Assembly: GCA_946902875.1 (NCBI GenBank)
Contig: OX336336.1
Coordinates: forward strand, 4,682,545 to 4,746,544
DNA: 64,000 nt
Source: Nematopogon swammerdamellus
Lineage: Eukaryota > Arthropoda > Insecta > Lepidoptera > Adelidae
Direction: 5' to 3'
In this document: one piece after another, positions 1-64,000 of the stretch
Layout of the letters: each line of letters begins with the position of its first letter
Position numbering within the stretch: position 1 is the stretch's first letter
The notes under the pieces: generated by a model
The model's input: only the letters and a program-made list of their open reading frames with translations
The model's database searches: none
What the model was told of the DNA's origin: nothing
Position numbers and translations under genes: made by a program

Positions 1-1350
1 GTGCCTACGAACTCCTTACATGACGGGCATAGTCTATTTGTAGATTTCCCCCATCTAACTTGGTTACTCGGGTCGGGGAGAGTAAGCTGGAATGCATTTA
101 TGTAGAACTTAAGCAGCTCAGGGGACCAGTTGTATATTATGGATTTCCACTTCAATGCAGGAGGGATGCAGAAGTCACCCACTGTTAGCAATCATTCTGC
201 ATTTCCAGGTTTAAGGCGTGAAGTTTGAAGCCTTGTTCCATGTCCTCCTGAGCAAAACCTTTCAGTATTTCTTTATCAGACTTTGCTGTTTCTATGCCCA
301 ATCCAGATCTATTGGTGCGTGTACCAACTTGGAATGATTTGTAGAAGTCGAGTCTCGATTCCAGTTCATCTGAGAGTGATGTGTTGGGTAAGGCTTGAAT
401 AGCGCTATCATTGGAGTCTTTGAGTATACATCGTTTGGCTATTCTCGCCTTTTGATAAAATATCGACGGTTTCTTAATGTTCAGTCCAAAGTTATTGTGA
501 GATCTGTATAGCGTTGACGAGTCAGCCGGGTGAGCCAGTCCAAACCATGATTTCAGGAATCTGGTCACATACGAGTCTAATTTAGTCAGGTTTTGCTTTG
601 TGAAGTCGTAGACGAGAAATGGCCATGAAAGTTTTGATGTCAGGTGGTTATCGTAAATCTATGCCTTTTGTGTACCCAGGATGGGAAGATTGTCAGTTTG
701 GCGGAGGCTCTCTTCGAAAAGTTGGACAATATCATCAGTAGGATGCTCCTTTCCTCTGCTGGTGATCCTTTTGCCCAAGATTTTAAAAGGAGCTTCATCA
801 GCCACGGTTGCGATTGGTTTTCCGGCTACTGTCAGACCTGGATTGCTCGAGGTAAACTTTGAACCTTTCCTGGTTAAGCTCAAACAGTAGCACTTCGCTG
901 GTTTTATCTTCATCCCTTTGGTCCATTCACAATAGTCATCTACCACCTTAAGAAGCGCCTGATTTTGTTTTGGATTGCGGGTTAACAGCGTAATATCACC
1001 CGCAAATGCCAGGATGGCCACCATATATGTGTCTCCATATTTGAACCTGTATCCCCATTTGTTTTCTTTTACGACAAGCGTATCAATTAGAATGTTGATA
1101 ACAATTTTAAATGTTACAGGAGAGAGGCAGCAACCCTGGAAAAGTCCTATGCCGTAACGAATTTCCGGTATCTTCTCCGTTTCGCCTTTTACTTGTATTA
1201 CAAAGGAAAGTTTTTTGTAGTAGGAGGCTATTATATTACAGATCAGAGGTGGCACATTATACCACTCTAGCGCCTTTAATAGTAACTCATGGCGCACCGA
1301 ACCGAAGGCGTTTTCAAAGTCTAATGGAATGGAATGCATCTGGGGCCATC
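1..1350 (-). mobile_element. Decayed non-LTR retrotransposon (LINE) reverse transcriptase fragment
   Basis: On the minus strand, 1339-659 encodes a reverse transcriptase core: an LDFENAFGSVRH motif, a GLFQGCCLSPVTF motif and a GMKIKPAKC motif. The catalytic FADD box reads FAGD, so it is damaged. Coding similarity resumes in another frame at 568-185 and then reads on toward position 1, where a CPSC zinc-type pair appears. At least two frameshifts separate the pieces. The layout (RT followed by a C-terminal Cys motif) suggests an R2/NeSL-like LINE, but the clade is inferred. It is truncated at the window edge and sits inside the last visible intron of wds on the same strand. Confidence 0.8.
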
Positions 1351-1507
1351 GTAAGAAGGTTTCAATAGAGCAACAAGCGAGTGGCCACTCCCCCTCTCTT
1401 ACTGCTCGCTTCGGCTCGTGTCAAGCCCTCATCTTCAGATAAATTGTGACAAGTTCGAGTGCAGTCTTACTGCCTTAAGAATTTTCAATAAACATTAAAA
1501 TCTATCT

Positions 1508-1663
1508 ACCACCGCACTGAATGAAAGGACGGTTGAAACGGCTATGAAACGGTTCGTGTTTTCCTTCAGTTCAGTGTAGCCGGTACGACCGAGTTGAACG
1601 ACATGGTTCACCTAGTTCATCAAGGTGTTATGGGCTGACATCACGGATTTAGTAGGTGATGGA
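1508..1663 (+). repeat. SINE-B 3' fragment
   Basis: This is the 3' part of the SINE-B family (full copy at 23535-23905). It runs from the 'ccaccgcactgaatgaaa' block to the 'gggctgacatcacgg' block and lacks the tRNA-like head. Confidence 0.7.
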
Positions 1664-1690
1664 GGAAGACATCATCAAAAGTTTTCATTA

Positions 1691-10067
<8,377 letters not shown>

Positions 10068-10806
10068 GCTGCTTCTTTTTATCTACTATTACAGCGCAGC
10101 TCCACTTCACTACTCCGAATAATCACTACCCGGCAAAAACACACAAACGGACCCGAAAGAGTCGGGTCAAGCAGAGCAAGTCTCGGTACAATTCGACGCA
10201 CAACGCGAGTTTTTACAGGGAGATCCAAGCGATACGCAACGCAAGCGATGCGCAACGACGAACGAACGCGAACGGGCGTCGAACAACTAGTCTATGGCAA
10301 AGAGGAACGGCGCGTTCGCGCGGCAGGCAGGGCCGCCAACACGTGCACTTGTTACGTCACGTCTATGCTCTATGGATAGTGATGTTTTATGCCGAAATAA
10401 TTACTCGAATAAATGTTTCTTGGTACTAACTTTTGCGGGTTTCGCGCATAAAATAGAAAGCAAGCTCTTCACGTTGACCAATATGCCATAGCGTTTGAAA
10501 GCGCATTGGCTTACGTATAGACGTGGGTATTTTGATAGATTCGTTGGCCAACGTATTCACCAACTTGTTATGGGGTCTGTCAGGGTTTTGGCAAAGAGTA
10601 TTGGCGAGTGCCTTATCGAAAACTCTGGCCAACCAATGTGTAGATGCCGCTAAACAGATCATCTTTTTTTAATGCTGGCAGCACCGCTTGAATGACCCTT
10701 TTGACATTTTCAAGGTCGAATTTGTCAGCCCAGCCAGCAGCGGTGCACGTATTTCGGTCAAAGTTATTCAAAATTCTATTTTTTAGATTTTTATCAATAA
10801 ATTACA
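10068..10806. promoter_or_regulatory. Divergent wds/Pgk promoter region
   Basis: This 739-bp gap separates the wds start codon (minus) from the Pgk start codon (plus). Its wds-proximal half is CpG-rich. It contains a palindromic E-box CACGTG at 10340-10345, which also reads as the ACGTG core used by HIF-type factors, and a CRE-like TTACGTCA at 10352-10359. I see no TATA box at either end. A shared housekeeping promoter is inferred; the transcription starts were not located. Confidence 0.6.
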
Positions 10807-22460
<11,654 letters not shown>

Positions 22461-22523
22461 ACCCAAACGACCAGTTGATTAGATTTAAGTGAAGTCAGTA
22501 AATCTGTAGGATTGATTGAATAT

Positions 22524-22610
22524 AATAAAAGGAGCTATTTATTTGTAGCTTTGACGTTATTGGCTGTTTAATTATTGTGTTAGTGATGTTTATTGTAAGA
22601 TTAAAATAAA
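22524..22610 (+). terminator. Pgk polyadenylation signals
   Basis: AATAAA occurs at 22524-22529 and again at 22605-22610, 64 and 145 bp past the Pgk stop. Either could end the message. Confidence 0.7.
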
Positions 22611-22773
22611 AATATTAATATTTTGTGTGTTATTCACCCGACCCTCAAGTTTAACTCCATTCCCGTCCTACTTATACAAGATACAACAGAGAGGTAAAAT
22701 GTATTGTACAAAAAATATATTGTTCCCCGTAAATTACAAAGGTATAATGTAAGAAAATGCCTTAGGCATAAAA

Positions 22774-23142
22774 TGTATTTTTTTTTATGGAAATGACACG
22801 GTTGGCTACATCACCTACAACATCCGTGATGTCAGCCCATAACACCAGGTGAACTAGGTGCCATGTCAGTGATTCCCTTCGGTCGTGCCGGCTACACTGA
22901 ACTGGACGGAAAACACAAACCGTTTCGACCGACGTTTCATTCAATGCGGTGGTACCCACCCGGGTTGAACCCTACCCCCTAGTAAGGTAAGAAGGGAAGG
23001 GACCTACAGTTTTACGTGGAATCCGAACCACGGTCAGCCTCCAACGGTCGAGCGGTCACCCATCCAAGAACTGACCGGCCCAGCGTTGCTTAACCATTAA
23101 TAGCAACAGTCAACTATCTGCACCACTGAGTTATCTAGGCTA
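22774..23142 (-). repeat. SINE-B, full-length
   Basis: Tail to head in inverse order, ending 'gagttatctaggct'. The B-box inverse ('ggaatccgaacc') is intact. Confidence 0.85.
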
Positions 23143-23196
23143 ACAAAAAAAAATACGTTTTGCCCATTTATTCGACTGCAATAAAGATATCATATG

Positions 23197-23460
23197 GGGC
23201 CGGTACTTAAAAAAGAGTAGCCCCACTGCATCTCTCTCCATGCATGTCGTAAAAGGGACGAGATGCCGTGCGAGAGGGCGACAGCGAGTCGGACAGTAAG
23301 TGGGTCTTTGTGCCTTACTTGCTGCTTGATAATATTTTGTCCTAATTGTGGTGGTCGGTATTGTGTTGTAATTTACCAGAGTTCTTGCAGCATAATACTG
23401 ATTACTCTGCTTACCCCGATTGTCGGGATACAGCGTGTAGTAAGTATGTATGTATGTATG
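23197..23460 (+). repeat. SINE-C with internal deletions
   Basis: It runs from the head 'ggggccggtacttaaaaaag' to 'gattgtcgggatacagcg', then a (TATG)n tail. The central segment is shortened. Confidence 0.8.
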
Positions 23461-23534
23461 TAATAAAGATCCACAAATTTGGTCGAAATATTAATTTTAC
23501 ATTTAATTATTTATAATATAACCAACATTTTGTC

Positions 23535-23905
23535 AGCCTCGAAAGCTCAGTGGTGCAGACAGTCGCTATTGATAGCAACGCTGGGCCGGTCAGTGCTTGG
23601 ATGCGTGACCGCTCGACCGTTGGAGGCTGACCGTGGTTCGGATTCCAAGTAAAACTGTAGGTCCCTTCCCTTCTTACCTTACTAGGTGGTAGGGCTCAAC
23701 CCGCCCGGGTTGATACCACCGCACTGAATGAAACGTCGGTCGAAACGGCTATGTAAATAGTTTGTGTTTTCCGTCCAGTTCAGTGTAGCCGGCACGACCG
23801 AAGGGAAGCGCTGACACGGCACCTAGTTCACCCGGTGGTGTTATGGGCTGACATCACGGATGTTGTAGGCGATGTAACCGTGTCAGTTTCCATAAAAAAA
23901 ACATC
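23535..23905 (+). repeat. SINE-B, full-length reference copy
   Basis: The head is 'gtcagcctcgaaagctcagtggtg' (A box) and 'tggttcggattcc' is the B box. It carries the full body and an A-tail at 23893. Best copy for defining the family in this window. Confidence 0.85.
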
Positions 23906-24350
23906 CTTTGCACTGAAACCTAAACGAAATGAGCTAAATCTAGAGTGCCTAGACCAGAGACCTTTGGCTAGACCGAATGGAATATCGATCTGGGTTCTGC
24001 GCGTGCGCGGTGCCCGCTCCCCTCTCCGCGCCGCCACCGCCAAGCGAAACCTCACACACCTGTTGTCTTGTCTGTGGCGTGTCACGTGATCCGCTACGGC
24101 CGTGATGGATGGCCACCGAAGTCGCTAGGGGATGAAGGAATATTGCCATTTGCGATCACAAATAAAGGTCACATTGGAGATTAGCGCTACCGCTGCTGCT
24201 CCACTCGCGCTAAAGTCGGACCCTACCGACCTTCATCTAAGTGCAGGGCATTAATTAGGTTTACAAGGAGTCTTAAACTTTTTATTTTATTTTTTTATTT
24301 ATTTAACTCTTTATTTCAGCCAACTAGGGCCATATTAAAATACATATTAA
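23906..24350. other. Intergenic stretch without recognised feature
   Basis: It has a GC-rich section near 23995-24110 and then AT-rich sequence. No coding exon with homology was found. Confidence 0.4.
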
Positions 24351-24353
24351 GGC

Positions 24354-24489
24354 CCACTTGCACCAACACGAATTTAACTATAAACCAGTTTAACTCGTTA
24401 AACTAGCACCCGTTGTATGTGGGAACCGCGTTTGAACCGCGTTTAAATCCATAACTCGCTATTTAACTCTAAACTCGTGTTGGTGCAAG
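24354..24489. mobile_element. Short MITE with CACTTGCACCAACACG ends
   Basis: The termini 'cacttgcaccaacacg' and 'cgtgttggtgcaag' are inverted copies. The interior is rich in 'tttaac' and 'gttaaa' words. It is 136 bp. Confidence 0.75.
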
Positions 24490-24729
24490 ACGCGCTAAAT
24501 GTCTTAACCTAAGAACTAAAACTACTTTTTCTCCACATGTGTTTGTACGGGTCCCATTAGAGACCCGTATGCGTCATAATGGTCTGCTGACGCGGTGGAG
24601 CAGGTGCGCGTGGAGTAGGCGCTAGCGTCGGCGGCGGCGGCGCGGCCGGCAGCGCGAGTTGTTCTCCTGAATGTGCAGGACGGCAGTGGCAGTGGCATTT
24701 ATAATTCGCTCCAACTGAAACATCGTGCG

Positions 24730-25350
24730 ATTGGCTGACATCTATACATCTATACATATAATAAAATCGTAGAGGTAAGAAAGTCTGTACATTGAATGTA
24801 TTCGGAAAAAAACTAACCAGGGTGGCTTAAAATGAGATACTGAACATGTTAGAACAGTTTTTAAAATTTTTGTTTGTTTGTTTGTTTGTTTGTTTGTCTG
24901 TACGCGCATCACGCAAAAACCACTGAACGGAATTAGAGGAAACTTTGTATAGTGGCAGTTTATATGCCGGGTTAACATAATACGTAAAAAAAAATAACAA
25001 AAATAAAAAAAAAATTAACAATTATAAACATTATTGCGCGTTTAAAATCACGTAGTTCAAAGTACATAATTATATCTTGAGAACTGGCAGAAAATACAAT
25101 TTGAATAAAATATCCATTCGAAATTTAAAAATAAGTAGATACAACGAAAATGACAGTTCTTCTTTTTTATAACTTGAACACAATAGTCTATACATATCTA
25201 TTCTTTCTATATATATCATAAAATCGTAAATGCAAAAATGTCTAATTGTACGCCCATCTCGCAAAAACCACTGAACGGAATTTGACGAAACTTTTTATAG
25301 TGACAGTGTATATCCCGGATGAACATAATAATTAAAAAATATAATAAAAA
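24730..25350. repeat. Two tandem copies of a LINE-tail-like repeat
   Basis: Blocks at 24736-24975 and 25186-25330 share 'ataaaatcgta', 'accactgaacggaatt' and 'gaaactttttatagtg'. The first has a (GTTT)n run at 24870-24898. They are probably 3' tails of retroelements. Confidence 0.55.
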
Positions 25351-25520
25351 TCACGTAATCCAAAGTAAAGGTAAAAAACAAATTTAAATGTCATGTTGAC
25401 AACGGAGAACTGTCATCTCGACGTGAGCTGGCCGGTGACAAATTGTTTGATAAATAAAAATAATAATTGAAAGTTGAAGTTATGTCGCTGTCATTGGTGC
25501 AATAAAATTTATATATCTGT

Positions 25521-27049
25521 TGCCCGCGGCTTCGCTCGCGTGAAATTCGTATTAAAAAAAAAAACTAAGTAACTAAAGGCGGGCCCGAAGGCGGATCTGC
25601 GCTCACGTAAACGATATAATATTCTTTCTCGATTAAAGTAACTAAGGGCGAGGCGGAAGGCGGAGCTGAGTTCAGGAAGAAGAAAAACATTCTTGAAGAA
25701 AGTAAGTAACTAAGGGCGAGGCCGAAGGCCGAGCTCTATTCTGGAAGACCATAAACCTTCTCGAAGAAAGTAAGTAACTATGGGCGAGGCCGCAGGCCGA
25801 GCTGCGTTCAGGAAGAAGCTAAACCATCTTGAAGAAAGTAAGTAACTAAGGCGAGGCCGAAGGCCGAGCTACGTTCGGATAATTGAAAAACCATCTCGAA
25901 GAAAGCAAGTAACTAAGGGCGAGGCCGAAGGCCGAGCTGCGTTCAGGAAGAAGCTAAACCATCTTGAAGAAAGTAAGCAACTAAGGCGAGGCCGAAAGCC
26001 GAGCTACGTTCTGACAAATGATAAACCATCTCGAAGAAAGCAAGTAACTAAGGGCGAGGCCGAAGGCCGAGCTGCGTTCAGGAAGAAGCTAAACCTTCTC
26101 GAATAAAGCTAATTAATATTAAGATTGAGTTAATTTACTTTAAATTTTATTATAAAGTCCACGCTTCTAACGGCAAATACACCGTGCATCCTAGAACCTC
26201 GCGGTTATTCCCGGCTGGATGGCAAGAGGCCCGATGCTATCACCTTTGTGCCATGGACTAAGGGTAGTTCTTTGATGTGGGACGCCACTTTTGTTCTCAC
26301 ATTGGCTCCAAGTCACGTTAGGACATCTTCAAGAGCGGCTGGCGCGGCCGAGGCTGGGGCGGAGAGCCTCAAACGCAGCAAATACAGAAATATAATTCAA
26401 GATTTCGAACTTGTTGCGTTTGCGGTTGAAACCCTCGGTCCGTGGAGCAGTGAAGCCAAAAGAGGCTTGAGCTGGTTGACGCAACTGGTGTCCCGCCATC
26501 AAGGGCTTATGTACTTCATTCAAAGGGTAAGCCTTGCCATCCAGCGGGGTAATGCCGCAAAGTGCTCTAAGAACATTTGAAAATGCCCGTTTTGATAGTT
26601 ATTTTAATGTTTGTTAGGTAGGTTTAATTCTTTAGTTATTAATATTACTTTTTTATTTTTATGAAATAAATAGATTGAGTAAACGATATTATATTCTATC
26701 GAAGAAAGGAAGTCTTTAAGGGCGAGGCCCGAAGGCGGAAGAGGGTTTTTGGTTTACCTGAACGCAGCTCGGCTTTCGGCCTCGCACTTAGTTCCTTCCT
26801 TTCTTCCAGAAGGTTTATCGTCTTCCTGAACGCAGCTCGGCCTTCGGCCTCGCCCTTACTTACTTCTTTATTTGAGAAAGGTTTATCGTTTACCTGAAAG
26901 CAGCTCGGCCTTCGGCCTCGCCCTTAGTTAGTTACTTTCTTTAAGAAGGTTTATCGATTACCTGAACGCAGCTCGGCCTTCGGCCTCGCCCTTAGTTACT
27001 TACATTCTTCTTTGGAATACGAATTTCACGCGAGCGGAGCCGCGGGCTC
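25521..27049. repeat. Mirror-image satellite arrays flanking a LINE fragment
   Basis: The outer ends are inverted copies ('cgcggcttcgctcgcgtgaaa' and 'tttcacgcgagcggagccgcg'). Inside the left end are about eight units of roughly 68 bp, each with 'gcgaggccgaaggccgagct' (25573-26100). Inside the right end are about four units in the inverse orientation (26760-27005) plus one direct, diverged unit near 26720. The core GGCCGAAGGCC is itself nearly palindromic. Confidence 0.8.
26150..26580 (+). mobile_element. LINE ORF C-terminal fragment between satellite arrays
   Basis: The plus frame reads GKRPDAITFVPW, WDATFVLTLAPSH, AFAVETLGPWSSEAK and LAIQRGNAA. This pattern of RPD, WDAT, VETLGPW and QRGNAA occurs at the C-terminus of a group of LINE proteins. 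The RPD/WDAT part resembles a restriction-like endonuclease (inferred). A second fragment of the same region is at 29973-30287. Confidence 0.65.
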
Positions 27050-27074
27050 AGCTAGTCATATATATTTGTGTGAT

Positions 27075-27305
27075 GGCTCCCTTCTTATATTACTAGGTGG
27101 TAGGGGATACCACCGCACTGAATGAAAGGTCGGTCGAAACGGCTACCTATGTAAATAGTTTGTGTTTTCCGTCCAGTTCAGTGTAGCCGGCACGTCCGAA
27201 GGGAAGCACTGACGTGGCACCAAGTTCACCCGGTGTTATGGGCTGACATCACGGATGTTGTAGGTGATTTAGCCAACCGTGTCAGTTTCCATAAAAAAAA
27301 ATTTA
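27075..27305 (+). repeat. SINE-B, 5'-truncated
   Basis: It runs from 'cttatattactaggtggtag' to the A-tail at 27292. The tRNA-like head is absent. Confidence 0.75.
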
Positions 27306-27555
27306 AAAACACAAATTTTTTTGTAAAGTAGGCCTTTCAGGTTGACTGGAAGAAAACACCTATAATTAAGGCAATCATGATTTTTACTTATGTGAGCCTG
27401 CATGGCTAGCTGCGCGAAGGGATCAGTGGTGCTCGACACAGCCAATTTCACCCACCCTCGCGAAACTAGCATAATCTTAGCTCAGTGAGATAAACCATTC
27501 TAATACTTAGGCACAGAATAGAAAAGAGTTTAGGTACAAGACCACCCTTGCACCA

Positions 27556-27860
27556 CCCTTGGCACACTTGAGTGGCCAATCAGCGGTAAGCGTCCATTGC
27601 TGGACATGGGCCTCTCATGTGCTCCTGCCCGGCCTTCGGCGGTACGGAACCACGGCTTTCCATCGACGTATGCACACGATGTCGTCGTCCCACTTGGCGG
27701 GTGCGGTCTTCCCACACTCACTTTCCTGTCCACGTTCACTCACCAGTGGTTACTTCAACGGTCGCCGTCTCTTCGGTTGACGTGACCAGCCTGCCACTTT
27801 AGCTTCAAGTGAGTCAAATATCGACTACGTTAGTGCGTCGGCGGATTGCCTGCTTTCACC
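27556..27860 (-). mobile_element. LINE 3'-end fragment
   Basis: This is the inverse of the block 'gtccattgctggacatgggcc'. It is the C-terminal LINE family also seen at 17435, 31937 and 39027, with several frameshifts. Confidence 0.6.
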
Positions 27861-28700
27861 TTTACTTTTTTATTACTTAAGTACCTATTCCAATCCAACA
27901 GAAACTTTCGTACTCAACTAGGGATAGTGGATCAATCTCACCCCTCAGACCCCCTCTGAGGGGGCCCCTCATTCGAATCTGTCTTACACACATTCACAAC
28001 CCTCACATACTTTCGCCCTCCCATACAGGACACGAAAATCCACAACCACGCTTCAATGACCGCCTAGTTGCCATGCGAGTTGTGTGTTTACGTAAACGTC
28101 CACACTAATAAAGCCCTCTGGCTGTCATTACCCCCCGGGGACCTCGGCAGGACGCATGCGCGTCCCGCTATTTGTACAACCGAAGCCCCTGTCACGGCGA
28201 CTAAACACTGTCGGCCGGCGCTCAGTAGGATGTAACCAATGATACCGCGCTGCCGCGCCGGGCCAGCCGCCGGCCCATATCAATAAAGACCAACAGTGAA
28301 AAACCAAGGGCACAGATAATGAAATTCTATTTAGTCAATTCTTTCGTATCGCTGTCAGTGGCAATTATCGATTATAGTGGAATGATATAGAAGGTGAGTC
28401 GTACTAATCGTATGCACCTTTGTCGGCAAATTTGCACCTGCATGATTATTACAGTACCTATCTATTAAATATGGCCATTAGGTAGCACACCTATAAACAC
28501 CGATGTTATGCCTTACGCACTGACTTAAGGCGGGAGAGACTGCGGTGATGAAACAAGATTTGTTTACACACCTAGGTCAAAGTGTCAAAAGCGGTACGCA
28601 CAAAGGTTATAAATATCGAATTTACAACTTTTCGTAGGTAGAGTACAGAGCATTTGTTATTATAGCAGTGGCGCCCACATTTTTTTCTATGAAGCTCTAC
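27861..28700. other. Intergenic, GC-rich patch, no gene recognised
   Basis: A small hairpin (gaccccctctgagggggcccc) lies near 27949 and a GC-rich block at 28130-28270. It could be promoter sequence for an upstream PDZD8 5' exon, but nothing proves that. Confidence 0.35.
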
Positions 28701-28711
28701 CTACAAAATTA

Positions 28712-28906
28712 CAAATTTAAAAAACCCCCGACTCTTAAAAAGTCAAAAATAATTTCCGTTTACTTACTTAAAGGAGTCGGTAGACCGCTAAGTGAATTCC
28801 CGCGCAACTTTTGAGTCTTTATATTTAATTTACTTAGCGGTCCCCCGACTCCTTTAAGTAAGTAAACGGAAATTATTTTTGACTTTTTAAGAGTCGGGGG
28901 TTTTTT

Positions 28907-28910
<4 letters not shown>
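28712..28910. mobile_element. Foldback hairpin element
   Basis: The left arm 'aacccccgactcttaaaaag' and the right arm 'ctttttaagagtcgggggtt' pair over about 60 bp, including 'ccgtttacttacttaaagg'. The loop is about 40 bp. It ends in a long poly-T that belongs to the neighbouring SINE. Confidence 0.8.
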
Positions 28911-28942
<32 letters not shown>

Positions 28943-29360
28943 GAAACTTGACACGGTTGGCTACATCACCTACAACATCCGTGATGTCAGCCCATAACAC
29001 CGGGTGAACTAGGTGCCATGTCAGTGCTTCCCTTCATTTCGCGCCGGCTACACTGAACTGGACGGAAAACACGAACTATTTAAATAGCCGTTTCGACCGA
29101 CGTTTCGCTCAGTGCGGTGGTACCAACCCGGCCGGGATAAACCCTACCACCTAGTAAAGAAAGAAGGGAAGGGACCTACAGTTTAACGTGGTATCCGAAC
29201 CACGGTCAGCCTCCAACAGTCGGGCGGTCATCCATCCAATAACTGACGGCACCATTAAGCTGCCGAGGCTGACGATCCCTTAGTCGACTTTTACGACATG
29301 CGACGGGGAGAGATGCAGTGGGGCTATTCTTTTTAAGTACCGACCCCACACGGTACATTT
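28911..29360 (-). repeat. SINE-B joined to SINE-C head (chimera, copy 1)
   Basis: A full SINE-B in inverse orientation (A-tail at 28911-28938, head ending near 29270) runs directly into an inverse SINE-C head ('cccttagtcgacttttacgac' to 'accgaccccacacggtaca'). The same junction occurs at 40640-41120. Confidence 0.8.
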
Positions 29361-29369
29361 GTAATTTGT

Positions 29370-29573
29370 AATTTAACTTTTATTTGAAGCTTTTTAAAAA
29401 AAACCGCATGCAAATCGGTCCACTTTTTAAGATAATTATTTTTTTTATTACTTAATTACTTTATTACTTGATTAAAAACATAGCTAAGAACCATCCCGAT
29501 TAAACAAGCTTCCTAATAAAAAAAACCGCATCCAAATCGGTCCATCCGTTTGGGAGCTACGATGCCACAGACA

Positions 29574-29616
<43 letters not shown>

Positions 29617-29660
29617 AACTTATAACACCCCTCCGTTTTTTTCGTCGGGGGTTAAAAAAT
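29370..29660 (-). repeat. Interspersed repeat with (AC)n run
   Basis: It contains 'aaaccgcatccaaatcggtcc', an (AC)n run at 29577-29612 and the end 'ttttttcgtcgggggtta'. It is the inverse counterpart of 62855-63130. Confidence 0.7.
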
Positions 29661-29939
29661 TTAAAGTTGTGAGATCGACACTTGTATCAAAAGCTTTCGT
29701 TGTTAAATATTGCACCCGCCGGTGTGCTTGGAGGCCTGCCTCCCGCCGCCGGGTCGGCGGTATTACCGTTATTAATTTTTTTATTAATTTTGTGTATTTT
29801 TATTACTTTGTATTTTTAATACTTGTATAATATATGTAAAATTAATAGAAAATTTTGAAAATGTGAAATAAAGAATAATAATAATATGTAATTTAAAGTA
29901 TTGTTGTTACTTTATTAGGGTATAACCATATGCAACTAC

Positions 29940-30290
29940 GTATTGTTTCTAAATTATAATTAAAACAATTTTATGAACAAACACAGTAAATATTCAGAAA
30001 TTAAAAAATCTTACGAATTTTTGGCTTTCTCCGTCGAAACTTTAGGCCCCTGGAGTAAGGAAGTAAAAATACTTGTGCACACTTTAGGCTCAAAATTAAA
30101 AATTATATCGGGCGACCCTCGTTCAGGAGTTTATCTCAAACAGAGGGCCATCCAGCGTGGGAATGCCGCGAGTATGCTGGGAACACTCAGCTCCATCCCC
30201 AGGCAAAATTTCAGTGAAATATTTTATTTATGTTATGTAAGTAGTTTGTTTAGCATTTTAATTTTGTATTCATTTTATATCAAATAAATC
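29940..30290 (+). mobile_element. LINE ORF C-terminal fragment
   Basis: The plus frame 29973-30287 reads YEFLAFSVETLGPWSKEVK, GDPRSGVYLKQR and AIQRGNAASMLGTL. It is the same protein region as 26150-26580 and more complete in the GDPRSG part. Confidence 0.65.
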
Positions 30291-30900
30291 AAATATATTT
30301 TATAAATGAAACGCAATGTGTGTAATTTATTATTTTAAACCTTTTCTATAAGATTACAGCCAAAAGTCTTTCAATAAATATATTAATTTGATCGTAAAGT
30401 TGCCTTTATGGTATTTTGCTGTTTTGAAATGCCCGGTTAGCGAAGTTGCCCTTTAGTGAAGTTGCCCTTTAGCGAATGAAGGCTTTGTGCGTATCGTTTT
30501 TTACATTCCCAGGTGTGTAAACAAATCGTGATCCTTCACTGATTTCGGAATTCTATCAAATGGTTGCTGTTGAACAATTTTATGCTGCACTAGCTAGAGA
30601 TGTGTACTTCTCTGACTATTCACAATACAACTTAATTAAAGCGTGGATATCTATAAATAATTACGTAGGTGACGTGAGCTTTGCTCATTCGGGTGTAAGT
30701 AATTTGGAAAAAAACGTGCATACGATTAATAAAGTGCAGTCTCGGGTCCTTAAAGACAGGTGTGGACGAGAACCTGTCAGGCCGGCATGGCATCCCCCGC
30801 GTGCGACCGAATGCCCGTGGGCGTCGGTGGACACCTTATGGATGGTTCGGCGCCACATGTCGCGCTTTCTATTTAATAAATAAATCAGGCTTTCTTTGAA
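30291..30900. other. Intergenic, no gene recognised
   Basis: A 107-codon plus frame (30560-30883) has no recognisable domain. Its end matches the 'gaatgcccgtgggcgtcggt' interspersed repeat, so it is probably repeat-derived. Confidence 0.4.
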
Positions 30901-30904
30901 AAAA

Positions 30905-31485
30905 AAAAATTATGTAACCCGGTATAGGTGGCTGATTCAGAGGGGCCAGACCACACCCACCGACCAGCCATCACCTCTGAGACGGTAGGTGCCTTTTTTA
31001 TGGAAACTGACACGGTTGGCTACATCACCTACAACATCCGTGATATCAACCCATAACACCAGGTGAACTAGTTGCCATGTCAGTGCTTCCATTATTCATG
31101 TCGGCTACACTGAACTGGACGGAATACACGAACTATTTACATAGCCGTTTCGACCGCCATACCGGAGACTTTCCTTTGGATTGCTGGCTATATTGGACTA
31201 GAGGAGAACACAACCGAGGCTGCTATGCGGCCATCTTACATCCAGTACGGTGGTAGCAACCCAGTCGGCTACAATTTGAGCCTACCACCTAGTAAGGGGC
31301 AAGGGAAGGGACCTACCGTTTTACACCGGTTCCGAACGGTGAAGCAGCAGGTGTAGGTATGCACATACATTTTTTCGTCAGAAAAAACTCATTGGTACAC
31401 GCCGACGGGATTCGAACCGCGGACCTCTCGCATGAGAAGCTGATGCCCAATGCCCAACCAATCCACTCGGACACCCGCCGCTTAA
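30905..31485 (-). repeat. SINE-A split by an inserted SINE-B
   Basis: The SINE-A tail part (30910-30993) and head part (about 31160-31485) are continuous in other copies across 'taggtgcc|ataccggag'. Here a truncated inverse SINE-B (about 30995-31160) lies between them. Confidence 0.75.
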
Positions 31486-31693
31486 ACTACTCGCATATTT
31501 CAACCAATAGCCGGGCCGGATGCCTCACCGAACGCCTTCTGATTGGTTGAGTGAGATCGTTTCTCATACTCACATCGGCGAGTGAGTAACGCCGGTACAG
31601 GGGCTGGTGGTAGAATTGGGAAGATGAATAGATATGAGCTGTTGGTTGTGCTGTGTGCAGACAGGTGGCGCTAGCCCCGGCGCCGGCGAGGAG

Positions 31694-31852
31694 ATGGTGG
31701 CCAGCGAGTGGTGGTGGCTGGTGTGCGGCGCAGGTGTGGGCGCGGCGCTGGCTGCCGGCGCGGCGCTGCTGCTGCTGGCGTGGCTTGCGCGCGCGCCGCC
31801 CCCGCCTGCCCGCGCGCGCGACCCCGAGCCGCTCAAGTGCACCGTGCCGCAG
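31694..31852 (+). CDS. PDZD8: PDZD8 exon 1 (membrane anchor)
   Basis: It codes MVASEWWWLVCGAGVG, an Ala/Leu-rich helix, then a Pro/Arg stretch ending LKCTVPQ. It is very GC-rich. The donor is ccgcag|gtgcgt. A 'gtgtgcag' acceptor-like site at 31661 hints at an upstream non-coding exon. Confidence 0.85.
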
Positions 31853-34800
31853 GTGCGTCGACCTCCTCACAGCATCTGCCTGAAAAATCAAGGAAGAATT
31901 TACTGTCTTTGTAAGCCCGTACCGTGTGGGGCCGGTCAGTCAGTTAGTCAGTCAGCGTGTATGTAAGTGTCCACTGCTGGACATACGCCTCTCCAATTTT
32001 CCTCCAGTCCTCTCGGCCTTCAACGATACGGAACTACTCCTTCCCGCCGACGTACTTGATGCCGTCGTCCCACCTGGCGGGTGGTCTTCCCACACTACGT
32101 TTTCCTGTCCACGGCCGCCAGTGTAGGACACGGTTACTCTAACGGTCATCGTCTCTTCGGCTAACGTGCCGGTACTTTAAAAGAATAGCCCCACTGCATC
32201 TTTCCCCGTGCATGTCGTAAAAGGCGACTAAGGGATAAGGACAAGGCGCCGTGCTAAAGTGCGATTGGCTAACCACCTCTCACCTTGGCACGGTCTTTCC
32301 ACCGAGTCATGCAGCAGGTGGGCATTCGTGCCTTACTTGCTTCTTTATAGTTATCTTGTCCGAATACTTTGCTAAACGTGGTGGTCGATGTTGTGCTGTA
32401 ATTTACCGGAGTACTGCAGAGTAGTGCAGTACAACACCGATTACTCTGCTTACCCTGATTGTCGGGATAGAGCGTGTGGTATGTATGTAAATACATATAT
32501 GTATGTATATAAGCCTCGGTAGCTCCAGGACGGTAAACACGAACTATTTACATAGCCGTTTCGACCGACGTTTCATTCAGTGCGGTAATAATCATAATCA
32601 TAATAATCATAATCCTTTATTACGTGACTTTCACAGTGTTGTAATACATTGAACAAATTAGAATTAGATACATTACTATGCCATGATGCGAAAGAAAAAT
32701 ACGCACATGAATAACAATAACATTATTATAAGTGTACTAGCTGTGCTCGCGGCTCCGCCCGCCCTCATATTTGGCTTCTCTGCTAACCTCATAAGCCATT
32801 TAGCGTGATAGTAAGTAGCCTATAGTTGATGGGAAGAATGAAGCTATCCGTAGATTTTTTTTTTATTAAAATCGGTTCAGTGGTTCTCGAGTTATAAGCG
32901 GACAGACAGACAGACAGACAGAAAGCAGCCGTTGGATTTTATTATAGGTAAGGAAGGAAGGAAGGAAGGAAGGATAAGGAAAGGAAGTGAATTAAAATTA
33001 TTGTCTTAGATTAAAATCCATTAAATTTTTCTAGAATCAATACAATACACTAGCTAGATGAATGCATTTTTGTTTAAAAATACCTACAAATAATTTAAAA
33101 ATAGAACAATAAATTATAATTAAATAAATTTAAAAAAATAAAACAGATTTAAAAAATAAGTCATACGTCCAACTAAAACAATTAAAAGAAAGAGTAAAAC
33201 ATTAAAATCCAAACCAGTATAAAATTAATGTAGGTAATTAAATTGAGAAAATTCATCATTCGTAAAAATGAAATATTAAACAAAGCGTAAGATTACCTAC
33301 AAATTATAAAGAATACAATTTTTATTAAGATTATTATTAAATTAGTCAAACTCAGTCGAAATTTAGCCAAAATTAGTCAAATTAATAAAATTAGGTTCTT
33401 AAAATTATACAATGTCAAGTGTCAAAACTAAAATGCTTATTTTGGAAAAATTCATCCAGTTTATAATAGGGCCTATTAACAAGATATTCTTTCAGCTTTT
33501 TTTAAAACACATGAACATTACACGATTGTGTTATTGATTCGTCCAATTGATTAAAAATTTTTATACCCACGTATTCTTGACTGTTTTTAAATATTTCACA
33601 TTTTGGTAAATTAATTTTAAGTTTTTGTTATCTCTTAAGCTATGTTTCTGTATTTTCCCTACCGTTTCTAATATTCCTTTGTTTTTAAAGATATTAACAG
33701 CTGATAATAAGATGTAAAGCGCAATCACAGTTAATATTTTATGCTTCACAAAAAGAGGCCGACATGTATCTCTAAATTTAGCTCCTTCTATAATACGTAT
33801 TGACTTCTTTTGGATTTTTAGTATCTTCTCTATATCTACGCTGTTTCCCCTCACTTCTAATCCATATCTAAGCTTAGACTCTATGTATGCATAATAAACC
33901 TGTTTTATCGTATCTACGGGTGTTGTGGGTTTTAGGGTTTTTATAGCATAACAAGCACTCGCGTAATACCAACCCGGGCGGAATAAACCCTACCACCTAG
34001 TAAAGTAAGAAGGGAAGGGACCTACAGTTTTACGTGGAATCCGAACCACGGTCAGCCTCCAATGGTCGAGCGATAAGTAGGTACTGACCGCGCTCCGCGT
34101 TGCTTTAACAACAGTCGAACAGACAGCACCACTGTTGACGACTGCTGACTACCTAGGTTGACGACTGCTGACGACGACTGATGACGGCTGACAAGAATAA
34201 TGAAATTGCGTCGTGTACTTACACCCTAATATACGTATCGATCGGATAATTTCAATCGAAACAGGCCCGATTGTTTGGAACCACTCTTTGATTACTATGT
34301 AGGTATGACTAAAAATAGACGTAGAAAAACGTTTTTCCATTTTGTCGCTTGTTATTTTTCCACAACACAACTTTCCCACAACATGCTTCAAGTCGAGAGG
34401 GGCGTGAATACCCATGACATGCCGGCATGACATTCGCAACCGCCCCATACGACCGAATGTCCATGGGCGTCGTTAAACGCCTTATGCGTGGTTAAAAAAA
34501 GTATTTTCGAACGATGAACTAAGAATTAACTCTTTGTAAAAGTGCAAAGATATTTTAAGGCAAATCGGCAATATTAATTTTTTATTTTCCCACAGAATTC
34601 CTACAAAAAAACTTGCTCTAAGTAGATGATTTTCAAATGGGACAAGCAAGAATCCAATTCATCACTTTCCCACCCCACCGAAATGCCATCCACGCTCGCT
34701 GCGTGCCGCGCATGTAGGGCTTCCATCCGTTCGGGTTTCCCCGGATTCCTCCTAGTTTTCTGAATGCGTTCGGCTGGATTATTTTGAGTGGTTCAATACC

Positions 34801-37800
34801 TACACGAAATAAGCGCAGCGACGTAATACAAACTCTTTGCACATGGCGAAGTTCAAGAAATCGTATCTATCTCAACTCTATGACCGTTGAGTTTCAAAAT
34901 TGCGAGCAAGACGCAACGCAAGCCACGCACTCCCGGTTGGAGGAAGAAATAATTTGTGTCCTATTTTGTAGTTTTCTTTTGTAGGGTTCTGTAGCTCAAA
35001 GAGGAAAAAAACGGAGCCCTTATAGGATCACCTTTGTGTCAGTCTGTCTCTCTGCCGGTCTGTCACAGCTTATTTATCCATAAGTAGGTAACTACTGGAC
35101 GAAAAAAGTAGAAATTTGGTAAATAGAGTTTGATGATGACCCAATCTACAATATAATACACGTATAGTGTAAATGAACGAAATTAGATTTTGGGGAAAAA
35201 AATTGGGGGACAAATTAGAAAGTGCATTCATGTGACATATCTCTCGTTATAAGGAATACAAATATATATTTTTTTATAATTTTAAAAGGCATAGTTTAAA
35301 ATTTTATAATAACAAAAATATTAAAAATTAGCTCATCCTCCTATTATCTCCGAAACTCCGTCTAAAATTTCGAGAGTAGAGAGTAGTAGAGTATACGGTT
35401 AGATGATAGAAAATTTTTTATTGCTCCAAAAAAACATTAAACAGTAACAAATACATTTGAAAATTTGCATACGTAAGGTGCAAAGGCGGACTTATCCCTT
35501 ACAGAGATTTCTTACAGTCATCTTAGGGCCTCTCTTCTAGTTTACAGGAAAAGTACGGAACGGTACGGGGTACGGTACTCTAAAGTAAGGAAACCTTTCC
35601 TCTCCTGTTCTACTCGCACTGTGCCGCTTTTTTGAACTACCAAGCGAGACTGAATATTTTATAACAATCCGGGTTTTTACTCTTTTTATCCTGGTTTTAT
35701 GACCTTTAGATGTTCTACGCGCATAGCATACTCTGAGCTGTGCTGTGCTCTCAGCGAGACACACGGGCGCGTAGGTGTCTAACGACGCCCATGGACATTG
35801 GGTCGCACGCGGAGGTCGCTATCCCGACAATCGGGGTAAGCGAGAGTAATCGATGTTGTACTACAATGACTCTGATAAATTACAGCACAACACCGACCAC
35901 CACATTTAGCAAAACAAAGTAATTGAACAAGATAACTATCAAGCAGCAAGTGAGGCACGAAGACCCACCTGCTGCATGACTCGGTGGAAGGACCGTGCCA
36001 AAGTGAGAGATGGCTAACCTTTCGCCCTTTAGCACGTCTTCTTGTCCTTATTCCTTAGTCGCCTTTTACGGCATGCACGGGGTGAGATGCAGTGGGGCTA
36101 CTCTTTTAAACACCGCCGTCCCTACACACGGTACGGTACGGCTCTGTAAATAGTTGTGTTACCGTTCAGTTCAGTGTAGCCGACATGAAATGAAAGGAAG
36201 CACTGACATGGTACTTAGTTCACCCGGTGTTATAGACTGACATCACGAATGTTGTACGCGATGTAGCCAACCGTATTCAGTAATAAAATAATACTTTTAG
36301 AATAACACTTTTAAATTTGCTTTAAGAGGATACCCATAATAGCTCGCTGCTTTGCATAGAAAAAGGTCGTAAGTCGGTGTTGTTTTTTAATGTTAAAAAA
36401 TTAATGGTAATAACTAGTTTAAAAATCTACAACAATAGAGTTCTGTGCTTTAATTTAGATTTTTTTCATCTACTTAAAAGTGAATGAATAAAACGAAATT
36501 TTTATTGCACTGATAGATAACTAAACCACCAGCACAGAATTCTATTGTTGTAGATTTTTAAATTTTATTACCATTAATTTTTAAAAATTAAAAAACAACA
36601 CCGACTTACGACCTTTTTCTATGCAAAGCAGCCAGCTATGGGTATCGTCTTAAATTCTGCTGTGAAAACGCTTTGCAGGCGATCCTGAACGAGATGACGC
36701 GCGGCGCGGACGGCAGCAGCGCGGAGGGGGCGCTGAACGCGGCGCTGCAGTTCATCTTCCAGCAGAGCACGGCCGACACGCGCTGGCTGCGCCGGCGCAT
36801 GGCCGCCGAGCTCGCCGAGCTCCTCGCCAAGGCACCCTCGGGCCGGCTCTTCGAGTCTCTCACCGTGAGCTCGGCCATCAGCCACTTTCATGTCATCCAT
36901 GCTCCCTCTTTAGCTCGCGTTTAATTGAGGAAGGTAGCCCAGTGGTGCGATCGGTTTACTGTCACTCGTGATCGCCTCCTCTTAGCTCACGCTGCTGACC
37001 CCACTCAGGTCGGTGGGTCAAATGAGTTACTACCGTAAACGCTGGGTTGAGTATCTGCGGGGTTTGGTTAAAAGCCCCAGAATGCTTCGTGCTTCTGCAC
37101 GGAACACTGGTGTTGGTCTCGCAGGGGTTGTGGTTTAGCGTTGATTCCCTGGTGCTTCTTTCGAAGTATCAAACACGGGAATAAGTAGCGAAAGCTGCGA
37201 GTGGTGAGCCACTTAGAGCTCCGTAACCAATGTGGATAATTGGTAGTCATTCGAATAAAGTAGAACGGTATGTCGGTGCAACACACACTTGTATGTGATG
37301 TGGGTTGGATTTCTCATGAGTAAAGACGCTGTAAGTTCTTCAAGACCGGTGGATCCCCGGTACACATTAGGTGGTGGTCATATGCACTTCCACGCATATA
37401 CATAGCTGGTGAAAACAAAAGCTGTCGGCTAGTACAAAACGCTGTGGCCCTGGGCACAGGCTATTGTTGGACTCCAGTGGCAGTGATGGCTTCATCCCCG
37501 GCTCTCGGCTTCGGTCGGTGGTTCCTTCGGGTGGACGGGTGGTGGCTAGGATCGGCTGGGGAAAGGCTTCAGTCTGTGTTTCCCATGGGATTTTTTCGGA
37601 AGAACGGTACAGCTATGGCGCCTCGATCTGGCATATATGATCACTGTACTCGCAAGAGTGCAGGGATAGACGTCTGGACTTTATAGCCGGAAGGCTGGTA
37701 TTTCCGGACGTCTATAAACAAAACAAAAGAGAGAAATATATGATAGTAAATCAATGTTGTCGCTCGTGATCATAAGCACAACTGGGAGCGGTCAGAATTT

Positions 37801-38727
37801 GGATGGGTGAACGTTCGACCGTTGGAGGTTGCCCAAAGAACCATATAACTTCCTGAAACCATCTCTCCCCATGCATGTCGTAAAAGGCGACTAAGGGATA
37901 AGGACAAAATGCCATGCTAAAGGGCGACTGGCTCGCCACCTCTCACCTTGGCACGGTACTTCCACCGAGTGATGCAGCAGGTGGGTGGGTCTCCGTGCCT
38001 TACTTGCTGCTTGATCGATTGAATCTTGTTCGAATACTTTGCGAAACGTGGTGGTCGGTGTTGTGCTGTAATTTATCAGAGTTCTTGCAGCACAACACCG
38101 ATTACTCTGCTTACTCCGATTGTCGGGATTCAGCGTGTGTGATATGTATGTACCATTCAATGACCTCCGCTCTGTCTTTACCGTGATCTTGCATTCCATC
38201 TCTGCAGTTGAGGTCTCTGGACGTGGGCACAGAGTTCCCCAGCATAAACAATCTACGCCTTCACCACGGCGAGCTGGAAGAAGACGGCGCGCGTCTGCGG
38301 GCCCTCGACCTCACGCTCGATCTCGCCTACGATGGCTCCTTTCGCATAGACGTCGACGCCGTCATGCTACTGGGGAAAGTCGCTAACATATCAATTACAG
38401 GTAACTTAAAAAAATATGTGTCTGTGTTGCCGTTTCATGTCATGTTGCCACTGGGGTAGTGCAACGCTTTAAGGTCTTTGCTTACGGTGACACTTGGCGC
38501 GGGTCGTCTCTCACCCTTTAATATTGTTGAGGGAGGCGATGGCTGGCCACGGTGTGGTGCTCGTGAAAGGGTGCTGTTTGTGGAGACTGGCCTGCTTCAA
38601 GTGGCAACGTGGTGGGCATATCACTTTTTAGTGGAAAAAAGAAAATTTTAATTTTGTCTATTGTGCAGTGTGCCGACTTTGGATGATGGGTAAAGGAGTA
38701 ATAAATGAATAATGAGAGAGAGATAGA

Positions 38728-38802
<75 letters not shown>

Positions 38803-41800
38803 AGAAAATGTGAACATTGAAAAAAAATCTGAGATCGATGGGCGTCGTTAGACAACTTATAGGTGGCTCGGCGCCACATTTCCCGCATTCTATTAAAAAA
38901 CTATAAACTTAACATTTCACGTGCATGCGCATCTGAATAGAACTGTAGCACACGCAAACGGGATAGGCAGAGAGCAGAGAGGGGTGGGTCTCTAGATCGA
39001 ACTGGTCTAGTCTTGGGAAGTAGTCAGTCAGTTTTAGTGTCCACTGCTATACATTACGTCTCTCCTATACTTCTCCAATCCTCACGACCTTCAGCGGCAC
39101 GGTACCAGCGTTTTCCTCCGAGACGTAGCGAAGTAGGTTTCTCCCAAATTAGGTCCGGAAGGGACTGAGGTTGTTCTGTTTTGTAAAAAGAGGTTCCTTG
39201 GTATGCGCTGAGTAGTCATCAGGACCAAAAACGTTCGTCTCCTCAATTCCCTGCCACCCGTCCTATCAGCACCCTTTTGTCGTTGACATTGGGCTTTTGA
39301 GAACCCATCGGTTCTCTTAATCGTTTCTTTGTCGCACCGCTAGGGTGTGGAACTGTCTTTCGGCGAGTGTGTTTCCCGAATCCTTTAACCTGGGTGTCTT
39401 CAAACTTCGTATTAACAGGCTAGACAGCCTAGCAACAGTCGGCAAATCTGCTGGCAAGGCACCTAACTGAGCGTGGTTTCGCGAGGAAAGGGGTTTTTGA
39501 TTCTGTCGAATGCACCATTCACAGCCACCCATGTTGGTTTACTTAAAAAAAAATGTCGAATTAGAAGACAATTTAAATAGTGTCAATGTAAAGACTCTTC
39601 CGTCAGCTTAATACTGTTATTTTTGCCATTGCAGTGGAGAGTGTGAGCGGACCAGTGCGCGTGATGTTCCGGCGCACTCCGTACACGCACTGGGGGCTGG
39701 CGTTCGAGTCCCCGCCGCGTCTGGAGCTGGGCGTCAGGGGACGCTTCCAGGGTCGCCAGATCAAGCCGCGCCTCGCGTCCCTGGTCGCCGCTCACATACG
39801 AAGGGCAGTGGCGCAGAGGCACACGCTCCCACATTATAAAATAAGGTTTTTCATTTCTTCCCAACTTGGTCCCTAAACTTCGCGATGAGGTCTTAGAGAT
39901 GAAGAACAAGATGCCGTGCTAAGGGCGACAGGCTGATCGTCTCGAGTTCTTGCAGCACAACACCGATTAATTTGCTTACCCTGATTCTTGAAATACAGCG
40001 TGATAGTATGGATGTAAGTAATATATGCACGATAAGGTCTTAATATTGTATATTAAGCAGACCGCACTGATGATCGGTTCTCTCTTTTCTGGATTTGAAT
40101 CGCCTGGCTATCCTGTCGCCGTTTAGCACGGCACCTGACCTTATCCCTTATTCGCCTTTTAAATCCACAGAGAGAGATGCAGTGGGGCTATTATTCTTAA
40201 GTATCCGCAGCACATTCATTGAGATTGGAGTGCACGTGTGTCAAGTTGTACACAAACGGTGCTAATGACGTGCCTTGGGGAAGGTGTCAGCAGTGGTCGG
40301 ATACGGGGTGACGATAATGATGATGATGCTGATGATGACGATAACGGTGATGACAATGGTGATGATGATGATGATGATGCTGATGATGATGACGACGTTG
40401 ATGATGACGACGATGATGGCGATGATGGTGCAGGTACAAGCCGTTCTTCCCCAAGTCGGAGCCGGGCAGCGCGGAGAGCGAGGAGGGTCCGGTGCCGAGC
40501 GGCTGTCTGTCCGTGCACCTGCTGGAGGTCACCAGGCTACAGTGCAGCTGCGCAGACCCCGGCGCTGTTCAGGTCAGAAGCAAACCTAAAGGACTTAAGG
40601 CACGAAAATGCGCATGAGACCTAATTTCGGTTCATAGTATTTTTTTTTTTTTTATGGAACCTGACACGGTTGGCTACATCACCTACAACATCCGTGATGT
40701 CAGCCCATAACACAGGGTGAACTAGGTGCCATGTCAGTGCTTCCCTTCATTTCATGTCGGCTACACTAAACTGGACGGAAAACACGAACTATTTACATAG
40801 CCCTTTCGACCGACGTTTCGTTCAGTGCGGTGGTACCAACCCGGCCGGGATAAACCCTACCACCTAGTAAGGTAAGAAGGGAAGGGACCTATAGTTTAAC
40901 GTGGAATCCGAACCACGGTCAGCCTCCAACGGTCGAGCTGTCACCCATCCAATCACTGACCGCGTTCAGCGTTGCTTAATAACAGTTGACTAACCAACCG
41001 CGCCACTGAGCTACCGAGGCTGACGAATTTTCTTATCCCTTAGTCGACTTTTACGACATGCGACGGGGAGAGATGCAGTGGGGCTATTCTTTTTAAGTAC
41101 CGACCCCACACGGTACATCTTCAGTATCTTCATTGAATAGAATGTTTCTTGCTCTAATCTGTGACAGCTCCACATGGGTGTCGTCTTTGCTTCAAACTCA
41201 ACCAGTAGTGTATAATTGGGCAAGCTAGATCTCATTTCATTCGATCTAGCTAGCCCAATATACACTTTTTTAAATTAACTATAACGAACAACGACTAAAG
41301 CTTAAACTAACTTTAATATATTTAATTAATACATGGTATAACCAAACATGATCTAACGAGAGTTTTAATTCTCCTATCTAAGTGGAAAAAACAAACGAAT
41401 ACTTTACATTTACTCAATCATCTGTGCAACCCCATCTGTTTTTTTTTTTTTTTGTTATATTTTAAAAACTAGCTAGAACAGATTCAATGATTGATGAATA
41501 GTGCAAAAAAAACTTGTGACATTTATGTCAACTCTACTTATATTGTAATTATTCCCAAACCCCTAACCTTTTATAATGTTATCTATTTTATATTTAATAT
41601 TCAAACTAAGGTATTCTTTATACATATAAATGAAACACCGGAATTACTTGTTCTTATTATTTTTATTTAGACAACTACAAATAATAAAAAATACAAAATT
41701 ACCCATAAATCTAACTTACGTTAAATATTATACAAAATTATATTTTAAAACATTGTCGAGCATTTCCATTTATACCTTTTTAATTTACCGTATCTCTATC

Positions 41801-44800
41801 AAAATCAACTTCGTAACACCATTCCGCTAAACACATGACATTTTTTAGAGCACAATGGTTCTTATGACTAATACAATTATATTTATCCGAATCCTTACAA
41901 TAAGTTTCAGCTAATTTCTTAAAATTAGGACAATCAAACGATTCCAGGTTTACAACATTATCATTATTACACAATCTCTTTATCCAGGCTGCTTTTTCAA
42001 TGCCTTTACAGTATAAAGTCTTGTCTTGTAAGTATGGTTTAACGTAATTGTTGAATTCATTCGTGTTCAAAAATCCTTCCCTCCATGATATTCCAAGATT
42101 CTTTTCTATCCAGCGCACTTGTCTCTTTTCTTCATTGGTTAGTTTCCAATAAGGAAACGGTGGCTTCAAAATAAAAACTTCGGTTTTTCCGTATGAAGCT
42201 ATAGCCAATTCTTTCAAAATAAACTCGTTGCCAGACGTTTTGAAACCTTGCACGTCTACGATAATATGAGCAGACATGATTACTAGCAGTAATTAGTTTC
42301 AGCGTCCGGCTCGACTGCAACTTTTCGCAAGACTGTTAATATTTTAATGTAACTCGGTTATAAAAGGTAGAAATTAATTCATCACACATTTAGTGTCAAC
42401 ATCATATATTTTGTTGAGCTATGTATATGACTAAAATGTTAAGTTGTGTGTATGATGATTATTTCTGAAATACCTATTTCATGCACGTGTACAAATATAA
42501 TTTATGACTCATCAGTAATTTCAAGAATTTTAAACTTGTATTACGTTTGATGATAAATTCTCAGTATTCATAAAAATGGAAAGTGTGAAAAACAAATCAT
42601 AAGCTTAATGGTCAGTTATAGATTAAGGTCTTGCTTGTACACACGTTTCTCTACATCATCATGACATCGGTAAGATAAATATTTTTCTTTTTTAAAATAT
42701 TACCTATAAATAAAAAAAATCTAGAGGTATAATTATTTTTAGCACTTTAGAAATTTAATAAAATTAACTGAATTAATGTTATTATTTTTTATTTTCAGAT
42801 CAAGCAAACAGAATGCATCGATTTGTGTAAGAAACAGAAACAAAAAAGAACTAGGAAAGATCAACTGCAAGCTTTGTCGTCGTATGTAATGGCACCGGCA
42901 CAGACTAGGGGGCAGCAGTTAATCAAGATACAAATTTTTGATGTTCTGCCCGATGGGCTCGATACTTGTGAAGTGCCATCAATTCAAGGACAATATGTTG
43001 TGCAAGGAGCAGGTTTTGATGAAATTCTGGATACTACTGAAAGAGTTTTAAAGTTAATTTCCAAAAAAGTGATTAATTGTAATTTTGCATACTGATGTTT
43101 AAAATAAAAGCGTATTTACAACTCAAAGCGTTTTATTTAAATAAAAAACACGCAATGACAAAGAAAGGGTTAAAAGCACTAAAGGTACACATAAAATAAA
43201 CACAGTATATTAATATTACAGAACATAATTTCTGAGACTTAATAATTAATTACAAATATTACCCTTTAAATAATAACATGTATTGGTAAACAAAGGGTTG
43301 CAATCATGAAAGATACACATAAAATAAACACAGTAGGTATATTAATATTACAGAACATAATTTCTGAGACGTAAATTAGAACGATGTTTGAATCAAAACA
43401 TAGTTCGGTAATGCCCCCAGGGTAATGTACTATACTTATTTTTGAACAATTGTCGTTTATCATCAGATCTATTGAGAACTGTTTTGTTTATCTCTTGAGT
43501 GTATAACACGTGTTTCATTGATCGAATTGTTAACATTTTACGTTGTAGAGACTCGTCGCTATCGAGAGCCTTCCTATATTCTTTTCGGTTTATTAATTTT
43601 GTTGCAGATGGGGTGACCCCTTTAGCTTTTTTAATAGAGAATTCAGGTGTTTTAATGCAGTATAATTTTGCTCTCAACCCTATAAATTCCTCTACGGGAA
43701 GACCACCCAATTCATCTTTGAATAGTCCTGGTATTTTGTCGTGTACGCGTGGGATATTATAAATATTGTCTTTTGAGAAATTGCTTGTATCAAAAAATGA
43801 TATATTTTTTTTCATGTCTTTGTAAAAATCATCGGTATGTACATGATATAAAAGACTGTCAGTATCAGTGTAACACAACTTGATATTACTATCATACAGA
43901 GGCTTCATTACAGAATAATGAAAATTATATAAATGAGTTTTGGCCAATTCTAAGACGGTGAACCCGATATAAATAGGTCTGTCCAAAACAATTTCAGTCG
44001 GGTTCAGCTGAATAGCGACCAAATTTTCAGAAAATACAGAGATATTTTTGAAGTTAGGTCGAGAAATCAATTTACCTGCCCCGAGAACTTTGTTCGTCAG
44101 ATTTGTATGGTCTCTCCATACATTTGCTAACTTCACATCGACTTGATTGCGTTTATTTTCAATGGTCTTTCCAAATATTGCATTATTATATAATTTGAAG
44201 TTGTCCTTTTCAAATTCTGACTTAGCTTGTTTGCGTAGAAAAGTATTAAGCTCGATATATTTCTTTAAAAAATGTGTTTGTGTAAATGTAAGCACCCTGT
44301 GAATTTTTTTTAAAATTAAACCGTTATGTATACAAGCTTTCAAATGAATATAATGAATAACGTATTTGTTCTTGTTGTATAGACTTGCAATGAGTTTATT
44401 ATTTGTACCATTAATGGGGGTGAATTTCTCAGGAGCAAATGGTAAATCTGCATGAGCGTCGTGGAGATATTCAGGATAATCCATGTCGACTTCCAGAATA
44501 TATCCCACGTCTGAGTCATCGTCCACATCGCAAACATTAAATTTCTCAACTTCATTCACGCTCAGAAATCGAAAGTTGGCTATAGGCAATTTCCTCATCA
44601 TTACAAAACCGTACAAGTTATTACAATCTAGATACACCAGGAAAGACGTTCTTTCGTTTTTATCATAATCTGATAAATATCTATTATTTGCTTTAGCATA
44701 TCGCAGTATACTTTGGGCGAGACCTCCGCGAACGCCTTTTTCTAAAAATTCATATATTTCCAAATCTGAAACTAGTTCCAGTTTTACCTTTGTGTACAAC

Positions 44801-47800
44801 AACATTGCGTCCCAACTTAAACCTGGTGATGTAATATAATAAGCTGGATCAAGTTTGTAAAATTCTAAACTCATCTCTCGAAAATTTTCAAATACGTCAC
44901 ACAGCAAAAGTATGTCAGATTTTAGGTAGAGGTCTGTATATTCTCCAAAGTTTCTTACACCAAAAATGTGCCAGACATTCTGGGCATGATCATATTCACT
45001 TTGCGTAATATGTGTTCCAGTAAGTCTGTTATAAAAATCTGAAATATTCGGTAACGTAGTCTCTTCATATTTGTCGAGCGAATCCATATAATCATATGGA
45101 TAGACACCTTTTTGACGTAATAGGTTGAAAAGATCTGAATCATTAAATATCCGTTTTAAATGTTTGAAATCATCACTTTTTAAGCTTTTACTGAGTTTCT
45201 CAAGGCTTGAACTAAGAAATCTAAAAGAATCTATAAATTTCATTTGAGCAAACCGACCATCACCTAGTGGTAAAAACTTCGTAAAACTGATATAATTTTC
45301 TTTGTTCTTCGGTATGACTTTTATACGTCCTTTCGTATTTGCTAATTCAGTTATAAACAAGTGACAATCGTAACCCGATAAGTTATGAAAAAATATCGGT
45401 ATGAAGGGGCATTTGCGAAGAACTAAATTACATTGAGAATGGGCCGGCCCGCGAAATTTACCTGTTAAATGATCATGATCGCTAACACAGTCACCGAACA
45501 GCAGTTCCTTACAGATGTAACATTTCTCAGCTTCATTCAATATATTTTTTTGCTCAACTGTTAATGGTTTCATTGGTGCATTATAGCTTAAAATATTCTG
45601 CAATCTCAACACATCTTTAGTTAGTTTATGAATAAATGTTTTAACACAATCAGGTCCACGGTAGGTTACCAACTTATTCAATTCTGGTTTGACAGAGGAG
45701 CAAATATAATACCCGAAGCATGTAGGTATGTGAATGTTAACACATCGAGTTCGTTCAGTTTTATTGGTTTCTTTTTCTGAACAAGCGCGTAACATACTTT
45801 CAAAATCAGCGTATATAACGAAAGGCACCCTTTGTGTCCTTTCATAGTGTTCGAACTGAAGACATTTATTTTCCTGCGCTAAGATAACTCGAACTCGCGA
45901 ACAGTCATGATTTTCAAACTTACTCTCGTTAGAAAAAGGAAGCAAGCATTCTTCACATAAGAATATTTTACCATGGTGATGGGTTATTTGTGAACGCACC
46001 AACCGTTGAAGATTTTTTATTAAGCAATAGTGACTTTTTTCACCCTTTTCGATGAAAAGTAAATTTATGTGATGTAGTTTTCGCTTCTCAGTAACGTATA
46101 GGGGGCCATTTATTTCAGTTTTGTTTGACACACCATATATATTGACACTGATGCGAGGATTATTGCGTTCAAATGTTTTAATATCATCAAACGACGGTGG
46201 TAAGGACATACCGTCAGTGTTTAAAACTGTCGAGTAGTGTGGATATGTACTAACTCTGTTCGCGTTCCGCGTTGTGGGATATAAATATGCAATAATACTC
46301 CATAAAAAGCAACAATTGTCATTATTTTTCACGTTAATGCAACACTTTTTATGTTGAATAACTTGAGGTAGAGGGATATACGTTCCACCTCTTAAAGGAG
46401 TATATTTATTTATGTTTACTTCAAGGTGACTTATTCGTTCGAAACTCCACCCGGACTCGCGTTGTTCGAATTCGGTCGATTTAAGGTCAAGCTTCTCTAC
46501 GGTGGATATAAACAAATCTAATACATTAGTGCTTTGCAAGACAGGTTGATATCTAGTACTAAATGATTTCAATGTCTGTTCCCCATTTTTTATCAACGAA
46601 AAATAGCAGTACAATTCAAAGTTAACCTTTAAAGAAATATATTTGAGGAGAGTTGTTTTAATCAAACATTCTACTTGAGTGCTGATATCGATAAGGAATT
46701 CTTTAGAGTCGGCGTATTCGCGAACGGGATTTATGCGATAGCTTCTTACTCTATTTTTGAAGGCTGACGTAATCACGTGTACATTTTCTAGATCTGTGCT
46801 CAATAAAGCATTAGCTTTGTGCAAATTAGTTCTTTGATGATATCCAAACTTATTTTTGTGTATATTTTTATTGCAAATTTCACAATACATTTTCTCTAAA
46901 AATAATTTAAACATTACCTATATGTGTCATAATGTAAAACCGTAATTTTTAAACAAAAACGAAAACTACACCTTAGACGTTTCAAATGTTTTACGTTCAC
47001 AAGTTACAAAGCGAGTGAGGTACTTCCAAGCTTCCTCGTCTTCGTCCAACCTTGATTTTATCGCAATGACCGCGTGTCGCCATCTATCGATGGGCTTTAT
47101 CTTTTCGATATCTTTTGCCACATAAACTTTCAGTTCGGCAAAATACTCCCCTTTTTTGTCGAGAACACTCCTATAGTAACCATTTCCCTGCCTGCGGGCG
47201 AGCGAGCAGATTAACGAAGATGATGACTGTTTACTCCTCACCGGCGATGCAGGCACATCATCGGGTTCCACGTCGGAAGCGAAGGGGTCAACGGCGACAC
47301 GTTTCTTGGAGGGTTGTGCAGAACGTTTAATGTTGCTGGTGGCCCGGCGATTAGGCTTCACACCACGGGTGGTGGAAGGAAGCACCTCACGCTCGCTGTC
47401 AGAGCTCAAGTTGTCGGGAACGTGAGGTCGTTTCGTTGACTTCTCGCTCTTCAAGCTGCCTGTACTGCCGTTGACGCGTTTCTTGCTGATAACTTGACCG
47501 GACGGAGGGATTTCGTTCTCGCTGTCCGTGCCAAACAACTCGTACATTCGAGCGGTAGTTGAATGCTTCTCTGCTGAAGCGTTGGATTGCTTAACACCTG
47601 TGTTCTTCTTCTTTTTCTGAGCGATGAAACCAGCTTCCGCCTCATCGCCCGAATTGAACGGGTTCTTGTACGATGACCTGCAAATCAGTTAAAATATGGT
47701 TTTTATTTCCCCCAAAAAGAATATAATGTGCCCACTCCATTTGCGTATAGCATCCCGTTTAATGATTGATCTATTTATCACTCAGATGCTTATTTTTGTT

Positions 47801-50800
47801 CGCTACTAAGTCATAGAACAAGGACTACTCAATATATTTTTTAAATACCTACATACTGTAAAATTCCAAATAGCACCAGTGGTCGCAAAGTTTAGGTAAG
47901 AGTAGGGGTAGGTAAATATTATTTGTAAGATTTCCTTAAATAATAGTGAAGTGGAATTATTTTATTATTTTTTATTTAAAATAATAACACTTACATACTT
48001 TGTCCTTGGCTTTGGATTGAGCGATGGTCTGATGATGTTCTTATCACGTATCCGCTCTGCAGCGCTCCTGCTTCTCCAAGTATCTGGTGAGTGAAATATT
48101 AATAAGTACAGTGTTTGGGTAATGAGTTTTGTTTGTAGGAACGAAGTGGAATTTTTTTTTTAAGTTTCAGCTAACTGAAAGAATGTATTTCCTTTTTTAA
48201 AGCAAACGGATAAAAATAACAGTAGTGAAAATATGTAAGTGGGAAATAAGTTATTTATTAAATAGATGTAAAGCAAAAATTAAGAGAAAAAACACATATT
48301 CTGTGAAAATTTCAACGAGCTACCTATTACAGTTCAAGAGATGCATCCCTCGGGCAAACAGACAGACGGACGGACGGACGGATGGGCATACAAGCGGTCC
48401 AGGCTTAGTAATAGGCTTCCGTGGGGGATACGGACGGAAACCTATAAATAAAAGAACTTACCAACGGACGGGCAGACAGATGACACAGGCTTAGTAACGG
48501 GCTTCCGTACGGGATACGGAAACCTAAAAATAAAAGAACTCACGTTTAAATCGTCGGTACTGGCACTGATACACTTTTCACTTTTATTCACAAACTGTTT
48601 TAATTTAATTTTAATTGTTCACTGTTCACTGTAGGTACTGCTTTACTGGAGGTTTCGTTCGGACAGACAGACAGACAGACAGACGGACGGACGGACGCAC
48701 GGACGGGTAGACAGGCGGTACAGGCTTAGTAGGCTTCCGCGGGGGTTACGGAAACCTAAAAATAAAAGAACTTACCAACGGACGGGCAGACAGACGGTGT
48801 AGGCTTAGTAATAGGCTTCCGTGCGAGATACGGAAACCTAAAAATAAAAGAACTTACCTTGCAATCGTTGGCACGGATACACTTTACACTTTTATTCGCA
48901 AACTTTTTTAATTTAATTTTAATTGTTCACTGTTCACTGTAGGTCTCTTTACTTTACTGGAGATCTCGTTCAGGAATACTGATGCTGTTTCACGGCCCCT
49001 GTATGGTTTATATAGGGGTTTAATTGCTAATTTGCACACGACACTACACTGCACTCGATGATGTCACGGTAGTTCTCATGCGATAAAGTTACTGAAGCTT
49101 TTTATGGTCAAGCTACGTGATGTTTTCACTTTTGATATGAGGAGCAACGGAACAAAATCACACATATCCACTTTTTCCACAAGTGTTTTTTTATCGATTC
49201 GACATCTTTAGCCTGAAACCTACCGAATAGCAGTTTTATAGTATTCAAAATCACACTAATCGCTCTTGTATAATCGCTAGAAATCAAACGTTTGCATAAG
49301 AATCACACATATCCTGGTACAAAGTCGTATTTTGATGTAAAACTCTAAACTTGCGATCATAACAGTTTTATAGTATTCAAAATCACACTAATCGCTCTTG
49401 TATAATCGCTAGAAATCCAAGGTTTGCATCAGAATCACCCATATCCTGGTACAAAGTCGTATTTTGATGTCAAACTCTAAACTTGCGATCATAATCACAC
49501 AAATGAAATAGAATAATCATTGGATTGGAAAAAATTGCACCAAAATCACGCATATATTAGTTTATTAGTTATTTGACTCTCCTGTAAAAAAGTTAATGTG
49601 GACATGTTTGACTTTGTTTCGTTGCTCCTCATATACTGTGTCTACGAAATAATGACGTGCACGTTGCATTATCTACTAACTTCAGAAGGGGGTGGTCAAT
49701 TATATCATGGACAACGTGTACTGCTTGTACACTCAAACAAATAAAAGTATAAAACTTGAGCATGATTTATAATCCACTTATAAATTGATAAGTAGTCCGT
49801 AGTGGAAGGCGTATGAACGTGTAAACTGAATGTAAACCATGAAATTTGAAAAGCAGTCACAGTCTCTAAATTTAAATACGGTATATTGTGAACTAGATCT
49901 CCAAAAGAAAAATAATCCCCGGCACAGCTCCCTGCTGCCTGATACAATAAGATGTCTGGTTTGTGGGCCCTCTAACTGTGGGAAAACCAATATTATGTTA
50001 GGCTTGCTTCTTCATGAAAACGGTTTGAAATATAGAAATGTCTACCTTTATTGTAAAACCACATTTCAACCAAAATATCTTTTTTTAAGCAGAGTCTTAG
50101 AAAATGTGCCCGATGTATCTTTCTCAAAGTTTAAAGAAAATGAAGACGTATTGCCAGCCTCCGAAGCATTACCAAATTCAGTGTTCATTTTTGATGATGT
50201 TGCTTGTGAAAAGCAAAATAATATTCGTGATTACTTTTCCATGGGAAGACATAAGTTGATCGATTGTTTTTATTTAAATCAGACTTACACCAAAATTCCA
50301 AAACAGCTCGTACGCGATAATGCTAATTTAATTATTCTGTTCAAACAAGACGATATTAACTTAAAACATATTTATAATGAACACATAACCACCGATATGA
50401 CGTGGAATCAATTTCAAAATCTTTGCGCTGTTATTTGGAGTGTTCCGTACAACTACTTAGTAATTAATAAAGACTGTGAAAGAAATAAGGGTCAGTATCG
50501 TCTTAATTTTGATACTTTTATCGTACTTGATTAACACAATAAAAATAAAAGATTTTACTTGTTTACTTCATTCACTATCGAATGTTAAACTCACACGGAT
50601 GTCTGTGTATTGTTTTTTTTGATCATGAAGAAAACCTTAAAGAAAGAAATTATTAAATCAGTACAGGCTGTAAAAAAGAAGCTAAACCAGATAAGAGAAA
50701 ATAAATTCGACAATGAAATGATCTTAGAGCAGACTCTGAGACCTATTACAGACCCGCTGCATAAAATTGTTATAAATTCTGCCTTATCAAACAATTCACC

Positions 50801-53800
50801 CTCAAATTACAACATAAAAAAATCTACTCTTTCACCTGAATTTGAAAAAGTTGTAAATATGCATCCCGATAAAAATTTTGGAATAAATGATAACGAAACT
50901 AGTGAAGACACTAGCACTCAAACGGATGAGGAAAAAGAGTTTGAAATATTTGCGTCTCCTAGTACTAGTTTTATTCGCCATCCATCTGTTTCCTCTTTAG
51001 AATCGCAAGACGATGACATAGAAACCAAAATACCACTTTTTCCTGGCATGGCTAATTTACGAATAGATATTCCTTTTGGCATAAGACATAAAAATGGAAA
51101 AACTATGATTGGAAATAAACAAGCTATAATTGGAGATGATCAACTTTCCGTGGGCGATATAAGAGTGCATTTATCACCTGGTTTGAAAGAATTGTTATAT
51201 AAAAGAAATCCCGATTTGATTAAAATTACAACGAATGATAAAAATATATACAAACAAATATTGTTAGAAACTAATGTGCATAGAAGAGATTTCGATGCTA
51301 GAAAGGCTATAAAAAGTAACAAGGGGGCGAAATATCGCTATGTAATAAAACCTCTGTTCCATTTAGATAAAAACATATCTGGAGAGGGGTATGTATCAGG
51401 AAATGGGCTGCCATTTAAAAAAAAGGTAATGAAAGATTTAGACTATGTGTACTGGAATGATCCTAATGAGCTAGTTGAACGTCTTCATTTGTTAATTGCA
51501 TCTCGTGATGCTGGAAATACGGGTGTTGATAATGAAATCATATCTATTTTGGAAGAATTGAGAGAAAGCGGGGTGATTTAAAAACATTTATAAATCCCCC
51601 AAAATTCTACATATGCACAGTAATACTTGAGCTTTCTACGAGCACGATCCTATCCATATCTATGCAACCATGAATGTTGATAAGTTCGGTCAACATGTTC
51701 ACAAGAGACTTAGATTAACTGAATTAATACATGCGGTAGATACGGGAATCTATAAAACTGAAGACGGGCATATTGATGCGAGATCATCTAGATTAAAAAG
51801 ACTCCTTCCGCCGCAAGAAGCTGACGATGCTGTCACTAAGTCGTATGTAGACAAATTAAGTAACGAATTTTGTTCAAAAAAAGAACTTAAAAAGATCATC
51901 GAAACCTTGAGTATAGATATAAAAAGAAATTATGAATTGTTAAAAACACAGTATGATCAAACATTCTACACGAAAACAGACGTTGATCACATTATCGCTG
52001 ATTTAAAAAAATCTACCAGATAATGAGTAAAGAGGATATCGTTGAAGAAATACACAAGCCTGCGCGCAAGAACTTTCCTCGCCGTCATGTAGAATTGAAA
52101 AATATTGACGACTTGTGGCAGGCAGATTTAGCGGAGATGAGAACCTTTGCCGATAAAAACCAAGGTTACAACTTAATATTGGTCGTTATCGACGCGCTCT
52201 CAAAATACGCATGGGCAATTCCTTTAAAGACTAAAAATCAAACAGACGTTGCTAAGGCTATGCAGTTAGTTTTAGAGAAGAAAAGAAAACCCATGAATTT
52301 ACAAACTGATCACGGAAAAGAATTTTATAATGAATTGTTCAAAAATCTTATGAAAAAATATTCTATTAATCATTACTCGACATATTCTGTTAAGAAAGCT
52401 TCTATAGTAGAGCGCTTTATAAGAACTTTGAAAAATAGACTGTACAAACACTTTAGTTTAAGTGGTAATTACAAATGGGTAGGAAAACCTTTAACGGGTA
52501 TTATAAATAATTATAATAATACTTTACATAGCACAACACAGTTTAAGCCTGTAGATGTAAATCGCTTCAATATGCACACTGTTCTTTCCAATATAAAAGC
52601 AAAACTCAATAAACATAAAATTCAACGAATGCCTAAATGTAAAGTGGGTGACTATGTCCGCGTGAGTAAATATAAAGGAGCTTTTGGGAAGGGTTATGGA
52701 CCTAATTGGTCAGCAGAATTGTTCAAAATTATTGCTATCAAAACTAGGAATCCTGCAACATACATATTAAAAGATATGAAAAATCAAATAATTTCAGGAT
52801 GCTTTTATGAGCAAGAATTGTTAAAAACTAAATATCCTGATATCTATCTAGTTGAAAAAGTACTTAAACGAAGAGGTAATAAATCATTTGTTAAATGGCT
52901 CGGCTTACCTTCAACAGAGAACAGTTGGATTTATAATGACAATAAATTATAAAAATGTAAAACAATGTAATTGTAAGTCATTTAGTGTTTACTTATGAAA
53001 GGAAGAGGACTAGTCGATAAGTTAATAAATAAATTACCTTTTGAAATTCATCTACCCGGTTACAATTATTGCGGGCCTGGAACTAAGTTAGAGAAGAGAT
53101 TACTTCAAGGTGATAGAGGGGTGAATAAATTGGACGAGTATTGTAAAGAGCACGACATTGCTTATATGAAATTTAAAGATATGAGTAACCGCCATATAGC
53201 CGATGTGAAGTTAATGGAAAACGCAGCTAAACGATTAAAATCGAACAAAGCTGGGAAAGGTGAAAAAATTGCATCATGGCTTGTTAAAAATATTATGAAT
53301 GCCAAGATTGCAGCTGGAGCAGGTGTCAAGAAAAAATCCAGAGCTTTCAAAAAAATTGTTTCAAAAATTCGGTCAAACTTGAATAAACTTAAACCAAAAA
53401 ATAAGAAAACTGCTATTAAGCACGCCTTTGCTTGTGCAAAACAATTTTTAAAAGGGGGTAAAGACGTTATTAAATTACCTCGAATTATACCAATACCAAA
53501 AACGGGGGGATTCCTTCCTCTTATACCTATTTTCGCCGGTTTATCTGCTTTGGGAAGCTTGGCTGGTGGGGCTGCGGTTATAGCGAAAGCTGTTAACGAT
53601 GCTAAAGCTGCGCAACAACAACTAAAAGAAGCCCAAAGACATAACCAAGCAATGGAATCGGTTGTTATAGGTCACGGCTTACATATTAAACCGTATAAGA
53701 ATGGTCGTAAAATATATTTAAATTTGCAAAAAAACTAATAAAGCAGCTGCCTAGACGAGCACTTACCAATATTGACATCGTAAAATATGCGCAAGATATC

Positions 53801-56800
53801 CCCTATTTCAGAGGTGTATATATGAGGGATACTTTGCCGAGGAAAGTTCGTGATGTTGAATGTGGTATAGTAAATTTGGACAGCATCCTGAATCAAGGAA
53901 CTCACTGGGTAGCCTACACTAAAATAAATAATTATGCTGAATATTTTGACAGCTTTGGAGATTTGATGCCTCCTTTAGAAATAATCAACTATTTGAAGTG
54001 CGAAAATATTTTTTACAACTATAAAAGATATCAAACATTTAATGAAAAAAACTGTGGTCATCTTTGCATCGAGTTTCTTAATTTTTTTTGGCAACTTCAT
54101 TTATAAGTAATGCTCAATTTTAAAATTCATCATTTTTCGAAATGTCATTCACACTGTCGGTCACTGGCAACGCCTCTAGCTTAACAACAAATTATTTACC
54201 AGCCCTTCAATTAAACGGCGAGTATGAATGCGGGTTACTATATTTTGCGACATTTAATTCTATCCCCAATGTGGACTATAAGAACAATAAATTTCACTAT
54301 GGTGATAATTATGTTATCGAAATTCCAGAGGGATCATACGAGCTCGAAGACATTTCCGAATATTTAAAAAATCATATTCATGATAGTAATATTAATATAT
54401 CATCGAATAACAACACTCTAAAATGTAATATTATTTGCTCAAAAGATATACACTTTGAAAAATCTAACTCCATTGTTACATTGCTGGGCTTTCCTAAAGA
54501 AGTTCTTAAAGCAAATAAAATGCACGAATCAACCTATCCTGTCAACATTCTACCGACAACCGTCATTAGGATCGAATGTGATATTTTGAGTGGCTCATTT
54601 GCAAACGGAAAACCATCACATATAATTCACGAGTTCATACCGAACGTACCGCCGGGTTACAGGATTTTAGAAAAACCAGAAAACATTGTTTACTTTCCCG
54701 TTAATCAAAAGTCTATATCTTCAATCAACATTAGAATACTCGATACTGGCAACAATTTAATTAATCTTCGGGAAGAAGATATATATTTGTGTTTACACTT
54801 AAGAAAAACATTATGATTTTGTTCAATAAAATAGGTATGGTTCAGAACAATCGTGTTAGTAAAGAGCGGTGTATTCGACGAGAAAGACGTGAAATTAAAT
54901 TAACCGACAAAAATAAACAATTTCTTAAACTTATCGGGTTATTAAAATGAGCATCTTAAACATAACGGAACCTCCAGCCTACGATGAATCTATTGAAAGC
55001 ATCGAAGTACATTCCTATAAACCCTACGTTAACAGTTTTAATAATAATGACGAGATCAGAATCCCTATAAACCAACAAGATTTGTATGTTCTTCCTTCAG
55101 AAAGTTCGATATACATTGAAGGTGCTTTCTATGTATACAAAACTGGCGCAGATAACAAACCTGAAAGAGTTCCCAACGTCACTTTCATAAACAATCCAAT
55201 TTTATTTCTATTCCAAGACATCAGGTATGAACTGAATGGTGTTGAAATAGATAAAATTAAAAATGCAGGCATTACTACAACGATAAAGTCATACATTTCA
55301 ATGAATGAAATTGACTCGAAAATGGCAGCAGCTTGGGGTTGGAACCCCTCTGAAATTCAGAATAGTGACGGTCGTTTTAGCGTGAACATACCGCTAAATA
55401 AAATATTCGGGTTCGCAGAGGATTACAAGAAAATTATAATAAATTGTAAACATGAACTTGTACTTTTAAGAAGCAGCACTAATGTGAACAGTTTGAAATT
55501 AAATCTGGGGGAATTTGTATCCGAAGTAAAAATCTCTAAAATTGTATGGAGAGTCCCCCATGTAAAAGTTTCAGATCGAGAACGCTTGCATTTGCTTAAA
55601 TATTTGGAAAAAGATAAAAGTTTACAAATTGCCTTCAGGAACTGGGATTTATACGAATATCCGCTTTTACCTAAAACAACCAAACACACGTGGTCTATTA
55701 AGACATCGAGTCAAATAGAGAAACCTAGATTTGTCATCTTAGGGCTTCAGACCAATCGAAAGAATTCTAAGATTTCTAACATGTCTCATTTTGATCATTG
55801 CAATTTACGTGAGGTTAAAGTACTTTTAAACTCCAATTATTATCCGTATGATTCGCTCTCTATAAAATTTGATGAAGATAAGTATGCTTTGTTGTATGAG
55901 TTATATACAAAATTTCAACAATCTTATTACGGGCGTCAGGCGAGCCCTTTGCTAAGTTTATCCAACTTTAAAAATAAAGCACCACTTTTTATCATTGACT
56001 GCTCTCGTCAGAATGAATCCATTAAATCAGGCCCCATAGATGTTCGCGTCGAAATTGAGAGCGATAAGGAGATTCCTGATAATACAGCAGCTTATTGTCT
56101 CATACTGAATGATTGTATAATAGAATATAAACCCCTAAGTAATATCGTAAAAAAAATATCGTAATTGTTCAAATGCATACATTATAAGTTATCAAATTTA
56201 TTGTAATAATTATGCCTTGATTTACTTAATTTTTTATTTTTAGTAGTATAGTAATTATACTTATAAATAAATTACTATGAAGAAACACCTGGCTTTTCAC
56301 TGTAATCCTAATTTATAAAGTACTTTCCAGATATTGATAAACAAAGTTAGTAATATTTTTGATTTGACTGTACCTTAATGTTATGAGGGGATCACATTAC
56401 AGACACGGTTCGACACTATCTCAGAGTTGATGAAAAAGGAGTTGTTCATTATATGATGCACGGATCACTCTAATAATAATACAATGAGCGTGCAATTCAC
56501 TGTAAATCTAAATTAGGAATAAGAAAAATAAAACATCCTAATACGGTCAGATTAGTTCATCTTAACCGATTTATGTATGTGTTACTATTCCATGCGAATA
56601 TGAGGGTGTATTTGATTGAGAGTCAGGTATAAGTTCAGAGGTTCAGAGTAATGAAATCACAGTGCAGCATTGATCGCAAACCACTGAACGCAAAGCAAAG
56701 CCTCTGATCGTAAAGGATAATCAGAAATACAGAATACAGAAATACGGATATACATAATCAGAAAATGTTGTACCATATGTTCTACCAGAAAGTGTTGTAA

Positions 56801-59800
56801 TGTTGAAAATTTTACTGAATGAGTATTTTTTGCTTTTAATTTGCTAAATTTATACTGTAATAAGACGTATACATGAACGGATAGATGGGTTGGATACGAT
56901 TGAGCCAAATGTATTGTTAGAATGAATTATTGGATTGTTTTTACGTTCGATGAAAATAAAAAAGCGTTTTATCCGTCGTTCGATAGTTAATTTAAAAAAG
57001 TGTATATTGGGAAAGCTAGATCGAATGAAATGAGATATAGCTTGCCCAGTGCAGCATTGATCGCAAACCCACTGATCGCAAAGCAAAGCCTCTGATCGTA
57101 AAGGAAGTCATACATAATCAGAAAATGTTGTACCTTATGTTCTACCAGAAAGTGTTGTAATGTTGAAAATTTTACTGAATGAGTATTTTTTGCTTTTAAT
57201 TTGCTAAATTTATACTGTAATAAGACGTATACATGAACGGATAGATGGGTTGGATACGATTGAGCCAAATGTATTGTTAGAATGAATTATCGGGTTGTTT
57301 TTACGTTCGATGAAAATAAAAAAGCGTTTTATCCGTCGTTCAATAGTAAATTTAAAAAAGTGTATATTGGGAAAGCTAGATCGAATGAAATGAGATTTAG
57401 CTTGCCCAATTATACACTACTTCAACCCAACACGTCCAGCTGATTTCCTCCAATGCAGCTGCAATGTGTGCCTAGGTGTACGCGGTGCTGGGCACGGACT
57501 CGCACGCGTGGGTCTCGCTCCGGCGGGACGTCCTGACGCTGGACATCACCGTGTCGCCCCCGGCCGGCGGCGGCCAGCTCGGCCTCGTGTGCTGTCAGAC
57601 CCTCGGCGCGCAGGTCGCCGTCGATACGGTCAGTCATTCTCTCCTGTTTCATTGAGTCGGACTCGCACGCCTGGGTCTCGCTGCGGCGGGACGTGCTGAC
57701 GCTGGACATCACCGTGTCGCCCCCGGCCGGCGGCGGCCAGCTCGGCCTCGTGTGCTGCCAGACCCTCGGCGCGCAGGTCGCCGTCGATACGGTCAGTCAT
57801 TCTCTCCTGTTTCATTGAGTCGAACTCGCACGCGTGGGTCTCGCTGCGGCGGGACGTGCTTACACTGGACATCACCGTGTCGCCCCCGGCCGGCGGCGGC
57901 CAGCTCGGCCTCGTGTGCTGTCAGACCCTCGGCGCGCAGGTCGCCGTCGATACGGTCAGTCATTCTCTCCTGTTTCATTGAGTCGGACTCGCACGCCTGC
58001 GTCTCGCTGCGGCGGGACGTGCTGACGCTAGACATCACCGTGTCGCCCCCGGCCGGCGGCGGCCAGCTCGGCCTTGTGTGCTGTCAGACTCTCGGTGCGC
58101 AGGTCGCCGTCGATACGGTCAGTCATTCTCTTCTGTTTCATTGAGCCGGACTCGCACGCGTGGGTCTCGTTACGGCGGGACGTGCTGACGCTGGACATCA
58201 CCGTGTCGCCCCCGGCCGGCGGCGGCCAGCTCGGCCTCGTGTGCTGTCAGACCCTCGGTGCGCAGGTCGCCGTCGATACGGTCAGTCATTCTCTACTGTT
58301 TCATTGAGTCGGACTCGCACGCATGGGTCTCGCTGCGGCGGGACGTGCTGACGCTGCTGGGGCCAGCTCGGCCTCTCCTGTGCTGTCAGACCCTCGGCGC
58401 GCAGGTCGCCGTCGATACGGTCAGTCATTCTCTCCTATTTCATAGAGTCGGACTCGCACGCGTGGGTCTCGCTGCGGCGGGACGTGCTGACGCTGGACAT
58501 CACCGTGGCGATCCTAATTCACTAGAATATCTTCTCAAGAATAATTAATGACGCCACGCATTGGTCAGGTGGTGCCAATGTCGCCGGCGTACCGCGCCGA
58601 TCTGCGCCGCGGCGACATCGTCCTGGCGATCGACAGCAAGCCGGCCTCCACGGTCGGTCAGGTCGGCAAGCTCCTGCGCAGCGCCGAGCGGCGCGCCGTC
58701 ACCGTGCGCGTGCGCCGCGTCATGCCGCGCCGCAGCAAGACCGCCGATCGCTACGGCCTCGACCCTCCGACGCTCGCTCCGGAACTCAAGAGGGCCAAGA
58801 CCAATAGCTTCTCCTTCAGAAGGGTCTCTGAGGTCATGGAGGGCGTGCGGCTGCAGGGCATGAAAGTGGCGCAGGGAAAATCCTCCTCCCAGGTGACTTT
58901 TTTTATATGCAATCTGGTAAGGATGTCTTAGTCACAGAGCTGAGTACATGATTCGACCAGCAAATATCGCCACCGAGAAGGTGTTATACCGGAGATTTCC
59001 TATTTGACGGCTGGCTAAGGAGAACACAGCCGAAGCCTTCATCAAATAGAAAAAATCATTCGTACACATCTTCCGGATTCGAACCACGGACTTTCAGATC
59101 AAGAGTCGTAGTCAACAATCGCACCGATCACCCGCCTCTTTACTTTGAAATATTACTGGTATTGTTTATTTAGCCACAGGAGGTATGGGAATGGGAGTCA
59201 ATGATATCGAATATTCTTGCAGGAATCTGAGTCGCCGAGCCAAAAACCACCAGAGCCGCAAATTGAGACTGAATCACCTGCCAAGAAACCGCCTGAGCCC
59301 GCCAAGCCGCAGCAGAAGCCGCAGGAGCCGGTCGTGCCTGCGGTGGGTCCCGGCGGCAGCTTCGGCCTGCGCAAGCGCCGGTGCTCCGTCGAGAACAAGC
59401 ACTCGTCCGACAGCTCCGCCGGCAGTACCCCACCGGCCTCCGGAGAGAGCACTCCGCTCCGGCAAGCGAAAGAGGCAGCCGGCAAACCTTACAAGCACGG
59501 CGAAATACCTACCATACGGACAGACTCCTACGAGAATCCCAAATATTATGACAAGGTCGACCCTCAGAAGTACGACTCGGTCGCAGCTTCGGACGAGTCC
59601 AGCCCGCCCGATGACAGCGTGACGAGCGAATCGAGTGGGCATTCGAGGCACAGCGAGCACATTGAGATATGTCAACTGTACACCATGAAGCCAGTAGCGC
59701 TCAAGCCGATCGTGCGGTTCGAAGACAAAGCGATGTTCAAACTGAACGAGAACCATAAGTACCTGAATATCAACGTGTGGGCGTCTCTGCCCGGTGAGAC

Positions 59801-61485
59801 AGACGACACGCTGCTCGGTTACCTGAACATACCGCTGGCTTCGCTGCTGTCCGAATGTTTGGACTCCACGATCGGTCACCACATGAAGAGATATCAGTTT
59901 CTACCGCCTGATGTTGATATTAAATTCAGGTGGGTAGTTGGTACTTAGGGGCCCGGCGCACTAACGATTCCTATGCAACTAAACTGTTTAGTCGTACTTA
60001 TCAAAAAGCTACCGTGTGGGGCCGTCACATAAAAAGAATAGCCAGCCCCACTGCATTTCTCTCCCCATGCATGTTGTAAAAGGCGACTAAGGGATAAGGA
60101 CAAGATGCCTTGCATAAGGGCGACAGGTTAGCCACTTTGGCACGGTGTTTCCACCGAGTCTTGCAGCAGGCGGGCCTTCATGCCTTACTTGCTGCCTGAT
60201 CTGAGTTATCTTGCCCGAATACTTTGCTAAACGTGGTGGTCGGTGTTTCGCTGTAATTTAACAGAATACTTGTAGCAAAACACCGATTACTCAGCTTAAC
60301 CCGATTGTCGGGATATGGCGTGTGGTGTGTGTATGTGTTATTTTCTGTCACTGTTCCCAGTAAGAGCCTCCCATTGGCGTCGCACCCCGGGTTCGAGCCG
60401 TGCCTGTGCTTCGGCGACGCGCTGGTGTGGTGGACGTGGGAGCCGGGCGAGGGGCCACCGACGCGGGCGCCGCCACCGCCCACCTCCCCGCCGCCCCCTC
60501 CGCCGCCGCAAGCGTCCCACCAGGCGACGCGTGCGCAACACGACTTCGTGCGCACGCACTTCCACAGGAGTACGCAGTGCGACTTCTGTAGCAAGAAGGT
60601 GCGTTGGCGACGCATTTATTTGTCATGTCTTTGTCTGTGTGACGACCAAACGCGGCTAGTAGCCAAGTATAGTCTTCACGAGGCAAAGGGCTCGACTCTC
60701 ATATGTTTTTTTTTACGCAATCCGGTGTGGGTAGCTGAGTCAGAGGGGCACTGACATGGAAACTGTCAGTTTCAAACTGACATGGTTGGCTACATCACCT
60801 ACTACATCCGTGATGTCAGCCCATAACACCGGGTGAACTTAGTGCCATGTCAATGCATCCCTTCGGTCATGCCGGCTACACTGAACTGAAGGGAAAAGAT
60901 GAACTATTTAAATAGCCGTTTCAAATGACCTTTCATTCAGGGTTGTTACCACTTAGTAAGGTAAGAAGGGAAGGGATCTACAGTTTTACATGGAATCCGA
61001 ACCACGGTCAGCCTCCAACGGTCGAGCGGCCGATCCACTGACCGCACCCATGTGTGCTTATGATCCGAGCGACAGTCGACCGACCGAACCACTGAACTGC
61101 CGAGGAGGCTGACAACTCAATTTGTTGCTGTCTATGTCTATACGATGGGGTTTCGTATACCTACCCTCCTTAGACCAGCAGGTCTATTCTTGTAAATTCT
61201 GACAGCGGAATCAGCGCTGATGTGGCGCTGAGAGTCACTTTGGTAAGTGGCTCTCAGCGCCACAACAGCGCTGATTCCGCTGTCAGAATTTACAAGAATA
61301 GACCTGCAGATCTCAGACCGACTGGTCGGCTCTAGTTCCTTTGAAACAGAAATATTGTTACAAACAATAGAAATGTCTCCCGCAGATCTGGCTGAAGGAC
61401 GCTATGCAGTGCCGCTCGTGCGGACTATGCTGTCACAAGAAGTGTGTCGCCAAGTGTCAGGAGGCGTCGCCCTGTCTGCCGAGAG
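31694..61485 (+). CDS. PDZD8: PDZD8, ER-anchored SMP/PDZ/C2/C1 lipid-transfer protein; ten exons, 3' end outside window
   Basis: PDZD8 tethers the ER to other organelles and moves lipids through its SMP domain. The exons are 31694-31852, 36679-36864, 38208-38400, 39635-39845, 40434-40572, 57476-57628, 58569-58892, 59223-59929, 60361-60598 and 61386-61485. They join in phase to 803 codons. In order they give an N-terminal membrane helix (about residues 6-30), the SMP domain (exons 2-5, with THWGLAFESP and RHTLPHYKIRYKPFFP as in vertebrate PDZD8), PDZ (exons 6-7, SPAYRADLRRGDIVLAID), a Pro/Ser-rich linker and C2-like strand segment (KYLNINVWASLPGETDD), and a C1 zinc finger split over exons 9-10 (HFHRSTQCDFCSKK, then CRSCGLCCHKKCVAKC). 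The start was chosen at 31694 because it puts the anchor at the very N-terminus; an in-frame ATG at 31634 is possible. Intron 5 holds a complete Polinton. Confidence 0.95.
31937..32165 (-). mobile_element. LINE 3'-end fragment
   Basis: This is the inverse of 'gtccactgctggacatacgcc'. It is the same C-terminal LINE family as 17435-17760 and lies in PDZD8 intron 1. Confidence 0.65.
32168..32490 (+). repeat. SINE-C, near full-length
   Basis: It runs from 'ccggtactttaaaagaatag' to 'gattgtcgggatagagcg' with a gtatgtat tail. Confidence 0.8.
32512..33556. repeat. SINE-B scrap, LINE-tail repeat and AT-rich sequence
   Basis: A SINE-B scrap lies at 32512-32590 and a (CATAAT)n-like run at 32587-32615. 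A retroelement tail at 32745-32990 ('ctcgcggctccgcccgccc', 'atcggttcagtggtt', (CAGA)n) is followed by AT-rich sequence that may be the 3' UTR of the LINE piece beside it. Confidence 0.5.
33557..33965 (-). mobile_element. Jockey-like LINE RT C-terminal fragment
   Basis: The minus strand reads VYYAYIESKLRYGLEVRGNS, then KILKIQKKSIRIIEGAKFRD, CRPLFVKHKILTVIALYI. This is the typical thumb/C-terminal stretch of jockey-clade reverse transcriptases. It is 5'-truncated. Confidence 0.75.
33966..34165 (-). repeat. SINE-B head-half fragment
   Basis: Inverse of the 5' half ('taaaccctaccacctagtaa', 'tggaatccgaaccacggtc'). It is followed by short 'gacgactgctgac' repeats. Confidence 0.65.
34166..35814. other. 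PDZD8 intron 1, no gene recognised
   Basis: It holds only short interspersed pieces: the 'gaatgtccatgggcgtcgtt' block near 34452 and the GGGTTCTGT/CGGAGCCC block at 34984-35050. No exon-like coding was found. Confidence 0.45.
35815..36290. repeat. Inverse SINE-C followed by SINE-B fragment
   Basis: SINE-C inverse lies at 35815-36130 ('atcccgacaatcggggtaag' to 'accgccgtccctacacacgg'). A plus-strand SINE-B 3' fragment follows at 36135-36290. Confidence 0.7.
36318..36657. mobile_element. Foldback MITE abutting PDZD8 exon 2
   Basis: The arms of about 115 bp mirror each other ('gcatagaaaaaggtcgtaag' versus 'cttacgacctttttctatgc'; 'aaaatctacaacaatagag' versus its inverse). Its right end is about 20 bp upstream of the exon 2 acceptor at 36678. 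Confidence 0.85.
36679..36864 (+). CDS. PDZD8: PDZD8 exon 2 (SMP domain start)
   Basis: It codes AILNEMTRGADGSSAEG, LNAALQFIFQQSTADTRW, LAKAPSGRLFESLT. This matches the first SMP helix of PDZD8. The acceptor is ttgcag|gcg and the donor is cacc|gtgagc. It is strongly GC-rich in an AT-rich intron setting. Confidence 0.92.
36865..38207. repeat. PDZD8 intron 2 with SINE pieces
   Basis: SINE-B head scraps lie at 36935-36985 and 37757-37832 and a near-full SINE-C at 37855-38150 (plus). Positions 36990-37740 hold sequence I cannot assign. Confidence 0.6.
38208..38400 (+). CDS. PDZD8: PDZD8 exon 3 (SMP)
   Basis: It codes LRSLDVGTEFPSINNLRL, RALDLTLDLAYDGSFRIDV, KVANISITG. This is the SMP beta-sheet core. 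The acceptor is tgcag|ttg and the donor is acag|gtaact. Confidence 0.93.
38716..38798. repeat. (GA)n microsatellite
   Basis: About 80 bp of almost pure GA repeat in PDZD8 intron 3. Confidence 0.9.
39027..39160 (-). mobile_element. LINE 3'-end fragment
   Basis: Inverse of 'tgtccactgctatacattac' and 'acgaccttcagcggcacgg'. It is a short, diverged member of the 17435-17760 family. Confidence 0.5.
39635..39845 (+). CDS. PDZD8: PDZD8 exon 4 (SMP)
   Basis: It codes VESVSGPVRVMFRRTPYTHW, GLAFESPPRLELGVRGRFQG, RRAVAQRHTLPHYKIR. The THW and HTLPxYKIR segments are diagnostic for the PDZD8 SMP. The acceptor is ttgcag|tg and the donor is ataag|gttttt. Confidence 0.95.
39890..40215. repeat. SINE-C pieces in two orientations
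   Basis: Plus 3' part at about 39895-40020 and inverse 5' part at about 40125-40215. They lie in PDZD8 intron 4. Confidence 0.55.
40310..40433 (+). repeat. (GAT)n-rich microsatellite running into PDZD8 exon 5 acceptor
   Basis: A degenerate gat/gac triplet run ends exactly at the 'ggtgcag' acceptor of exon 5. It replaces any normal polypyrimidine tract. Confidence 0.85.
40434..40572 (+). CDS. PDZD8: PDZD8 exon 5 (SMP end)
   Basis: It codes YKPFFPKSEPGSAESEEG, CLSVHLLEVTRLQCSCAD, ending PGAVQ. It completes the KIRYKPFFP motif with exon 4. The donor is ttcag|gtcaga. The next exon is 16.9 kb away because of the Polinton. Confidence 0.93.
40640..41120 (-). repeat. SINE-B joined to SINE-C head (chimera, copy 2)
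   Basis: It has the same order and junction as 28911-29360: inverse SINE-B (A-tail near 40640, head ending near 41020) then inverse SINE-C head to 'cgaccccacacggtacatc'. Confidence 0.8.
41198..41203 (+). repeat. Polinton target-site duplication, left
   Basis: TCAACC directly precedes the AG of the left terminus. The identical hexamer follows the right terminus at 57422-57427. Confidence 0.95.
41204..41282 (+). repeat. Polinton left terminal inverted repeat
   Basis: About 79 bp matches the inverse of 57343-57421 with only a few differences. Inside is a hairpin: GGGCAAGCTAGATC pairs with GATCTAGCTAGCCC around an 11-base loop. Confidence 0.92.
41283..41779. other. Polinton left subterminal non-coding
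   Basis: This is AT-rich sequence between the terminal repeat and the stop of the RNase H-like gene. No ORF or motif is seen. Confidence 0.5.
41780..42277 (-). CDS. Polinton 165-aa protein, possible RNase H-fold nuclease
   Basis: It starts MSAHIIVDVQGFK. A beta strand followed by Asp (IIVDVQGF, residues 5-12), a mid Lys-Gly-Glu-Lys segment (KGIEKAAWIKRL) and a C-terminal CISHKNHCALKNV segment resemble the spacing of DEDD-type exonucleases. The second acidic residue of the first motif is Gln, so catalysis is doubtful. Proteins of this look accompany polymerase B in insect Polintons; I rely on recall for that. The start ATG is 42275-42277. It is leftward, next to the left terminus, and divergent from the small spliced gene. 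The fold is inferred. Confidence 0.75.
   Translation of the reverse strand: MSAHIIVDVQGFKTSGNEFILKELAIASYGKTEVFILKPPFPYWKLTNEEKRQVRWIEKNLGISWREGFLNTNEFNNYVKPYLQDKTLYCKGIEKAAWIKRLCNNDNVVNLESFDCPNFKKLAETYCKDSDKYNCISHKNHCALKNVMCLAEWCYEVDFDRDTVN
42359..42394 (+). promoter_or_regulatory. TATA plus initiator upstream of small spliced Polinton gene
   Basis: TATAAAA at 42359-42365 lies 33 bp before the A of a TTAGT initiator-like site (42390-42394). The geometry nearly equals that of the minus-strand promoter at 48978-49014. Confidence 0.5.
42661..43095 (+). CDS. Small spliced Polinton gene, 101 aa, unknown function
   Basis: Exon 1 has only nine coding bases, ATGACATCG (42661-42669), followed by gtaaga. 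Exon 2 starts after attttcag at 42799, in the same frame, and stops with TGA at 43095. An AATAAA follows within a few bases. The protein has a basic start (KKQKQKRTRKDQ), a hydrophobic middle and the ending ERVLKLISKKVINCNFAY. Without splicing, exon 2 has no early ATG, so the intron explains the start. No family is recognised. It is convergent with the polymerase gene. Confidence 0.65.
43185..43376. repeat. Duplicated 60-bp block between convergent Polinton genes
   Basis: The block 'acacataaaataaacacagta' to 'acataatttctgagac' occurs at 43187-43243 and again at 43314-43371. It may serve as a polyadenylation/terminator region for both flanking genes. Confidence 0.65.
43393..46914 (-). CDS. Polinton protein-primed DNA polymerase, family B (1173 aa)
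   Basis: It replicates the element, starting from a protein primer. Exonuclease motifs: YADFES (D370, E372), HNLSGYDCH (D516) and YLKSD (Y663, D667). Polymerase motifs: A, LDCNNLYG (D763); B, KLYNNAIFG (K907, G915); C, YTDTDS (D1017, D1019). All catalytic residues are present, and the length is normal for the family. A C2H2-like finger (C11, C14, H26, H32) opens the protein. A CxxC...DHDH...RGxAHxxCN block (residues 465-496) resembles the HNH/endonuclease VII zinc fold. Met9 at 46890 is an alternative start, because 'ttatttttag|a' just before it looks like a splice acceptor. It is leftward, convergent with the small spliced gene. Confidence 0.96.
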   Translation of the reverse strand: MFKLFLEKMYCEICNKNIHKNKFGYHQRTNLHKANALLSTDLENVHVITSAFKNRVRSYRINPVREYADSKEFLIDISTQVECLIKTTLLKYISLKVNFELYCYFSLIKNGEQTLKSFSTRYQPVLQSTNVLDLFISTVEKLDLKSTEFEQRESGWSFERISHLEVNINKYTPLRGGTYIPLPQVIQHKKCCINVKNNDNCCFLWSIIAYLYPTTRNANRVSTYPHYSTVLNTDGMSLPPSFDDIKTFERNNPRISVNIYGVSNKTEINGPLYVTEKRKLHHINLLFIEKGEKSHYCLIKNLQRLVRSQITHHHGKIFLCEECLLPFSNESKFENHDCSRVRVILAQENKCLQFEHYERTQRVPFVIYADFESMLRACSEKETNKTERTRCVNIHIPTCFGYYICSSVKPELNKLVTYRGPDCVKTFIHKLTKDVLRLQNILSYNAPMKPLTVEQKNILNEAEKCYICKELLFGDCVSDHDHLTGKFRGPAHSQCNLVLRKCPFIPIFFHNLSGYDCHLFITELANTKGRIKVIPKNKENYISFTKFLPLGDGRFAQMKFIDSFRFLSSSLEKLSKSLKSDDFKHLKRIFNDSDLFNLLRQKGVYPYDYMDSLDKYEETTLPNISDFYNRLTGTHITQSEYDHAQNVWHIFGVRNFGEYTDLYLKSDILLLCDVFENFREMSLEFYKLDPAYYITSPGLSWDAMLLYTKVKLELVSDLEIYEFLEKGVRGGLAQSILRYAKANNRYLSDYDKNERTSFLVYLDCNNLYGFVMMRKLPIANFRFLSVNEVEKFNVCDVDDDSDVGYILEVDMDYPEYLHDAHADLPFAPEKFTPINGTNNKLIASLYNKNKYVIHYIHLKACIHNGLILKKIHRVLTFTQTHFLKKYIELNTFLRKQAKSEFEKDNFKLYNNAIFGKTIENKRNQVDVKLANVWRDHTNLTNKVLGAGKLISRPNFKNISVFSENLVAIQLNPTEIVLDRPIYIGFTVLELAKTHLYNFHYSVMKPLYDSNIKLCYTDTDSLLYHVHTDDFYKDMKKNISFFDTSNFSKDNIYNIPRVHDKIPGLFKDELGGLPVEEFIGLRAKLYCIKTPEFSIKKAKGVTPSATKLINRKEYRKALDSDESLQRKMLTIRSMKHVLYTQEINKTVLNRSDDKRQLFKNKYSTLPWGHYRTMF
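46966..47996 (-). CDS. Polinton spliced acidic/basic protein, 237 aa; start codon split by an intron
   Basis: The coding parts are 47996-47995 (AT) and 47677-46966 (G onward). Donor at 47994 (tat|gtaagt) and acceptor tttgcag at 47678 join AT to G, making the ATG. The protein starts MSSYKNPFNSGDEAEAGF. It has a long disordered middle rich in Ser, Lys, Asp and Pro (several SDSE-type clusters and basic patches like nuclear-targeting signals), then a compact C-terminal part (GNGYYRSVLDKKGEY to TRFVTCERKTFE). An exon at 48083-47995 and a further 5' exon at 48980-48859 supply the leader. No family is recognised. Its place beside polymerase B suggests a replication or regulatory role (inferred). Confidence 0.7.
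47995..48083 (-). other. Leader exon 2 of the spliced Polinton gene
   Basis: This 89-nt exon has acceptor caccag|ata (48084) and donor tat|gtaagt (47994). It is non-coding except for its last two bases, AT, which start the ATG. It is open in the joined frame, so a longer non-AUG product cannot be excluded. Confidence 0.55.
48360..48980 (-). repeat. Duplicated leader-exon and GACG-rich repeat region
   Basis: Four copies of a unit containing 'ggcttagta', 'ggcttccgt' and 'ggaaacctaaaaataaaaga' (near 48400, 48475, 48720 and 48790) alternate with (GACG)n or (GACA)n runs. A 110-bp segment with 'aattgttcactgttcactg' occurs twice (48555-48662, 48861-48973). Each larger unit ends on a minus-strand splice donor (gtaagt or gtgagt). 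Confidence 0.7.
48859..48980 (-). other. Leader exon 1 of the spliced Polinton gene
   Basis: It runs from the TCAGT initiator (A at 48980) to the donor gcaag|gtaagt (48858). It is 122 nt without an ATG. A diverged copy upstream in the duplicated region ends 'tttaaac|gtgagt' at about 48543. Confidence 0.5.
48978..49014 (-). promoter_or_regulatory. Core promoter: TATA box and TCAGT initiator
   Basis: On the minus strand TATATAAA (49014-49007) lies 34 bp ahead of the A of TCAGT (48982-48978), the arthropod initiator consensus. This is the best core promoter in the window and drives the leftward 237-aa gene. Confidence 0.7.
49138..49631. mobile_element. MITE-like insert inside the Polinton, TA-flanked
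   Basis: TGAGGAGCAACGGAACAAA at the left end and the inverse with one change at the right end form about 35-bp imperfect inverted repeats. TA lies on both sides (49136-49137 and 49632-49633). A 132-bp direct repeat lies inside (49231-49362 and 49363-49494). There is no ORF. It is probably a Tc1/mariner-type MITE between the two divergent gene blocks, though a replication or control region is an alternative. Confidence 0.65.
49839..50534 (+). CDS. Polinton DNA-packaging ATPase (A32/FtsK-HerA type), 231 aa
   Basis: ATP-driven motor that would load DNA into a capsid. The Walker A motif is GPSNCGKT (residues 43-50). The Walker B motif is VFIFDD (115-120). A downstream Asn/Gln sensor lies in FYLNQTYTKIPKQLVRDN. 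Length and motif spacing fit Polinton and virophage ATPases. It is the first rightward gene. A TATAAAA at 49748-49754 lies upstream. An AATAAAA follows the stop at 50539. Confidence 0.93.
   Translation: MKFEKQSQSLNLNTVYCELDLQKKNNPRHSSLLPDTIRCLVCGPSNCGKTNIMLGLLLHENGLKYRNVYLYCKTTFQPKYLFLSRVLENVPDVSFSKFKENEDVLPASEALPNSVFIFDDVACEKQNNIRDYFSMGRHKLIDCFYLNQTYTKIPKQLVRDNANLIILFKQDDINLKHIYNEHITTDMTWNQFQNLCAVIWSVPYNYLVINKDCERNKGQYRLNFDTFIVLD
50610..51581 (+). CDS. Polinton conserved unknown, 323 aa
   Basis: The first frame Met is at 50610, but MKKTLKKEI at 50625 may be the real start. The N-terminal third is basic and helical (KKTLKKEIIKSVQAVKKKL). The middle is disordered and acidic/Ser-rich (TSTQTDEEKEFE). 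The C-terminal half is compact, with LSVGDIRVHLSPGLKELLY and a final DYVYWNDPNELVERLHLLIA, ASRDAGNTGVDNEII. This C-terminal pattern is typical of an insect Polinton protein of unknown role (recalled, not checked). It lies between the ATPase and the integrase block. It may be a structural or scaffold protein, but nothing here proves that. Confidence 0.85.
   Translation: MFFLIMKKTLKKEIIKSVQAVKKKLNQIRENKFDNEMILEQTLRPITDPLHKIVINSALSNNSPSNYNIKKSTLSPEFEKVVNMHPDKNFGINDNETSEDTSTQTDEEKEFEIFASPSTSFIRHPSVSSLESQDDDIETKIPLFPGMANLRIDIPFGIRHKNGKTMIGNKQAIIGDDQLSVGDIRVHLSPGLKELLYKRNPDLIKITTNDKNIYKQILLETNVHRRDFDARKAIKSNKGAKYRYVIKPLFHLDKNISGEGYVSGNGLPFKKKVMKDLDYVYWNDPNELVERLHLLIASRDAGNTGVDNEIISILEELRESGVI
51670..52023 (+). 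CDS. Polinton small protein upstream of integrase, 117 aa
   Basis: It contains DGHIDARSSRLKRLLPP and DDAVTKSYVDKL. This is a turn-rich 'residue-DAVTKxYVD' pattern like that at trimer-forming heads of phage tail fibres (analogy only). The C-terminal 50 residues form a predicted coiled coil. Its TAA stop (52021-52023) overlaps the integrase ATG by one base, so the two are probably expressed from one message. The function is unknown. Confidence 0.85.
   Translation: MNVDKFGQHVHKRLRLTELIHAVDTGIYKTEDGHIDARSSRLKRLLPPQEADDAVTKSYVDKLSNEFCSKKELKKIIETLSIDIKRNYELLKTQYDQTFYTKTDVDHIIADLKKSTR
52023..52952 (+). CDS. Polinton retroviral-type integrase with chromodomain, 309 aa
   Basis: It cuts and joins the element ends to target DNA; the 6-bp target duplication seen here is its footprint. 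The catalytic triad is D35 (WQADL), D96 (LQTDHGKEF) and E130 (SIVERFIRTLKNRL). D96 and E130 are 33 residues apart, within the DD(33-35)E range. A basic C-terminal domain follows (GDYVRVSKYKGAFGKGYGPN). Residues 275-305 form a chromodomain (LVEKVLKRRGNKSFVKWLG). The N-terminal zinc finger is not evident. It overlaps the upstream 117-aa gene by one base. Confidence 0.96.
   Translation: MSKEDIVEEIHKPARKNFPRRHVELKNIDDLWQADLAEMRTFADKNQGYNLILVVIDALSKYAWAIPLKTKNQTDVAKAMQLVLEKKRKPMNLQTDHGKEFYNELFKNLMKKYSINHYSTYSVKKASIVERFIRTLKNRLYKHFSLSGNYKWVGKPLTGIINNYNNTLHSTTQFKPVDVNRFNMHTVLSNIKAKLNKHKIQRMPKCKVGDYVRVSKYKGAFGKGYGPNWSAELFKIIAIKTRNPATYILKDMKNQIISGCFYEQELLKTKYPDIYLVEKVLKRRGNKSFVKWLGLPSTENSWIYNDNKL
52995..53738 (+). 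CDS. Polinton phospholipase A2-like / membrane-active capsid protein, 247 aa
   Basis: Residues 20-60 contain a calcium loop-like YCGPGT (25-30) and a catalytic-type EYCKEHDIAY (H53, D54), as in parvovirus-like PLA2 domains. A Lys-rich middle precedes a hydrophobic stretch at about 171-200 (GGFLPLIPIFAGLSALGSL), which could insert in membranes like adenoviral minor capsid peptides. It ends with RKIYLNLQKN and TAA. The last coding bases form the slippery-type heptamer A AAA AAC right before the stop. It probably helps a particle cross membranes (inferred from family). Confidence 0.88.
   Translation: MKGRGLVDKLINKLPFEIHLPGYNYCGPGTKLEKRLLQGDRGVNKLDEYCKEHDIAYMKFKDMSNRHIADVKLMENAAKRLKSNKAGKGEKIASWLVKNIMNAKIAAGAGVKKKSRAFKKIVSKIRSNLNKLKPKNKKTAIKHAFACAKQFLKGGKDVIKLPRIIPIPKTGGFLPLIPIFAGLSALGSLAGGAAVIAKAVNDAKAAQQQLKEAQRHNQAMESVVIGHGLHIKPYKNGRKIYLNLQKN
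53822..54106 (+). CDS. Polinton adenain-like cysteine protease; N-terminus lies upstream of this ATG
   Basis: It processes capsid proteins in the adenovirus/Polinton lineage. The catalytic residues in this ORF are H28 (GTHWVAY), D43 (YFDSFG), Q71 (RYQTF) and C78 (NEKNCGHLC). The 94-aa frame from the ATG at 53822 is short for the family. The same frame is open upstream to about 53719 with protease-like sequence (DIPYFRGVY) but without any ATG, and it overlaps the end of the PLA2-like gene. So the true N-terminus must come from a -1 frameshift at the heptamer, a non-AUG start, or a mutation that broke an originally fused gene. Confidence 0.9.
   Translation: MRDTLPRKVRDVECGIVNLDSILNQGTHWVAYTKINNYAEYFDSFGDLMPPLEIINYLKCENIFYNYKRYQTFNEKNCGHLCIEFLNFFWQLHL
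54142..54816 (+). CDS. Polinton minor capsid (penton-type single jelly-roll) protein, 224 aa
   Basis: The mostly beta-strand sequence starts MSFTLSVTGNASSL and ends NLREEDIYLCLHLRKTL. The ending is a strand pattern typical of Polinton penton proteins. Size and position just before the major capsid gene agree. Its stop TGA overlaps the ATG of the next small ORF (ATGA at 54813-54816). Confidence 0.8.
   Translation: MSFTLSVTGNASSLTTNYLPALQLNGEYECGLLYFATFNSIPNVDYKNNKFHYGDNYVIEIPEGSYELEDISEYLKNHIHDSNINISSNNNTLKCNIICSKDIHFEKSNSIVTLLGFPKEVLKANKMHESTYPVNILPTTVIRIECDILSGSFANGKPSHIIHEFIPNVPPGYRILEKPENIVYFPVNQKSISSINIRILDTGNNLINLREEDIYLCLHLRKTL
54813..54950 (+). CDS. Polinton 45-codon ORF overlapping both capsid genes
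   Basis: ATG at 54813 overlaps the penton stop (ATGA), and its TGA at 54948-54950 overlaps the major capsid ATG (ATGA). The product is MILFNKIGMVQNNRV and onward, a basic helical peptide ending FLKLIGLLK. The tight double overlap argues for a real, co-translated gene. A similar short ORF is a recurrent feature of insect Polintons by my recall. It could be a small virion protein. The function is unknown. Confidence 0.6.
   Translation: MILFNKIGMVQNNRVSKERCIRRERREIKLTDKNKQFLKLIGLLK
54947..56164 (+). CDS. Polinton major capsid protein (double jelly-roll type), 405 aa
   Basis: It is beta-rich throughout, without transmembrane segments. N-terminal jelly-roll features are RIPINQQDLYVLPSESSIYI and LFQDIRYELNGVEID. 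The second half has PRFVILGLQTNR, LREVKVLLNSNYYPYDSL and YTKFQQSYYG. Length, order after the penton gene and the YPYDSL...YE.Y..FQ pattern fit Polinton/adintovirus hexon-like proteins. The frame is intact. It is the last rightward gene before the right terminal region. Confidence 0.82.
   Translation: MSILNITEPPAYDESIESIEVHSYKPYVNSFNNNDEIRIPINQQDLYVLPSESSIYIEGAFYVYKTGADNKPERVPNVTFINNPILFLFQDIRYELNGVEIDKIKNAGITTTIKSYISMNEIDSKMAAAWGWNPSEIQNSDGRFSVNIPLNKIFGFAEDYKKIIINCKHELVLLRSSTNVNSLKLNLGEFVSEVKISKIVWRVPHVKVSDRERLHLLKYLEKDKSLQIAFRNWDLYEYPLLPKTTKHTWSIKTSSQIEKPRFVILGLQTNRKNSKISNMSHFDHCNLREVKVLLNSNYYPYDSLSIKFDEDKYALLYELYTKFQQSYYGRQASPLLSLSNFKNKAPLFIIDCSRQNESIKSGPIDVRVEIESDKEIPDNTAAYCLILNDCIIEYKPLSNIVKKIS
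56165..56660. other. Polinton right non-coding region
   Basis: It is AT-rich. An AATAAA near 56266 may end the capsid message. No ORF is recognised. Confidence 0.5.
56661..57421. repeat. Tandem duplication of the Polinton right terminus
   Basis: Unit 1 (56661-57047) and unit 2 (57048-57421) share 'agtgcagcattgatcgcaaa' through 'ccgtcgtt.gatagt.aatttaaa' and the terminal-repeat hairpin. Unit 1 therefore carries an internal terminal repeat that lacks the outermost 14 bp or so. Unit 2 has a short deletion near 57110. Confidence 0.9.
57343..57421 (-). repeat. Polinton right terminal inverted repeat
   Basis: Inverse match to 41204-41282. The outermost bases read AGTAGTGTATAATTGGG on the minus strand. 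Confidence 0.92.
57422..57427 (+). repeat. Polinton target-site duplication, right
   Basis: TCAACC, identical to 41198-41203. Confidence 0.95.
57476..57628 (+). CDS. PDZD8: PDZD8 exon 6 (start of PDZ domain)
   Basis: It codes VYAVLGTDSHAWVSLRRDV, LTLDITVSPPAGGGQLGL, CQTLGAQVAVDT. This is the segment leading into the PDZ first strands. The acceptor is gcctag|gtg, 48 bp right of the Polinton target duplication. The donor is atacg|gtcagt. In phase with exons 5 and 7. Confidence 0.88.
57495..58508 (+). repeat. 163-bp tandem array of PDZD8 exon 6 with its donor, about 6.4 copies
   Basis: The units start at 57495, 57658, 57821, 57984, 58147 and 58310 (the last is 139 bp through an internal deletion), plus a partial unit from 58449. 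Each unit holds the end of exon 6, the same atacg|gtcagt donor and about 28 bp of intron with 'ctctcctgtttcattgag'. Read straight through, every unit hits TGA. Exon-like parts after 'ttgag' are 135 bp (111 bp in the sixth), all multiples of three. Confidence 0.92.
58569..58892 (+). CDS. PDZD8: PDZD8 exon 7 (PDZ domain)
   Basis: It codes VVPMSPAYRADLRRGDIVLA, DSKPASTVGQVGKLLRSAE, then basic linker RRVMPRRSKTADRYG and ending QGKSSSQ. SPAYxADLRRGDxVLAID is the classic PDZ core. The acceptor is ggtcag|gtg and the donor is ccag|gtgact. Confidence 0.94.
58899..59140 (-). repeat. Diverged SINE-A copy
   Basis: It has inverse tail 'tatatgcaatctggtaagga', a degenerate body and the B-box inverse 'ggattcgaaccac'. 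It lies in PDZD8 intron 7. Confidence 0.6.
59223..59929 (+). CDS. PDZD8: PDZD8 exon 8 (linker and C2-like domain)
   Basis: It starts ESESPSQKPPEPQIETESPA, a Pro/Glu/Lys-rich disordered linker with ERSTP-like and Ser/Thr clusters. From about RFEDKAMFKLNENHKYLN it enters the C2-type fold (INVWASLPGETDDTLLGYLN, HMKRYQFLPPDVDIKF). The acceptor is ttgcag|gaa and the donor is ttcag|gtgggt. It is the longest exon (707 nt). Confidence 0.94.
60010..60345 (+). repeat. SINE-C, near full-length
   Basis: It runs from 'gtggggccgtcacataaaaag' to 'gattgtcgggatatggcg', ending 15 bp before the exon 9 acceptor. Confidence 0.8.
60361..60598 (+). CDS. PDZD8: PDZD8 exon 9 (C2 end and first half of C1 finger)
   Basis: It codes KSLPLASHPGFEPCLCFGD, a proline run, then HDFVRTHFHRSTQCDFCSKK. 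The His and CxxC are the first C1 zinc ligands. The acceptor is tcccag|t and the donor is aag|gtgcgt. Confidence 0.93.
60703..61115 (-). repeat. SINE-A tail scrap followed by SINE-B
   Basis: SINE-A tail inverse lies at 60703-60750 and near-full inverse SINE-B at about 60750-61115, ending 'gaactgccgaggaggctg'. They lie in PDZD8 intron 9. Confidence 0.75.
61178..61307. repeat. Near-perfect hairpin, about 58-bp arms
   Basis: 'gcaggtctattcttgtaaat' at the left is mirrored at the right end ('atttacaagaatagacctgc'). The 'cagcgctgat' and 'ggcgctgagag' parts also mirror, with a loop of about 14 bp. It ends 79 bp before exon 10. Confidence 0.9.
61386..61485 (+). CDS. PDZD8: PDZD8 exon 10 (second half of C1 finger)
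   Basis: It codes IWLKDAMQCRSCGLCCHKKC, then VAKCQEASPCLPR. With exon 9 it completes the C1 zinc ligands in canonical spacing. The acceptor is cgcag|atc and the donor is agag|gtgagg. It leaves phase 1, so more exons must follow to the right. Confidence 0.93.
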
Positions 61486-61554
61486 GTGAGGCCGCATTTA
61501 CCCATTTCTGACTGTGGGGCACAAAAAAACCTTTTACGTTTACATATGTCTTTT

Positions 61555-61948
61555 TTTTGTAATCCAGTATGGGTGACTGTGTCGGAGGGGTCAAAGCACA
61601 TGCTCTGGCAAGCCAATATCACCTCCGAGAAATTAGGTGCCATACCGGAGACTTCCTTGGATTGCTGGCTATATTGGACTAGAGAAGAACACAACCGAGG
61701 CTGCTATGCGGCCATCTTACATCCAGTAAGGTGGTACCAACGCAGTCGGCTACAATTTGAGCCTACCACCTAGTAAGGGGCAAGGGAAGGGACCTACGGT
61801 TTTACACCGATTCCGAACGGTGAAGCAGCAGGTGTAGGTATGCACGTAATTTTTTTCGTCAGAAAAAACTCATTGGTAACACGCCGACCGGATTCGAACT
61901 CTCTCTCGCATGAGAAGCCGATGCCCAAACCACTCGGCCACCTGCCGG
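61555..61948 (-). repeat. SINE-A, full-length
   Basis: It has inverse tail 'tgtaatccagtatgggtgac', complete body, and head inverse ending 'ccactcggccacctgcc'. It lies in PDZD8 intron 10. Confidence 0.85.
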
Positions 61949-62474
61949 CCACGCACCTTGGCCGAATGCCGCCCCGGTGAACACACCTTCGTGGCAGTTA
62001 CCAGGCCGCATCATCCGCTCAGGCCGGGCACTCCACGTTGCTCATCATCACTCATCGTTGCCGAAACCAGCGAAGAATACCAGCTTGTCTGGGAGTTAAT
62101 TACCGGAGCGGTAACTCCCTATGTTCCCTTTCTATCCGACTACGGCGAAGCCAAGGGGAGGGTAATTAATGTGTTTAACCTGAATGTTTGTTGTTGGTAT
62201 GAGTGAGGTCCAAGCTAGCACGAAGTGTCAGATTTTGGTAATTCTGGCGACATTCGGTTTGTCTCAATTACGCGGGTGGAAACATTTTTTAGAAAATTCA
62301 AAATGGCGGCCGCCTCAAATTGCCAGTCTCCAAACCCATCGAGGGGGTATCCACTAGAGCTTGAAACGTACATAGATTTCAAAAATATTATATTATACTT
62401 AACAGTTTATAACTAAAATGAATGATATAAAAAAACTAAGTGGTAAAACTGAATGAAACTAAAACTGAAAAACT
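61949..62474. other. PDZD8 intron 10, no recognised feature
   Basis: It has a short inverted 'ggagttaattaccg...cggtaactcc' near 62092-62123 but no family I can name. Confidence 0.4.
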
Positions 62475-62660
62475 AAAAACTGAATGAAAGGTCGGTCGAA
62501 ACGGCTATGTAAATAAGTTTTCCGTCCAGTTCAGTGTAGCCGGCACGACCGAAGGGAAGCACTGACGTGCAACCAAGTTTATCCGGTGTTATGGGCTGAC
62601 ATCACGGATGTTGTATGTATGTGATGTACCAACCGTGTCAGTTTCCATAAAAAAAAAAGA
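62475..62660 (+). repeat. SINE-B 3' fragment
   Basis: It runs from 'actgaatgaaaggtcggtcg' to the A-tail at 62649. Confidence 0.7.
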
Positions 62661-62673
62661 TAAAAATATTTTT

Positions 62674-63226
62674 TTTATAAAACCCGACTACGAAAAACGA
62701 AGTAAATAACAAAGAAAGATGAACGAAAATGCTTTAGTCGGGCGTATAGGAGGTTTCGAATAGACTGGGAAACCGACTACATCATTTTCGATCAATTTTC
62801 CCTGTTATTTCCTTCGTTTTCGTAGTTGGGTTTTATAACTTGCCACAATTTGTTTTTAACCCCCAACGAAAAAGAGGGGGTTTTATAAGTTTAACGTGTG
62901 TGTGTATGTGTGTACGGGTGTGTCTGCTGTGGCATCGTAGCTCCCAAACGGATGAACCGATTTGGATGCGTTTTTTTTATTAGAAGTCTGGTTTATTCGG
63001 GATGGTTGTTAGCTATGTTTGTAATCAAGTAGTTAAGTAATTAAGTAATCAAAACATTTATTATCTTAAAAAGTGGACCGAAAATTTGCATGCGGTTTTT
63101 TTTCTAAAAAGCTTGAAATAAAAGTTAAATTACAAATTAAAAAAAACCCCGACCCTTAAAAAGTCAAAAATAAAAAGTAAAAAGTAATAAAAGTCAAAGG
63201 GTCGTGGTTTTTTTTTATTTGTAATT
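62674..63226. repeat. Cluster of three repeat elements
   Basis: An inverted repeat lies at 62674-62838 ('ataaaacccgactacgaaaa' and its inverse). A plus copy of the 29370-29660 repeat follows at 62855-63130 ('aaacggatgaaccgatttgg'). A short hairpin lies at 63131-63226 ('aaccccgacccttaaaaag' and its diverged inverse). Confidence 0.65.
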
Positions 63227-63327
63227 TTTTATATCTGGTTAGATCATACCCACGAAGAATAGCCGGCAAGAAACTTCGGATATACATTTTGAGAGCAAAA
63301 TAAAAAAAAATCATATAATTTTTACAG

Positions 63328-63420
63328 AATCTTGCGCCATTGATTGTTCTCTAAACGATGTCTTGGAATCAACTGAGAAATTTGAAAGTTCACGAGTAGA
63401 GTACAAGACGTATTCTGTGG
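63328..63420 (+). CDS. PDZD8: Possible PDZD8 exon 11
   Basis: After a good acceptor (tttttacag at 63327) the phase needed by exon 10 is open and reads ESCAIDCSLNDVLESTEKFE, SSRVEYKTYSV. The donor (gtg|gtacaa) is weak and I cannot match the peptide to a known PDZD8 segment. Tentative. Confidence 0.3.
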
Positions 63421-63869
63421 TACAAGCAAAAGGCAATACCTACATACATACATGCAACACATACATACAACATTTCATTTAGAAAAACATCGCATTTTGG
63501 GCGTGTGCGCATGAATGGAATTACGATGAACGTAGAATTTGCTACGTCTCGTCTACACGCAATTCGATTATAGTGGATTACCCGCTGCGCACGAGAGCGA
63601 AATAAGAAAATACGCTTCAATTTAAAAATAACTCTTAAAATAAAATTTCCACCATAGCCACAGATTACCCATAGCTTCCTCTACGCAGAAGAAACACTTT
63701 CTAGCGTGTTTTGTGTCCGACATATAATTGGCCCGTATTCGAATAAAACATCAATAAGGGCGCGACAGGGTATCAAATGGGTCCTATAGACTATAGAGTA
63801 TCACCCTCCATGATGTCAGTTTGTTTGTGGTTGGTATCAGTTCGGTGTACATCAGAATTTGTGATTTAC

Positions 63870-64000
63870 TAAGTACTAGCTTTTGACCGCGGCTTAGCTC
63901 GCGGTAGACATGGTTTAATGTCAAATCCGATTTGAACGCAAATATGATAATATGGAAATCCGTTGTCTCTGCCTACCCCACGGGGAAACAGGGGTGACGC
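63870..64000. repeat. Retroelement-tail repeat at right edge
   Basis: 'gaccgcggcttagctcgcggt' resembles the GC-rich ends seen at 25521, 27030 and 32750. It runs to the window edge. Confidence 0.45.

What the first reader, a model, noticed from the sequence alone, without database searches (positions are those of the whole stretch)
41198..57427. Complete, apparently intact Polinton in a PDZD8 intron
Both termini, a perfect 6-bp target duplication (TCAACC) and an essentially full gene set with open frames are all visible. Complete copies with polymerase, integrase, ATPase, protease and both capsid genes are uncommon in insect assemblies. High end identity and open frames suggest a recent insertion. 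It could be a live element or an endogenous virus-like form.
Basis: partly seen in the sequence, partly recalled or inferred. Interest (0 to 1): 0.88.

Follow-up and report, generated by a model that had tools for sequence, protein, structure and literature searches.

The report
Polinton with a Maelstrom-like gene
This is a complete copy of a virus-like jumping element of a family already known from moths, sitting inside a host gene; one of its small genes looks like a worn-out nuclease of the type found in an insect protein that helps silence such elements, and our paper searches listed no report of that.

Summary
A 16,218-bp Polinton/Maverick lies at 41204-57421, with 79-nt terminal inverted repeats (75/79 identical), a perfect TCAACC duplication and the Maverick end motif (AGT)2//(ACT)2. 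It carries pPolB, RVE integrase, A32-type ATPase, PLA2-domain protein, double-jelly-roll capsid protein, and protease- and penton-like frames. It sits in an intron of an SMP-PDZ gene (PDZD8). It is a new member of the lepidopteran Maverick/adintovirus clade: capsid relatives up to 72% identical; the 7 named among 120 listed are moths. "Recent" and "intact" are weaker: 4 of 79 end positions differ, the right end is tandemly duplicated, and the protease frame has no AUG before its conserved start. The surprise is the ORF at 41780-42277. Its model has the DnaQ-exonuclease fold. In 6 of 6 aligned sequences it keeps an E-C-H-C set like the zinc tetrad of Maelstrom's MAEL domain, with matching short intervals, and of three acidic positions checked only the first survives, as in Bombyx Maelstrom. 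The fold also matches Drosophila adintovirus and ichnovirus proteins. An RNA-binding or anti-piRNA role is hypothesis. Copy number, empty sites and activity were untestable: 17 genome requests did not complete.

The parts
41198..41203 (.). left target-site duplication TCAACC
   Evidence: read directly
41204..41282 (+). left terminal inverted repeat, begins AGTAGT; holds an internal palindrome (stem from nt 4, 11-nt loop)
   Evidence: (DNA fold z -8.7)
41780..42277 (-). 165-aa MAEL-like pseudo-exonuclease gene
   Evidence: model pLDDT 85; DnaQ fold; D8 Q10 E23 C135 H138 C142 N146 invariant in 6 of 6
43393..46914 (-). protein-primed DNA polymerase B, 1173 aa, with EndoVII-like insert
   Evidence: PF02945; exonuclease and polymerase motifs (labels recalled); 39% to L001
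49839..50534 (+). A32/FtsK-type packaging ATPase, 231 aa
   Evidence: PF04665 E 7.4e-6; Walker-type motifs
50625..51581 (+). 318-aa ORF, likely ORF2 of Sf Mavericks
   Evidence: order and length only; no family hit
51670..52023 (+). 117-aa fibre-like ORF
   Evidence: weak T7 tail-fibre hits: Pfam E 1.2e-4, below cut-off; PHROG E 2.8e-5
52023..52952 (+). retroviral-type integrase, 309 aa, with possible C-terminal chromodomain
   Evidence: PF00665 E 3.4e-10; Chromo E 0.0053, below cut-off; D42, D103 and E137 of the frame that starts at 52002, 33 residues between the last two
52995..53738 (+). PLA2-domain minor capsid-type protein, 247 aa
   Evidence: PF08398 E 4.3e-15; four PDB capsid-protein sequences at E 0.0018 (parvoviral by recall)
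53711..54106 (+). adenain-like cysteine protease frame, 131 codons stop to stop, no AUG before codon 38
   Evidence: PF00770 E 0.018, below cut-off; His, Asp and Cys motifs (labels recalled)
54142..54816 (+). penton-like (minor capsid) ORF, 224 aa
   Evidence: position only; no hit above cut-off
54947..56164 (+). double-jelly-roll major capsid protein, 405 aa
   Evidence: PF21738 E 1.1e-113; 1,605 homologues at E <= 0.001
56661..57408 (.). right-end tandem duplication; inner copy of the repeat lacks the terminal 13 nt
   Evidence: junction read by eye
57343..57421 (-). right terminal inverted repeat, ends ACTACT on +
57422..57427 (.). right target-site duplication TCAACC

Best explanation
A chromosomal copy of an insect Maverick/Polinton of the lepidopteran adintovirus-like clade. 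Inferred life cycle: the integrase joins the linear DNA ends into host DNA at staggered cuts, giving the 6-bp duplication. The polymerase copies the DNA from the repeat ends by protein priming; the (AGT)2 termini fit the slide-back initiation known from other protein-primed replicons (recalled). The ATPase, protease and capsid proteins package the DNA into particles. Shown here: ends, duplication, gene content, clade. Inferred: every functional step. The small gene next to the left end encodes a MAEL-type pseudo-nuclease, probably a zinc-stabilised nucleic-acid-binding protein.
For: Duplication and repeats. Ends (AGT)2//(ACT)2 match the commonest motif reported for vertebrate Mavericks, whose intact elements are 12.7-24.6 kb with 46-1,447-bp repeats and 6-bp duplications (PMC8097293 passages). 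Gene set. Capsid homologues, best 72%, including the hexon of 'Spodoptera moth adintovirus 1' (67%) and 'ORF 7 [Spodoptera frugiperda]' (66%). The order ATP, ORF2, INT, CAP, PRO, ORF6, ORF7 is that in which Table 2 of PMC5803895 lists the Sf Maverick ORFs, with CAP named the 4th small ORF (the figure was not seen). MAEL-like gene.
Confidence: 0.92

Rival explanations
1. An inactive, slowly decaying fossil copy: the ends have diverged, the right end is duplicated, a small transposon sits inside, and the protease cannot be translated.
For: 4 of 79 end mismatches; right-end duplication; nested inverted repeat 49135-49634; no AUG before codon 38 of the protease frame.
Against: Ten frames are open, including 1,174 codons of polymerase; catalytic motifs are kept. 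End differences could predate insertion.
Confidence: 0.4
2. The protease is translated by -1 frameshifting from the PLA2 gene at A AAA AAC (53729-53735), directly before that gene's stop, giving a PLA2-protease fusion, so that the copy is intact.
For: The heptamer is in frame and its -1 frame is the protease frame; the protease frame lacks an early AUG.
Against: No stimulatory structure downstream: fold z +1.57, 191 of 200 shuffles fold at least as well. Slippery heptamers are common in this AT-rich DNA: four in frame in the PLA2 gene alone. Relatives were not compared.
Confidence: 0.3
3. The small left-end gene is an ordinary DnaQ-type nuclease, an arenavirus-like exonuclease relative or a polymerase accessory, with no special link to Maelstrom.
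For: DinG and Pol III epsilon exonucleases rank above Maelstrom in structure and arenavirus nucleoproteins beside it; the latter also carry ECHC, together with an intact DEDD (PMC4408791 note; PMC7968707 passages). No Pfam Maelstrom hit. Two of MAEL's six signature residues are not seen.
Against: The second and last acidic positions are Q and N in 6 of 6, as they are N and R in Bombyx MAEL; E, C, H and C stand at matching intervals of 15, 3 and 4.
Confidence: 0.3

Closest known systems
Sf Maverick 1 and 2 (Spodoptera frugiperda, PMC5803895)
   Same: ATP, ORF2, INT, CAP (PLA2), PRO, ORF6, ORF7 listed in the same order, with similar lengths except ORF6 (148 aa there, 224 here); EndoVII domain predicted in POLB; POLB on the opposite strand in Sf Maverick 2
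   Different: here POLB and the small ORF lie left of the ATPase and point away from it; an extra fibre-like ORF; capsid 66% identical to the Sf ORF 7 record. The term 'terminal inverted' does not occur in that paper's main text.
Spodoptera moth adintovirus 1 and Drosophila-associated adintovirus 2
   Same: hexon 67% identical to the former; the latter's 166-aa protein matches the small ORF model (Foldseek E 1.1e-9, 20% identity)
   Different: divergent sequences; whole records not compared
Maelstrom MAEL domain (Bombyx, PMC4408791)
   Same: DnaQ fold, ECHC set, first acidic residue kept and two others lost: D122/N124/E137/C290/H293/C302/R306 against D8/Q10/E23/C135/H138/C142/N146
   Different: no HMG box; 10-14% identity over Maelstrom chains; H-to-C and E-to-C gaps differ; two further MAEL histidines not seen; no Pfam Maelstrom hit
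Ichnovirus proteins GfV-D6-ORF1 and AsIV-cont00151-ORF1
   Same: Foldseek E 4e-11 and 1.6e-10, 27% and 34% identity over 120 and 124 columns of the small ORF model
   Different: carried by polydnaviruses of parasitoid wasps; whether they keep the tetrad was not checked

Membership tests
Polinton/Maverick | 6-bp target-site duplication | tested here: met
   TCAACC on both sides
Polinton/Maverick | terminal inverted repeats with (AGT)2//(ACT)2 or (AG)3//(CT)3 ends | tested here: met
   79 nt, 75/79 identical, AGTAGT...ACTACT; motif from PMC8097293
Polinton/Maverick | protein-primed PolB | tested here: met
   motifs, 39% to L001, EndoVII insert; no Pfam PolB profile hit
Polinton/Maverick | retroviral-like integrase | tested here: met
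   PF00665 E 3.4e-10
Polinton/Maverick | A32/FtsK-type ATPase | tested here: met
   PF04665 E 7.4e-6
Polinton/Maverick | adenain-like protease | tested here: inconclusive
   PF00770 E 0.018, below cut-off; His/Asp/Cys motifs kept; no early AUG
Polinton/Maverick | double-jelly-roll major capsid protein | tested here: met
   PF21738 E 1.1e-113
Polinton/Maverick | penton (minor capsid) protein | tested here: inconclusive
   by position only; no hit above cut-off
Polinton/Maverick | mobility or particle formation | not testable with these tools
   no second copy, reads or expression data could be reached
Adintovirus | hexon recognisable by BLASTP to adintovirus hexons | tested here: met
   67% to the hexon of Spodoptera moth adintovirus 1; definition from PMC11071296
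Adintovirus | integrase with C-terminal chromodomain | tested here: inconclusive
   Chromo E 0.0053, 17.1 bits against cut-off 25.1
Adintovirus | PolB with N-terminal OTU-like domain | tested here: inconclusive
   no profile hit; DNCC-type motif by eye (label recalled)
Maelstrom MAEL domain | DnaQ/RNase H nuclease fold | tested here: met
Maelstrom MAEL domain | ECHC residues with loss of DEDD acidic residues | tested here: met
   sequence positions invariant in 6 of 6; three of the four acidic positions mapped; zinc and 3D clustering not testable here
Maelstrom MAEL domain | full six-residue signature EHHCHC (PMC2628886) | tested here: not met
   H138 is the only invariant histidine of 46 invariant columns
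Maelstrom MAEL domain | Pfam Maelstrom profile match | tested here: not met
   no match in any of 6 members at E up to 10
Maelstrom MAEL domain | HMG box of animal Maelstrom proteins | tested here: not met
   no HMG hit in the 165-170-aa protein
PDZD8 | SMP followed by PDZ domain on one strand | tested here: inconclusive
   PDZ_6 E 7.3e-14; MMM1/SMP E 0.0052, below cut-off

The most novel reading that the evidence does not exclude
Insect Polintons and adintoviruses, and ichnoviruses with proteins of the same fold, encode a catalytically dead MAEL-type protein that binds RNA or PIWI-piRNA complexes as a decoy and blunts piRNA silencing, so that the element carries a counter-defence shaped like the host's own silencing factor.
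Probability: 0.25. Interest if true: 0.85.

Novelty: new member of a known kind. Interest (0 to 1): 0.5.

Why it matters
The element itself extends a known moth clade. The small gene matters more. If a transposon or virus family encodes a MAEL-type pseudo-nuclease, it gives a concrete candidate for how Polintons might escape piRNA silencing and makes that question testable with one protein. It also adds a case of the MAEL-like exonuclease fold in a mobile element or virus, next to the arenaviral exonuclease discussed in PMC7968707 (passages) and the rotifer retrotransposon ORFs noted in PMC5408684 (passages).

Tried and rejected
Genome-wide tests (other copies, empty site): the genome search 'own' with the 79-nt right repeat did not complete (17 identical requests).

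Relatives in IMG/VR: none for the capsid alone, for a capsid alignment of the window protein with 21 of the 120 listed homologues, for the integrase or for the small ORF aligned with 5 of 5 homologues. One distant relative for the polymerase (L001) had no detectable small-ORF homologue (best E 0.095); 13,474 of its 17,398 bases were held. A 17-nt end pattern hit 5 contigs, each once and not at a contig end, taken as chance.

The 240-codon GC-rich ORF at 46966-47688 had no homologue at E <= 0.001 among 368 candidates (that search cannot find much longer relatives) and a poor model (pLDDT 49.5), so it was not searched by fold. The capsid had no PDB sequence match at E <= 1 and the polymerase only two chance-level ones; two host ORFs likewise. 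Dating the insertion from end divergence was rejected as too imprecise. A functional role of the hairpin inside the end repeats was considered: it is strong (0 of 200 shuffles at either end), but no relative's ends could be compared. A frameshift structure after the slippery heptamer was not found. Papers opened without use for the argument: PMC4028283, PMC3671162.

The odds of the novel reading went from 0.3 to 0.25, and those of the rival from 0.25 to 0.3, for that reason.
Full report
WHAT IS THERE. The element spans 41204-57421 (16,218 bp). Its ends are 79-nt inverted repeats, 75 of 79 identical, flanked by TCAACC at 41198-41203 and 57422-57427. The termini read AGTAGT...ACTACT. PMC8097293 (passages) gives (AGT)2//(ACT)2 as the commonest end motif of vertebrate Mavericks, with 6-bp duplications, sizes of 12.7-24.6 kb and repeats of 46-1,447 bp. 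The element is AT-rich (GC 0.21-0.41 in most 250-bp steps) in mostly GC-richer surroundings; two inner blocks are higher, 47.0-47.75 kb (up to 0.56) and 48.25-48.75 kb (up to 0.46).

GENES. On the minus strand: a 165-aa ORF at 41780-42277, and the polymerase at 43393-46914 with an EndoVII-type insert and exonuclease and polymerase motifs (labels recalled). On the plus strand: ATPase, a 318-aa ORF, a fibre-like ORF, integrase, PLA2-domain protein, protease frame, penton-like ORF and double-jelly-roll capsid protein. PMC5803895 (section 11 read, passages; figures not held) describes two Spodoptera frugiperda Mavericks; its Table 2 lists POLB and ATP, ORF2, INT, CAP (PLA2), PRO, ORF6, ORF7, ORF8, CAP being the 4th small ORF, with POLB on the opposite strand in one. 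The order here agrees up to ORF7. The 165-aa ORF here may be ORF8 (158 aa there), by length and neighbourhood only. The polymerase module points away from the capsid module, an arrangement also reported for cane toad Mavericks (PMC8097293).

CLADE. The capsid protein has 1,605 homologues at E <= 0.001 among 4,795 candidates; 120 were listed, the best 72% identical. Of the 7 listed rows with an organism name, 7 are moths (Loxostege twice, Ostrinia, Helicoverpa, Chrysodeixis, Spodoptera twice). The host is therefore probably a moth, but its name was not available. Adintoviruses and insect Mavericks overlap; the paper that proposed adintoviruses (Starrett 2021) is not held, and the definition used here comes from passages of PMC11071296.

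HOST SITE. A PDZ domain lies at 58545-58928 (E 7.3e-14), and an SMP-like hit, below its cut-off, at 38187-38456, on the same strand and on opposite sides of the element. The sequence ...GTGTGCCTAG|GTGTACGCG puts a likely exon start at 57476, 48 bp after the right duplication (sequence; splice reading by eye). Tandem 163-bp units that repeat part of this exon follow from 57495.

HOW INTACT, HOW RECENT. Ten frames are open. The protease frame has no AUG before codon 38, inside the part that looks conserved. A slippery heptamer A AAA AAC directly before the PLA2 stop would lead into the protease frame, but there is no downstream structure, such heptamers are frequent here, and no relative was compared. 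The right end carries a tandem duplication (299 nt, 98%); its inner repeat lacks the terminal 13 nt, with a short shared sequence at the joint (read by eye). End divergence is 5.1% (95% interval 1.4-12.5%) and duplication divergence 2.0% (0.7-4.3%). These do not date the insertion.

END HAIRPINS. Each end repeat contains a palindrome that starts 3 nt from the terminus. As single-stranded DNA it folds at -19.5 (left) and -13.2 kcal/mol (right), with 0 of 200 shuffles as good in either case. In a scan of the 64 kb for short-loop hairpins 4 passed the threshold; the left end's was one, the right end's was not. Two searches for Polinton with hairpin or palindrome terms listed nothing in titles or abstract starts about hairpins in Polinton ends, and 'hairpin' does not occur in PMC8097293. 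A role in replication or integrase binding is possible but untested.

THE RESIDUE PATTERN. PMC4408791 (passages, section 5) gives for Bombyx MAEL: D122 kept, N124 and R306 in place of acidic residues, and zinc held by E137, C290, H293 and C302. Here D8, Q10, E23, C135, H138, C142 and N146 are invariant in 6 of 6. The intervals first D to E (15 and 15), C to H (3 and 3) and last C to the lost acid (4 and 4) agree; E to C (112 against 153) and H to C (4 against 9) do not. Counted by hand from the end points of the VIA alignment, and only if it is gap-free near the ends, D8 falls on 122, E23 on 137, C142 on 302 and N146 on 306 (numbering of 9nhc taken to be that of Bombyx Maelstrom, by recall). 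The secondary-structure settings agree too: D in strand 1, E in strand 2, cysteines in loops, N in the last long helix. Dealing the letters of the 46 invariant columns anew gave E at 23, C at 142 and some C-x2-H before it in 12 of 1,000,000 trials; the test was framed after the match was seen. Against it: no Pfam Maelstrom hit, no Maelstrom chain by profile, and of the six-residue MAEL signature EHHCHC (PMC2628886, passages) two histidines are not seen, since H138 is the only invariant one. The third acidic residue of the DEDD motif was not mapped. Arenavirus nucleoproteins carry ECHC with DEDD intact (PMC4408791 note), so the tetrad alone does not decide; the loss of acids sides with animal MAEL.

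IN OTHER VIRUSES. In BFVD (50 of 599 matches shown) the best named matches are GfV-D6-ORF1 and AsIV-cont00151-ORF1 of ichnoviruses and an uncharacterised protein of Drosophila-associated adintovirus 2, E 4e-11 to 1.1e-9; ranks 1 and 5 have no name; arenavirus nucleoproteins are at ranks 9 and 17. PMC8363768 (passages) mentions possible very distant hytrosavirus and ichnovirus homologues in Drosophila-associated adintovirus 1, without a fold in the passages seen. PMC5408684 (passages) notes a Maelstrom-like Cys-His-Cys motif in DEDDy ORFs of two rotifer LTR retrotransposon families, so a transposon with a MAEL-like zinc motif has a precedent. PMC7968707 (passages) links the arenaviral exonuclease to MAEL through ECHC. 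Searches for Maelstrom with Polinton (2 papers, by listing on piRNA silencing and on Drosophila virilis transposons), for two of Maelstrom, ichnovirus, adintovirus, Maverick element and exonuclease (15 of 119 listed) and for three of Maverick, Polinton, piRNA and suppressor (12 of 41 listed) listed no report of a MAEL-like gene in Polintons. Only a part of the literature is held.

MECHANISM AND WEIGHT. The transposition and replication scheme follows from the gene families and is inferred. For the small gene, Bombyx Maelstrom is inactive as a nuclease and its MAEL domain binds single-stranded RNA (PMC4408791 abstract). The likeliest function by analogy is RNA binding; interference with piRNA silencing is the boldest reading that is not excluded. 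The element is a new member of a known kind; the interest lies mainly in this gene.

Noticed in passing
46966-47688 (-): A 240-codon GC-rich ORF (GC up to 0.56) inside the AT-rich element, directly after a splice-acceptor-like TTTGCAG|G (by eye). No homologue of similar length; possibly the last exon of a captured, spliced gene.
   Followed up: partly
49135-49634: A 40-nt inverted repeat, bordered by TA if read from TGAGG, enclosing a 132-bp tandem repeat; looks like a small MITE nested in the element.
   Followed up: partly
48358-48953: About two copies of a 314-bp unit with CGGA/CAGA microsatellites between the divergent gene modules.
   Followed up: no
57495-58510: Tandem 163-bp units (5.3 copies by TRF) that repeat a piece of the PDZD8-type exon start about 70 bp after the element's right end.
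   Followed up: partly
52002-52011: Slippery heptamers at the end of the fibre-like ORF would lead by a -1 shift into the integrase frame; the integrase has its own ATG.
   Followed up: no
61201-61284: A nearly perfect 40-bp hairpin with a 4-nt loop in host DNA downstream, the strongest in the scan of the window.
   Followed up: no
41204-41282 and 57343-57421: A palindrome lies inside each terminal repeat, starting 3 nt from the end.
   Followed up: partly
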